Positions 1-64,000 of a stretch of 64,000 nucleotides of DNA are shown here, in pieces. The notes under the pieces were generated by a model. It was not told the origin of the DNA. It worked only from the letters and a program-made list of their open reading frames with translations, and did no database searches. Position 1 is the stretch's first letter, and every line of letters begins with the position of its first letter. A program made the position numbers and the translations under genes. Source of the stretch: Chrysophaeum taylorii (taxonomy: Eukaryota; Sar; Pelagophyceae; Pelagomonadales; Pelagomonadaceae); the NCBI GenBank assembly GCA_029834535.1, contig JAQMWT010000181.1, positions 1 to 64,000 of the forward strand. The letters run 5' to 3'.

Positions 1-56
1 AATATTAACCGTGTCGCTCTGCATTCAGGCAAATACTTTAAGCCAAGGGCAACCTC

Positions 57-1694
57 GTGCTACGTGGCTTCCTAGCTCCCTTGGCGCCGATTTCCTTTGG
101 CACCTTCAGCCCAATGGCCACAATGACCGCAATCCGGTACTACTGGCTATTGCAGCATACAAGCAATTGCCTGTCTACCTCCAGAACGCCCGACGTCCCG
201 AAAGCCTTCGTTCAGTCTGACATTGATGCTAACGTCTATGTTCAGTTACCAGACGGCATCAAGCTTATCGACCCCGATGACGCTAAGTACAAGGGCCGAC
301 GCCTACCGAAACTGCTGAAGTCACTTTATGGACTTCGACAATCGCCATCTCTTTGGAACAAAGAGATAGACGGCTTATTCCGTAGCCTTGGCTACAAGCG
401 CCTGCATTCGGACTCTTGCCTATATGCTCGAGTATCCGCACATGCTAAGTTCGTCGTATGCAGTCTGTCTGTAGACGACATTGTTATTGTGTCCGATGAT
501 GGCACTCTTCGTACGGAGTTACAGGGTGCCCTCCACAAACGGTAAGCTGTAGAGCAGTTTGAACCTGTCCATACCCTCCTAGGCATGCGTGTGTGTCGCA
601 CATCTGATGGATCCATTTCTCTGGATGTGCAAGCCAAGCTTGATGAACTCTTCGCTGATCATCCTGTCTTGCAGCAACTAACTCCGCTTAAATATCCTAT
701 ATCTTCGTCCTTCAAGTATAAGATGGCACTCCCAGCTCTGAAACAGAGTTGTACATCAACGCACTTTGCCACCCTCCTTGGCAGGCTGGTGTTCATGCAG
801 GTGGCCTGCAGACCTGACTTCTCGCAAGCCTTGGGCAGGTGTTCGCGTGGTATGCATGCACCCACGTATGTTCACGTCCAAATGCTAGAGCACCTGCTCC
901 GCTACCTGAGGAAGCCGGAAAACCGCTCACTTCGCCTCTGGTTCCATCCTAAAGGTAATGCTATCGAAGCTCACCTTCGCACTGTTTCCGCTAATAGAGT
1001 CGATCTCTCCACTGTGGTCGACTACCAACCGCAGGACGTATCCACTGGACAGTTTGATCCCATAGTAGCCATGGTCGACGCTGACAACGCCCCTTCATTA
1101 GCACAGGAAGATAGGAAATCTACCACCGGGTTTGTCTTCTATCTTTTCAACTGCCTTATTTGTTGGAAAAGCAAGCTACAACCGATTGTCTCCTGCTCAA
1201 CTCACGAAGCTGAGTTGATTGCCCTCAGTATTTGTGCTGATGAAGCTGTTTGGCTACGCAAGCTGCTGTTGGAACTCTCCTTTGTCGTCAACCCCACCTT
1301 CTACGTCAACAATGTTAATGGTGAGAACACCGCTGATCCTGTTGACTTCGATGACAATGACAACCCAACTGCTGAAAATATGCGCTTCATCAGAAGCCTA
1401 CCTCTCTTGTCTGACAATGCTGCTGCTGTTCACACCTCTAATAACCCAAATGGATCCTCTCGATCCAAGGCACTGTCGACCAGATGGTTTAAGATCCGTG
1501 AGTACATCTCGCTACAGAACATTCGAGTCCATCATGTTCCCGGCAAGCTAAACGTGGCTGATGGTTTTACAAAGCCACTTGCTGCTGAGTTCTCCACTTT
1601 TCGTTCTCTACTCGGTATGCATCATGCCTCTGATGACAAGTCTTTACAGGATCGAAGATGCCTAACCCTAGTGACCGCAACGTCGTTAAACTAG
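57..1694 (+). pseudogene. A1 reverse transcriptase and RNase H region
   Basis: This region encodes the RT and RNase H that copy element RNA into DNA in virus-like particles. RT landmarks are QLPDGIKLIDPDD, SLYGLRQSPSLWN and the catalytic LSVDDIVIV. RNase H landmarks are VDADNAPS, RKSTTGFVFYL, CSTHEAELIALS and HHVPGKLNVADGFTKPL, all typical of Ty1/Copia. The frame ends at 1692-1694 inside the recurrent T-A-T-S-L-N motif that also marks the other domain borders of this family. The nearest relative is the RT-RNase H of A3 (43850-45572). It is broken and should be read as a fossil. Confidence 0.9.
1674..1694 (+). other. S-L-N-Y site 1 (A1, RNase H / ORF3 border)
   Basis: T-A-T-S-L-N followed by the amber codon that ends pol. 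Confidence 0.7.
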
Positions 1695-1741
1695 CCCTGG
1701 CCCTTCCTTCTTTTGCCACAATTTTGTTTGTGTGCGTGTGA

Positions 1742-3699
1742 ATGTCTCTTATGTCTTTTCCTTGGCACTCCCGTGGCCGCGGCTTCTCCCCAGTCGTTCG
1801 AAGGACAGTCCCACGCTCGCTCTCCACGGCCGAACCTTCTCCCAGGTTGTCGCAAAAGCGACAACCCATGACTGCTGCTACTGCTACCCCACAGGCTGCT
1901 GCTGTTGCACCGACACCAGCCGAACATATCTCACCTCAGTCGCTAACGCTCCAGGACGGCCTCGGCATGGACTATGCTTTGTACGAACGAGGAATCTCGA
2001 GGAATCTCTCTCCTTGTGAACTTCCGTGTCCATGTCACCCCATTTCTCTCTTCTTTTATGCGAGTGGAACTCATCACTGCCATACATTCCGTATATGGGT
2101 CTACTGACTCTTCATTATTTGTGGAACTGGCCACATTCATATCCATGCGCTTACCCATTACTATACCTTGGGAAGCTGCTCCTGCTATTGCTTCTATTGG
2201 CTGCTATAGAGGCCCCAAACGCGAACGTTTCATTTTGTCGTCCTTTTGTGCGCAATGCCTCAATGATCTTCGACAACCGACTTTCCTCGACTCGACCACG
2301 TACAGTTCCAAGGCGCGAACGCCTCGTGAACTCCCTACCGAAGTGCTGAGTCACCTCAACACGGACGACCATAAGAAGAATGGTCACATCCCCATTTCGG
2401 CTATTACTATGGGTATGTGCTTCGCGTTTCAAAATACTGATCAGGTACCCACGCAACCTACCGTATGTGCTCGCAATGATAATTCTTTCCAATTCCCTTG
2501 TGGTGCGCGCTCAGCTGGTCATATGCGCGCTACCCTCATACGCATCTATCATTTGCCAAGGGAGTTATACACTCGTTTGACAAGTATGCTAGCTCAACAC
2601 CCGTCACTTGTTAACTTGGTCTTACATTGCCATTCGCACTGGATCTTCGGCTTATAACACAGATGCACCTTGAGCATCTTAATTTCCTTGTGACTCTTGT
2701 TCGAACACAGAGTCGCAAAGCTCATGCTATGTTCAAGCCCCCCAAATTCCAACATGTGGCTACTACTGTTGCCCAATCGTGGGTACAACGTCTCGACGAC
2801 TACGTATCATCTTCAGATGATACAAAACCGCCGTCACTCCTGGATGTAATGTTCGGCCCCACTTATACTCAGGCAGAACATCAAGACTTTCTGCGCTTTT
2901 TAAACGCGAAACACCCCCTACTTGCACAGCATGTGTTGACCGAAACGTCGTTAAACTACTCACTCTCCACATCAGACCCTACGCTGGAGATGTCTTCGCC
3001 ATCGACACATCCTGCGCCTTTGCTTCGCTTGATGATTTCGATGCCTTGCGTCAACAAGTCGAACAACTCCAGGAAATTCATCGAATACACATCCGCAAGG
3101 TCAACACTCTCAGTGCTGAGAATCTATCTCTACGCACAGATCTACAGGCTGCCATTGCTTCAATCACCTCCCTGGAGAACCGGCTCTTTCCTCCTACAGC
3201 CAACGCCCACGTGTTACTTATAACACTGTACAAGATCACAGAGCTGTTGTCTCGCTCAACTCTTACCGCTCATGACCAATATGCCGCCAACCACTCCTCC
3301 CCGGACGATCACCTCCTTCATCTGCGTGACAAGTTGCTCTCATGCATTCAGAGCATTCCGCTCTCATGTGAATCGGAAGAGTCTTCTATCTTCTCGGAAC
3401 CGTTCGCTAAGTCCAACTTATTGGAAAACCAACTGGACACCCTACAACTCGACTCGCTGGTGCCATCCATACTGAATGCTTTACTCGCACTCACATTCCG
3501 CATGGTACCACACCATTCAGCTATTGGTGTTCACCACCTTGCAGCAGAAGCTGACGACGACGAAACCAACCCTCTCGAACCAGTAGCGATGTCCACAACC
3601 TCAGATAGCCCTAACACACTGTCTGTCGTACCTGTATTTCGCAACGTTCTGGTCAAAAGCATCAAGTCTACACTCAGCTCCACCAAGTCCAAGCCTTAA
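1742..3699 (+). pseudogene. A1 extra 3' reading frame (ORF3)
   Basis: Between RNase H and the 3' LTR lies about 2 kb of degraded coding sequence related to the 706-residue ORF3 of C1. Shared landmarks include an AGHMRATLIRIYHLP stretch (C1: AAHMRAIILRLG) and a C-terminal half with a likely coiled coil (QQVEQLQEIHRIHIRKVNTL...). A copy of the T-E-T-S-L-N-Y motif (2939-2959) splits it into an N-terminal and a coiled-coil part. Function is unknown. The position resembles the env-like ORF of plant Sireviruses, but no fusion peptide or glycoprotein pattern is visible. It is broken in several places. Confidence 0.6.
2939..2959 (+). other. S-L-N-Y site 2 (A1, inside ORF3)
   Basis: T-E-T-S-L-N-Y before the coiled-coil half of ORF3. 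Confidence 0.75.
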
Positions 3700-3833
3700 G
3701 ACACCCCTTCTATACTCTTGATGCTTCGTATGTGACCTCTGCGACCATCAAGACTGTATTCTCCTTTTTCTTTCCTTCATCATCATCTTTCTCAAGAGAT
3801 GTTCTATAGTCGCACCTTGCGCTTAAGACATCT

Positions 3834-3841
3834 CGAGGGGG
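3834..3841 (+). promoter_or_regulatory. A1 polypurine tract
   Basis: CGAGGGGG lies immediately upstream of the LTR start at 3842. A5 has the same arrangement on the other strand. This is where plus-strand DNA synthesis is primed in LTR elements. Confidence 0.7.
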
Positions 3842-4154
3842 CGCAGAGAAATCTGCTGCCTCTTACCCTTGCCCGTCCGTTGAGAGCGTGATCTCTTCCT
3901 TACCCTTCTTCTTCCTTTCTACACAGTCAACTAGTCCTCTGATTTGTGCTCAAGCTCATCATCATGGTCTAGCGCGTCCCGAGGTATGTAGCACTATACA
4001 CTTAACCTTTCTCGTGTAGTTCTAGATGCCGCCTGTCGTGTTCTGAGGATACAGGGAACATAACCTTTCATTCCCCGAATTAACCTTCCAGACGTTCATG
4101 ATGAGACGGGATGGTTTCCAAGGTGACTTACCACTGCATGCTAAACGCTCTGCA
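3842..4154 (+). repeat. A1 3' LTR (CopA LTR, 313 bp)
   Basis: The borders come from comparison with A5, whose LTR is also 313 bp, and from the short inverted ends (TGCAGAG...CTCTGCA, with one substitution at the first base here). The polypurine tract abuts the left end. The right end abuts A2 protease sequence. Confidence 0.82.
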
Positions 4155-4162
4155 CTCCCCCT

Positions 4163-4640
4163 TCACTTCAAATTCCTATACCTGGACAGTTGTGCCTCCA
4201 TCTCGTTAATGACCACGTTTGATTTCGCTCTGCCGAACCATGTCGTCCCTATTGATCCAAAATGTGCCCCCGTTGTCCAAACTGCCACTGGACAACAGCA
4301 AGTGTCGCACATCATGCTAGCGAAAAATATCGTGTCTCCGCTACCTGATCACCCTGGTATCGGCTACGTAAAACTTGATTGCGCTCTGTTCCTCAAACCA
4401 GTGCAGGGTCGACATTTATTTATCCTCAGTGCTCCCGAGTGGAACAAGGCTCAACTGACTGTCACCCTTAATGACAGCGAACAACCAAACATGTCACATC
4501 TCACAAGCTTGATTGACAAAGACGTCAATGTGCCTATTCATTTTGTAGATCAAGACCTCCCCGCACTACCGTGTCTACACTGGCACGTGATAGGAAACTT
4601 GAACTCCGCGATTTACCTTTTCCGCTGAAGAAGTACAACG
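4163..4640 (+). pseudogene. A2 aspartic protease region
   Basis: This is the retropepsin-like protease that would cut the Gag-Pol polyprotein. The active-site strand reads FLYLDSCASISL, with Cys where most retropepsins have Gly in the D-S/T-G-A motif. The DSCA/DTCA form is shared by A3 and by both CopC proteases, so it is a family trait. Further conserved blocks are DPKCAPVVQTATG, HPGIGYVKLD and SAPEWNKAQLTVT. Confidence 0.75.
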
Positions 4641-4829
4641 AGAACCGGGATCTCTGTCAGTATTACCACTATATGGTTACAAAACTCAGCACACGCCCGT
4701 GGTTGCGCAACCTACTGATCAATCTTCGGACACAAAACGAGTATGTCAGAAAAAATACCCCTCCTCTTGCTTGACTGCGCACTCGACCAGCGTTCCTATC
4801 AACTACAATCAATGGTTCTCGCCAACCAA

Positions 4830-6740
4830 CGGCCATGCTATTATGTTCTGGATTGTCAACACATGCGTTTCTGTCACAAGCCACTAATGACTTTGCTCTG
4901 AACATCGATGTTAAGATTGCTGTTGAGTCCGATGAAACTCTTGTGCGCATGTCACGAAAAGAATCCCCAATGTTATTACCTTTCAATCTCTTCCTTCTTT
5001 CCTCGATCATCTCCATGCCATTTCGGGCGAAGAAAGACAGACCCTATGTTGTGACATCGTCGAACTTACACCCCATATAATCAGCGAATCATCTACATGC
5101 TACCATCCTTCGCGTCTATTTCCTTCCTTTGGACTTACAGCCACTGCTGCGACCGAAACGTCGTTAAACTACCCGCCAACGGCACCTACTGCCTCGGCAC
5201 AAGTTACAACTCCGTGTAGCAATCGCAGTCTGCTCAAGAACACCAAAACATCCGACTTGGTTAGTTTGCTCGACGACTCTCTCTTTGACAGTATGCTATC
5301 CGTCATCAAATTATTAAAACCCCTGGTTCTGCTTGCGGAGATGACGCCTCCACACAAGTTGATCCACAGGGATCACATCTCAGTGGCCAACCTCATTCAC
5401 GCCACACTAGACTATACCGTCGATGTAGTCGACCGCTTCCCTATTTATCTTTGTGGCGATTACCAATCTCGGGAACGATGGATCTGCATTGCTCGCAGGT
5501 ACAATACTGGACCCATTGACATACTGTCCTAGCCGAACCAGCACCCGAAGTGTTTCTTGGACATCGCTGATGACATGCACTCAGTGTCTAAAACACTCTG
5601 GCTGCCTAAGACTTTAGCTCAAGACTGGGTTCGCACGTACCCAGATCCGCCGCTTGTTCAATCACCAAAGACGTTTCCTTTATACTCTCGCACAGGTTCT
5701 GTTCGGCTAAGCTTCTATGAGCTTGAGACTCTGAATCTACTGTTTCTCAGGCTTCATTCACAGCAAGCTCTCGAACAAAATACTCACAAATCGCATTCTG
5801 AATGCACGTATCACCACTTAGGTTTTAGAAGATCATCCAACCAACCACTACCTGGATCGTCAAATCCCATCCGCCTCGAGGCATTCGTCACTCTATACAA
5901 ATTGTTCGCCAGATATACAAATTGTTCGCCAGAATCGCGCCGAATACCCCTACACCTGTGTCCTATTATGTTGCGATTTTCGAAACTAACCAACCCGCAC
6001 CTAGGTTATTCCTTACAACTTCCTCATCTACCTTCAATATCCACATCCTTACTGGTGGACACCATTCCGAAGGCAACCTACTAGTGAAAACAAGGCTAGC
6101 AAATATCAGGCTTCCATTGACGCATTTGGATCCACCTACACCCTAACTGCCTGCAATAAGTCCCGCTGATAAGACGCTTCATCTTGATTCGTTTCAAGGC
6201 TATCTTTGGCTCGTGCAAGCTTATTCCCCTGTCGACACAGCTCACGGCACCCTCCCTGCCATCCGCAATCTGCTCCAACAGTGCGCCCTTATCATGCCCC
6301 ACTGTGTCGCCTATAACCAACCCTCCGATCGACAGTCTTTCAAAGACAGATACTTCTCCTTGGAAGACCACCATCTTTCTCACAGGAGATACATCGGTTA
6401 CTTACACGGCAGCGACCGCAAGCTTGGATCCAAAATCCATTCTATGCTAGCTCCACTGCCCACCATACGGGGATATGCCAATATGATCTTGCTGGATCCT
6501 CGCTATGGCAAACTTCGCTATCCAACTCGATCTGAACCTGTTAGAGCCAACTATCATACTCGCCCTCAGGCAACCTTCTTACTCTCACTGAAGAAAGACC
6601 TGTGCTGTGGTCTTCTCAGCAATGCATTGCCTGCTGGCACTTACCACACCCTCTACACGCGTATTTGTCGCATAGTTGTCGATATGAAGTCTCTTATGTT
6701 GGACCCTCCTTTCCAAGTGATATCGCTACCTTGAAGAAGA
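4830..6740 (+). pseudogene. A2 cytosine-5 DNA methyltransferase-like domain
   Basis: The domain lies between protease and integrase. Blocks in order: a motif I-like LCSGLSTHAF near 4835; a PC-containing TTPCSNRS block near 5205 (motif IV); LLAEMTPPH near 5330 (motif VI, with the acidic residue); LCGDYQSRERW near 5450 (motif VIII, QxRxR); a long variable target-recognition stretch with TGGHHSEGNLLV near 6045; RYPTRSEPVRAN near 6520 (motif IX); and LLSNALPAGTYH near 6615 (motif X, matching GNAVP). The motif order and spacing match DNA C5-methyltransferases. It is broken in several places, and the stretch around 5100-5200 looks scrambled. Confidence 0.72.
5152..5172 (+). other. S-L-N-Y site 3 (A2, methyltransferase region)
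   Basis: T-E-T-S-L-N-Y-P-P in a scrambled stretch; the A3 counterpart at 10151 lies between protease and methyltransferase. Confidence 0.65.
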
Positions 6741-6847
6741 CCTATGTGTCTACTTTCGTCACGCATGAACTTTCGCTCTCCAGTCACAGCTCAGACACTA
6801 TCTCTCAGGCAGATGCCTTCATGAGTTACATCTCCAACCGCAGCTGG

Positions 6848-6868
6848 ACCGAAAAGTCGTTAAACTAC
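6848..6868 (+). other. S-L-N-Y site 4 (A2, methyltransferase / integrase border)
   Basis: T-E-K-S-L-N-Y-R-S-S. Confidence 0.75.
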
Positions 6869-6954
6869 CGCTCTTCCGGAACTCCACCTGAAGAAGCACT
6901 CTCTTGACCTCAACTGCTGCTGATGATGACTCAAAGATGACACTGACGCTCCCT

Positions 6955-7933
6955 CCTTAGATGCACCCACGGAGCTCAAATTCGACGTTCGTAGGAAGCG
7001 ACATATCCCTGCCAAAGCAAATCCCCGTAAATCGCTCGCCCATGCCACGGTTGAATACCAGACAGAACGCCAAACAAAGAGCTAACCGCTTCCACAATGT
7101 ACGCCACTGCCCTGACAACGTTGCTCCCAAAGCCCTTGTCTTTACAGAACTGCAATCAAATTTTTTTCTGGCGTATTTACGCACACTACTAACGCGACCG
7201 AATTCACGCAAGCTCCGGACTACTTGTTTGCCTTTTGCATATGATGAATGTGTGTTCACGCACGATATACTCCGACGCGTCCGGCCGTACTTCAACCAGT
7301 ATATCATTACTCCCTGCCGGGTAGATAAAGGCATCAACCTTGTTACTTCCCCGCCTTCTCTTCACCAATTTTAAGTGCGAAGTCGAACAAAGTACAGGTT
7401 ATGTTGTTTCTGCCTCCTCAACTTGCCTCCGTAACCTTATCATTGCTCATTACCGTGGTGCCAAGATCGTGGAACCTGCAATCCACTTTCCGTGGGCTGT
7501 AGTCCACACTATTCAATCATAAAATATTCCCCAAAATGCCTCACTCGAGCGCACTCACCATTCTATCATCAGCCCGCAGCAATTTCTGTATAATCGGTTA
7601 ACAACACCTCAACATGGTCACCTCAAAATCTTTTGCAGTGAGTGCTTTCTCTTATATATTTACTTGAGCCTCACGAGCACCACAAATATGAACCGTCTCG
7701 ACGACGCTATGTATATCTGTGCTGCGCTAACTCCCAAAACCCGCTTGTCTCCCCTCATGTTGCCCATCAAGCTAATGTTGTCCTTAATCCCGAAAATAGC
7801 CAGCTCCGCGTTACCTCCAAGCTGACCTTCACCTATATGATCCAACGCTCCACCCCGGATCCTGAGCATGCTCCTCCACCTGATGCTCCGTCTGTGTCCT
7901 TCGACATTGACCCTCATCGAGATGAAGACCCAT
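6955..7933 (+). pseudogene. A2 integrase region, partial
   Basis: The region starts after the T-E-K-S-L-N-Y site (6848-6868) and a short linker. It matches the A3 integrase from ELKFDVRRKRHIPAKA onward and includes the HHCC-region remnant (NVRHCPDN), a GAKIVEPAIHFPWAVVHTIQS block and the ANSQNPLVSPHV...LTFTYMIQRSTPDPEH block. It stops abruptly near 7933. It is strongly decayed. Confidence 0.65.
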
Positions 7934-8059
7934 CGGCAAACTTTACTGAAACTGCACTTGCCCAGCTTTCTCGGGTGCAGCTAAATGAACTATCCTCCCA
8001 TTTTGCTGATAATACCGGCAATAACCGCTATGACAGAGGCTGGGTGGACTATTGCTTTA

Positions 8060-8799
8060 TTTATGAGACGAGATCTTCTGCCAGAGCACGTCCTGAAGCC
8101 GACAGGCTATGTCATCCGTCTGCCGTCTGATTAGTCCGCTATTCTTGAGTTTGCTTTGGATCCCTATAATTCCGTTTCCAACAACGCAAGCGATAAAAGG
8201 CGTCTCGAACCCCCTGCCTCTTGGATTCCCTATGTTGAAGGATCGTCCACTCACCAAAAACCCAACGTACATTTAACTCAGCTGCTGAACGACACGGACT
8301 CTGAGCTGGAACACACAGCTCATGTTTTCGCGTCGCTTACCACGCCAGCAAATGGACAACAATCGAAACCTTTAACGCACGACGCCTCCGTAACTCAAAA
8401 GACGCTAGCCAGCCGTTTTCACCTAATGATCTTAGCTACTACCGCCCTGGAGACTCCTATGTCACCAGAGCTCGCAGTCCTGGTCAATCTAACGACCGAC
8501 CTGTTTATGCGCGCACGTTCGACCGACCCGCCCGATCTGATATGAAGCTGTTGGATCGCACAAAGCACACGATGCACGCACTTAAAGATCAATTTCGTGA
8601 GCTATCTAAGCATACTGCCCAAATTGCGACTACGTCTCAATTGCAAGATAAGACCAACAAGCTGTTTGAGACCCTACTACAATCGGCTGATATCATTGCC
8701 ACTACAACTTCCGATGATATCTCCGACTTTCTCCGCCTTAATGATCAACTGTCCTATGCCGAAGATATCGTGCGAAACGTTGATATACATCTGCTTTCG
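8060..8799 (+). pseudogene. A3 gag, C-terminal part
   Basis: This is structural Gag sequence, recognised by alignment with the CopC gag. The block EPPASWIPYVEGSSTHQKP matches KPASWIPYIPGTTATKPP of C1, and the later MKLLDRTKHTMHALKDQFREL matches the CopC LMDRATYQVDRLRHLFGKL helix. No CCHC zinc knuckle is visible in either family. The segment ends at the T-A-A-S-L-N-Y site (8800-8820). The N-terminal part and leader are missing. Confidence 0.65.
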
Positions 8800-8820
8800 A
8801 CCGCAGCGTCGTTAAACTAT
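8800..8820 (+). other. S-L-N-Y site 5 (A3, gag / protease border)
   Basis: T-A-A-S-L-N-Y-G-A. Confidence 0.75.
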
Positions 8821-9760
8821 GGGGCAGAACAATCATCTGTGTCTGCACCCAATCCCTCTACTCCACCGAACGCAAATGGCAACAGCCCTCCACCCGCCAT
8901 TCCTCCTACTGAATCACTCAATCTAACTGCGGATGCTATTGTGCAATTATCACCGGAGCGGCTGAATGCGCTCTCTTCTCATGTTACCGCAGCCCTGCGT
9001 CTCAAGAGCTCTGCTCACGCAACATCTCTGCCTGCTACTCCATCGCCCACCAAGCAAGATAACCTTTCGCCATTCGACATCGATAAAGGTTTAGGAGCTG
9101 ACGACGGTGAACCAACTGCACCCGTAACCCCTATTAAATTCTCCCAAGTGATCATCACTTCCAAGCTTCTTAGCCAACCTAATTTGTTTGCTGCAAGCAC
9201 TCCCTCTACCAGCTCTACCAGTGTGCCTCACGAGTATGTGTTCCTTACCAAATATCGGAGAGATCACAACCTCCCCCTTCATTTCCAATTTTTATATCTG
9301 GACAGCTGTGCTTCCATCTCGCTTATTACCACGTTTGATTTTGCGTTACCGAACCACATTGTGCCAATCGATCCAAAATGTGCCCCCGTTGTCCAAACTG
9401 CCACAGGACATCAACAAGTTTCGCACATCATGCTCGCGAAAAAACATTGTGTCTCCACTGCCAAATCACCCTGGTATCGGCTATGTGAAATTAGATTATG
9501 CCTTATTTCTTAAGCCAGTGCAAGGTCGTCACTTAATTATTCTTAGTGCACCTGAATGGAACAAGGCTCAGCTGACCGTCACCCGCAACGACAGTGAACA
9601 ACCACGCATGTCACACTTAACTAGTCTGATTGACAAAGACGTGAATGTGCCTATTCACTTCGTTGATCACGACCTACCAGCATTACCGTGTCTACCTTAC
9701 GCCCTGGCACGTGACAGGAACCTTGAATTACGCTCGCTAGCATTCCCGCTGTAGAGATAC
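8821..9760 (+). pseudogene. A3 gag-protease linker and aspartic protease
   Basis: A Pro/Ser/Thr-rich linker with a helical TADAIVQLSPERLNALSSHV block leads into the protease. The active-site strand is FLYLDSCASISL at about 9290, followed by DPKCAPVVQTATG and SAPEWNKAQLTVT. It is almost the same protein as the A2 protease. The S-L-N-Y site at 8800 sits exactly between gag and this linker. It is broken. Confidence 0.72.
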
Positions 9761-10150
9761 AATGAAAATCGTGATTTACTCCACTATTACAATTATCTGG
9801 TTACGAAGCTCTCAGCACGCTCTTGGCTCCGTATCCTCCTTCTCAATCTTCGGAAGCAAGACAAGTACGCTAGGAAAATCACCTCACCTCTTGCCTGACT
9901 GCGAACCCGATCACATGCGAAGAAACCGTCGAACATACAGACTAATGCCTACAAGCCTCTTGTCCAAGCAATTTCTCGCTCCTTCATTCTGCACATCGCC
10001 GATTATAATTCACTAGGTGATGAAGAAAAGCCACCGTCTGTTTTCGAAGCAATGCAGTCTCCTACTACGTACACTGAGGCCGAACGTAAGGACTTCGCAG
10101 GGCTTTTGGCTTCCAGGTATCCTCAGCTTTATGCTGAACTTGCCGATGCG

Positions 10151-10171
10151 ACCGAAACGTCGTTAAACTAC
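10151..10171 (+). other. S-L-N-Y site 6 (A3, protease / methyltransferase border)
   Basis: T-E-T-S-L-N-Y-P-P, with the same seven codons as sites 2 and 3. Confidence 0.75.
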
Positions 10172-11672
10172 CCGCCAATGGCATCTACTGCCCCGGCACC
10201 AGCTACTGCTGCTCCCTCCGATCTCGACCAGCTTTCCTATCAACCACACATAACAACTCTCGCAAACCAACGGCTATGCAATTATGTTATGGGTTGTCTA
10301 CACCTGCGTTTCTGTCACAAGCAACCAATGACTTGGTCTTGAACATCGACGTCAAAGTTGTTCTCGAGTCCGATGAAACTCTTGTGCGCATGTTACGTAA
10401 ACAATTCCCCGATGTTATTACCTTTCAATGTCTTCCTTCGTTCATCAATCATCTCCATGCAGTATCGGAAAAATAAAGGCAAGATTTCTGTCGTGGCGTG
10501 ATAGAAATAACCCCGCCGTGCACAAATCGAAATCTACTCAAGAGCACTAAAACATCCGACTTGGCCAGTTTGCTCGACGACGCTCTCTTTGACAGTATGC
10601 TCTCTGTCATCAAATTACTGAAACCGATGGTTCTGTTAGCGGATATGACGCCCCCGCACAAGCAGGTCCACGGGGATCACATCTCCGTGGCTAATCTCAT
10701 ACACGCCACACTGGATAATACCGTTGATGTGGTCAACCGCTTCCCTACTTACCTCTGTGGCGATTACCAAGCCCGGGAACGATGGATCTGCATTGCTCGC
10801 AGGTACAACACTGGACCCATTGATCTGCTGTCCTGGCCGAGCCAACACCCCAAGCGCTTCTTGGACATTGCTTATGATATCCACTCAGTGGCTAAAACGC
10901 TTTGGCTTTCTAAGACCTTAGCCAAAGACTGGATTCGCGCCTACCCCGATCCCCCAACTGTTCAGTCACCAAAGACATTCCCTTTATACTCTCGTACAGG
11001 TTCTGTTCGGCTAAGCTTCTATGAGCTTGAGACCTTGAATCTACTGTTTCTCAGGCTTCATTCACAGCAAGCTCTCGAGCAAAATACTCACAAATCGCAT
11101 CCTGAATGCACGTATCACCACTTTGGTTTTAAAAGATCCTCTAACTAACTAACTAACTTCAGACCTCTCCCGAGCATGGGAGCCAGGCCGGACCGACAGG
11201 AGCCAGTCCGGACGGAATCACTTGCCTGTAGACGAGGAGCGCCGAAAGGTCGGTCGGCGGAGAGTGACCATCAAGCTTGTCGCAATGCGACGAGGAGACC
11301 GCGATGTGACTGACAACCAACTCGCCGATAACCTTCCGTCTTCGCCCCCCGGCCATACCCCGTCCCACTGCGAACGTTCCGGCTGCCAACCGGCCCGCCC
11401 GGGAGGCGAATAGGTGCCAACCTACGCCGGGAGGGCGGATGCCCTCGCAAGGCTCAGGATTCATGAGGCACCGTCCTCCATCGCAACCGCAGTCGGCGAT
11501 CAGGGTAAGGATCCTCTAACCAACCACTGCCTGGATCTTCAAATCCCATTCGCCTCGAGGCATTCGTTACTTTGTATAACTTGTTCGCCAGAATTTCACC
11601 GAACACCCCCACACCTGTGTCCTATTATGTTGCGATTTTCGAAACTAACCAACCCGTACCTAGGTTATTTCT
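10172..11672 (+). pseudogene. A3 DNA methyltransferase-like domain, first part
   Basis: The domain starts after the T-E-T-S-L-N-Y site (10151-10171). Motif I is decayed near 10270. Motif IV reads VIEITPPCTNRNLLKS near 10500, with the Pro-Cys that holds the catalytic Cys of C5-methyltransferases. Motif VI reads LLADMTPPHK near 10640. Motif VIII reads CGDYQARERWICIAR near 10765, with an exact QxRxR. The target-recognition region follows and is split by the SINE-like insert and then by C1. It continues at 27434. Confidence 0.78.
11146..11509 (-). mobile_element. SINE-like short element sharing both ends with the LINE
   Basis: This 364 bp insert is bounded by the 11 bp duplication GATCCTCTAAC (11135-11145 and 11510-11520); the A2 sequence shows the empty site. 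Read on the minus strand, it ends in a (GTTA)n tail preceded by GCTCCCATGCTCGGGAGAGG, nearly the 3' end of the LINE at 17784. Its 5' part contains GGTTGCGATGGAGG, also shared with the LINE. The interior is not LINE coding sequence. It is probably a non-autonomous partner moved by the LINE machinery, like RIME/ingi or SIDE pairs. Confidence 0.75.
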
Positions 11673-12068
11673 TGGATAGATTTGACCCTCTCCGGGTACA
11701 TGGTAGAGACTGCGTGCAGTCTTAGGCGTGTACAGACCATTCCGCTTGTCACATGCTACAACACAAGGTAGGGATTTAAGCCCTACCTCCTTAAGGACAT
11801 TAGGTCCCATAGAAGCGCTTACACTGACAACGAGGAACGAAGCCTCTGTTAATTAAACAGAACACCCCGTACCTGACGGTACGCACCTGGAGGCCTACTC
11901 CATGTTGGAAAAGAGCTTCAGACTGGGTTCTTCATAGTCATGAAAATATATAATTGCGGAATGGAAAGGAAGGAAAGAGGGAAAGCCGAATTACGGAGAG
12001 AAAACCCTCTTGTAGAGATAGGTGCGAAATGTTCCAGTGTCGTACACATAATAGTGTAGCTCTCTGGA
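11673..12068 (-). repeat. C1 3' LTR (396 bp)
   Basis: On the minus strand it runs from TCCAGAGAGC to CTATCCA. The polypurine tract lies just upstream and the target duplication TTTCT just outside. It matches the 5' LTR at 27037-27433 and the C3 LTR at 58528-58927. Confidence 0.9.
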
Positions 12069-12077
12069 CCCCCTCAA
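12069..12077 (-). promoter_or_regulatory. C1 polypurine tract
   Basis: On the minus strand TTGAGGGGG abuts the 3' LTR, as expected for the plus-strand primer of an LTR element. Confidence 0.75.
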
Positions 12078-12100
12078 CGTGTGAAAACGGTTTATGCATT

Positions 12101-14221
12101 TCAGACGTTCTTGGGGCGGAACTTGTGCAATATACATGAGAACAGTGAAACAAACAACAACAAAACAGGACAAATTAAATGTGATGTCGAGCGTGTTGTG
12201 ATGTTGCGTAAAGAAGCGGTATCGGTATCCACAACATCCGATGTGTGGTCCAATTCATCCTCGCTATTATCGTCCAGTTCCTTTAACACTGGAGAAGACG
12301 AATTGTGATCATCGGAGGATAGGTCGTTAGCAGTATTGGTATTGTGCGTTGTCATTGCATCACTCAAGGTGACCAAGGGTGCCATAACAGACGAGAGGAA
12401 GGACATAGCAGCATCTGGTGTAAGAGCGTGTATATCCAATGCAGGAATAACACGATCATGTACATCAGACATAGCTGTGTGTAAGCTGTGAGCTGCTTCG
12501 TCGATTAGAACTCGCTGTGCCTCATTATACGTATCTGGAGGGAACTGTCCAATGGACGAGATAAGCGACCGAGAGATGATATGGACAAATACAACAGAGG
12601 TCGGGATTATAGTGTCCTGATGCATTTGAAGACTCGACAAGATGTTGTCTACCAAATAGACATGCTTGATGTTCTCGGTCACTTGAGTATTTAACGTTTC
12701 GTAGGCCTCTTGCATCTGTGTGAGACAAGTTTGTGCAAGCGATCGTTGATGTTCTCGTGCCATCAATTGCTGTTCGGTGTTAGTGAGACGTAAGGATAAA
12801 GACCGAATCTCTTCTTTTAATTGGTGTAAAGATTCAGCCATATTGTCGTTAGCTTTACCTGGCGTGGGTTCAGCGGGTGGATTATCGATCGGCGCTGGTG
12901 ACACATCTTCAGAAGAAGTATTATCAGAAAAGGTATCAATTATTTGGGATGGGTAGCCAACCTGGACTAACACGTTTTTAAATGCCAATTGTTGATCAGG
13001 TGGAAGTTGGCGAAAGTAGTTAAGCATTGGCGGTACCGTCTCGGAAGAAGTTGCGTCAAGTTGACGAGAAACATCGTTAACAAAGCGTTCGATGAGCACA
13101 TTAAGTAACTCATCAGGATTGGTGACTACACAGGTTTTATCTTCAACGGACTGTAACAAAGACCAAGCTGCCACAAGCATCTCAAGATTTACACTCGAAA
13201 TGAAGGGCAGCTGACGCAAGAGCGGGGCATTAGCGTCAGGGTTGACGATAATTTTAGAAGCATCGACGTTAACGGTTGTCGTAATCTGTATGAGCGCCTC
13301 TTTGAGCAGCTTGTTAATAGCAATGGACTTTCCAAGGCGGAGGATTATAGCTCGCATGTGGGCAGCTGGATCATTATAGCAAGAGAGCTGGAAGGGGTCT
13401 TGATTATTGCGAATTAACGCTATCCCGTGATGTGATAAAGTGCACATCACGCAAATCAACAGAAAGAAGGGGCGCGGTACATCGAAGCAATGCGATGCAT
13501 GTTGCTCAGACGCGAGATGGTCTTCAATGATTTGTCGTATCCTATCCGTTTTAAGCTCATCTTTAGTGCATATGATGATTACAAGGGGTGTACCCGGAAT
13601 ATCGGTTTTATTATAGCATTCGGTAAACGCCATATGTACTTTGACAACCCTTTTAATGGGTGGAAAGCGGTGAAAGCGAATACCTTCATTAGGTGATATA
13701 GCGGGAGCATTCCGGATGCGCTTTGCTTTTACGCACAGCAATGAACTGAGATATTGGACATTATCCACAAACTCTGTCTGTTGTGCTTCCGTAAGCAGCT
13801 GCTGCAAAGACTTAAGCCAACACTGAGGATCCTTATGTTGTGGGAGAAGAAAATTGGGTGGCGAGGAACCAAGAGCAGTAACGTTCCCTGACATCATCGC
13901 CAGTACGTCAAACTTGCCGTGTTTGAGCAGGAAGTACTCAGACTTCGCTGCTTGCGATTTAGACTGTTGTTGGACAGTTGCCTTGGGCGCCTTGGGCGTC
14001 ACGGGCGTAGATTGATGTCCTTGAGCAACCGACAAATAGGTTTGATGCTTCCGATTAGGAGAACTAGTCGGAGCAACGCTTGGATTTAAGGCATTAAAGG
14101 GTGGTGATAGTGACGACACGCCACCACGGCTACGGTTCAGTACAGAATAGCGCCGGCTCGCAGCATCCTTGTTTTTAGTAGGATTCATCTTAAAAAAGGA
14201 TCCCCACATCGCGTCTTTCAT
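12101..14221 (-). CDS. C1 ORF3, 706-residue protein of unknown function
   Basis: This open frame follows RNase H and precedes the polypurine tract. The N-terminus is basic and Ser/Pro-rich. The middle carries RNNQDPFQLSCYNDPAAHMRA, related to CopA ORF3. Around residues 450-530 there is a likely coiled coil (LHQLKEEIRSLSLRLTNTEQ). The C-terminus has an acidic Ser/Asp stretch and then a hydrophobic run, ICPVLLLFVSLFSCIL, that could be a membrane anchor. Its place matches the env-like ORF of Sirevirus-type Copia elements. I see no signal peptide or glycoprotein signature, so I do not call it an envelope. It is part of a fossil element. Confidence 0.65.
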   Translation of the reverse strand: MKDAMWGSFFKMNPTKNKDAASRRYSVLNRSRGGVSSLSPPFNALNPSVAPTSSPNRKHQTYLSVAQGHQSTPVTPKAPKATVQQQSKSQAAKSEYFLLKHGKFDVLAMMSGNVTALGSSPPNFLLPQHKDPQCWLKSLQQLLTEAQQTEFVDNVQYLSSLLCVKAKRIRNAPAISPNEGIRFHRFPPIKRVVKVHMAFTECYNKTDIPGTPLVIIICTKDELKTDRIRQIIEDHLASEQHASHCFDVPRPFFLLICVMCTLSHHGIALIRNNQDPFQLSCYNDPAAHMRAIILRLGKSIAINKLLKEALIQITTTVNVDASKIIVNPDANAPLLRQLPFISSVNLEMLVAAWSLLQSVEDKTCVVTNPDELLNVLIERFVNDVSRQLDATSSETVPPMLNYFRQLPPDQQLAFKNVLVQVGYPSQIIDTFSDNTSSEDVSPAPIDNPPAEPTPGKANDNMAESLHQLKEEIRSLSLRLTNTEQQLMAREHQRSLAQTCLTQMQEAYETLNTQVTENIKHVYLVDNILSSLQMHQDTIIPTSVVFVHIISRSLISSIGQFPPDTYNEAQRVLIDEAAHSLHTAMSDVHDRVIPALDIHALTPDAAMSFLSSVMAPLVTLSDAMTTHNTNTANDLSSDDHNSSSPVLKELDDNSEDELDHTSDVVDTDTASLRNITTRSTSHLICPVLLLFVSLFSCILHKFRPKNV

Positions 14222-14304
14222 TGCATTTCACATTTTAGCGAGCCAGTATTCCTTTACATAGGAGGGTTAGTTTAAAGTCATTTCGATATAATGAAGGGTA
14301 AGGA

Positions 14305-16456
14305 TTAACCATTTTGTTGAGCTATGGGCTGTTGTAAGCCAAGTAACGTGCGAAATCTGCTGAAGAGCGGAGCTCCAAAGGGTTTAGTATATCCATCGGC
14401 GATATTATGGGTACCGGGAACATGATGTAGACGTACACGTTTTAACTGTGCGTAGTCGCGAATACGGAACCAGCGTGTGCTGATAGCTTTGGCCATAGTC
14501 GCACTGTCGGGATTATTAGATAGATGAATAGCAGAGGCAGAGTCTCCAAGTATAGGACTGTTACGTATGAACGACATATCCGATGGGAGGGGATTGTCGT
14601 GAGCATCATAATATAGTAGCAGGCCTTTCCCTGAAGGTTGGCGAAGATAAAAATGAGGATTTATAGCGAATGCCATTTCCGTTAACAATTTGCGCAACCA
14701 GACCACAGCATCGGCACACATATTAAGGGCGATAAGTTCACTCTCATGCGTAGAAGTATCTGTGATAGGCTGCAACTTGGACTTCCAAGTGATGAGAGAA
14801 CCAAACAAAAAGATGGCGTAACCGGTTGTATACTTGCGGTCTTGTTCATAAGAGGGTGCGTTATCGGCATCAACGAACGCGACCAATGGATCAAAGTTAC
14901 CTGAATTGACTTGTTCTTTAGTGTAATCCAACGTGGTGGCCATGTCAGTGCGATTGCCGATAAGAAGTCTAAGATGGTCCATTAGAGCGGAAGAGCCAGA
15001 GTAGTACCAGAGTCGGAGATTGCGATTTTCGGGCTTGCGCAAGTAGCGGAGCGTCCCTGTCAGTACTTGAACATGTAGAAATGCTGGATTATGCAATCCT
15101 CGAGAGCAACGACTAAGACTTTGGGGTAAATCAGGGCGACAGGCCAATTGGACAAACGTGAGCTTGCCGAGTAAGGTGGAGAAGGTATGAAGAATAAGCT
15201 TGTCCATATCAGAAGATGGCTCTCCAGTTTTATACGTGGTTGATGGTGACATCGGTGTGGAAGTGGGACGCAACTGTATTAAAATGGGGTACTCTTCGAA
15301 CAATGCATCAAGTTTAGCCTGACAGTCCAGTGATATAGAACCATCAGTAGTACGCGTTATGCGCATGCCTAAGAGAGTATGGACTTCCTCGAAGGTGTCG
15401 ACTGAGTATTCCTTTTCCAGGGCTTGCTGGAATTCACGACGTAGAGTTTCCGAAGTACAGCTGATGACAACATCGTCGACTGAGAGCGTGCAAATTGAAA
15501 ACGTAGCATCAGGTAGAGTTGCCGAAGTACAGCTGATGACAACATCGTCTACTGAGAGCGTGCAAATTGAAAACGTAGCATCAGCTTGGACTTTAGCGTA
15601 AATGCAGGTGTCTGCTCGAAATCGTGTATAGCCTAATGAATCAAAGAAGCCGTTTATGGTTTGATTCCAAAGGGCGGGGCTCTGGCGTAATCCGTAGAGA
15701 GATTTAACTAGCTTTGGGAGACGGCGGCCTTGATATTTAGTATCTTCGGGATCGAGAAGGTAAATGCCTTGTGGCAGTTTAACATATACGTGAGAGTCGA
15801 TGGGAGCTTGAACAAAAGCGTTAGGTACGTCGACATGGTAGACGGGAAGTCGCAGATGGGCTGCTAGCGCCAGAACACAACGGATGCCAGTAAGCTGTGC
15901 CATAGGGCTGAATGTGTTGAAAAAGTCGGGTGCCCAGAGAGGCTAAGAATCCTCGTAGGACTAGGCGTGCTTTATGTTTAAAATATTGACCGGCAGCATT
16001 GGTTTTTATACGTAGGACGAGGCGGGTGTCAATAGGCTTTGAGTTGGCCATTGGCAACGCGAGTTTAAAGCAGCCAAACTTACCAATATCAAAAATCTCT
16101 TTGGAGATGGCGGAGATATAAGCTTTGCGATCAGCGTGTGAAAGACCTTTGAGCCAGTTCAACTCATATTCATCAATTTTGATATCTTTGGCTTGAATCT
16201 TGTATTCGTCCGAACCAACAGTGCTGGGGTCACGAGCCGTCGTAAGATGGGTGATTGCGTAAGAAGCGACATTATCGTGAGTGTGAGCGTGATCGGGATC
16301 TTCGACGAGTTGAACAACTAGTAGAGGAGCATCACCAAGGTGGGTTTCAATGTAATGCGATTGCACGGTGATATAGTCTTCGATGGCGGAGAGGTGAGGC
16401 TCGGAGGCACCATAGGAGGCGTCATTCTGATCCAAAATGGAGTGGGGTGTGAACAA
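14305..16456 (-). pseudogene. C1 reverse transcriptase and RNase H
   Basis: The region starts with the RT N-terminus (DEYELNWLKGLSHADRKAY, RLVLRIKTNAAGQYFKHKAR). It continues with VPNAFVQAPIDSHVYVKLPQ, SLYGLRQSPALWN and the catalytic LSVDDVVIS, then RNase H (FVDADNAPSYEQDRKYTTGYA, STHESELIALNMCAD, HHVPGTHNIADGYTKP). All are classic Copia motifs. The product is close to the C2 RT. It belongs to the broken element C1. Confidence 0.9.
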
Positions 16457-17066
16457 AGCATAAGCATATTGAGCGGGAGGAACCTGAAAGGCGTGAGCAT
16501 GTTCGGAAATTAGATGAACGAGAGCTTGAGAAGGTGAAAGTCTGCAAGGTTGACGTCGTCGCAGAAGTGAACGTGAGGAGACTCGGGCGATGGGTGGCTA
16601 TGGCTCCTATGACACATAACTGAAGAGGACTGTGAAAGCGCTTGGTGAACATGGTGATGAAGGGATGGTGTAAATTCCCCCTCTGGAGGTATAGCCGTCC
16701 AGTGGATGCCATGAGCAAGATGATGGGAGTGGAGGGTGGGGTCGCAAAAAGTTATGTGCTGCTTGGAGAGGTCATACTTGAAGTCGGCAAGCGTACCACC
16801 GGCTTGTTTATAAGCGGCAATAGTAGGCGAGGCAATACGAGTAAGAACATCCTTGAGATTGTTCTTGCGACGAGGTTGAGGGTGATGAGGACCACGGGTG
16901 AGACGTAGGACATCCTGCGAATAGAGAGACCGATAAGATGGTAAAAGTGGCAGAGTGTCGGAGGACACTTCAGATGTAGGAGGTGTGGTGACGGGAACAG
17001 TGGGTGCGGAAGCAGCTGGAGCACATGCGGGAACGGGAGAGGGAGCATGGGGAGGAGGAGCAGGAG

Positions 17067-17075
17067 TCCCCCTCT
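17067..17075 (-). other. Internal AGAGGGGGA tract (C1 linker, second)
   Basis: A nine-base purine run on the coding strand, in frame as E-R-G-T. It resembles the 3' polypurine tract of the same element. Confidence 0.5.
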
Positions 17076-17102
17076 CGTGGTCAGTGTCGGTAGGCATAGC
17101 AG

Positions 17103-17111
17103 TCCCCCTCT
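17103..17111 (-). other. Internal AGAGGGGGA tract (C1 linker, first)
   Basis: The purine run sits in D-A-A-Q-R-G-T-A at the integrase-RT junction. C2 (52962) and A3 (42923) keep it at the same place. Confidence 0.5.
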
Positions 17112-17783
17112 GCGCCGCATCATTGGGGGTGCTGTGAACAGAGAGGGGAATGTCGGGTGAAGGTGCTGGAGGTGGATGCTGTTCATAATCAGGAGGAGAT
17201 TTAGAAAGAATACGAGGAAAGGTCAGTTTAGAGGAAACACGGACTTGGCCGTTTTCAGGATTAAGGACAACATCGGCTAAATGATTAACATGGGGTGTTA
17301 TTAAAGGGTTTATGACATTAGCACCACATAAGTAGATGTAAGGACGACATCGAGGCTCATATTTATGAAATTCGTTAGGTTCCAAATGCAGATAACAAAC
17401 AGAACCAAAAGGTTTGAGGTAGTCCTGTTGGGGAACATTACATTTTTCTAACAAAACTTGTTGCGGGCTTAGGACTTTATTATAAATACGCTCGAGGGAA
17501 ACGTTAGGGAGGAGATTATACGATTGGATAGCATGTATAACAGCCCTCGGGTAATGTGGTGCCGGATCTGTTAGGGGGTGACCTTTATAGGATACATTAA
17601 GCATATGCCGGAGTCGTGCAGACGCGGCAGTGGCTACGTGACCAACAGCGGCTTCTACTTCATGATTAAAGACACGTAAGTAAGGGGGGGACGCGGACAT
17701 GTTAATACCATGTTCCACACGAAAGGGGGTTGTTACATGCTGAGATAAATAGGGTTTAAAGGAATCACAATAGATTTGTTTTA

Positions 17784-17803
17784 ACTAACTAACTAAACTA
17801 ACT
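17784..17803 (-). repeat. (GTTA)n 3' tail of the LINE
   Basis: About five GTTA-like units close the LINE on the minus strand. The same tail closes the two short derivatives at 11146 and 38813. Simple-repeat tails replace poly(A) in several LINE clades. Confidence 0.8.
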
Positions 17804-17873
17804 TCGGACCTCTCCCGGGCATGGGAGCCAGGCTGGGCCGGTAGTAGCCGGTCCAGGATCACAGAGCAAAAAA

Positions 17874-20267
17874 TCACACAGTTGGGGTAGAAGCTTGGGA
17901 AGAAATTGCATGGATGGCGGACCGCCACTGCGCGCGGTCTTGTGCGAGGTCGTGCCACGAGTTGAAGGGGATGTCGCATTTCCGGAGTGCCTTGGCGAGC
18001 GACCTCCCGTACGTCATCTGCGGAGCCCCTGGTGGGCGCTTGGAGCGGACCCAAGACGAGAGCATCTTGCGAGGGAGTCGAGAGAAGGGCATGCGGGCGA
18101 CGTGACCGGCCCAGCGGAGCTGGCGGCGCGTGACGTAGACGTCGATGGACTCGAGGCCGAGGCGCCGCCGGAGGATCTCCGTTGAGATGTGGTGGGACCA
18201 GGTGTGTTTCCGGGTCACACGACACATGACGCGGGCGCACTGCGCGTGGAAACACCGCAGCCGGCGGAACAGGACCTCGGTGAGGCACCACGATTCCGCA
18301 CCGTGAAGGAGGATGGCCAGGACGAGCGAGACATAGACGAGGCGCTTGGCGCGAGCAGAGACGGACTTCGAGGCGAAGATGCAGTCCCGCAAGGCACCGA
18401 AGGCCTGAGACGCCTTCTTGATCCGCGCGTCGACGTCTGAGTCGTCGCGGCAGTCGCGCGAGAGGACCGAGCCGAGGTACTTAAACTGGTCGACGACCGG
18501 TATGAAGCGGCCGCGCCCGAGCTCGATGTCCGAGAGGTTCGTGTCGTCGAACGACTTTGGGTCGCCGTACAGGTGTGCCGGGCGAGCGACGAACAGCATC
18601 TCCGTTTTGGACGCCGCTTTCGTGTGTCGGTTGCCGCAATGCACCTCCATGCCCCAGGCGTCGCAGTGTTCGATGAGGCGCGGTGTCTCGCTGGCGGCGA
18701 TGTGGCGGTCCCAGAAGAGAAAGGCAACGTCGTCGGCGTACGCCGATTCATCGAAGGGAAACTCGTCGCCGCGAGCGGACCAACTCCGGTTCGTCATCTG
18801 AAAGTCTTTCCGCGTACGGTAGACACATGGGGTGCGGCCATGGCGTCGTCGAAACGACGTCGTCAGTGCCGCCATGAACAGCACGAACAGGACGGGGCCC
18901 AGGACGTCGCCCTGCTTGACGCCGATGATCGAGTCAACCGAGGCGACGACACCGCTGACCGAGAAGTGGACCTGGATTCGGTGGAGGCCCTTGATGACTG
19001 CGACGAGCTTCGGCGGGACGCCGAACTTCAGGAGCACCTCCCAGAGAAGCTCTCGCGGGACGCGGTCGAACGCCTTAACGAAATCGATGAACAGTACCCA
19101 CGAGTCCTGACCGTGCTCACGCCGCTTCTTCAGCGCTAGCTTGAGCGAGAAGGTGGCGTCGGACGTACCGCGCTCGGGTCGAAAGCCACATTGAGACTCG
19201 TGATCGAGGGCCTCGCAGATGACGTTGAGTCGCGCACGGACGATGTTCGAAACGATCTTCTGCGCGACCTCGAGCATCATGATCCCGCGGTAGTTGCCCG
19301 GCAGGGAGAGGTCCCCCTTCTTGGGGAGAATCCCGAGGAGGCCTACGTCCCACTCGGCCGGCTGGACTTCAGACTCCCAGAACTCGAGGACTACACGCTC
19401 CAACAGCGGGAGCGTGCGAGCGTCGGTGGCGAGCGCCTTCCAGACCTCCGCGCGCAGGCCCGATTCGCCGGGCGCGGTGCAGTTCAGCTGACCAACGGCC
19501 CGTTTTATCGCCTCCTGCGTCGGTGGTTCCCCGAGTTCCGGACGGATCGGCAACTGGTCAACGTCGTTGATCACGGTGGGGTCGTAGCGAGCTTGTCGAC
19601 TGTAGAGCTGCTTGAAGTGCGCCTTGAACACGTCGGCGTTCTCCTGTGGCGACGAGCACCTGCTACCGTCGGCCTTCGTCATCTGCACCTGCCTAGCCAA
19701 TGTGGTCTTCGTGAGACCGCGTCGGAGCCGTTCGACCGTATTCCAGTATTTCGAGGTGCCGCCGAGCGACTCGCTTCCCGCGTTGAGTCCGGCACACAGA
19801 CGAGTAATCCATCGCTCTTTCGCCCGTGCTACGGCCTTCGCGAGCCGCGACTTGATCGCCCGAAGGTCGTCGAGGATCGTGGACGCCGAGCGAAGACGGC
19901 GCCGGGCACCGAGCGAGAGCACAAACGCGTGGAGGGAGTTGCGTCGCTCGATCAGAGGCTGGAGTTCTTCCGCCGCGTCCTCAAACCATCCGGGTCGGAG
20001 GCGTCGGGTCTTCGGCAGTAAGGCGTCAGAGGCCGAGGCCGCCGCCCGCGCAAGGCGGGAGTACGGCGAGGACGGCGAGCCCTGGTCGGCGTCGGCCTGG
20101 TCGGCGTCGGGTATCTCGTCCGTGGCGTCGGTCGGTGCGTCGTCGGTCGCGTTGTCATGTGACCCACGGCCCAAGCCGAAGATGTCGAGCACTCTCGAGC
20201 ACCACCGGCGCCGGAATCCGAAGCGCGTGCTTTCTGAGCGCAGGGGAGCGTAGTCAAGGCGCGCCAA
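17874..20267 (-). CDS. LINE reverse transcriptase
   Basis: This 797-residue frame performs target-primed reverse transcription. RT motifs in order: GILPKKGDLSLPGNYRGI, SQCGFRPERGTSDATFSL, WVLFIDFVKAFDRVPR (motif A), GVKQGDVLGPVLFVLFMAAL (motif B) and FDESAYADDVAFLF (the YADD catalytic box). A thumb/C-terminal region follows with QFKYLGSVLSRDC, ILLHGAESWCL and LRRRLGLESIDVYVTRRQ, ending in LAQDRAQWRSAIHA. No zinc knuckle or RNase H is obvious. The first 14 bp overlap the endonuclease frame in another phase. No internal stop is seen, so this copy may have been active recently. Confidence 0.9.
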   Translation of the reverse strand: MARLDYAPLRSESTRFGFRRRWCSRVLDIFGLGRGSHDNATDDAPTDATDEIPDADQADADQGSPSSPYSRLARAAASASDALLPKTRRLRPGWFEDAAEELQPLIERRNSLHAFVLSLGARRRLRSASTILDDLRAIKSRLAKAVARAKERWITRLCAGLNAGSESLGGTSKYWNTVERLRRGLTKTTLARQVQMTKADGSRCSSPQENADVFKAHFKQLYSRQARYDPTVINDVDQLPIRPELGEPPTQEAIKRAVGQLNCTAPGESGLRAEVWKALATDARTLPLLERVVLEFWESEVQPAEWDVGLLGILPKKGDLSLPGNYRGIMMLEVAQKIVSNIVRARLNVICEALDHESQCGFRPERGTSDATFSLKLALKKRREHGQDSWVLFIDFVKAFDRVPRELLWEVLLKFGVPPKLVAVIKGLHRIQVHFSVSGVVASVDSIIGVKQGDVLGPVLFVLFMAALTTSFRRRHGRTPCVYRTRKDFQMTNRSWSARGDEFPFDESAYADDVAFLFWDRHIAASETPRLIEHCDAWGMEVHCGNRHTKAASKTEMLFVARPAHLYGDPKSFDDTNLSDIELGRGRFIPVVDQFKYLGSVLSRDCRDDSDVDARIKKASQAFGALRDCIFASKSVSARAKRLVYVSLVLAILLHGAESWCLTEVLFRRLRCFHAQCARVMCRVTRKHTWSHHISTEILRRRLGLESIDVYVTRRQLRWAGHVARMPFSRLPRKMLSSWVRSKRPPGAPQMTYGRSLAKALRKCDIPFNSWHDLAQDRAQWRSAIHAISSQASTPTV

Positions 20268-21171
20268 AGGGCCGTGTGCCAGGAGGCCGTGCGAGGCGGA
20301 CTTTGACGCGCAGGATGCACTTGAGAGCGCGGTGGTCCGAGTCCACGAGGCTGCTGGTCAAACCCACATCAGCGAACCGGTGCACGTCGCGCCGCCGTGA
20401 GATCATGTGATCGAGCTGGTACGTTTTCCAGGAGCGCGGGTGCAGCCACGACGCGTAGGCGCGCTTGCGGAAGAACGTGCCGACCGACGCCAGACGCCGT
20501 GTTGCGAGGAACGTGTGGAGACGGCGGCCAGCGTTGTTGACGTAAGGCGCCCCGTAGGGCCCACAGGGGCCGTCGACGACGTACTTGGAGCGCACGCCGA
20601 GAGCCGCGTTCCCGTCCATCCCCAGGACGAGGATGTCGTCCGGCCGTCGCGCTTGAAGCGCAAGGTCAATGTCGTCGAAGAACGCGTCCCATTTTTCGTC
20701 AGGCGCGGTTCCGACTGGAGCGTAAGCGCTCATGACAAAGAGGCCGAGGTCTCGATCGTCATCGTCCTGGACATCGAGTCGCAGCGCAATAACTCGCGCA
20801 GATGCGCGGATAACGGTGCTGCCGCTCGCGTGCCACGCCTGTTGCGCCGCAGGGGACAGCACCACGGCCACACCCTGGCTGCCGCGGGAAGACTGCTCGG
20901 AGGCTGCCAAACCGGAACAAACAGCGACGTAGCCGTGTCGCTCGAGCGACTCGTTGCCGGTGAGCCACGTCTCCTGCAACGTGGCCGCGAAGATGTCCCG
21001 CCGCCGTAAAGATGCGAACAACTCTTCCTTATTCTCGTCGCGTCGCAGACCGCGAACGTTTTGGTCCACGAATAATCGACCCGTCCGTCGCTTTCTACCC
21101 AACCGAGCGAACCCCATCCCAGCGCAGACTTTCCGGGTGCTAACCGGCCAGCCCGGGAGGCGGGCAGGCAC
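20254..21171 (-). CDS. LINE apurinic/apyrimidinic-type endonuclease
   Basis: This 305-residue frame nicks target DNA to prime reverse transcription. APE/EEP-family motifs appear in order: FVDQNVRGLRRD at the N-terminus (N of the first motif), TLQETWLTG (catalytic Glu), VMSAYAPVG, LGMDGNAALG (the GDxN motif, with an inserted residue), ASWLHPRSWKTYQLDHM and VDSDHRALK (catalytic Asp-His). All active-site positions look intact. The frame ends just inside the start of the RT frame, so the two may once have been one ORF now split by a frameshift, or may be linked by reinitiation. The first Met lies inside a conserved 5' segment also present in the two short derivatives. Confidence 0.85.
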   Translation of the reverse strand: MPARLPGWPVSTRKVCAGMGFARLGRKRRTGRLFVDQNVRGLRRDENKEELFASLRRRDIFAATLQETWLTGNESLERHGYVAVCSGLAASEQSSRGSQGVAVVLSPAAQQAWHASGSTVIRASARVIALRLDVQDDDDRDLGLFVMSAYAPVGTAPDEKWDAFFDDIDLALQARRPDDILVLGMDGNAALGVRSKYVVDGPCGPYGAPYVNNAGRRLHTFLATRRLASVGTFFRKRAYASWLHPRSWKTYQLDHMISRRRDVHRFADVGLTSSLVDSDHRALKCILRVKVRLARPPGTRPFGAP

Positions 21172-21282
21172 CGTCTCACTCCGGGACGGCCGGGGCCGCC
21201 GCAGGGAGCAAGCGTATTAGGCGCCGTCCTCCATCGCAACCATAAGGTTAACGATCGCAAGGGTTAGGGTAGATTTGTTTTA

Positions 21283-21800
21283 GTTGTACATTAACATAAG
21301 TAGAGCAAAAATTGTGGACAAACTCAAGGGCGTTACAAAATTCGCTGGAGTTAGTACTACGACAAAAGTACACTAACGAAACTTTAGAAGTGAGACACTT
21401 AAAAACAATGATATGTCGAAAGGATCCCCATTCCGAGAGAACAGATACGTAACCACCGTCACATGCCCAGGCTTCACCAGGTTGAAAAATTTTTTCGAAT
21501 GATGGTTGCTTGGTAAGATGGTGTGGATGAGGGAAGCGTTTTTTATGAATCGTACAATCCACACAGAACTTACGGTAGGGTACGTCAGATGGGTGATGTC
21601 CCGGACTGGCAATAACCTGAACAGCTTTTATAGCTTGAGAATCACTAGAATGGTGGATGTTGTGAAAATTGGTAGCTCGCTGTTGTGCATCTCGAAATGC
21701 GAGGGTGCCCCTGGCATGAACTTTCTTATCGAAGGGCGCATGCTTCTCAAGGAGCTGTCTTGGTGTTATGATAAGAATTTGTCTTTCTTTCGTAGGAGAT
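21283..21800 (-). pseudogene. C1 integrase N-terminal part
   Basis: The zinc-binding domain reads NIHHSSDSQAI...YRKFCVDCTIHKKR (HHCC arrangement). The catalytic core starts at EAWACDGGYVSVLSEWG, giving the first Asp of D,D-35-E, and continues with HIIVFKCLTSKVSLVYFCRS. The core is cut by the LINE at 21270-21282 and resumes at 17770. It matches C2 at 51890-52350. Confidence 0.85.
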
Positions 21801-21849
21801 GATATATCTGCGGATGAGGTGTTGGAAAGGAAGACATGAGATACTGAAT

Positions 21850-23790
21850 CGAGATGAGAAGATGGGAGTTCGTGGTTAGAAGCAAGATTATCACTAAAAG
21901 AGATTTTTTTATTATATATGTATAACATTGTAATGGAACTCTGGTGTAATATTAAGGATGTATCTGTTGGGAATGTATTTGTGAAAAAGGTCGACCTATA
22001 GTTTTTGGTTAGAGAAGCATGATCAGGGTCAAAAGATGGTGATAGCGTTAATTTACGCAAGTCATAGACAAGCTGACACAAATGTTTATAAATTACATGA
22101 TGTGTTCCAGCCGGAATAGCATTAGCGATTATGTCACAGCACAGGTCCGGGGACAAAGACAAAAGAAAATTGATTTGGTACGCTGTTAAGTTATTGGCGC
22201 GTGCCAATTCACGAGTAGAGTAATGTCGAATGCGATCGAGTCGTGGATTGTACACGAGCATATTAGCAAATCCACGAATGGTAGGAGTGGGCGTGTATAT
22301 AGAATGAACTTTGGCACCCATCTTCCTACCGCTTGATGTAATAAAGCCCAGGTATCTGCTTTGGGACAGATGCATGTCACTTAAAGACAACATTTCATCG
22401 ACAAATTCGAGACGATTTTCCTAAGGGTAGAAGACAAAAGAATCGTGAAATACAGGAGAAGTATAGGGAACCAGTGCTTGTACTAGACGACGCGTGTCTT
22501 GATTTTCATTATTATTATGGTATGCTTGGCAAAGCCAAAGAAAACCAGTAACAAGATCGAGAGAAGCAGTCTTATCGATTCCGGCATCATGTGTTAGGAA
22601 GGTATAGGTTTCGCCAAAAGCATTTATATGTGCCTGGTATTTAGAAGAGGAGTTAGAAACTGTTATGTCTCCGCCCGTGTGTCTTCCACCGGTGATGTAA
22701 ATGATGGGGGAAGTAGAGGATTTATTTAAGAATAACCTGTGAGATGGTTGGTTAGATTCGATAGTTGTAATACGAAAGGACACAGGTAATGTGATAGATT
22801 TAGGGAATAAACGTCCCATAATACTATAGAGGAGCAGAAGAGCTTTGAGTTCAATAGGAGATCTCATACAAGCAAGTGGTTTTCTTGAATTAGTCAAGAA
22901 TCCCAGGCGAAAGTTAGAAATGCCCTCCATGTCATCTTGACTTGGATGTTCGACTGTTTTGTTAGAGTGCAAACGAAGAAACAACATGGTTAAGGTTTCA
23001 AGTTCAGTCACAGTTAGACGAACAGATCCTGTGCGACTGAAGATGTTTTAGGTTTTAGGTGTGGACACAAATGGTATGTCGGGAAAGACCTGCGTCCAAG
23101 GTTCGTCGACTATTAACTTGCGACTGATGGAACTAGCGTGATCTGCAATGTCCAGAAAGGAAGTAACTCGTTCGTTAGGCCAGGAAAGCAGATAAAGATG
23201 GCCGGTGTTATATTGCGTGCAACGAGGATCCATCTTTCCCTGGCTTGATAATCTCCACACAAATAGCATGGAAATCGGTCACATATATCCACCGTATAGT
23301 GCATCGTTGAGAAGATGAGGTTGGCAACTCGTATATGGTCTTCATACGATGCGGAATGTGGTGGTGTCATTTCCATGAAAAGAGCAAGCGGCTTTAAAAG
23401 TTCAAGTACACTTAGAGCACTTGGAAACAAGGAATCGTCCATATCACGCTCGAAGGTTGAAATGGATCTCCCATTGATTATGTTGCGATTTGTGCATGGG
23501 GATGTCAGTTCCACTATATCGGTGTAATATCGTGCACGTTCAGCGTCCGATGCTCGATGGAGATATGTCAGAAACTTGGGTAGGGATGGGAAAACTTCGA
23601 TGGAATTACCAAAAAGTCTTCGTAGCATGTGCGTGAGATTGTCGTCGCTCTCAACAAGAACTGTAACGTTGATGTTGATTTGCAAGTCATTAGAAGCGCA
23701 AGCCAAGAAGGCAGGAGTGGACATCCCAGAGCAAAGTAGAGTTACAGTAGGTGTGCGTGAGCTAGGAGACGTAGTTACTGTGTGAAGCAA
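21850..23790 (-). pseudogene. C1 cytosine-5 DNA methyltransferase-like domain
   Basis: This is the best preserved copy of the domain between protease and integrase. Motif I: TVTLLCSGMSTPAFLAC near 23740. Motif IV: VELTSPCTNRNIING near 23500, with the Pro-Cys nucleophile. Motif VI: LALFMEMTPPHS near 23370, with Glu. Motif VIII: LCGDYQARERWILVARN near 23250, with an exact QxRxR. The target-recognition region covers about 23200-22330 (YITGGRHTGGDITV). Motif IX: RHYSTRELARANN near 22220. Motif X: IIANAIPAGTHHVIY near 22120, matching GNAVPP. The key catalytic residues of the family are all present. The domain is interrupted a few times, so it is a fossil. Confidence 0.82.
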
Positions 23791-23923
23791 ACGTGTGGTA
23801 ACCTTGCGTCATACGGGAGGTGGGAAATGCTTGCGTATGTAAGGCAGCTGCGAGTGCATTGACTCCAATATGGTTTTGAGCCATGGGACGTAAATTACGC
23901 GTTCCATGAGGGTGGAATATAGC

Positions 23924-25027
23924 TTAAAGCATTTCGCGTTGTTCATTAAAAGCACTTAGTATGAACTGTAGTGAGCGAAGTTCCATTCTACGCGCCTTTG
24001 CTTGTTGTAGCGAATAAATTGGTAGAGTAGGCAACAGGTTATTCAGTCTAAACAAAGTAATCTTGACATTATCATCAATTTTACTCTGGATAGATGATTG
24101 TCCTTTAAATTCAACTCCATAAAGATGTATACCAAGTTTATCTTCTCCCCATTGAGTCATGCTGATGATGTGCAGATCGGGATCGTTATGGTCGTTTTGC
24201 TTGGGTAGGAAAAGCGCAACGTCTAGCTTTACATATCCCACATTTGGATGCTTCGGGAGAGCGGGGATGACCGTCTTTATAATCATAGCATGTGTGATAC
24301 TCTGCGTATCCGTAGCAGTCTGGATAGCAGGTGATAAGGACTCGGGTAGCTTTGCGATGTGGATAGGATCAGCGTAACGTTTAAAGTTAATTACATGTTG
24401 AGAAGCACATGTGTCAGCATATCCTGGCGTAGTCATTAGCGGCAAATTGTACTCGTTGTACAGTTTAAGCATTGTTGCATAACAGGCATGTGTTGAGCTT
24501 TGACCAAACACGTACTGTGTCATGAAACTTTGCGTTTGTTCGGAAGGCACAACGACGAGTGTAAAACCATTGTTTAATTTTGGTAGCAACACAGGGGGAT
24601 CTGTGCCATCTTCATTATCTTCATTGGGTAGATTATTTGGGAGCTCGGAGTGCGAGGAAGTTTCCCGAGCTTGACGACGAACGATAGCATTCTGAGCTTT
24701 AGCGTTTATGTGCTGCAATAGCGGCTGAGGGATGTTATCGATTTCATCATCTTTAATGGACAGAAAAGTGTGAAACATTTTCTCTGTTTCAGCGGTCCCC
24801 CTCTGCTCCGCATCACTGGGGGACGCTTCAGGAGCAGATGTTTCAGCTTGATGCTTTTCTTCTAAAACATGAGATTCCTTATCGGCTTCTAAGAGGCTCA
24901 CTATGGTATTGGACATAGTATCAACTCGAGATAAGTAGAGATGAACTTGGGTGGCTTCATCAGGATCTAAAGACTGTGTCGAAGCTTGAGAAGCGGTTGT
25001 CCAGAGGGTACTCAGTAAGCTTTTCAT
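23924..25027 (-). pseudogene. C1 gag-protease linker and aspartic protease
   Basis: A linker carries the S-D-A-E-Q-R-G-T-A block with a purine tract (24796-24804). The protease follows, with the active-site strand PGYADTCASQHVINF (DTCA in place of DTGA) near 24430, then TATDTQSITHAMI, HPNVGYVKLDVALF and SMTQWGEDKLGIHLYG. It aligns with the CopA protease block by block and would process the polyprotein. The C3 copy (61100-62160) is nearly the same. Confidence 0.8.
24796..24804 (-). other. Internal AGAGGGGGA tract (C1, gag-protease linker)
   Basis: A purine run in D-A-E-Q-R-G-T-A. C3 has the same bases at 61167-61175. Confidence 0.5.
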
Positions 25028-26472
25028 TTCCCCTGTACCATTTTAGAGTCGGTAGAGGGGTTGGGATTCGCTTCCTGTAATTTACCAAACAGGTGGCGAA
25101 GACGATCAACTTGATAAGTAGCCCGGTCCATAAGAGACATATTAGAGCGTGCATTACGGTTAGAGGAGTGTGAGTAGACAGGACGATCGAAACTGGTACC
25201 TTTGACGTTATAATTTGAAGGTGGACGATAGTACGACGTGTCACGAGGTGAAATTGTCGATGCTTTATCTTTTGCATTACGGAGCTTACGAGCGTTGAAG
25301 CCAGACTGTCCAGCCACAGTAGCTAACAACGAGTAAGCATTGTTTAGAGAGTCGTGGGATTGATGAATAGTATCCATCAATAATACCTTAGGTGGCTTGG
25401 TAGCGGTAGTACCAGGGATGTAAGGGATCCATGAAGCGGGTTTATCCAAGCGTCGGTTAGAGGAAAACTTTGTTTCATTATATATCTTTAACAGGAACTC
25501 CAATAACGGACGAACGTCGTTAGGATCAACTAGCTTCAACAATTCAGGATCGTGAGTCGAGTTGTTCCCAGAGCGTGTCTCGTAGAGTTTACACCATTCC
25601 AATAAAGACTGAGAATCGCGCTCGTGATCCGAGGGATTAGCATATAGACGATAGATCTCCTCGTGAGCTTTGAGAGTGATTATGGAATCATTAAATTGGA
25701 TTGATGCTTCATCATTATTTAATTGCTTTGCCTGAGATTGGAAAGCAAGGAGTTGTTCGACGAGTACATGGGCATACCAATTAACATTTAAAGACATTCG
25801 ATTAAACTGAGATTTAAGCTCAGTAACATCTGTACAAGACACTGTCTCATAGTAGTCGTAAGCTAAAAGCATTACTGCACGTAGTTTATTTGGATATCCA
25901 GTAAGTGCATATATCTTCTTTAATTGAGGCCACATAGCGAGTGCGGGTTTTTCTTGTGATTCCAGATTAAAGAATGTGTACAAGAAACCAGCATACGTTT
26001 CGCAGTGTTTGATCCAGTCGGCATTAGAGAGACCTGTAAAGGATATGTTAGTTAGAGATGAATCATACACAATTGATTTAGGGAATCGGATATCTAATAA
26101 AGTGAGGACACGTTTAACATCCTCATTTAATTCGGGACGAACGAGATTGTATGATTCTTGGTAGTAAAGTCGTTCGAGATTATTACGGACATCAACTGTT
26201 AGTTGATGTGATGAATTGACGTGCCAAGTTTTAAGATGATCAGGCAAGGCATCTTCATCAGGTAAGTGTAAATCATTTACTTGTTCAGCTTTCCATTGAG
26301 CGAATATGATATCAACTTCTTGTTCAAGAAGTTGGTTATACTCCGGAGCATTCTGGGTGTAAGCTTCATACGAATCGAAGCAGAATAACGCGTCCACGTA
26401 TGGACTTGTCATATGCCTGCGAAGCACCTCAATTTGTAAGCTCACCTTGGTTGAGTTGTCTTGGAAACGCAA
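25024..26472 (-). CDS. C1 Gag
   Basis: An open frame of 482 residues encodes the particle-forming Gag. It is mostly helical, begins around RRHMTSPYVDALFCFDSYEAY, contains LPDHLKTWHVNSSHQLTVDVR and DKPASWIPYIPGTTATKPPK, and ends with a Ser/Asn-rich basic stretch (TISPRDTSYYRPPSNYNVKG) and the helix MDRATYQVDRLRHLFGKLQ. No CCHC knuckle is seen. The true start may lie slightly upstream. The C3 Gag is about 95% alike by eye. It is part of a fossil element. Confidence 0.78.
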   Translation of the reverse strand: MRFQDNSTKVSLQIEVLRRHMTSPYVDALFCFDSYEAYTQNAPEYNQLLEQEVDIIFAQWKAEQVNDLHLPDEDALPDHLKTWHVNSSHQLTVDVRNNLERLYYQESYNLVRPELNEDVKRVLTLLDIRFPKSIVYDSSLTNISFTGLSNADWIKHCETYAGFLYTFFNLESQEKPALAMWPQLKKIYALTGYPNKLRAVMLLAYDYYETVSCTDVTELKSQFNRMSLNVNWYAHVLVEQLLAFQSQAKQLNNDEASIQFNDSIITLKAHEEIYRLYANPSDHERDSQSLLEWCKLYETRSGNNSTHDPELLKLVDPNDVRPLLEFLLKIYNETKFSSNRRLDKPASWIPYIPGTTATKPPKVLLMDTIHQSHDSLNNAYSLLATVAGQSGFNARKLRNAKDKASTISPRDTSYYRPPSNYNVKGTSFDRPVYSHSSNRNARSNMSLMDRATYQVDRLRHLFGKLQEANPNPSTDSKMVQGK

Positions 26473-27022
26473 TCCTGCGTTGATTTTATCAACGAGGTTT
26501 TGTTCTTGTTTGTAGATATCCGTAGTGGATATTGGTTATTGTTTTGACATGGTTGTTACCTATTAAAGAATAGGTTATAGGATTGATATACAGATTCGAC
26601 ACATAAGAATGAAGGGTTTCTCGAGTGCGGGTCATATGTACAGTACGCTATTTTAAGAGTGGACTTTTTTACAACACCAAACAAATCAACATGCTATTTA
26701 AAAACAGGATGACTTGGGACTGAAGAATGGATTAATTCTCGAGCAGTCAGTCTTTTGTTGGGGAATAGGAGGAAAAAAACCGTACAAGTTTCCGCGGCTT
26801 GTGTAGGAAAATTTTTAATTTTATTGGCTATGCGAGTGCATATGACCAGTGACCGACCCAACTCGGTCACAAACCAAATTAACTGGTGGGCACATACCGT
26901 CACACAACAAATATGTACAGTAGACCACCGTCAAACACATTTTCGCATTGTACTCGTGATCAGGCGCAAATTGATCACTCCATTTATACGTACAACACAG
27001 TTGGGCTGACACACCTACGCAT
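26473..27022 (-). other. C1 untranslated leader
   Basis: About 550 bases between the primer-binding site and gag. It is AT-rich and similar to the C3 leader (58942-59556). No other gene is seen in it. Confidence 0.6.
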
Positions 27023-27036
27023 CTGGGCCCATAACC
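27023..27036 (-). promoter_or_regulatory. C1 primer-binding site (initiator tRNA-Met anticodon arm)
   Basis: On the minus strand GGTTATGGGCCCAG directly follows the 5' LTR. It is complementary to the anticodon stem-loop of eukaryotic initiator tRNA-Met (CTGGGCCCATAACC), the half-tRNA priming known for Drosophila copia and Ty5. Confidence 0.85.
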
Positions 27037-27433
27037 TGGAGAGATTTGACCCTCTCCGGGTACATGGTAGATACTGCGTGCAGTCTTAGGCGTGTACAGA
27101 CCATTCCGCTCGTCACATGCTACTACACAAGGTAGGGATTTAAGCCCTAACTCCTTAAGGACATTAGGTCCCATAGAAGCGTTTACACTGACAACGAGGA
27201 ACGAAGCCTCTGTTAATTACACAGAACACCCCGTACCTGACGGTACGCACCTGGAGGCCTACTCCATATCGGAAAAGAGCTTCAGACTGGGTTCTTCATA
27301 GTCATGAAAATATATAATTGCGGAAGGGGTAAGGAAGGAAAGAGTGAAAGCCGTATTACGGAGAGAAAACCCTCTTGTAGAGATAGGTGCGAAATGTTCC
27401 AGTGTCGCACACATAATAGTGTGGCTCTCTGGA
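27037..27433 (-). repeat. C1 5' LTR (397 bp)
   Basis: On the minus strand it runs from TCCAGAGAGCC to CTCTCCA, with the target duplication TTTCT outside and the primer site inside. Confidence 0.9.
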
Positions 27434-27438
27434 TTTCT

Positions 27439-28280
27439 TACAAACTCCTCATCTACGTTGAATATCCACCTTCTTGCTGGTGCACGCCATTCCGAAGGCA
27501 GCCTACTTGTTGAAAACAAGATCAGCAAATACCAAGCTTCCATTGACGCATTCGGATCCACCTACACCCTCACTGCCGGCGATAGTCCCGCTGACAAGAC
27601 ACTTCATCTTGATTCCTTCCAAGGATATTTTTGGCTCGTGCAAGCTTATCCCCCAGTCGACACAGCTCACGGCACCCTCCCTGCCATCCGCAATCTGCTA
27701 CAACAGTGCGCCCTTGTCATGCCCAACTGTGTTACTTATGATCAATCTTCCGACCGGCACTCTTTCAAAGACAAGTACTTCTCATTGGAAGACCATCACC
27801 TTTCTCACAGTCGGTATATTGGCTACTTACGCGGCAGCGACCGCAAGCTTGGATCCAAATTCCATTATATGCTTGCCCCTCTGCCCACCATACGTTGATA
27901 CGCCAGCGTGATCTTGCTGGATCCACGCAACGGGGAACTCGCTACCCAGCTCGCTCTGAGCTTATTAAAGCCAGGAGCCATACTCGCCCTCAGGCAACCT
28001 TCTTACTCTCACCGAAGAAGGACCTGTGCTGTGATCTTCTCAGCAATGCCTTGCCTGCAGGCAGTTACCATACTCTCTATACGCATATATGCCGCATGGT
28101 TGTCGATATGAAGACTCCCATGTTGGATCCCTCCTTTCAACATGATCTTGCCACGTTGAAGAAAGAAAGAAGACCTATGTGTCTACCTTCTTCACTCAGG
28201 AGCTGGCTCTCTCCAGTCACAGCTCAGACACTATCTCCCAGGCTGATGCATTCATGAGCTACATCTCCAACCGCAGCTGG
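27439..28280 (+). pseudogene. A3 DNA methyltransferase-like domain, last part
   Basis: The target-recognition region resumes after C1 (NIHLLAGARHSEGSLLV, KYQASIDAFGSTYTL, LHLDSFQGYFWLVQAY). SHSRYIGYLRGSDRKLGSK and the LAPLPTIR block lead to motif IX near 27940 and to motif X, LLSNALPAGSYHTLY, near 28040. The T-E-M-S-L-N-Y site at 28281-28301 ends the domain. The TSD at 27434-27438 and the intact A2 sequence prove continuity with 11672. Confidence 0.75.
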
Positions 28281-28301
28281 ACCGAAATGTCGCTAAACTA
28301 C
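28281..28301 (+). other. S-L-N-Y site 7 (A3, methyltransferase / integrase border)
   Basis: T-E-M-S-L-N-Y-R-S-S. Confidence 0.75.
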
Positions 28302-28399
28302 CGCTCCTCAGGAACTGCACCTGGAGAAGCACTTTCTACAGCCACAACTGCTACTGATGTTGACTCCAACGACGACACCACCGCTCCCTCATTAGATGC

Positions 28400-28521
28400 T
28401 AAAGATAGGAAATTCTATTTAGGGCTAGTACCCCCTATCCTAGGGTTAGCACCTTCACATCTCACACTAAAAAAATCAGAAAACATCGCTGTGTTATCAA
28501 CACCGTGCTGTCCTCGTTGTT
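28400..28521 (+). repeat. CopB 5' LTR remnant
   Basis: TAAAGATAGGAAATTC... to ...CTCGTTGTTAA matches the 3' LTR pieces at 36455-36504 and 41526-41613. The 3' copy extends some 70 bases further, to 41683. Confidence 0.65.
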
Positions 28522-29610
28522 AAAGGTTTCTCCCGTCTTGCTAATTGTCTTCGTACCCCGAACGACTCTCAGCTCCTCGACGAAGATAAGGCTGCGATTC
28601 ACCATCTGCTCAAGCTTATTGCACGCATCACAACGCACCACAGTTATATCGACGTTTGAACGCAGCTTCTGGGCTCACCTCAAGCCCCACCACTCCCTCA
28701 ACTTCAAGCCTCTCCGCTTTGTCACCGACGTCGGTCGTCTGCAGACCAAAGACAAAGACAATCCGCGCCTCCGTTCACGCCGCCTTGGTTTCCACCTCAC
28801 CGAAGTTGACGATGACGCTTCTCCTCCCGAAGACGAGAAACCCCCTGATCCAGACGACGCATCTCCGGACGACGCCGACCTTGTCGACGCCTTTATCACT
28901 GACGTCTCGACCCAGACGATGACAACGCACGCATCCAACACCTCCACGCTTATCGCAAGAAACAACTCACTCGCCACCCTAAGAAAAACAAAAAGCCCCT
29001 GAATCCTCGTTCACCGTCATACTACGACATCAATGACTGTCCCAAGCCCAAGACCACCCCGGTCACACCCACCAAACATAAGCCAAATCCCCGTGTTCCT
29101 CCTGTCACCCCTGACAAAGCGAATACCCGCACCTCCGCAAGGTCACATTTCCCACACAAACGCACCCTCCCAAGCCACCCACTCCTGACCAACGGTTCGA
29201 AGTCCCACTACGTGATGTTCGCCGTAAACCCCAGACCATCCGTAACCTCGGTCAAGCTGCCCGGCAACACACCTCCAACTCTGACCGCATGACCAAGCTC
29301 ATCAGCCTCATCACCGCCATCTCTGACGAGATTCTCCTATCTGAGGCTGATACTGATGCCGCCGACTTCCTTCAGCTCCTCTCCTCCGACCAACCGCGGG
29401 ATGATCAAGCTGATGAGGGCGCAATCGACGATGGCTTGTCATATGATAACCAAGGTCTACTCGGTTTATATGATGACCAAGGTCACTTTGGCTTATACGA
29501 CGATGACCAAGTTCCCGAGATCGAAGATCAAGAAGACTCAATCGAAGAATACGTACAACGCCACCAAGACTACATACTTGCACTTCATCAGAGCCGGCTT
29601 GTTCGCTAGC
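28522..29610 (+). pseudogene. CopB gag region
   Basis: Decayed coding sequence between the LTR remnant and the protease. It is rich in Pro, Lys and Arg (KKNKKPLNPRSPSYYDIN, KHKPNPRVPPVTPDKANTR) and then acidic (DDQVPEIEDQEDSIEEYVQ). It is placed as gag by position and composition only, since no homology to the CopA or CopC gag is visible by eye. Confidence 0.5.
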
Positions 29611-29649
29611 GGTTGCCGACGACGCCTGTGCCGCCAACCAAACAACTTA

Positions 29650-29945
29650 AATCAGGCACCCAGCCTGGCGATGACAAAATTGCCCACATCATCGACAATT
29701 TCCAACACAGTCGCAGATTTCTTATGCGCAGCGTACACCGCAGGAAATCCTTCTAAAAATACGAACTCCCTGCACGGATGCAACGGCCCCGGCACCGAAT
29801 TTTCTTTGCTCGACGGCGGTGCTTCCTTTTGTTTACTCGCACCACAACAAATTTTGTTCAAGAATCCATACGCAGGATTCCCGAGCATACCATCCGCATG
29901 GGAAGAGGCACTCTCACCAGCAACTTCATTGGTATAAAGCCACCA
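29650..29945 (+). pseudogene. CopB aspartic protease region
   Basis: The frame contains TEFSLLDGGASFCLLAPQQ, a retropepsin-type active-site strand (D-G-G-A in place of D-S/T-G-A). It lies between the acidic gag end and the methyltransferase-like domain, as in CopA and CopC. It is partly decayed. Confidence 0.55.
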
Positions 29946-29999
29946 TATCTGCAAGCTGCAGGTCTCTCATCACACGACATCAAAGGCTCTACTGGCTAC

Positions 30000-32150
30000 G
30001 CATTATACTTGGTTTTCCTGGTCGTCCCGCATTTCCGACCAGGTTTACAGGTTATAACGACATCCCAGTTAAAAGCTCTCAAAGTTCAGGCAACGGACCC
30101 GCCGTTGCCGCAAATGCCATATTTGTATGAATTTCTGAAAAACTCCACTTCAGACCCTCATGACTACAAAACACTTTTAAAAACCACTGCTGTAGTTATC
30201 GCTCATCGACAGACTAACGGCCTCCTGTCACTGCCATCTCATCCTAAGCATGTATTCGCCAATGTGGTCAGCTTCCACACTCGTCGCGAGATGTCCCTCA
30301 AGGATGAAATCGCAAACATTACGCAAAAAGTCGCAAAAACACGCTCGCAGTCCCATTTTCTCGATTTTGCCAAATTGCAAGCTTATTCTGCTTTTCTGGC
30401 GGAATCTTTCAAACTGCCGAGCCCCTATTTAGAATATGCGCTCACTGGTACCGCGGTCCTCTCTGTGTTCACACAACCCCCTCCGCTGCACACCGCCAAT
30501 ATCGCAGGTGGACTCCACCAAGAAGGCCTCACCTCCTTTCGCAAACGCTTCGACAAACGCATTATTGTCGTTGTCACCTGTGAAATTAACCCCACCATGC
30601 ACGCCCGCGCGCAACAGGTGTTCCCGGATGTCAGCATTACAGGGATCTCAGGCAGCTTACTGCGCCCTTCAAACTGGCAAACTACGACTGCCTCGACTTG
30701 AGATGGCTGTCTTCACCCTGCCCTGTCAACACCCAGCGTAATGAAGGAATATGATGGCCATGCAACTCCAGCGACTGCCGATCTTTTGGTCAAAGAACAA
30801 GCCCGCTTTGTTCGTTGCATGCTCTCGACATACACCACTGTCGATGACGTTCCACCATACCCGAAAACTCATCACGAGTGCACGCAACTCGCCAAACACT
30901 ATCAATGTGTGGGCTACTTTCGACACTCCGGTGTCTACAACGCCTCAACCTTCGGCGACGCCATAAGCAAGCACCGCTATCTCGCTGTCTTCGCTCGGCA
31001 CCCGCTATATGGCTACAATCTCCAGAAAACGGCCTCCTCCTGGTTGACATCCCCATCGAGCATGGTTCCCTTCTTGGACCCTAGTCACACCATCCCAGGA
31101 GATCTCTGGATACCCGCCCCCGCCCTTCGCGGCACTGTGACCCGCTCAACCTTGGATTACCATCAACAAAAGGCTATCTTCTCGTACACACCCGCCAACG
31201 CAGCTCAACTGTCGATTTACGAGAATGCACGCATCTGCCAAATGCTCGCACGTCCAAAGCAGCCTTTCATGGATCTTGGACTAGACGCAGACGGCACCCC
31301 CTATGCCTCCATGACTTCCATCCCGCACCTCCTGGTATTTACACTACTGCACAACCACTTGCTGCAACACCCCACTCTCGCCTCCTGGAACACGCTTCGC
31401 TGCTTCCACGCTTCCGAGTCAAAATGCGCCTACCAGCTGGATGGACTCGTCCCCGGCACCGCTGCTACCGCCCTTGCATGCGGCTACTTCACGCGCGCCT
31501 CGCTCACGCTCCATTCGCGCCACCCCCAGATCCTGGATTGCTCCCACCAAACCGCCGCTTTCTCGCCGCAACACGCCTTCTCCCTGTCTGTCCCCAAGGG
31601 CACCGCTTTTCTGGTCGTGGCCTTCACCACCTCCTCGGCTGCCGCGCACAGCTGCTCGCGTCCCTCCACGTGGGTCCACTACATGAATCGCTCGCACCCC
31701 GGATTTGCCGCGATCGATTCACGAGGGCGAATCACTCTCGATGACCCCACGGGACTCATAATGTCCGAAGCACGTCCCACTTACGCGGACTATGTCGGCC
31801 ACATCGGCGAAACGCTCCGGAAAAGCACCAAGTGCTACTCGGTCACTGGCTCGTACCCCGCCAACACGAGTCACTCCAACGCACTTCTGCTGGTCTCCCC
31901 CGAACGCATCCGATACGCGACTCTTGACGAAGTCGCAAAATTTGGACACCATTCGGACCCAGCGCTTCTCCGCTTGTTCCGCCAGCACCCACCGTTCTTC
32001 GCGTTCAAGGCACTGGCCAACGCTGTCCCACTTAACATGCTGCAGGCCAAGTACAGTGCTGCCCTCGCACATCACGCCTCGCATCACCACGTGGACCTTC
32101 ACATCGAATGGGGCGCCCTACGCAATGGCATTCCTAGCCCAGGAGACATC
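30000..32150 (+). pseudogene. CopB cytosine-5 DNA methyltransferase-like domain
   Basis: Motif I is recognisable near 30480-30640: ANIAGGLHQEG, then VVVTCEINPTMHARAQQVFP, which parallels the VAVEINP...F block of C5-methyltransferases better than in the other families. A Ser-Pro-Cys block near 30710 stands for motif IV, and VDDVPPYPK near 30845 for motif VI. GDAISKHRYLAVFARH near 30955 stands for motif VIII, with QxRxR poorly kept. A target-recognition region spans about 31010-31850. RIRYATLDEVAKFG near 31905 is motif IX, and FKALANAVPLNMLQAKYSAA near 32000 is motif X, an almost canonical NAVP. It is part of a broken element. Confidence 0.75.
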
Positions 32151-32399
32151 TGTCAGATCACGGAACTCTGCTCCAACATCGCCGGCCGCCTCCTAGCAGT
32201 TGAAGACCTCCACCTCACCTCCCTCTTCGGTGCGGTTGCAGGTCCTCACTGTGCTGCGATTCGCAAGTCACCCAACTCGAGAAACCTCGGAACGTTGCTT
32301 GCCGAAGCCACCGTTGCAAAGGTCAGAGTTGACAAGCGAGCCACCCGCCCGAGCACACCGACTGTTGCGCTGCCTCCTTTTCACAAGCCTGGCACCATT

Positions 32400-33340
32400 C
32401 AGCACGCTCAAAGAGTGCTCCTGGTCACCCGCTGGCACCGCATTCACCACCAGCAGCCCGAGATTCTTCGCCGCACGATCGCAGCTAATGTCACTAACCT
32501 CCGCCCAGGTGATGACCGGTATCTGCAGGACTGCACCGACTGCAAGCGCTGCCAGTCACGCGTCGGTTTCAGCCAGTAGAACGCTTATTGGTCGCATGGC
32601 GAACTGGCCTATGCCCCTGGCCAACATCTCCACATGGATGTGTCCTACCCGAGCATCCGCAAATGCTATGGTGGATTTCGTTACATCACGCACTTCGTGT
32701 GCGTTATATCGCCCCACAAATGGGTATACTTCCTGCGGAAACTGGACGCACAAGACGTTCTTGCAGGAATCCTCTACGTGGTCAACGTCGTAAAGGTCGA
32801 ATTCGATGTACATGTTAAAATGATATCATCGGACGCATTCTCGACATTCCGCTCCGAAGCCTTTCACCCGCTCAAAGTGCAACTTGGAGTCCAGTTTCAA
32901 ATCATTGGTCGCCACCTACACCAGCGGAACTTGGTGGAAAACATCATAAAAGAAAACACCAGGGGCACCGTCGTTCGCCTTCCGAATCTGCGCCATGTTC
33001 GCATCAAAGGGAAGCCCATCAGCGCCGAGTATTACCATCCGTTTGCTCTGCTGCACGAGATCCAAGCCGACAACCAACGCTCCCATGGACTGCCTTCGCG
33101 CACTCACATGTCTTGCACCGTCCCCAGGCGCATCATGTCGTCAAAGGCACCACTCTTGAAGCTCCTCCCATTTGGCGAACCAGTCACTTTCGTATACCCG
33201 CGAAGCCATCAAATGGAGCCCTCCAGCGTCTCGGCCTCCTACTTCCACAGCAACAATTATCTGCCTAACCTCCCGGGCACTGGCAGATTTAGCCGCGATG
33301 TCCACAGCCCCATCCTGCTTGTACATCAAGGGAAGTAAGG
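32400..33340 (+). pseudogene. CopB integrase
   Basis: The zinc-binding domain reads WHRIHHQQPEILRR...QDCTDCKRCQSR (HHCC). The catalytic core has HLHMDVSYP (first Asp), MISSDAFSTFRSEAF (second Asp) and RNLVENIIKE (Glu), so the D,D,E set is visible. This is a Copia integrase joining element DNA to the host. It is interrupted, as in the rest of CopB. Confidence 0.78.
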
Positions 33341-34240
33341 GAAAATCGTCACGTCAAACGACTTCCACGTCGACGCAGATATGCCTGTTAATCGCAACAA
33401 GGAAATTGAGCTCATTAAAATCTGCTCGTACATCAAGGGAGGTATTGGAAAATCGCCACTTCAAACGACTTCCACGTCGACGCAGATATGCCTGTTAATC
33501 GCAACAAGGAAATTGAGCTCATTGAAGCACAGGCACAGTCTCCAACAAACTCACGGCAAGATAACCCGCCCCCAGCCATCAGCAACCAGCCGATGCCGGA
33601 ACTTGGACAGGAATCACGAAATGAGGGCGAGACTCGCAATCACGACCACGACGACAAACCTCACGATAACACGGATCCAGCTCAAAACTCTGCCACCAGT
33701 CCAAGCTCCGATAGTGACGAGCCACCCGAACAGGACTTTTCGCTCCTCAACAGGCCTCCTCCAACGGACGGCAGTATCCCGATGCCAAAGCGACACGACC
33801 AATTACAGGTTATTCTCGACGACTCAGGCTTTACCCCTGTCATTGTGCATCGCAACCAGAGTGACAAACTCAAAGCAGATCTCAAGGACGACCGCGGTTT
33901 CCGCATTCCTAAAGATCAACTCTACATCGTGAAACTCTACATCGTGAAACGTGTTGACTATGGGCAGCTGTTCACCAGGCGCATTATCGCCTCAGAGTAT
34001 GGTCGCAACTGGAAGTACCAACAGGATCAGCCCACGGCACGCGCCACAGCCAACATGTCTAGCACATTGATGTTCCTTATCAGTGTCCGCGCTTTGCACC
34101 GAGGGCATGCCGCCAGCCTCGCGTCCGGATTGAACATAAGGAGACATGCTAAGCCACCGGACGATGTACCGATAGGATGCCTCCTCGCGCACACTACTAA
34201 AGATTACGGCATATTGGGTGGCAGCGCGTTTGATCTGTAG
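33341..34240 (+). pseudogene. CopB integrase-RT linker with a tandem repeat
   Basis: A hydrophilic linker (NPPPAISNQPMPELGQESRN, DSDEPPEQDFSLLNRPPPTD) follows integrase. Its start carries a tandem repeat of about 108 bp (around 33320-33535). The later part has IPMPKRHDQLQVILDDSGF. No enzyme motif is seen. Confidence 0.55.
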
Positions 34241-34261
34241 AGAGAAACAGACGCCGGGCTC

Positions 34262-36409
34262 TTGCATGTCGACTTCCCACAGATGCCGTATCATTCGTCT
34301 GTTCTAGTTGACCATCTGGACAACGATAACACTGTCCTCGAGAACTACGTGTGCCATGACAATTTGTCACCGGCAGAGTACTATGCGCGACAATGGAACC
34401 GAGAATTCTGCTGTATGAGTTCCTCCCTGTTATGGGACATCTCCGCGCACCAGCACTACCACATAGTTTCTCGTCATATACATGCTTTCATGCACGACTC
34501 CGGCGAACTCGATCACCTTTTTCTAAGTCTAAGTGACCCGAACCAAGACATACTTCAAGAAGTCATGGACTATGACTTGCAGCACATCGACCACGTCGAG
34601 TTGCAGCTCGTGACTGCAGATGACATTGTCTATGAGCTCAAGGGCCTCAGCGAAGAAGATAAGCTCAAGCACATCGCTTCAATTCGCTAGAAGATTGAGG
34701 GATTATGCTCTAGTGGCGTCTTCAAGCTGGAGCCATTGCCGCCGGATCGTTCGTCAATATCGACGAAACTCGTGCTAAAGATCGAGTATTTTGCTGACGG
34801 CACTCCGGACCGCTATAGGGCTCACCTAGTTGCCCGAGGTTTCTTGGCACGCGTCGGCATCGATTTCCAAGCCACCTCTTCACCGACCGCGATGCTCGCC
34901 ACCAACCGGTTATTGCTCGCCATCGCCGTGAAGCACAAGCTCCCCGTCGCGCACGCGGACATCCCACAGGCCTTCATCCAATCGGCGCTTCATCGCCCGG
35001 TATGGATCGATTTGCCTCATGGTATTTGTGTCTCGCAGAACCTCATTCAGCAAATACACAAGAACCACCCAGAGTCCAAGCTAGCTCTGCGACTCGTCAA
35101 GGCACTCTATGGTCTCAAACAGTCAGCTTTGTTGTGGAACATCAAGCTTGACTCGTTCCTTCGACAACACGAGTTCGAACGCTCGCAAGTCGACACTTGT
35201 CTCTACATAAGCTGGGATCGATCTATCAACAGATGGGTTCTCCTATCCGTTTCCGTCGACGATCTTTTGATCACTGGTACCAACACCGCCAAAATTGCGT
35301 TTCTTCGCACTGCCTTGGAGAAAGAATATGGCAAAGGCACCTGGCACGACAATATTCGATTTTTGTTTGGTATCGATGTGCATTACAATGTATCCGCTGG
35401 TCATCTCACTATGAATGTCGCAACAAAGATCAATAAAATACTCGCCGAACCTAAGCTCGACATTCGCGGTTCGGACGTACCACACTCTAATTTGCTCCAT
35501 CATAAGCCTTCGGCTAAGCTTCTCTCCGATTTGGCTCCTACCCTCGACATTCTTCGCAAACATATTCCTCATTATTGTGGCACTAGTATCTACCTCTCCG
35601 TTACATGTCGCCCTGATATTACAACTCTGTGCAACAAATGCTGCAAAGGCATGCACAATCCTGAGCAGACTCATCTTCTGCACTTGTGTGTTTTACTTCG
35701 CTAATTGAAGGGTACTCCGAATGACTATTTAGATTATTCATCCGACTGCCCTTCCATTACGCCCTTTATTCGGCACTTGATCACCAACTATCCTGAATTG
35801 CATCATCTTAGTTCGCCCATTATTTGTTTCACTGATGCCAGTTTTGCAGACAATTCCGAACCCCGCTTACGATCTCACTCTGGTGCTTGTATTTTCGTTG
35901 TTGGCAGTCTCGTATTTTGGTCTAGTAAACGACAGACACTCACGGCCAAGAGCACCATGGAAGCCGAACTCATCGCCGCTGGCGCGGTTGCTGATGAATG
36001 TCAATGGTTTCATAAGACCTTTTCTTCCCATCCCTATTTATTTTCGTGTGATCAAGCTCACGCTACCCCCCTGCTTATCGACAATGCTAGCGCATTTCAT
36101 GTTGCTAATCACCCTAAAGTCAGTGCTCCCTCTCGTCATATTAACTTACGAGAATTTCGCATCCGTGACTACCAAGCCAATTCTGTGATTCGTCCCCTCT
36201 GGTGTCCTACTCAGTACCAGATTGCCGATCATTTTTCGGAACTTCTTTCTCGCACTTTGTTTCACAAGTTCAAGAACGCCCATGGTGTTCATTCCACCTC
36301 TTCTTCACCACCATCTCATCTAGTCCACCTTCCCACTTCTCTTCCACCATCCGACTCCGTTCAAAACACTCTTCACGTTCTTGTTGACGGGAAATCTCTT
36401 CCTGTTTAG
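34262..36409 (+). pseudogene. CopB reverse transcriptase and RNase H
   Basis: RT motifs: STKLVLKIEYFADGTPDRYR, HLVARGFLARVGIDF, VAHADIPQAFIQSALHRPVW, LYGLKQSALLWNIKLD and the catalytic SVSVDDLLITG. RNase H: CFTDASFADN, SHSGACIFVVGSLVFWSSKR, KSTMEAELIAAGAVADE and WCPTQYQIADHFSELL. This Copia RT is clearly different from CopA/CopC and closer to generic Copia. It ends about 45 bases before the 3' LTR. It is interrupted in a few places. Confidence 0.88.
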
Positions 36410-36645
36410 TTTGATCCGGATTTTGCTCGGTCCCGAGTTCAATCTGTGAGGGCGTAGAGATATAAAATTCTATTTAGGGCTAGTACCCCCCTATCCTAGG
36501 GTTACGGAGCAAGCTCGAAGGTTAGCGAACGTGCGCTGATCAAAACAACTTAGATTGGCGGGCGTGAGAGCGTCGAGCTGAAATGAGAGTGGGGTGGGAG
36601 GGTGTAAGGGGTGTAAGGTGTAAGCAAGGACGGCAAGGCGTTAGC

Positions 36646-38250
36646 CTAACCGTCCGGGCGCCGCCAGGGGCCAGGCGGCCGAGAGGCGTAGGGGCCGTTG
36701 GCGTTTCTGTGAGCGTCTAGGCGCTCCCTGAAGTGCGCCTGTGCGTAGTGCCGTTGCCGGAGGTGGGCGGTAGCTGCACCGCCTTCGACATACTGGAGGC
36801 CTGCTAGAAGGAGACGGGCACGCTCACGATGCACCGTGATGGAGAGGCGCCTGTAGAGGCGCGTTTTCTGAGCCGCCGTGGCTGCCGCGAGGGAAGGAGC
36901 ACCCTCCTTGAGGCCGGTGTTGATACCAATTTGACGGGCAAAACGGTGGAGGAGACCAAGTAGATTGTCACTACCCTCCGCGAAATTACCAACTACAAAC
37001 CCCAGCACGGGCCCGAACTCCGCAAGGCGGCCCCGGAACGGACCCCGCGAGGCTGCCGGGTCGACCCCGCAGAATTTCCTGTCGGCGTACGCAGCGTGCG
37101 CGACGTATTCGCGTTGGATGTCGTTGGCCCGCTTGTCGACTGGGCTCGGGGTGCCATCGCGGCGGCGATCGACGTTAGTGGTCGGATACCGCGACGGGCA
37201 GAATACGATCGTCTTGACCTCGCCGAGGCGGAGACCGCCCGGAGTAGGCGTTCCCGGTGGCTCCGCGATTGAAAAGTCAGGAACGAGCCTCGACGTGGAC
37301 TCGAAAGAACGGAAAGCACGACGGGCGAGGGGCGGGGCGCAATTCCAGAACAAGCCCAAGGGCTCGACCGTGTGCCGGACGCCCCCTTCTTGCAGGAGGC
37401 CACTCAACACGTAAAGCACCGAGTCGTGCATGCAGGACCGAGCTCCGTTACGGTTGACCAAGCGATGGTCCGTGAGCAAGACGTTGCCGTGCGGGTCGAG
37501 AACCCGCTGGGTGTCGCCAATAATGCCACGTCCGGACAGCGGTACGCAGGCTGGCGACGGCAGCCCGACGTAGTTGGCAACGACTCCCGGGAAGTCGCTG
37601 TTCGGGAATGCCAGAGATGGCGAGGGCCATGAAGCCACCCAGGCGGTGGAGAGCTTGTCGGTGCACAGGTAGGACGCCTTGATGACGTCACGCGCAGGGA
37701 GAGCACGAAGGCTCGCCTCAAGGCGCTCAGCTCGAAGAGCCTCGCGTTGTCTCGTCACGGCCCGCTGTACCTTCCCGTACGGGGCTCCGGCCGATGTGTC
37801 AATGCCCGCGCATTGTACTGGCGCGGCCAATGGGCCCTCGCCAGGCCTCCCGGTGTCCGCCTGCAAACGGCTCCAAGCGCCACAGAAAGTGCGGGCCAGC
37901 AAGGACGTTGGTTGGGACGCCGCAAGGGTCGCGAAGCGCGAGCTCATGTTGGCCTCGTCGAAAGAGTTACGCCCCAGCAAGGGCGCGAGCGGCTCGCAGA
38001 AACCGCGCACTGTGCCGCCCATGGCCGGAGAGCGGCTGAGCATGCGGGGGAGGACCGCACAGGCGGTCCCGGCGAAAGCCGCATCAGCGACATCGGCACG
38101 CGAGCGCAATCCAAGGCCACGCAGCCGACTGGGTAAACGCAGGCGGTGTGTCGCAAAGGGGTCCACAGCCACAATATCGCCGGCAGGGCCCAGCGCCGTG
38201 TAGTAGGAGTCAAGGGCCGCGGCGTCGAAACGGGTGAGGGCTGCATGCGA
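36646..38250 (-). pseudogene. Element R C-terminal region with a PD-(D/E)xK-like nuclease candidate
   Basis: The 508-residue frame (start at 38172, preceded by the same reading) begins with VDPFATHRLRLPSRLRGLGL and a helical region. Then comes ARSCMHDSVLYVLSG. The stretch SRLVPDFSIAEPP...GLRLGEVKTIVFC gives P-D and, about 20 residues later, E-x-K, the spacing of PD-(D/E)xK nucleases, followed by VDKRANDIQREYVAHA. This would place an endonuclease after the RT, as in R2-like elements. The assignment is motif-based only. Confidence 0.55.
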
Positions 38251-38299
38251 GTCGGCCGGGTAGGCGTGCTGGGCAACGTGGTCAGCAAGAGAGTAGCAC

Positions 38300-38812
38300 A
38301 GTAGTACATGACAGCATGGGCGGCATGGCGCGAGTGTGACGTGAGTGCACCTTGAATAGTTTCGATCTTATAGCACATTTTGTCGATTTTCTCGCTCACC
38401 TCTTGCCGGGCAAACGACGGGGTGCCAACCGCAATGCCGCCAATCGTGATGCCCTCACTCACGACCCTAATGCCGCGGAGAGTTCGAAACGAGCAGCCGC
38501 CCTCTGTGCGCCATTCCACTAGATCCTGGACGGAGGGGTCGTCCAAGACACGAAGACCCTAGGCCGGGCAGTGGAGGTAGGACTTGTCAAGCCGCAGTGT
38601 ACCGTTGCGCACCTTGATCTCATTCCCATACGCCAGAGCAGCCAGCACAGCTTCGCGTGGAGGGCCAGCCATGACGCCGTCATCGAAGAAAAAGCGGGCA
38701 CAACCCCCGTGCGAGCTGAGACGGTCGTCTGATGCCTTCTGCTCGGGGAAGGCAGCCACCGCGCACACAGCCGGGAAAGTGGGCATGCCCTGGCGTCCGC
38801 CGTTCTCTGAAC
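38300..38812 (-). pseudogene. Element R reverse transcriptase, catalytic box
   Basis: Right after the insert comes ENGGRQGMPTFPAVCAVAA (motif B, RQG), then GGCARFFFDDGVMAGPPRE, where FFDDG stands for the YxDD catalytic box. Further on, GGCSFRTLRGIRVVSEGITI and VSEKIDKMCYKIETIQG form the thumb. One in-frame stop lies near 38560, and the frame changes near 38300. Confidence 0.7.
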
Positions 38813-39202
38813 TAACTAACTAACTTCAGACCTCACCCGAGCATGGGAGCCAGGCCAGACAGGCAGGAGCCGATCCGGAATCACAGAGGAAAAATCACGC
38901 AGTTTGGGCTGAGGCGAGGGACGAGGACTCGTTGGTGACGGACCGCCACTGCGCGCGGTCTTGTGCGAAGTCGTGCAAAAGCGTCGCAGGCCGCAAACGT
39001 GTTGGTCCACGAACAATCGACCTGTCCGTCGCGTTCTGCCCAACCGAGCGAACCCCATCCCAGCGCGGACTTTCCGGGTGCTAACCGGCCAGCCCGGGAG
39101 GCGAGCAGGCACCGTCTCACTCCGGGACGGCCGGGGCCGCCGCAGGGAGCAAGCGTGTTAGGCGCCGTCCTCCATCGCAACCAACGGTTAGCGATCGCAG
39201 GG
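38813..39202 (-). mobile_element. Internally deleted LINE derivative (390 bp)
   Basis: It is bounded by CTCTGAAC (38805-38812 and 39203-39210). On the minus strand it has the 5' end of the LINE (start of the endonuclease frame, MPARLPGWPVSTRKV), then jumps to the last part of the RT 3' region (GACCGCGCGCAGTGGCGG) and ends in GCTCCCATGCTCGGG plus the (GTTA)n tail. The large interior is missing. It must have been moved by a full LINE, and it is the youngest insertion in its nest. Confidence 0.85.
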
Positions 39203-39694
39203 CTCTGAACGGAAGGAGGCAAAGTCGCCGTCAAGAACTATGGGGGAAACCGGCGTCAACTCGGCCTCTGCAAGGCGCCCGAGCGACGCAAGGTTGCCCC
39301 CTGCTGCGTAGCATCGCTGCGTCGCAGTTGCGCGTTCGATGTGGTTGAAGCAGTTCTCCTCATCGATCTTGATGATGGCAAAATCGGGACGTAGCTCCAA
39401 CAAAGAGCGCAGTCCAAAGATGAATGGAGAGATCCCGGGAGCCACGTCGACGCCGCACTGAACTGGATAGCAATGTGCGGCAACATCGTCACGGATTAGC
39501 AACGCGAAAGCGCGGCCAGTGGCTCTCGCGCGCACGCAGCCCATCGCAATAGGAAGCGCGTCCGGCACCGCGTCCGGGGACTCGAGAGGTTTCTTCGAGA
39601 GCGGCACGAGGAGGCTGGTACCGACGAAGGTGTAGTACCAGGCGGGAAGCTCGCCGGCAACGTACGCAGTCTCGAACTCGTTTACAAGAGACAT
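39203..39694 (-). pseudogene. Element R reverse transcriptase, middle part
   Basis: Motifs: GTSLLVPLSKKP, LPIAMGCVRARATGRAFALL (compare the RPIA...LRR block of many eukaryotic RTs), VQCGVDVAPGISPFIFGLRS and FAIIKIDEENCFNHIERA (motif A, IDxxNCFN with Asp). The frame then meets the inserted LINE derivative in the middle of motif B and resumes at 38812. Confidence 0.65.
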
Positions 39695-39706
39695 GACGCG
39701 CTGGGC

Positions 39707-41503
39707 CTACGGGCAGGGGAATTCGCACGCCAGAACTGAGAGATGCTCGTTCCGGAGCCCTGCGGGCCCGATCCCCGCCTTCGGTGGCAAGCGGCGATAA
39801 ATCTCGGTAAGGTCGAGGACAATACGCGGCGCGGAGCCGCGATCGAAGCCCCCAATCGAATGATTGCGCGACGGGTGTTTAGCTGCCTTCTGGGCGATAA
39901 CACGGGCATCGCTGGCGTTGGCGACGCCCAACCTGACAATAAGCGCGACGGCCTTTCCCAACTGACCGGCATGAATGAGGTTCATGACCCTGGTCAGATC
40001 GTGGGCCGGAGGAGCGCGCCGGCCGCGCGCACGTGCGTTATCCACGTCACGGACGAAGCAGTCAAATACACGCTCGTAGTCCCGACATTCCCACGCGTCA
40101 AAGCGGGCCGAGACAGCCGCGCGGCCGCGCTCGCCCCCGCGAATCGATCTGAAGAAGAGGAAGTGCGCGATAGTCAGCCACTTGATATCCCTCGAACGCT
40201 CCAAATCGTCGGCCGCGTCATTCCATCGCTGCGTTATGTCAACCATGGCCCGTGCCCAGCGCACTGCGACGTCGGAAAGGCACGGGTTCACGAAGACACG
40301 GAGCTGGTCCAGGTCGAGCTCGTCGATAACCGAACAGGGATTCGCAGGATCCCGACGTGCCATTGGGGGTGGGGACGGATATGCCGCGCGAAGATGATCC
40401 GCCGCTGTCTGGGCTCCAGCAGCGGCGGCAGCACGGTCCGCCGTGGCCGTAGCTCGCGCGGCCGAGGCAATGTCGGCAGCGTCGGCCGCCGCCGCCGCCG
40501 CAGCGCTATCTCGCAGTGCCTCCGCCTCCGCTGCGGCGGCCGCCGCATCGGCTACAGCTCGAGCATCTGCCGCCCGAGCTGCCGCCGCTGCCGCTTGAGC
40601 CGCCGCCGCCGCAGGGTCGGGAGCTGACTGTCGCCGTCGGCGCCCAGTGCCTATTGACTCTGACCGGCCAGGGTGTGGCTGTGAAGGTGGCGGTGGCGAT
40701 GGATTAGGGTGGCTGCGCGTACTCCGACCGTGTGTGCGCACGGACGAGTCGTCGCGCTCCTTACGGCATTGCGCAGGTCCGTCGAGGCGCCTGCAGGCGT
40801 ACTCCTGATCCACAGCTGCAGAGCGCTCCCGGGCGTATGCGACCGCGGCAGCAACAGCGGCTTCATTGTCCGTGGCGAAGGTCCCCATCAGTGGCGCGTC
40901 ACGAGCAGCGACAGCACGGTTGAGGGAAGCGAAGACCTGCTGTGCCTTGTACTCGTGGAACACCGAGAATCGAGCCGCGGCCGCCCCATCGATGGCCATG
41001 CGCACAATCCGCGCAGCCTTGCGGAATTCTGCGTTCGCCCGAGTCGACGAAGTAATCCCGAGCACAGCTCGGGCGGCGCCCATAGAGAAAGAAGCCGAAG
41101 CGCGTAGTCCATGGAGCGCGGCGTATTTGGTATTAATGAACTGCTCGACTTCACTCTGGGCGATGTGGAACACGAACGGGAGGGCTTGCTCAAGGGCCAA
41201 ACCGAGAGCGACAGCCGTCGAGTGCAAGGGCACGAATGCTGCCGCAACAGACAGACCGAGTGTGGTGACCAGTCCCCGACTGCCCATGGCCGTGAAGGCG
41301 GGACTGATGTCAACTATGGTCACCGACTCGAGCTTGTACGACGATGGGACGGAACGCCGAACGGCTCGCGCCTGGCGAGTGGGGTGGAAAGCACTCGCCC
41401 CGGATTCAGGGTCTCGGATCGGCCTCGCAAATCGCAGGTGTAGCATGCCGCGATGAAGACGGAGGAGCTTACCGCTCGTCGCTGTGTGGCCGCCGCGTCT
41501 CAA
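39707..41503 (-). pseudogene. Element R protein, N-terminal region to start of RT
   Basis: A 598-residue frame. Residues about 1-260 are unrecognised and Ala/Arg-rich. Residues about 300-385 are an Ala-dominated tract (PDPAAAAAQAAAAAARAADA and onward) that would form a long helix. After it come PCSVIDELDLDQLRVFVNPC, WARAMVDITQRWNDAADDLE and RIVLDLTEIYRRLPPKAGIG, which leads into the RT fingers. The frame ends with an amber stop and goes on in the same phase at 39694, so it is a pseudogene or a read-through product. Confidence 0.6.
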
Positions 41504-41690
41504 ATTCCCTCCATCACTTTCAACTTATCCTAGGGTTAGCACCTTCGCATCTCACACTAAACAAATCAGAAAACATCGCCGTGTTAGCAACACCGTGCTG
41601 TCCTCGTTGTTAAGAACAGGACAGGGCAGCCTACCACTGCTCTCGCTCTACCGGAGGGTAGCACAGTAGAAATTACTGTTCTCTAGATGC

Positions 41691-42900
41691 ATCCACAGAA
41701 CTCAAATTCAACGTTCGTAGGAAGCAACATATCCCTGTCAAGGCGATTCCCTGTAAGTCGCTCGCTCATAGCACAGTCGAATATCTGAATGCCAAGGAAA
41801 GAGCCAACCGCTCCCACAAGGTACACCACTGCCCTGACATCGTTGGTGCTAAAGCTCCTGCCGTCATTGCTCGTCCTGGCTTCTCTGCCTCGGATATACC
41901 CTACAGAGACCTCTGCATCGACTGCAATTGCCATAACAAACGTCATCGCCATGATCAAGAGAACCAGACAAGCCCAATTTTGAACAGACTCACCGACCAG
42001 GTAAAGTCTGGCTTGCGATGGTGGCTACGTCACCATTCCCTCTGAAAGGGGCGGCTTCACGCACATCATTGTATTCAAAAAACTACGATCAAAATTTCCT
42101 ACTGGCTTACTTTACGCGCACTACCAACGCAACCGAATTCACGCAAGCCCTGCACTACTTGTTTGCCTTTTGCAAGACACAACTAAATGTACATTTGCGT
42201 ACGGTATACTCCGACGCGTTCCGGCCGTATACTCCGACGCGTTCCGGCCGTATACTCCGACGCGTTCCGGCCGTACTTCGGCCAACATATCACTACCCCC
42301 TGCCGGGTAGATAAAGGCATCAACCTCGTTGCGTTCCCGCCTTACCTTCATCAAATAAACCACGAAGTCGAACCGAGCATAGGTTTTGTTGCTTCTGCCT
42401 CCTCCACTCGCCTCCGCAACCTACTCAATGCCCATTACCGTGGCGCCAAAATCGTGGAACCCGCAGTCCACTTTCCGTGGGCTGTGGTCCATACAATCCA
42501 AACCTACAATATTTTACCGAATGCCTAACTCGAACGTATTGACCACGCCAGCATCCGTCCACAACAATTTCTTTTTAACCAACTGACCACTCCTCAACAT
42601 GATCCCCTTAAAATATTCGGCAATGAGTGCTTTCTCCTTCTAGAACCTCACGAACATCACAAATATGAACCGTATCGTCGACACTATCTATACCTGTGCT
42701 GTGCCAATTCGCAGAACCTGCTTGTTTCTCCTCGTGTTGACCACAAAGCTGATGTCGTCCTCAACCCTGAAAATCGCCAACTTCACGTTACCTCCAAGCT
42801 GACCTTCACCAATTTGATTCAGCGCTCCACCCAGGACCCTGAACATGCACCTCCACCTGATGCTCCACCCATGTCTTTCGACATCACCCCGTATCGAGAT
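41691..42900 (+). pseudogene. A3 integrase
   Basis: It resumes after CopB with ELKFNVRRKQHIPVKAIP. The zinc-binding domain shows RSHKVHHCPD and RDLCIDCNCHNKRH (HHCC). The core includes DQVKSGLRWWLR... and an AYFTRTTNATEFTQALHYL block. Later blocks match the GKY-like Copia integrase end (LEPHEHHKYEPYRRH, VDHKADVVLNPENRQLHV). It carries short internal duplications and is broken in several places. Confidence 0.78.
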
Positions 42901-43790
42901 GACGACCCCGAGGATGCGTTGCAGAGGGGGATTCACACTCAGAGGGGGCACCCCACTGCTCCGTCTCCTTCCCCCGCTCCCGCTCCGTCGCCGTCTCCGC
43001 CTCAGTCTTCTACTTCTACCCCAGCAGCTTCACCTCCTGCTGACGACAATACTCTTTCGCCACCACCAATTCTCCCTTCTTACAAGAGCATATTTTCCCA
43101 AGACAACGTTCAACTGGTCCCGGGTCATAAACGCCCCAACCAACGCAACGCATCCTCTATGGCATCTGTGACTGCTCGGCTCAAAGCCTCCACTGTTGGT
43201 GCCTACAAAGCCACTGGTGGCGAACTCGCTGACTTCCGATGGGACCTTCAGCATCGCTTTCTCGATTTCAAATCACCCACCCTCTCCGCCCTCGACTCCT
43301 CTGGTGGCATCCACTGGACGGCTCTCTGCCCAGAGGGGGAACAGGCTATGCTGGTACAACACCTTCTCCCATTACGTACCGACCTTTTAACTCGATATCC
43401 TTTGATTGATGGTGTTTTATCGCAAACCAACTACGCATCAAGCATTCCGTCGGCTACACACTTCACCACGACGACACACCATTCTGCCACCTTCCGTCTT
43501 CTCTTATTGCCATGTTCACGGCACACGCCTCTGTTGTTGGTGTTTCCCCATTGCAATCTGCTTACTCCTACCTGGCACCTACCAGCCTCATCGATCATTC
43601 GAGTTTGGCGCTACATCCGCTGCAGTATCTGACCTGGAGGAACATATCCTCTGCTCTACCGAGCACATTACCCAGGTACTTCACGAGGAACCTCAACCAC
43701 CAGGAACCTGACAATTCCACTCCTTCCACTTGCGCCACTCACGCCTATCCTGAAGTCTTTACACTGCTTCGACCGAAAAGTCGTTAAAAT
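42901..43790 (+). pseudogene. A3 integrase-RT linker
   Basis: A low-complexity Pro/Ser linker (SPSPAPAPSPSPPQSSTS) follows D-A-L-Q-R-G-I-H-T-Q-R-G, which contains two purine tracts. It goes on with ASTVGAYKATGGELADFRWD and GGIHWTALCPEGEQ, homologous to the CopC linker. It ends at the T-E-K-S-L-K-Y site (43772-43792). Confidence 0.7.
42923..42949 (+). other. Internal polypurine tracts (A3 linker, pair)
   Basis: AGAGGGGGA at 42923-42931 and AGAGGGGGC at 42941-42949, at the same place as in C1 and C2. A further AGAGGGGGA lies at 43332-43340. Confidence 0.5.
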
Positions 43791-43792
43791 AT
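43772..43792 (+). other. S-L-N-Y site 8 (A3, integrase / RT border)
   Basis: T-E-K-S-L-K-Y-A-P. Confidence 0.7.
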
Positions 43793-45587
43793 GCCCCCCC
43801 AGCCACCGTAGGCCCGGATGAATACAAAGCCCAAGAGGCCGACGTATCTATCGATGAGTACAAGCTCAAGTGTCTACAAGGACTTACTCCCGAAGACCGG
43901 CACCTTACATCAAGGCGATTGCAAAGGAGCTGCACGATATAGTGCGCTTCGGATGCTTCAAGCTAGCTCCACCTGATGCTTCGACTCGCCCAATTGACCG
44001 TCGCCTGGTACTCAAGATCAAGACCGATTCGTCCGGGGAGTATATCAAGCACAAAGCTCGGTTTGTCTTGCGTGGCTTCCTAGCTTCACTTGGCGCCGAT
44101 TTCTTTGGGACGTTTAGTCCCATGGCAACGATGACTGCTATACGTGTCATCTTAGCTATTGCTGCTTACAAGAACCTACCCGTGTACCACAGCGACGTGC
44201 CCAACGCGTTCGTCCAGTCTGACATAGACGCGCACGTCTACGTACAGCTTCCCGATGGCATCAAATTACTCGATCCTCAGGACGATAAGTACCGTGGTCG
44301 CCGCTTGCCCAAGTTACTGAAGTCTCTTTATGGACTCAGGCAATCTCCCTCTCTCTGGAACAAGGAGATCGACAGCTTCTTTCGGAGCCTTGGGTATAAG
44401 CGACTCCATGCGGACACATGCTTATATGTTCGCACGTCTACCCATGCTCGATTCCTCATTTGTAGCTTATCGGTGGATGATATCGTTATAGTTGCGAATG
44501 ATGATACCCTGCGCTCTGAGCTCCAAGAAGCACTACATAAGCGCTTCTCCGTGGAACAGTTCGAGCCAGTCCATACTCTTCTGGGAATGCGTGTCTGCCG
44601 AACGTCGGATGGATCCATTTCTCTAGACGTCCAAGCCAAGTTAGACTCGCTATTCGACGACCATCCCATATTGAAGACACTCACTCCGCTGAAGTATCCG
44701 ATGTCATATACGCTCACCTACAAGGAAGGTTCTCCTTCCACCGATTTGGAACTCTATATCCACAACCATTTCGCGACCCTACTTGGCAAGTTGGTATTTA
44801 TGCAAGTCGCATGTCATCCAGATTGTTCTCGAGCTCTAGGACGCTGTTCCCGAGGGCTCTTCGTCTCTGGTTTCACCCGACAGGGAGCGCTATTGAGAAT
44901 CACTTGCGCGTTATCTCATCTAACCGAATTGGCTTATCGACCATAGTAGACTATCCGGACAAAGATATTGCTACGGGCAAGTTCGACCCTCTCGTTGCTA
45001 TGGTGGATGCTGACAATGCTCCTTCACTGGAACAGGGAGATAGGAAGTCCACTACTGGCTATGTCTTCTACCTGTACAACTTCCTCATCGCCTTAAAGAG
45101 CAAGCTACAACCTATAGTCTCGTGCTCTACCCACGAAGCTGGGCTCATCGCACAAAGTATTTGCGCTGACGAAGCCGTCTGGCTCCGTAAACTACTCCTT
45201 GAGCTCTCGTTCGTGGTTAATCCGACATTCTACACGAACACGCAGGCTGATCCTCCATCCGATTTTGATGCAGACAACTAGCCTATTGCCGATGATATGC
45301 GCTTCATCAGAAGCCTGCCTCTGTTGTCTGACAACGCGGCGGTCGTCCACACGTCTAATAGTCCTGACGGCTCTTCTCGCAGCAATGCCCCCTCTACACG
45401 ATGGTTCAAAATTCGCGAGTATGTCGCATTACAGAAGATTCGCGTCCATCATGTCCCTGGCAAGTTAGATGTAGCTGATGGCTTTACAAAGCCTCTTGCA
45501 GCCGACTTTGCTACGTTCCGCTTTCTTCTAGATATACCGCATGTTCCTGGCTCAGACCAAGACGAGACCTAACCGCTAACTCTGGTG
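43793..45587 (+). pseudogene. A3 reverse transcriptase and RNase H
   Basis: The region starts right after the cleavage-like site: GPDEYKAQEADVSIDEYKLK, then RLVLKIKTDSSGEYIKHKAR, VPNAFVQSDIDAHVYVQLPD, SLYGLRQSPSLWN, LSVDDIVIV. RNase H follows: DADNAPSLEQGDRKSTTGYV, CSTHEAGLIAQSICADEAVW, HHVPGKLDVADGFTKPLAAD. It is closely related to A1. It is broken in a few places. Confidence 0.9.
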
Positions 45588-45608
45588 ACCGCAATGTCGT
45601 TAGACTAG
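45588..45608 (+). other. S-L-N-Y site 9 (A3, RNase H / ORF3 border)
   Basis: T-A-M-S-L-D followed by amber, as at site 1. Confidence 0.65.
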
Positions 45609-47290
45609 TCCTTCTGTTTATCACCATGACCCTTTTCGTTCTCCCTGATAAGATCACTGATGCTCCTTCAGCCAGCATGGTGAACAACACTACTCTCGAA
45701 GACTCTCAACGTACTATGCAGTCTACTGGATCGGCTATCTGACCTTCCGATCTTGTGCTCGCAGTTGAACAGTTGGACTTTACCAACCCAGTAACAGGCG
45801 AGTAGAACCCCATGTCTCTGCACGCTCTCCTTTGCATGTCCTTGTCATCATTGGATAAAGATCACAGTATAATGGAAGTATCTCCCCCTGTCACAAACAC
45901 CTTGACCAACAGCTTACTACCTTGGCTACATGACCAACACCCGGTTGTCATGATCACATGCAAAATTAACCTCACATTTGTACCCGTGCGTGTAGACTCC
46001 TCTGGACACTGCACTTTGCGGACTTACTGAAACTATCGTTGCTCTTCGAGTCGACAAAATACGCATGCCACGCTCTGATTTAGCTTCCTCCGCGCTTCCA
46101 TGTCAACTTTTTTTTTGTTTTTTTTTTTTTTTTTACATCATGAAAGAGTATGGCGGATGACCCACCTCCATCTGAGTGAGTCGGCCTTTTGCAAAAGCAA
46201 AGGCTCGCCTTGTTCAGTGCACACTACTAATGTACACCATTATCGAACATGATCTGCCTAATATGCGACCACCCGAATACCACTGTTCGCCCTGTATTAC
46301 TAAATGCACCAATTCTGTCATTTTTTTGTTACTTCTAACGCCTTGGCCTCTGATGATACTATTACCAAACATCACAACACCAGCGTATTCGCTCGGCGCC
46401 CACTGTACACGAGCGATCTCAAAGGATCCACTTCTCGTTTGGTATTCCCACCGCCAAACATTACTTCCTCCTATAGACTAAATGCTTAGTGCCTGATGAC
46501 GCATGGCTCACGAACACCCCGGTGGTACCATATCGTCCACATTCATCGTCTACTATGGGCATGAGGTCTGAGTTCCTCACTGTCTCGCTATCCCACCTCA
46601 TATCGCTATGTATGCAAGACAATATCCGACTTTGTGTCACGCTTCTTTGCTTCCTTCGTGATCTCCGATAGGATTCTTACAGCACGCTTTTTCAGTCCAT
46701 GTCCTCATTCTCTCTTTATCATCACGCATAATATCTTCCTGGACTTATCTTCTACCCATATTAACAACCGTCTTCTGATCACGCATATCAATGAAGATAA
46801 TAACGTCCAGGTTAGCAAGCTGCTGATGATTCTAACATGAACTGAAAGAAAGTGTGTTTCTTCATGTGACCTCCGTAGTTTCACTCCTTCATTGCTGTTC
46901 ACCGACAGTTCACAATTTTCTATCATTTGACCGCTCTTACTAAGAGGACTGCAACCCCGACCTAACTTGCAAGTTTCATCTTTTCCACGTTGCATTCAAA
47001 TGAAACAACGACGCTTCATGGAACATGATGCTCAGGTTGAAGTCTTCCATCCTCGCCCTTACACATCGACTTATGCCGCAACACAACTCTGCCAAGAGTG
47101 TTAACCGTTGCCCGACTCACACTCTGAACGTGAGATGTCTCTGCTCTCTGCCATATGTGAGATAAGGTCTAGCAGCGTCGCTACCTGTGCCTTCGCCCTT
47201 GCATTCTCCTCCTTTCATTTTGTTTGTTTCCTCTAGCTCTCGCTAAGAACATCCCGAGTGTTACCTCTCTGACCAAGCCCAAGTCCTGAC
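45609..47290 (+). pseudogene. A3 3' region with ORF3 remnants and a CopB-like methyltransferase fragment
   Basis: The stretch between RNase H and the LTR is badly decayed. From about 45870 to 46650 it aligns with the CopB methyltransferase rather than with A1 ORF3: VVMITCKINLTF parallels IVVVTCEINPTM, and the bases after ATGAAAGAGTATGG (46140) parallel CopB from 30741. The end (about 47250-47290, LTKPKS) recalls the last residues of CopA ORF3. So a piece of a CopB-type element seems to lie in the ORF3 position. It is strongly broken. Confidence 0.5.
46108..46134 (+). repeat. Poly(T) tract
   Basis: A 27-base run of T with one G, inside the CopB-like fragment of A3. It could be a poly(A) tail on the other strand or a slippage expansion; I see no flanking duplication. 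Confidence 0.6.
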
Positions 47291-47544
47291 ACTCTCTCCT
47301 CTGATGATGAACCCGTTGTGCCACTTTATGTGACCTCCGAGGTGCACTTATTGTTCATCCTGATCTCGTCGTTATCACATTTCTCGAGAGATGTCATATT
47401 GCTCTGCATCAAGACATCTCGAAGGGTGCAGAGTAATCTGCCAACTCCCACCCTTATTCCGTCCGTCGAGAGCGCGATCTCTTCCTTACCCTTCTTCTTC
47501 CCTTTTCACCAAATGAATTATTCGGTCATATGTGTTCTTTGAGC

Positions 47545-47805
47545 GGTGCAAATTGTTATATGTGATTTTGAAAATAGAATTGGTATATGTAAACCGCTTA
47601 ACCCTATATTGTTATAAGTGTCATTTAGATACATGTAATTGTTAAAGTGTCACTAATATAACGAAACTGGTATAGAGGCCGCCATTGTAAAAATATTGTA
47701 ATAAGTGTCACAGCTTTTTGTAAAATTGTTATAAGTGTCACTTTTTTTCTGGTAAAATCTTTTTTAGCGTCACACTTTTAAAAAAAATGTAATAAGTGTC
47801 ACATG
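47545..47805 (+). repeat. MULE left subterminal repeat array
   Basis: AT-rich sequence with about six spaced copies of a TTGTTATAAGTGTCAC-like unit. The right end (51060-51380) has the same units reversed (GTGACACTTATAACAA-like). These are likely transposase binding sites. Confidence 0.75.
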
Positions 47806-48053
47806 TTTGAGTTGCTTCACATTGCTTTCCTTACCCCTGGCGGTTACCCCTTTCGGTTTGAAGCTCGTGGGCAGTTTGAAGGTTGGCGACAGGAAGGAAG
47901 CGCTCCTCAACCCGCTCGGCACCCTCGAGAAGTCAAGGGCACGATCGAAGCAAGGTAAGAAGTTAGCGCGCATAATCCTTTCCTGCCGCAAGCAGCGCGC
48001 TCCAGTCTCCGGAGTAGTTGCCAAGCTAGAGGAGAGCGTGCTGCAGACAGAAA

Positions 48054-49616
48054 GTGCCGCCGATGACATCAGTGCCGCCGACGATGGCTCCTGTGTCGCA
48101 GAACTTAGCAGCGGCGGCAATCGCGCTCGGCGAGTCGTCGTCGGAGGAGAGTTTTGGGGAGGAAGAGATTGAGCAGGAGGCCGCGGCGCTCGTGCGGCGC
48201 GCGGCTTTGACGGAGTCCGAGAAGAAGGCCAATAAGGCCAAGGCGGATAAGGAGCGCAAGGCACGGATCGCGGCGGAGGACGAGGAGCAGTCATGGCGCG
48301 CTCCGCGCTCGCTGAGGGAGCTCAGTACTGTCGACTGGGATAAAGAAGTGCGCGCCGAGGAGTTGTTACGCGCGCGCGCCGTGCTGAACTCGTACAACGG
48401 CGAGAAGGAAGAGTCGGTGACGAGCTGGAAATCCAAAAAGGGGGCGCTGGTGACGGCGATGGAGCAACCCGAGGCCTCGGGTGCGTCGTTCCTCACGTTC
48501 CTCGACACGGCCAATCCGCGCTCCAAAGTCAAGCCCGTCAACAACCGTACGCAGCTGCGAACGGTCTTTACGCAGCTGACGTGCTCCCATTTATTCGACG
48601 CCCGCCGCCGCGAGGTCTCCTGCGTCGCGTCCTGGAAGCTTGTAAACTTCAAGCGACACGACCCGGATTGCGGGATGCTCTCGGTCGATGGGCGTCGTGA
48701 TAGACAAGACGCCGACTCGCACCCGCACCGCGATCGCAGGACGGCTTACTCGGCAGAAGTCTTGGCTCAAGCCGCCGTGCAGCCCCAAAGGGGAAACCGC
48801 ATGTCCGTGCCCCGCTCAGGTGTCAAGGCGGTACTCGCACCCATTTGTCTTGTGACCCCTTCCGAAGACCTAGTAACGCGTGTGACGTCGATGGCTGCCC
48901 TCCAGCTCCGTGGAAAGCCGAGCGACAACCTGAAGAAGATCAAGCCTTACATCCAAGCACTACAGGACGCGGGCTGGTACGCCAAGTTGCTCACTGCCAC
49001 CGCCGATCAAATGAACGCTATCGCCGTAGCACGGGCCAGGGCGGACCTCAAGCACTTGAACAAGGGCCGGCCCCGCGAGAAGCAGGTCACCCTAGACGAG
49101 GCAACGTTGCCGCGGGCCGATCCGAACAAGGTCTATTACAGGGGCTGGGTCGTCGCTCCGCCCACGACCTGGAGGATGCTCCAGGGCAACTTGATCAAGC
49201 CAGTGTCTGCGGCCGATTTCACCAGGGCCAAGCATGTCGACGGCGGTAATTTCGGCGCCGTGACGAGCTACGACTCGAACTACCACATCACTCCCCTCGT
49301 CTTCATGCACACCACCGAGAACGAGTCCACCGAGAGCTGGCCCCGACTGTTCCGCGAGGGTAAGGAGTACTACGGCGAGGAAAAGATCGACACTGCCACC
49401 ACCGTGTTTATCGTCGACGGCGATAAGGGCGGTGCTGCCGCTATTCAGAATGAAATTCATCGTGGACGCATGTTTCTGTGCGAGGAGCACAGAGGAACCT
49501 TGCTCGCCGGCAAATCCGGCACCAAGGGAGCCAAGGATCTTTACTTCAACTTCGTATTCGTCCGAGTCTTGCAATGTCACCTTTTGTCACTCTCAATGTT
49601 GTCAATCTCGTGTTAG
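48054..49616 (+). CDS. MULE transposase, N-terminal and catalytic part
   Basis: A 520-residue frame. Residues about 1-90 are acidic and Lys/Glu-rich. The FAR1/FLYWCH-like zinc region reads HLFDARRREVSCVASWKLVN followed by FKRHDPDCG (C...C/W...H...C). The MULE DDE core begins at SAADFTRAKHVDGGNFGAVT (first Asp), continues with TTENESTESWPRLFREG and IVDGDKGGAAAIQNEI (second Asp), and reaches LCEEHRGTLL (the C-x2-H step). The last residues after about 49560 are out of phase with the C-terminal frame. A candidate intron would run from a GT near 49560 to CAG at about 49634; otherwise this is a frameshift. Confidence 0.8.
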   Translation: MPPMTSVPPTMAPVSQNLAAAAIALGESSSEESFGEEEIEQEAAALVRRAALTESEKKANKAKADKERKARIAAEDEEQSWRAPRSLRELSTVDWDKEVRAEELLRARAVLNSYNGEKEESVTSWKSKKGALVTAMEQPEASGASFLTFLDTANPRSKVKPVNNRTQLRTVFTQLTCSHLFDARRREVSCVASWKLVNFKRHDPDCGMLSVDGRRDRQDADSHPHRDRRTAYSAEVLAQAAVQPQRGNRMSVPRSGVKAVLAPICLVTPSEDLVTRVTSMAALQLRGKPSDNLKKIKPYIQALQDAGWYAKLLTATADQMNAIAVARARADLKHLNKGRPREKQVTLDEATLPRADPNKVYYRGWVVAPPTTWRMLQGNLIKPVSAADFTRAKHVDGGNFGAVTSYDSNYHITPLVFMHTTENESTESWPRLFREGKEYYGEEKIDTATTVFIVDGDKGGAAAIQNEIHRGRMFLCEEHRGTLLAGKSGTKGAKDLYFNFVFVRVLQCHLLSLSMLSISC

Positions 49617-49619
49617 CGA

Positions 49620-50524
49620 CAGACGTTTCACAGGTGGAGGCGACGAGCGAGCACGCACAGCAGGTTGCGTACGAGAAGCTCTCGCCGAAGGAAAAATCGT
49701 TCGTGGACAAGTTCACACGAGATGTTCAGTGCGCGCTGCAGAACGCGGGTCTCCTCCACAAGAAGCACACCTCAAACCAGGTCGAGTCGCTCTGGTCTCT
49801 GGTAAATGAGGTCCGGGAAATCGAGGACCCGGCTGCTGCACTTGTTCGTTTCGTCGAGATGAGCGAGGAGAAGATTGACAAGTATGCGGCAGAGGCGAGC
49901 AGCATGTCGAAATTTGCGACGACAAAAGCGATCGGCAAGCTCGCCGAGGTCGAAGTGGCCGCGAGGGATCAAGTGACGCGCATCGCCTGGTCTGGCGGGG
50001 GGCAGGCGCGCGCCTTCTGCAGTCGACGCGCCTTCCACGTGAATATCCACCATAACTGCCCAACCTGCGATTGTGGCGGACCCCAAGTCAACGAGTTTCC
50101 GTGCATTCGCGTTGCCGCTGTTATCAATGAGTTCGCGAGCAAGACGCTGCAGGAGTGCGTCTCGCGCCTCGACACGACGGCCCTGATGAAGTCTCAGTAC
50201 CTTGCCGCCGGCCAGTTGCCTGTGCCGGACTTTGGCTCGGTGGTCCCGGCCGAGACGGCCCTTACCAAGCCACTCGCCGTCCCACGGCCTCGCGGAAGGC
50301 CCAAAATGATGCGCGGCGGTAGCCGCAACGACGCCGTCAAGGCCGCCGCGAAGAGGATGAGAGCGGAGCGGAATCACCAACGGATGGACGGCAGTGGCGA
50401 CGACGAGGAGAGAAAGGAGAGCGAAGAGGAACCCCACCGTCATCTTCGCCAGACAGCCACTCGGGCAGCCCATGCCAGCGCTGAGGCTTTTCGCCAGCTC
50501 CCGGGTAACAACGCCGTTCTCTAA
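49620..50524 (+). CDS. MULE transposase, C-terminal part with SWIM-like finger and AT-hook
   Basis: The frame gives TDVSQVEATSEHAQQVAYEK, a helical region with SLWSLVNEVREIEDPAAALV (the typical MULE stretch carrying the last acidic residues), then HHNCPTCDCGGPQVNEFPCI, a SWIM-type C-x-C...C-x-H pattern in which Arg replaces the last His. It ends with PRPRGRPKMMRGG, an AT-hook, and a charged tail. It is the continuation of the upstream frame. Function: cut-and-paste transposition, with DNA binding by the finger and hook. Confidence 0.75.
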
Positions 50525-51060
50525 ACTGGCTCCACTCGCTCCCCACCATCACCGTCATTTCAATATCGGCAATTGGACCTCGTCAGCGTCATCATCTTCT
50601 TGAGAAGACTATCATCACCAAAGCAGCTCGGCTCCTCCTACCTCCCCACGTCCCTCCCTCCTGTGTCGCACCCGGCGACTCCAGACAAGTCCGCACAACA
50701 ATACCATCGTCACCAGAATCTCAGACTGACGATTCTTCGGTCAACACAAACGATGTAAAGCGCAAAATTTAATAAGAGGCCGCGAGCTGCTTTGACTGCA
50801 TGGCAGGTAGTGCTTGTAAAGCGACGCGCGAGAAAATATTCGAGCGGCGAGCCGTGCCGTGTCGTGTCGTCCCGTCTTGTGACGTGATGTCGCCATCCCG
50901 TTGGAGAGAAGAGGATAAGATGGAAGAGCGCGTGCCCGCGCGCCGCAGCAGGAACCCGCGCCGCCTGCTGCGACGCGCTGCGTTGAGGTGCGTCGCCTGC
51001 TGCGGCGCGCTGTGTTGAGTCATCTTATCGCGTGACAATAGTGTAGCACTGCTAGCATTT
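50525..51060 (+). other. MULE 3' untranslated region
   Basis: GC-rich then AT-rich sequence between the transposase end and the right repeat array, with a short triplicated GTCGTGTCGTCCCGT-like run near 50860. No gene is seen. Confidence 0.5.
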
Positions 51061-51889
51061 ATTACACGATACGCGACACTTACACGAAGAGCGTCAAAAA
51101 AAAAGTGACGCTGATAAGAGTTTGCAAGTAAGTTGCGACCATACTTAAATTTAAATGCAAGCGCTGTGACATTTATAACAATTAAGTATAAAATAGTGAC
51201 ATATAAAAAAATTACAAAAATTAGGACGTGGCACTTACAACATTAAAATACAATTTGTGACACATAATACAATTTACATTAAAAGTGACACTTAATACAT
51301 TTTATGTACATTCAATGACACTTTTAACAATTAAATGTACTAAAATTTCACATATAACAAATATTACAGTTCGTATGACACATATAGCCACCGCGCTGCT
51401 CACCAAATCTATAGTCCCTGATTTGCGTCCAAGCTCGTCATGAACTAGCGCTTCCCGTAGGTATGTAGGGTCACATGTTAACCTGGTGTGTTTCTATGTA
51501 TCGTCTGTCGTGTGCCGAGGCTAGGGGGGGCTGACCTTTGTTCCCTGAAATCTACCCTGCCAGACTCGCACGGTGAGGCAGGATGGTCTCTCAGTGACCT
51601 AACCACTGCCCGGCGGAATTCTCTGCACATTCACAACAACATTCCCGGAGTTTTTTTATAATGCAACATTCAACATCTAAAACTTTCATGTGTTTTGACA
51701 ATCTGTCCACTAATCCCGATCTACCTTTGTTTGATGTCGACTCTGTTGCACGTGTCTTTATGTCCAACATCTCATCTTTAGATGATACATCAACTTCCAC
51801 CTCTAAACCCACAGAAAAGCATATCCCATTAATAACACCAAGGCAAGAACACGAAAGATACGCTTCATTCGACAGGAAGGTACATTCTC

Positions 51890-53246
51890 GTGGTATGCTC
51901 GCTTTTCGCGATGTGCAGCGACGTGCTACAATTTTCCGTGATGACACTCATCATTCGAGTGACTCTCAAGCCACAATGGCTGTTCAGGTCATCTCGAATC
52001 CAGGTCATCACCCATCTGATGTTCCCTATTGAAGGTTTTGCGTTGACTGTACTCTCCACAAGAAGTAATTCCCGCATTCTCATAATTTAAAGAACAGCCA
52101 TCCTTCGAAAATACTTTCCAACCTGGTGAAGCATGGACATGTGACGGTGGATATATTTCCATACTCTCCGAGTGGGGTCAATTCCGCCACATATTGGTCT
52201 TCAAGTGTCTCATTTCTAAATTTTTGTTAGTGTATTTCGGTCGCACTACGAGTGCTAGCGAACTCTGTAAAGCACGCGAGTTTGTTCGCGGTTTCTGTTC
52301 TACTTTTGTTCATGTGCAATTGAAACAAATCTACTGTGACTCCTTTAAACCCAATTTGTCCCAGTATGTCACCACTCCCTATCGTGTTGAGCATGGCATT
52401 AATATGTCGGCCTTCCCGCCTTGCTCGCATGTGTTTAATCATGAAGTAGACGCTGCTGTTGGTCACATAGCAACCGCTGCGTCCACTAGACTTAGGACCC
52501 TCCTGAATGTGTCATGCAAGGGTCATCCAATAACTGACCCTGCTCCACATTTTCCGTGGGCTGTAATTCATGCTGTTCAGTCGTATAATTTCCTTCCTAA
52601 TGTCTCTCTCGAACGCATTTATAATAAAGTGCAAGTCCCCAACAAATGTTGCTAGGCCAACAGTTTGGTTCTGTTTGTTATTTGCGCTTGGAACCTAATG
52701 AGTTTCATAAGTATGAACCTCGTTGTCGCCCTTACATCTACTTGTGTGGCGCTAATGCCATTAACCCGCTAGTTACACCGCATGTTAACCATTTAGCTGA
52801 TGTTGTTCTTAACCCAGAGAACGGCCAAGTCCGTGTCTCTTCCAAGCTCACTTTTCCTTATCTAATTTATAAGTCTCCTCCCGATTATGAACAATCCCCA
52901 TCACCTGCATCTTCTCCTGAAGTACCCTTTTCTGTTCAAAGCATACCCAGTGATGCGTTGCAAAGGGGGATTGCTGTATCAACCGACACTGAACACGAGA
53001 GGGGGACTACCTCCACTCCTTCACCAGCTCCAGCTCCAGCTCCTTCGGCTATGACTCCCGCTTCTGCTGTCCCAGTTGAGACACCTACGACATCTGACCT
53101 CCCGCAAAATGCTTTGCGAATTATGCAAACATTTCGTGAGGTGTTCTCCCAAGATGCTCTACGTCTCATGAAAGGTCCTAATCAACCTCAACCTCGACGT
53201 AAAACAAATCTCCAAGCAGTACAAGCTCGCTTCGCTTCGCCCACTA
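51890..53246 (+). pseudogene. C2 integrase and start of linker
   Basis: HHCC remnant (DTHHSSDSQATMAVQVIS, VDCTLHKK), core (WTCDGGYISILSEWGQFRH, LVYFGRTTSASELCKA), then HGINMSAFPPCSHVFNHEVD, AVIHAVQSYNFLPNVSLERI and FGSVCYLRLEPNEFHKYEPR. The linker carries D-A-L-Q-R-G-I-A and H-E-R-G-T with purine tracts at 52962 and 52998. It closely parallels C1. It is broken. Confidence 0.82.
52998..53006 (+). other. Internal AGAGGGGGA tract (C2 linker)
   Basis: Same place and same bases as in the C1 linker, with a sister AAAGGGGGA at 52962-52970. Confidence 0.5.
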
Positions 53247-53248
53247 TA

Positions 53249-54865
53249 CAGGCGGGTCGACACTAAAAATCAGCCGACACTAAAAATTACCCGCCCTTTC
53301 GAAACTCAGCTTCCGCAGCTAGGAAGGCCAACAGATCCAAGCCGAAGGTGGCGAAGCGCCCCAAGGCACGGAAGGAGCCCGGGCGGGCCCCTATGACAGC
53401 CCGGGAGAAGCGGCAGCGAGAAAAAGCGGCTCCGAAGCGAGTTTTCAACAAGATATTGGCTGCGTTGGACGCGGAAAAGAAACGCCAGCAGCAGAAAGCC
53501 TTCGCGGAGGCCTTAGCGTATTGCGATAAGGAAGGAGTAGGGGCCGAGAAGTGCATGACGGACCACCCAGAGTGGATTGAGCTCATCACCTGGAGTCAGC
53601 TCGACGATCGACTGAAGGAGCGTGTTTTGTTTGATGAAACAGCCGCGACGCACACTCGCTCGGACCGGATGTCGCTCACGGCGAAGGAGGAGCAGGCGCC
53701 TGTGAAGTGGATTGTTGCGAGCAACAAGGCCCGCGCCGCGCCAAGCTGCGAAGAGATTGGAGTCAAAGTGCGCCATATTTTACTCAAGCGTCGACTTCAG
53801 AACCGGCGCGGCGGACGCAAGAAAGTCCCATTCAACAACGCCAACTACAAACTTGTGTGCGGCCATTCGCCCTCGGGAGAATTATTCATAGGTTTCTTCG
53901 CCCGCAACTCGCACCGGATCAGCACGAAAATCAAGCAAAACAATCGAGGCGAAGCGTGCCGCCGTGAACTGCGACGAGATGGTCGAGGAGTATTTTGCGG
54001 GGATCCACGGACTTCGCGCCGAGCTCAAGGCCGCGGGGATTATGGACGAGCACGGCGCCATATCGGACCCCCGCCTTGTCCTGAACCTCGACGAGGCGCC
54101 CCAGTTCGTGGACTACGCCGACAACAAAGGGAACGACAAGGCCAAGTTTGGGGCCGGCAAGGGTGACGTCTGCTGGGCTGAGGCCTATGACTACCGCGAG
54201 TGCAACACTGACATGATGTACTGGGGCCTGTGCGGGCCGCGATGGACGCGGCTGTCTCGGCATGCTTCGAGGCGTGGCAGCGCTGCAAGGACGGCTGCGT
54301 CTGCGGCCTTGACAACGGCGCCGTGTGCTACGCCAGCAAACTCAAGTACTGCGAGATCTGCGGGGACCTCAAATAGAAGCGGTGCAGTAAGAAGGCGTGC
54401 AAAAAGGCGCTGGAGGATCTTGCATTTGCCGTGCCGGATGATGCTGATGCTGAAGATGAGGAGGAGGAGGACAGCAACGCCGAATTCGAGCGCGAGATCG
54501 GTCACGATCGTCGCCGGCGTCGGCGACCCCAGCCACGAACCATCCAGCTACCTGAGTCCCGCCCAAAGCAGCTCCCAGGGTCCCCACCGACACTTCGGGA
54601 GCTACGGTCATGCTTATTTCGACACCTAGTGCCCCTAGTGAGCCATCATCCCCTTCCTCATGCATGGTAATTTTTAGTGTCGGGTACTGCTAGACATTAC
54701 CCCACACCATGCCACGATCACGCTAAACTGGGGTATGGCGTGCCCCGGGTCCGAAAGGAGAGTGGTCGGGAGTACTCCTGAGTGTCTCACATCGCTCGTT
54801 GGTCGAGTTCGGTCCATGGTACGGCCCTTGCAACAAAACAGTAATTTTTAGTGTCGACCCGCCTG
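53249..54865 (+). mobile_element. Pogo/Tc1-mariner-like DNA transposon
   Basis: This 1617 bp element has perfect 22 bp inverted ends starting CAGGCGGGTCGACACTAAAA, flanked by a TA duplication (53247-53248 and 54866-54867). A second, perfect 18 bp inverted pair, CCGACACTAAAAATTACC, lies inside (53274-53291 and 54666-54683). The interior has a decayed transposase. The TA target and CAG...CTG ends point to the Tc1/mariner superfamily, probably pogo-like. Its short length suggests an internal deletion. Confidence 0.85.
53348..54450 (+). pseudogene. Pogo-like transposase remnant
   Basis: The first frame (53348-54166) starts MAKRPKARKEPGRAP, a basic helical DNA-binding region with KQRQ-type repeats and FAEALAYCDKEG; it reads VPFNNANYKLVCGHSPSGEL before a frameshift. 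The second frame (53964 on) has GIHGLRAELKAAGIMDEHGA, then DPRLVLNLDEAPQFVDYADN, where LNLDE is the first catalytic Asp block of pogo-type DDE transposases. It soon shifts again into a Cys-rich tail (CKDGCVCG, YCEICGDLK, an amber stop, KRCSKKACKK). The remaining catalytic residues are missing, so it is inactive. Confidence 0.65.
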
Positions 54866-54867
54866 TA

Positions 54868-55490
54868 GGCGATTACAAGCAAGCGGGTGGACTTTGGCCG
54901 ATTTTAAATGCGATTTGTCCAAGCGCCACATCACCTCATTGGCCCCACCCTCCACTCCCTCCATGCTGCTAATGGCAGCCACTGGACGCATATGCCTCCA
55001 GAGGGGGGAATTTACCCCAACCCTTCATCATCACGTTCACCACCTTCTTTCGCAACCACCTTGCTTACGTGCTTCTTCTGGTGTGGACCAGAGCAGACAT
55101 ATAGTTCCATCGTATGCCACTCCAGTTCATTTTATCGACACATCCAGCCTCTCGGATTTCCATTGACCTCGTGCTCTTGTTCACCTAATTTGCAGAGCAT
55201 GCGCAAGCATTCCAGGTGCCTACCGCACAATACGCTTATGCTCTGTTGACGCCCCACGCTATTATGGCACATAATAATGCATCCTATGGTGATTCCGACC
55301 CACACCTCTCTGACCTCGAGGACTACATCACTGTGCAAGCTCACTATATTAAGTCACATCTACAAGCTGATCCTCTACTTGTAGTTCAACTAGTCGAAAC
55401 TCCCGAACATGCTCCCGCTCATTCTGATGCCGATTCTTATGCCATCACTTATTCGAATCAAGATCAAGATCATAGCACAGTCGGCCCTGC
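54868..55490 (+). pseudogene. C2 linker after the DNA transposon
   Basis: Matches the C1 linker: LADFKCDLSKRHITS, HWTHMPPEGGIYP and AYALLTPHAIMAHNNASYGD. A purine run AGAGGGGGGAA lies at 55000-55010. It leads straight into RT. Confidence 0.7.
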
Positions 55491-56752
55491 TGAGTACAAG
55501 ATTGAAGCCAAAGATATCAATATTGATGAGTATGAGCTGACCTGCCTAAAAGGTCTCTCGGACGCCGATCGCAAGGCCTACATCTCCCCGATTTCCAAGA
55601 TCTTCGACATAGTCAAGTTCGGCTGCTCTAAGTTATCGCTGCCGATGGCTAACTCCAAGCCCATCGATACCAGGCGCGTGCTGCGTATCAAGACCAATGC
55701 GGCCGGCGAATATACCAAGCACGAGGCGAGATTGGTGCTGAGGGGATTTTTAGCTTCCCTCGGAACCGATTTTTTTAACACGCTCAGCCCGATGGCGCAG
55801 CTTACAGGTATTCGTTTTGTTATAGCAATAGCTGCGCACCTCGGCTTCTCGTCTGTCATATAGATGTGCCCAATGCGTTCGTCCAAGCCCTTATCGATTC
55901 TCATGTATACGTCAAGCTCCCGCAAGGCATCTATTTAATGGAACCTGCAGATGCTAAATACAGAGGCCGTCGACTTCCTAAATTGTTGAAGTCACTTTAC
56001 GGACTACGGCAGAGTCCTGCACTTTGGCACCAAGCAATTAACGGTTTCTTCGATTCTCTTGGCTATCATCGCTTTCGCACTGACACGTGCATTTGTACCA
56101 AGGTCCGAGAGATGCCATCTTCTTGTTGTGCACTTTATCTGTGGACGACGTTGTCGTCATTTGCACCTCAGAGATACTTCGTCTTGAATTTCAACAAGCT
56201 ATGAAGAAGCAGTATTCAGTTGACGCTTTTGAGGAAGTACACACCCTCTTGGGTATGCGAGTTACGAGAACTTCTGATGGCACCATTTCGCTGGAGTGTC
56301 AGGCTAAGATCGACGCAATCTTCGAGAAGCACTCTATGTTACTGAAATTGAAACCTTCCTTGACTCCGATGTCGCTCTCTGCCACTTATAAAACTGGAGA
56401 GCCGTCATCTGAGACGGACAAGTGCATTCTTAACACCTTTTTGACCCTTCTTGGTAAATTGACATTTGTTCAGTTATCTTGCCGGCCAGATATTTCCCAA
56501 AGTCTCAGCCGGTGCTCTCGAGGGGTGCATAATCCATCCTTTTTGCACGTCCAGCTATTGGCCGGTACCTTTCGATATCTTCGCAAACCCGAGAACCGCA
56601 ACCTCCACCTATGATATCATTCGAAGTCTCCCGCCTTGATGGATCACTTGCGCTCTATCATTGGCAATCGCCCAGACATGGCAACCATGTTAGACTACAC
56701 CGCAGAGCAGGTGGATTCTGGTAATTTTGATCCTCTTGTTGCATTTGTAGAT
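55491..56752 (+). pseudogene. C2 reverse transcriptase and start of RNase H
   Basis: EYKIEAKDINIDEYELTCLK, RVLRIKTNAAGEYTKHEARL, NAFVQALIDSHVYVKLPQG, SLYGLRQSPALWHQ and the catalytic LSVDDVVVIC, followed by HTLLGMRVTRTSDGTISLEC and TFRYLRKPENRN. RNase H starts at ATMLDYTAEQVDSGNFDPLV and is cut off at 56752. It is nearly the same as in C1. It is broken. Confidence 0.85.
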
Positions 56753-57775
56753 CGGCATTGTCCGCACTTCGTTATCATAGCAGACAGTGGCCAACTGTGC
56801 TACTTCATGATCCTGAAGATGTGGGAGCGCTTCAGCATTGAAATGCCAGGCCTGGTATTCAGGAGGCAAATCTTCGACGGAGCCAAGATTAAACTCCGCC
56901 ACTCTGGCGTTGGAAGCAATTCCACTCATCGAGAAATCAACAACGGGTCCCTCCGGTTAGAGAATGTCAGCACCGCGACTGCTTTGGGTGCGACTCTTGC
57001 TGCTCGTTCTGCCATGAGAATTGTGACGTGAACCTGTGGGTTTTCAGAGCAGAGTTGACTACTTGTAGACATTCGAGGGGGCTCTGTCTAGCGGAAGTCT
57101 ATGTACACTCATCGGTTAAACGATGGAAGGATGCCTACATAGCAACTGTGCAAACTGCGATTCCAATCAGTGTGAAGGTTAGCACTGACTGGCAGTTGCG
57201 GGTAAGTTGTGCTCTAATGAGCGGTTAGTGCATCATCGTGGAGTGTCCGAGTGGACATACCCAAAATATTCCATAGCGCGCATGCAATCAGTACAGTTAA
57301 ACAGAATACGCACACACCAACACTTTCACGACAACACGATGACATAAAAACAAGTACACAAGGTTACGCAGCCTTAACGTGTGCGGTGTAGCTATGTACA
57401 ACCCATGTTAAGCACATACAAACAAGCGTGTTGCATGGCGAGGTTAGACTGGCGCGGTAACAGTCCAATACCCAACAGTTACGTGCATGCAACACATGAC
57501 TCTTCAGGACCCGCCCACCACCAGCAGAGTATTCCGCGAGGCAGTGGTATAATGTCACTGAAGAACCATCCCGTCTCACCGTGTGAATCTGGCAGGTTAA
57601 GTTCAGAACAGGTTAGTTCCCCTAGCCTCGGCACACGACAGACGAGACATAGGACAACACCTAGGTTAACATGTAATCCTACATACCAACGGGACGCGCT
57701 AGACCATGATGATGAGCGTGAGCACAAATAAGAGGACTGATTCGGTGAAAAGGGAAGAAGAAGGGTAAGGGTAAG
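56753..57775 (-). mobile_element. CopA copy A4, 5' end fragment
   Basis: Read on the minus strand this is a partial CopA LTR (57775 down to 57523), a possible primer-site remnant, about 500 bases of leader, and the start of gag. The gag piece LPPEYQAWHFNAEALPHLQD aligns with CopC gag LPDHLKTWHVNSSHQLTVDV. It ends abruptly at C2 RNase H. The LTR lacks its outer part, so this is a broken and rearranged fragment. Confidence 0.62.
57523..57775 (-). repeat. A4 LTR fragment
   Basis: The minus strand matches the CopA LTR from about CTTACCCTTCTTCTTCCC to GGAATACTCTGCT. It preserves the empty site of the MULE insertion (TTTTCACCGAATCAG). Just inside, GGTGGTGGGCGGGTCC could be a decayed initiator-Met primer site. 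The outer side runs into GGGTAAGGGTAAGGGTAGGG (57763-57782). Confidence 0.7.
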
Positions 57776-57789
57776 GGTAGGGTGGGTTT

Positions 57790-58060
57790 AGGAACCAGGT
57801 GGTTACGCGCGCAGCCCTCCCCTGCCACTGAATGCCCGGGGAAAGTCGATGGACGTCGAAAGGGGCTCCCAACTGGCCACTTTGCTCCGGAGGCCACCCT
57901 CGTAGCTCCCGCACTCGTGATTCTATGCTGCTTTATTTCCTAGAGCCCCGCTGATGAGCGTGAGCAGGAACCGGAAGATCGAGTTTACGTGGAAATCCAG
58001 GCAAAAACGCATGAAAGCGAACGCACTCGAAATATTAAACCTTTTTTTTTTTACGAAGCA
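57790..58060. other. Unassigned spacer
   Basis: No gene or repeat recognised. It contains a GC-rich half and, near 58030, a short T run. It lies between A4 and A6. Confidence 0.4.
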
Positions 58061-58243
58061 GTGTCTCCGAATGATGTCTCGTATTTGAATCAACAATTAA
58101 ACGCTGCTGTGTATACCTGGTGTGTACATGTTGTTCATTAAATGTTTGCATTCTGTCCAGCATCTCCGGTTTCAACTCAACTGTTGGACACCCACGGATT
58201 CGAACTTGACCTCATGCGGAACTCTCTCCCACATCTGCTTCCG

Positions 58244-58264
58244 ACCGAAATGTCGTTAAACTAT
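58244..58264 (+). other. S-L-N-Y site 10 (A6)
   Basis: T-E-M-S-L-N-Y-G-Q just before a jump to the methyltransferase C-terminus. Confidence 0.65.
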
Positions 58265-58492
58265 GGCCAGAACGTTGCAGGCACTTATCACACCCTTTAC
58301 ACTCACATCTGTTGCGTGGTCCTCGATATGAGGCCGCTTATGTTGGACCCCTCCTTTCAACATGACAATGCTACCTTGAAGAGGACCTATGTATCTACCT
58401 TCCTCACTTGTGAACTGCTTCTTTCCAGTCACAGTTCAGATACTATCTTTCAGGCGGATGCATTCATGAGCCACATTTCCAACGGCAGCTGG

Positions 58493-58513
58493 ACCGAAGA
58501 GTCGTTAAACTAC
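58493..58513 (+). other. S-L-N-Y site 11 (A6, methyltransferase / integrase border)
   Basis: T-E-E-S-L-N-Y-R-S-S. Confidence 0.75.
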
Positions 58514-58527
58514 CGCTCCTCAGGAAT

Positions 58528-58927
58528 TCCAGAGAGCTACACTATTATGTGTGCGACACTGGAACATTTCACACCTATCTCTACACGAGGGTTTTCTCTC
58601 CGTAATACGGCTTTCCCTCTTTTTCCTTCCTTCCTTACCCTTCCGCAATTATATTTTCATGACTATGAAGAACCCAGTCTGAAGCTCTTTTCCAACATGG
58701 AGTAGGCCTCCAGGCGCGTACCGTCAGGTACGGGGCTTTCTGTTTAATTAACAGAGGCTTCGTTCCTCGTTGTCAGTGTAAACGCTTCTATGGGATCTAA
58801 TGTCCTTGAGGAGTTAGGGCTTAAATCCCTACCTTGTGTAGTAGCATGTGGCAAGCGGAATGGTCTGTACACGCCTAAGACTGCACGCAGTCTCTACCAT
58901 ATACCCGGAGAGGGTCAAATCTCTCCA
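58528..58927 (+). repeat. C3 5' LTR (400 bp)
   Basis: From TCCAGAGAGC to CTCTCCA, matching the C1 LTRs. Confidence 0.88.
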
Positions 58928-58941
58928 GGTTATGGGCCCAG
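58928..58941 (+). promoter_or_regulatory. C3 primer-binding site (initiator tRNA-Met anticodon arm)
   Basis: GGTTATGGGCCCAG directly follows the LTR, identical to C1. Confidence 0.85.
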
Positions 58942-59556
58942 ATGCGTAGGTGTGTCAGCCCAACTGTGTTGTACGTCTAAATGGAGTGATCAATTTACGC
59001 CTGATCACGAGTACAATGCGACAATGTGTTTGGCGGTGGTCTACTGTACATATTTGTTGTGTGACGGTATGTGCCCCCCTGTTAATTTGGTTTGTGACCG
59101 AGTTGGGTCGGTCACTGGTCACATGCACTCGCATAACCAATAAAATTAAAATTTTTCCTATACAAGCCGCGGAAACTTGTACGGGTTTTCCTTCCATTAC
59201 CCAACAAAAGACTGACTGCTCGAGAACTAATCCATTATTCAGTCTCAAGTCACCCTGTTTTAAATAGCATGTTGATTTGTTTGGTCTTGTCAATAAGCCC
59301 ACGTTTAAAATAACGTACTGTACATAGAACCCGCACTTGAGAAACCCCTCATTCTTATGTGTTGAATATGTCTATCAATCTTATAACCTATATCTTAATA
59401 GGTCACAATCATGTCAAAACAAAAACCAATATCCACCACGGATATCTACAAATAAGAACAAATCCTCGTTGATAAGATTAACGCAGGATTGCGTTTCCAA
59501 GATAACTCAACCAAGGTGAGCTTGCAAATTGAGGTGCTTCGCAGCTTCGCAGGCAT
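58942..59556 (+). other. C3 untranslated leader
   Basis: AT-rich leader homologous to that of C1; no separate gene seen. Confidence 0.6.
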
Positions 59557-60960
59557 ATGACAAGTCCATATGTGGACGCGTTATTCTGCTTCGATTCATA
59601 TGAAGCTTACACCCGGAATGCTCCGGAATATAATCAACTTCTTGAACAAGAAGTTGATATCATCTTCGCTCAATGGAAAGCTGAACAAGTTAACGATTTG
59701 AACTTACCTGATGAAGATGCCCTGCCCGAACATTTAAAGACTGGACACGTCAACTCTTCCCATCAACTAACAGTTGATGTCCGTAATAATCTTGAACGAC
59801 TTTACTACCAAGAGTCGCATAATCTTGTTCGTCCTGAATTAAATAAGGATGTCAAACGTGTCCTCACTTTATTATATACCCGATTCCCCAAATCAATTGT
59901 GCATGATTCATCTTTAACTAACATATCCTTTACAGGTCGCTCTAATGCCGATTGGATCAAACACTGCGAAACTTATGCTGGTTTCTTGTACATATTCTTT
60001 AATTTGGAGTCCCAGGAAAAGCCCGCTCTCGCTATGTGGCCTCAACTAAAGAAAATTTATGCCATTACTGCACATCCCAACAAATTACGTGCTGTGATGC
60101 TTTTAGCTTACCACTACTATGAGACAGTGTCTTGTACAGATGTTACGGAGCTTAAATCTCAGTTTAATCGAATGTCTTTAAATGTTAATTGGTATGCCCA
60201 TGTATTCGTCGAACAACTCCTTGCTTCCCAATCTCAGGCAAAGCAATTAAATAATGATGAAGCATCAATCCAATATAATAACTCCAAAATCACTATTAAA
60301 GCTCACGAGGAGATCTACCGTCTATATGCTAATCCCTCGGATCACGAGCGCTATTCTCAATCTTCATTGGAATGGCGTAAACTCTACGAGACACGCTCTG
60401 GTAACAACTCGAGTCACGATCCCGAATTGTTAAAGCTAGTTGATCCTAACGACGTTCGTCCACTATTGGAATTCATGTTAAAGATATACAATGAGACAAA
60501 ATTTTCTTCTAACCGACGCTTGGATAAACCCGCTTCCTGGATCCCTTACATCCCTGGTACTACCGCTACCAAGCCACCTAAGGTATTATTGATGGACACT
60601 ATTCATCAATCCCACGACTCTCTAAACTACGCTTACTCGTTGTTAGCCACTGTAGCTGGACAGTCTGGCTCCAACGCTCGTAAGCTTCGTAATGCAAAAG
60701 ACAAAGCATCGACAATTTCACCCCGTGACACGACGTACTATCGTCCACCCTCAAATTATAACGTCAAAGGTACCAGCTTCGATCGTCCTGTCTACTCATC
60801 TTCCTCTAACCGCAATGCACGCTCTAATATGTCTCTTATGGACCGGGCTACTTATCAAGTTGATCGTCTTCGCCGCCTGTTTGGTAAATTACAGGAAGCG
60901 AATCCCAACCCTTCCACCGAATCTAAAATGGTACAGGAGGAAATGAAAAGCTTATTGAGT
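59557..60960 (+). CDS. C3 Gag
   Basis: An open frame beginning MTSPYVDALFCFDSYEAYTR, close to C1 Gag through the whole length (RLDKPASWIPYIPGTTATKP, LMDRATYQVDRLRRLFGKLQ). It runs on past the gag end toward the protease linker. It would form the particle. Start codon choice is uncertain because homology with C1 continues a little upstream. Part of a fossil element. Confidence 0.78.
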
Positions 60961-61045
60961 ACCCTCTGGACAACCGCTTCTCAAGCTTCGACACAGTCCT
61001 TAGATCCTGACGAAGCCACCCAAGTTCATCTCTACTTATCTCGAG

Positions 61046-62161
61046 TTGATACTACGTCCAATACCATATCGAACCCTCTTAGAAGCCGATAAGGAATCTC
61101 TTGTTTCAGAAGAAAAGTATCAAACTGAAACATCTGCTCCTGAAGCGTCCCCCAGTGATGCGGAGCAGAGGGGGACTGCTGATACAGAGAAAATGTTCCA
61201 CACTTTCCTGTCCATTAAAGATGATGAAATCGATAACATCCCTCAGCCGCTATTGCAGCACATAAATGCTAAAGCTCAGAATGCTATCGTTCGTCGTCAA
61301 GCTCGGGAAACTTCCTCGCACTCTGAGCTCCCCAGTAATCTAAACAATGAAGATAATGAAGATGGTACAGATCCCCCTGTGTTGCTACCAAAATTAAATA
61401 CTGGTTTTACACTCGTCGCTGTGCCTTCCGAACAAACGCAAAGTTTCATGACACAGTACGTGTTTGGTCAAAGCTCAACACATGCCTGTTATGCAACAAT
61501 GCTTAAATTGTACAACGAGTACAATTTGCCGCTAATGACTACGCCAGGATATGCTGACACATGTGCTTCTCAACATGTAATTAACTTTAAACGTTATGCT
61601 GATCCTGTCCACGTCGTAAAGCTACCCGAGTCCTTGTCGCCTGCTATCCAGACTGCTACGGATACGCAGAGAATCACACATGCTATGATTATAAGGACCG
61701 TCATTCCCACTCTCCCAAAGCATCCAATTGTGGGATATGTAAAGCTAGACGTTGCGCTTGTTCTACCCAAGCAAAACGACCATAACGATCCCGATCTACA
61801 CATCATCAGTATGACTCAATGGGGAGAAGATAAACTTGGTATACATCTTTATGGAGTTGAATTTAAAGGACCATCGTCTATCCAGAGTATAATTGATGAT
61901 AATGTCAAGATTACTTTGTTTAGACTCAGTAACCTGTTGCCAACTCTACCAATTTACTCGCTACAACAAGCAAAAGCGCGTAAAATGGAACTTCGCTCAC
62001 TACAGTTCAGACTATGTGCTTTTAATGAACAACGCGAAATGCTCAAACTATACTCCACCCTCATGGAACGAGTAATTTGCGTCCCATGGCTTAAAACCAT
62101 CCTGGAGTCAATGCATTCGCAGCTGCCTTACACACGCAAGCATTTCCCACCTCCTGTATGA
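61046..62161 (+). pseudogene. C3 gag-protease linker and aspartic protease
   Basis: The linker contains S-D-A-E-Q-R-G-T-A with a purine tract (61167-61175). The protease strand is PGYADTCASQHVINF, followed by TDTQRITHAMIIRT, GYVKLDVALVLPK and MTQWGEDKLGIHLYG. It ends with HSQLPYTRKHFPPPV, just before motif I of the methyltransferase-like domain. Nearly identical to C1. Confidence 0.82.
61167..61175 (+). other. Internal AGAGGGGGA tract (C3, gag-protease linker)
   Basis: Same bases and frame as in C1 (24796-24804). Confidence 0.5.
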
Positions 62162-62179
62162 CGCAAGGTTACAACGTGT

Positions 62180-62550
62180 TTGCTCCATACAGTAACTTCA
62201 TCTACTAGCCCACGAATACCTACAGTAACTTTACTTTGCTCTGGGATGTCCACTCCTGCATTCTTAGCTTGCGCTTCTAATGACCTGCAAATCAACATCA
62301 ACGTTAAAGTTCTTGTTGAGAGCGACGACAATATCACGCACATGCTACGAATACGTTTTGGTAATTCCATCGAAGTTTTCCCATCCTTACCCAAGTTTTT
62401 GACATATCTCCATCGAGCATCGGACGTTGAACGTGCACGATATTACACTGACATAGTGGAATTGACATCACCATGCACAAATCGCAACATAATCAATGGG
62501 AGATCCATTTCCACCTTCGAGCGCGATATGGATGATTCCTTGTTCCCAAG
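62180..62550 (+). pseudogene. C3 DNA methyltransferase-like domain, N-terminal part
   Basis: Motif I TVTLLCSGMSTPAFLAC near 62220, VKVLVESDDNITHML, and motif IV VELTSPCTNRNIINGRS near 62455 are as in C1. The domain is cut after DMDDSLFPSA by the A5 LTR. Confidence 0.78.
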
Positions 62551-62863
62551 TGCAGAGCATTTAGCAAGCAGTGGTAAGTCACCTGGGAAACCATCCCGTA
62601 TCATCGTGAGCGTCTGGAAGGTCAATTCGGGGAATGAAAGGTTATGTTCCCTATATCATCAGAACACGACAGGCGGCATCTAGCACTACACGAGAAAGGT
62701 TAAGTGTATAGTGCAACATACCTCGGGACGCGCTAGACCATGATGATGAGCGTAGGCACAAATCAGAGGACTATTAGATTGTGTAGAAAGGAAGAAGAAG
62801 GGTAAGGAAGAGATCACGTTCTCAACGGACGGATAAGGGTAAGAGGCAGCAGATTTCTCTGCA
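62551..62863 (-). repeat. A5 3' LTR (313 bp)
   Basis: TGCAGAG...CTCTGCA on the minus strand, with the polypurine tract GAGGGGG (complement 62864-62870) next to it. Confidence 0.88.
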
Positions 62864-63013
62864 CCCCCTCGAGATGTCTTAAGCGCAAGGTGCGACTGTA
62901 GAGCATCTCTTGAGAAAGATGATGATGAAGAAAAAAAAAAGGAAAGGAAGGAGAATACAGTCTTGATGGTCGCAGAGGTCACATAAGAGGCATCAAGAGT
63001 ATAACAGGGTGTC

Positions 63014-63976
63014 TTAGGGCTTGGACTTGGTGGAGCTGAGAGTCGACTTGACGCTTTTGAACAGAGCATTACGAAACACAGGTACGACAGACAGTGTGTT
63101 AAAGCTATCTGAGGTGGTGGACGTTACTGGTTCGAGAGTATCGTCTTCGTCCGCTTCTGCTGTCAGGCGGTGAACGCCAATAGTATAATGGTGTGGTACC
63201 ATACGAAACGTGAGTGCAAGTAAAGCATTCAGTAGGGATGGCACTTGTGAGTCAAGTTGTAGGGTGTCCAGTTGGTTTTCCAAAAAGTTAGACTCAGCGA
63301 ACGGATCCGAGAGGATAGAAGGGTCTTCAAATTCACATGCGAAGGGAATGCTTTGAATATACGAGAGCAAATTATCACGCAGACGATGGAGGTGATCGTC
63401 CGGGGAGGAATGGTTGGCGGCATATTGGTCATGAGCTGTTAGCGTTAAGCGAGACAGTAGCTCTGTGATCTTGAACAGTGTTATAAGCAACACGTGTGCA
63501 TTGGCTGTAGGAGGAAAGAGCCGGTTTTCCAGGGAGGTAATTGAAGCAATGGCTGCCTGTAGATCTGTGTGCAGAGATAGATTCTCAGCGCTGAGGGTGT
63601 TGACCTTGCGAATATATAGGCGAAGAGTTTCCTGGAGTTGTTCGACTTGTTGACGCAATGCACCGACATCATCAGGCGAGGCAGAAGGAGCAGGGTGTGT
63701 CGATGGCGAAGACATTTCCAGAGTAGATTCTGATGAGGGAAGTGAGTAGTTAAATGACATTTCGGTCGACACATGCTGTGCAAGTCGGGGGTATTTCGTG
63801 TTTAGGAAGTGCAGAAAGTCTTGACGTTCGGCCGAAGTATAGGTGGGACCGAACATTACATCCAAGAGTGATGGCGGCTTTGTATCGTCTGAGGATGATA
63901 CGTAGTCGTCAAGGTGTTGTACCCACGATTGGATAACAGTATGAATCACATGGTGGTATTTGGTGGGCTTGAACAT
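63014..63976 (-). CDS. A5 ORF3, C-terminal 320 residues
   Basis: An open frame beginning MFKPTKYHHVIHTVIQSWVQ. It holds a helical block, PPSLLDVMFGPTYTSAERQD, before the T-E-M-S-F-N-Y site (63746-63766). A Ser/Pro linker and a long coiled coil follow (RQQVEQLQETLRLYIRKVNT). It ends STLSSTKSKP, as in A1. No membrane segment is seen, unlike C1 ORF3. Function is unknown; it may be a structural or assembly protein of the particle. It probably continues upstream beyond the window, so this Met need not be the start. Confidence 0.65.
   Translation of the reverse strand: MFKPTKYHHVIHTVIQSWVQHLDDYVSSSDDTKPPSLLDVMFGPTYTSAERQDFLHFLNTKYPRLAQHVSTEMSFNYSLPSSESTLEMSSPSTHPAPSASPDDVGALRQQVEQLQETLRLYIRKVNTLSAENLSLHTDLQAAIASITSLENRLFPPTANAHVLLITLFKITELLSRLTLTAHDQYAANHSSPDDHLHRLRDNLLSYIQSIPFACEFEDPSILSDPFAESNFLENQLDTLQLDSQVPSLLNALLALTFRMVPHHYTIGVHRLTAEADEDDTLEPVTSTTSDSFNTLSVVPVFRNALFKSVKSTLSSTKSKP
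63746..63766 (-). other. S-L-N-Y site 12 (A5, inside ORF3)
   Basis: T-E-M-S-F-N-Y, at the same place as site 2. Confidence 0.75.
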
Positions 63977-64000
63977 AGCCTGAGTTTTACGAGCTTGTGT

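Follow-up and report, generated by a model that had tools for sequence, protein, structure and literature searches.

A methyltransferase-like domain between protease and integrase in a Copia retrotransposon lineage

What is encoded between the protease and the integrase of the Copia element C1? The sequence-only reading of this locus had placed a cytosine-5 methyltransferase-like domain there, on the strength of six motifs. All six were located in the window (the whole stretch of DNA that was analysed, 64,000 nucleotides), on the minus strand and between a protease-like open reading frame (ORF) and the integrase: LLCSGMSTPAF (motif I, 23739-23707), SPCTNRN (motif IV, 23502-23482), FMEMTPP (motif VI, 23379-23359), GDYQARERW (motif VIII, 23256-23230), STRELARANN (motif IX, 22219-22190) and IIANAIPAG (motif X, 22132-22106). 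The questions that follow are whether this C-type domain is a methyltransferase, how it would be expressed, and what it would act on.

The C1 element and related copies in the window

C1 extends from LTR to LTR on the minus strand (11673..27433) and is inserted in a C2-type Copia copy, with a target-site duplication of TTTCT at 11668-11672 and again at 27434-27438. Its 5' LTR (27037..27433, minus strand) shares 95.97% identity (397 bases) with 11673-12068, the position of the 3' LTR (11673..12068, minus strand; ~96% like the 5' LTR), and is also matched at 58524-58927. Next to the 5' LTR lies a putative primer binding site (27018..27036, minus strand; ggttatgggcccagatgcg), a stretch that we take to resemble the complement of the initiator tRNA-Met anticodon arm. 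An ORF of 503 aa at the gag position (25024..26535, minus strand) and a protease-like ORF of 372 aa (23924..25042, minus strand) follow, both without a Pfam match; the protease call is based on DTCASQH (24424-24392), presumably a protease-like motif. Directly ahead of the methyltransferase frame stands an in-frame TGA (GTA TGA CGC AAG; 23809..23811, minus strand).

The domain itself is spread over three minus-strand ORFs. P0003 (23113..23808) holds motifs I, IV, VI and VIII and leaves the family frame after ~23205; P0002 (22421..23047) covers a variable, target-recognition-like region and terminates at an in-frame stop; P0001 (21248..22420) comprises motifs IX and X, a linker and the start of the integrase, whose marks CVDC and AWACDGGYV lie at 21565-21446 (minus strand). 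Within the integrase there is a LINE-like insertion with RVT_1 (17785..21260, edges approximate, minus strand), beyond which the remaining integrase and the reverse transcriptase are found (15221..17784, minus strand; reverse transcriptase 16528-15670). An RVT_2 match (E = 1.9e-30) in 14308-15942 lies downstream of the integrase, and this order, together with LTRs and a short target-site duplication, identifies C1 as a Ty1/Copia element. An end of C1 at 21250 was ruled out, the element continuing past the LINE-like insertion. An Rfam search of 21000-29000 returned no match.

Since the frame is lost at ~23205, an in-frame stop occupies 22421-22423 and the integrase part of Pol is split by the LINE-like insertion, the C1 copy is unable to make the enzyme. 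We read C1 as a defunct member of a Copia lineage in which Pol would open with a cytosine-5 methyltransferase domain; judged jointly with the whole mechanism proposed below, this reading has about even odds.

The window contains several related copies. A near-twin of C1 (58524..62553, plus strand, 92.9% identity) breaks off within the domain and has its own TGA at 62159-62161. A damaged C2-type methyltransferase-like domain lies at 4802..6716 (plus strand), and the C2-type domain of the copy interrupted by C1 is found in two parts (10243..11672 and 27434..28399, both plus strand). A damaged S-type Copia copy, from protease to integrase, occupies 29555..32825 (plus strand). Also observed were a further C1-like Copia copy, from integrase to reverse transcriptase, at 51646-56400 (~71-74% DNA identity to the C1-type locus L040), a degenerate S-like methyltransferase fragment at 46023-46713 (~26-40% identity to S-type copies), and a frame at 48030-49613 that resembles MULE transposases weakly (E 2.4e-4, below cut-off).

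Identity, conservation and abundance of the domain

A genome of 70.8 Mb was searched for relatives. With the N-half of C1, at least 151 matches were found, the 150 listed all at ≥75% identity (150 scored of 1048 candidates), and with C2 at least 150, those listed all at ≥63% identity (150 scored of 923 candidates); among the matches listed, the two sets had no place in common, and several of the relatives lie in frames of more than 1000 codons. For 63 of the best 150 of 1670 RVT_2 candidates, one of the C1 or C2 domains listed lies 1.5-9 kb upstream and on the same strand, often at a distance of ~4.0 kb (C2) or 4.25 kb (C1). A sample of 17 of the remaining 87 places revealed the domain in 12 and none in 5, one of the latter being shortened by a contig end. 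The survey therefore suggests that the main Copia families of this genome usually include the domain.

Across these copies motifs I, IV (Pro-Cys), VI (Glu), VIII (QxRxR), IX and X are retained in canonical order. In a set of 56 C1- and C2-type places, mostly chosen by likeness to the I-VIII region, the motif IV Cys is present in 54/56, the motif VI Glu in 55/56, and the Gln and the two Arg of QxRxR in 53/56, 55/56 and 56/56, respectively; the motif IX Glu is kept in 43/45 and the N, A and P of motif X in 42/42 each. The mean majority fraction per region, for comparison, is 0.75-0.81. C1 and C2 are 49% identical, and free variation of the motif residues, which would have spoken against a methyltransferase, was not what we observed: between the two types they are nearly fixed, at 95-100%. 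Some motifs deviate in form. C5-methyltransferases are expected to have FxGxG as motif I; the copies have CSGMS or CSGLS, and their motif X is mostly ANA or SNA, not GNA.

Selection was assessed as median dN/dS in four dS classes (150, 270, 91 and 128 pairs). For motifs I-VIII the medians are 0.100, 0.073, 0.066 and 0.064, values biased downward because most copies were chosen by likeness to I-VIII; for IX-X they are 0.293, 0.125, 0.074 and 0.073, for the variable region 0.29, 0.193, 0.113 and 0.197, for the linker to the integrase 0.518, 0.432, 0.262 and 0.191, and for the protease-like ORF 0.311, 0.229, 0.090 and 0.073. Copies chosen instead by their reverse transcriptase gave I-VIII values of 0.133 for C2 (32 pairs, 9 copies) and 0.096 for C1 (3 pairs, 3 copies), and retain the Cys in 8/9 readable cases, the Glu in 10/11 and QxRxR in 11/11. 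The corresponding S-type value is 0.128 (66 pairs, 12 copies). The methyltransferase-like domain of the Copia family is thus maintained by purifying selection.

The domain called in the sequence-only reading is present and under selection; a significant PF00145 match on C1, which that reading had looked to, did not materialize for any of P0001-P0003. In the Pfam search of the C1 pieces only two unrelated matches below cut-off appeared, DACND (0.034, the best for P0001) and MxiC_C (0.12). Of seven intact C-type domains, L031 alone matched PF00145 (residues 104-199, E = 0.061; 13.2 bits, the cut-off being 22), and at E ≤ 10 none of the seven gave a match to any other Pfam family. NCBIfam and other profile searches of the intact C-type domains yielded nothing significant, nor did C-type profiles against PDB sequences. 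An AlphaFold2 model of the N-half of C1, built from an alignment of four window sequences, was unusable (pLDDT 41.2, pTM 0.33), and a fold search with this low-confidence model, which gave no significant match, was set aside. No relatives of the C, S or Gypsy domains were found in IMG/VR, from which records of the source genome may be left out, and none of the S and Gypsy domains in the protein database.

Indirect evidence comes from the S family. The S-type locus L041 is a single frame of 1952 codons with matches to PF00145 (1.1e-7), rve (0.006, weak) and RVT_2 (1.6e-38; the L040 RVT_2 match is 1.4e-23), and matches NCBIfam dcm at 2.4e-8, below dcm's own cut-off. The rve matches are weak throughout (E 0.006-0.009, below cut-off). 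The S-type domain occupies the same position in Pol as the C-type domain; S and C1 share 41% identity in the reverse transcriptase (181 aa) and 25% in the integrase (236 aa). Aligned with hhalign at full length, the C and S profiles share 384 columns, in which motifs VI, VIII, IX and X are matched to one another. The local-mode score of 30.9 exceeds those of two reversed controls (21.9 and 20.9); the global-mode score of 4.5 does not beat the controls (7.1 and 4.1), and the N-half comparison (14.7) falls below its own reversed controls (24.8 and 23.2). QxRxR is retained in C-type and its Gln lost in S-type, each family having drifted its own way. The S-type places (L003-L008, L041, L042, L067-L070) match PF00145, yet have ISKxR at the QxRxR position.

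Could the domain be no methyltransferase at all, its motif order a chance resemblance in some different domain of Pol or in a defunct relic? The lack of a significant direct profile match and of a usable structure, and the N-half hhalign scores below controls, speak for such a view. On the other side, the catalytic residues are among the best kept, a dead relic would not keep dN/dS near 0.1, and the S family has a PF00145-positive domain at the same place in Pol, with which the C-type domain aligns in order through motif X. The pattern PC..QxRxR..N[AS][VIL]P, at loose spacing, occurred in 11 of 200,000 shuffles of the L040 domain (5 with two Glu added) and in 14 of 200,000 for the sister family L071 (3 with two Glu added), figures that overstate the surprise because the pattern was composed with the motifs already known; the PF00145-positive L041 domain itself fails it, its motif VIII being without Gln. 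We consider a non-methyltransferase very unlikely. Conversely, and on the motifs, their conservation and the S family taken together, the C-type domain (the METHYLTRANSFERASE question) very probably descends from C5-methyltransferases, and it is likely to be catalytically active.

A PF00145 search of the genome scored 123 of 474 candidates, of which 57 matched at E ≤ 0.001. Two are gene-like: L001, matching Dnmt2 (1g55, 3.9e-39), and L002, matching 7r76 (3e-143), a structure labelled Rad8 that we take to be Cryptococcus DNMT5. Among the other 55, 12 were inspected and 12/12 are S-type. In the searches made, the host's own complement would be a single DNMT5-like gene for maintenance and a single Dnmt2-like gene; others may have escaped, because the search ignores introns and scored the best 123 of 474 candidates. 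A match to chlorophyll a/b-binding proteins (1.2e-13) in a frame opposite L001 points to a probably photosynthetic host. Four loci (L063-L066) were inspected among 67 weaker matches. In L063 (G000:C235:19500-25500), a Gypsy-type element with RVT_1, RT_RNaseH and an H2C2 integrase, the domain lies ahead of the reverse transcriptase (PF00145 7.4e-5, 22.8 bits, above cut-off); all 121 scored relatives of this domain (of 1043 candidates) are ≥78% identical, and L064 is a near copy. L065 (PF00145 2e-8) and L066 carry Gypsy-like relatives of the domain, each a candidate element or host gene. Within this genome, PF00145 is thus matched above cut-off by S-type Copia domains and by others of Gypsy type or Gypsy-like. 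In the searches made, its LTR retrotransposons, from two superfamilies, carry hundreds of cytosine methyltransferase-like domains.

The retained stop codon and the possible substrate

The stop ahead of the domain, which the sequence-only reading had not mentioned, is not peculiar to C1. Rows with fewer than 24 readable upstream codons having been left out, an in-frame TGA is present in the C1 set in 36 of 37 rows, which comprise 30 distinct 180-nt sequences, and in the C2 set in 27 of 31, with 28 distinct sequences, counts that include places counted twice (window/L009, L026/L040, window/L043) and one C1-set row that looks C2. It lies 12-24 codons upstream of the domain start, with an open frame ahead of it. 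Exceptions are one rearranged place in the window, which recurs in the two sets; L072, which lacks a stop; and L087, where TAG stands in altered surroundings. The coding sequence flanking the TGA is similar between C1 and C2 on both sides. In C2 the codons near it vary, silent positions included, and the next codon is CTA in 11/28 and CTG in 6/28 of the rows with a stop; in C1 it is CGC in 35/36. UGA followed by CUA is a known read-through context. No RNA structure above chance was detected after the TGA in four stretches.

As in a read-through Gag-Pol arrangement, the stop is retained with coding sequence on either side. Because the L041 and L040 frames are free of TGA over 1952 and 1173 codons (their other two frames have 9-41), TGA is not generally read as sense. 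Re-initiation was rejected for C1: an ATG overlaps the TGA out of frame, and no in-frame ATG lies between the TGA and motif I in the C1 rows inspected. Some C2 copies have TGA ATG or an ATG beside motif I. A non-AUG start or splicing may operate instead of read-through. Read-through is the probable route, in which the methyltransferase would be the first domain of an extended Pol product; the kept stop codon would tie the domain to Pol in two Copia families.

We propose that the Gag and protease of a C-type element would be translated first, and that a minority of ribosomes would pass the conserved in-frame UGA, appending methyltransferase, integrase and reverse transcriptase. The methyltransferase would thereby accompany the replication machinery. 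As its most likely target it may methylate cDNA of the element itself, either ahead of integration or in the course of it, and each new copy would then arrive already marked. For this proposal as a whole, read-through and cDNA marking included, we see the chances as roughly balanced. The sequence-only reading had suggested that the family may have methylated its own copies or host DNA to hide from silencing, and that protease sites at the domain borders might release a mature enzyme.

The mutational record of the copies bears on the substrate. CpG observed/expected ranges over 0.86-1.04 among the measured Copia stretches; a Gypsy stretch has 1.13, two host-gene loci of higher G+C have 1.26 and 1.46, and a LINE-like region has 1.19. 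CpG is therefore lower in Copia copies than in the host-gene loci or the LINE-like region, and TpG/CpA is higher (1.11-1.23 versus 0.71-1.01). Pairwise transitions at CpG relative to other C are 1.07-1.08 for C1, 1.19-1.43 for C2, 1.15-1.40 for S (the upper value from 3 pairs) and 1.55 for Gypsy (2 pairs); at C1 four-fold sites the values are 0.146 for CpG and 0.108 for other C. The mutational CpG signal is mild and mixed, and strong CpG decay is excluded. Light or brief CpG marks, other sequence contexts, RNA targets or other DNA may all be compatible with this record. On the sense strand of the C1-type loci L009-L040, C/T differences (46570) outnumber G/A differences (16187); at C1-type four-fold sites, where codon structure is partly controlled, C/T also exceeds A/G.

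The mildness of the CpG signal would suit an enzyme that acts on RNA in a Dnmt2-like manner, its substrate being the primer tRNA or the element RNA. The Gypsy-type domain does resemble Dnmt2: its only matches among PDB sequences are Dnmt2 chains (weak, E 0.038-0.084), and its best pair in the N-half hhalign comparison is the host Dnmt2. An RNA target was also raised for the LINE enzyme in the portions of de Mendoza et al. (PMC5890265) at hand. This likeness belongs to the Gypsy-type domain and not to C1, however; the N-half of C scored slightly higher with DNMT5 (18.3) than with Dnmt2 (16.8), and the domain adjoins integrase and reverse transcriptase, where cDNA would be available. We regard an RNA substrate as unlikely.

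Alternatively, the enzyme could act mainly on host or competing DNA, such as viruses or other transposons, rather than on its own element. The high copy number of the elements and the presence of a host DNMT5-like maintenance gene that could copy the marks would be in keeping with this, and transposon methylases have been proposed to act against DNA viruses (PMC6338049, in the part at hand). A selfish element would gain little directly from marking host DNA, and we judge such a target quite unlikely. A more far-reaching version, in which retrotransposons are the genome's only de novo methyltransferases, marking themselves and, by spill-over, the host, with DNMT5 copying the marks, seems to us a long shot; if true, parasites would author the methylome. 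DNMT5 is a maintenance enzyme, and some species with it, e.g. Cryptococcus neoformans, are without de novo activity (PMC10538959, in the part at hand). With a DNMT5-like gene and transposon-borne methyltransferases in one genome, who starts methylation becomes a directly testable question. Under our preferred reading of cDNA marking, too, elements may write the very marks that hosts use for silencing.

Comparison with known systems

The sequence-only reading had pointed to a 2018 paper on retrotransposons with captured methyltransferases; the portions of de Mendoza et al. (2018, PMC5890265) at hand report Symbiodinium LINE and DIRS and Klebsormidium Gypsy elements as carriers, and Symbiodinium Copia elements as being without any DNMT domain. 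As in these DNMT-bearing retrotransposons, the domain described here lies in the coding region of the element, in many copies and under purifying selection. KnitGypsy-Dnmt3 of Klebsormidium nitens shares with C1 an LTR element, a cytosine methyltransferase within Pol and purifying selection; it differs in being a Gypsy element, with a Dnmt3 by phylogeny, and no recoding stop is described for it in those portions (PMC5890265). SymbioDIRS-Dnmt3 and SymbioLINE-Dnmt likewise present hundreds of intronless methyltransferase copies in retrotransposons, although these are DIRS and LINE elements and not Copia, and the SymbioDIRS enzymes perform de novo CG methylation in yeast (PMC5890265, same portions). 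By phylogeny the DIRS and Gypsy enzymes of that study fall in the Dnmt3 clade, and the LINE enzyme in a Symbiodinium-specific clade.

Copia has been named as a carrier before. One sentence of PMC12344493 (2025) mentions a DNMT3 'LTR Copia', citing the 2018 paper, whose streptophyte element is Gypsy; the text at hand describes no Copia element. PMC6338049, in the part at hand, lists Gypsy and DIRS as carriers, and the available parts of PMC9998398 and PMC12477816 contain no Copia element with a methyltransferase. A limited search of the open-access literature, a thin basis for novelty, found no Copia element described as carrying a cytosine methyltransferase. Retrotransposon methyltransferases as such are already known; on that thin basis, what appears new here is the Copia carrier, its genomic weight and the TGA arrangement. 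Cytosine methyltransferases are known from few groups of retrotransposons, and in this genome such a domain would be usual in the main Copia families and present in one Gypsy family.

With Ty1/Copia elements generally, C1 shares its LTRs, the protease-like ORF and the order of integrase followed by RVT_2 reverse transcriptase. What sets the C-type elements apart is an extra methyltransferase-like domain of 540-570 aa between protease and integrase and, in both C1 and C2, the in-frame TGA in the same interval.
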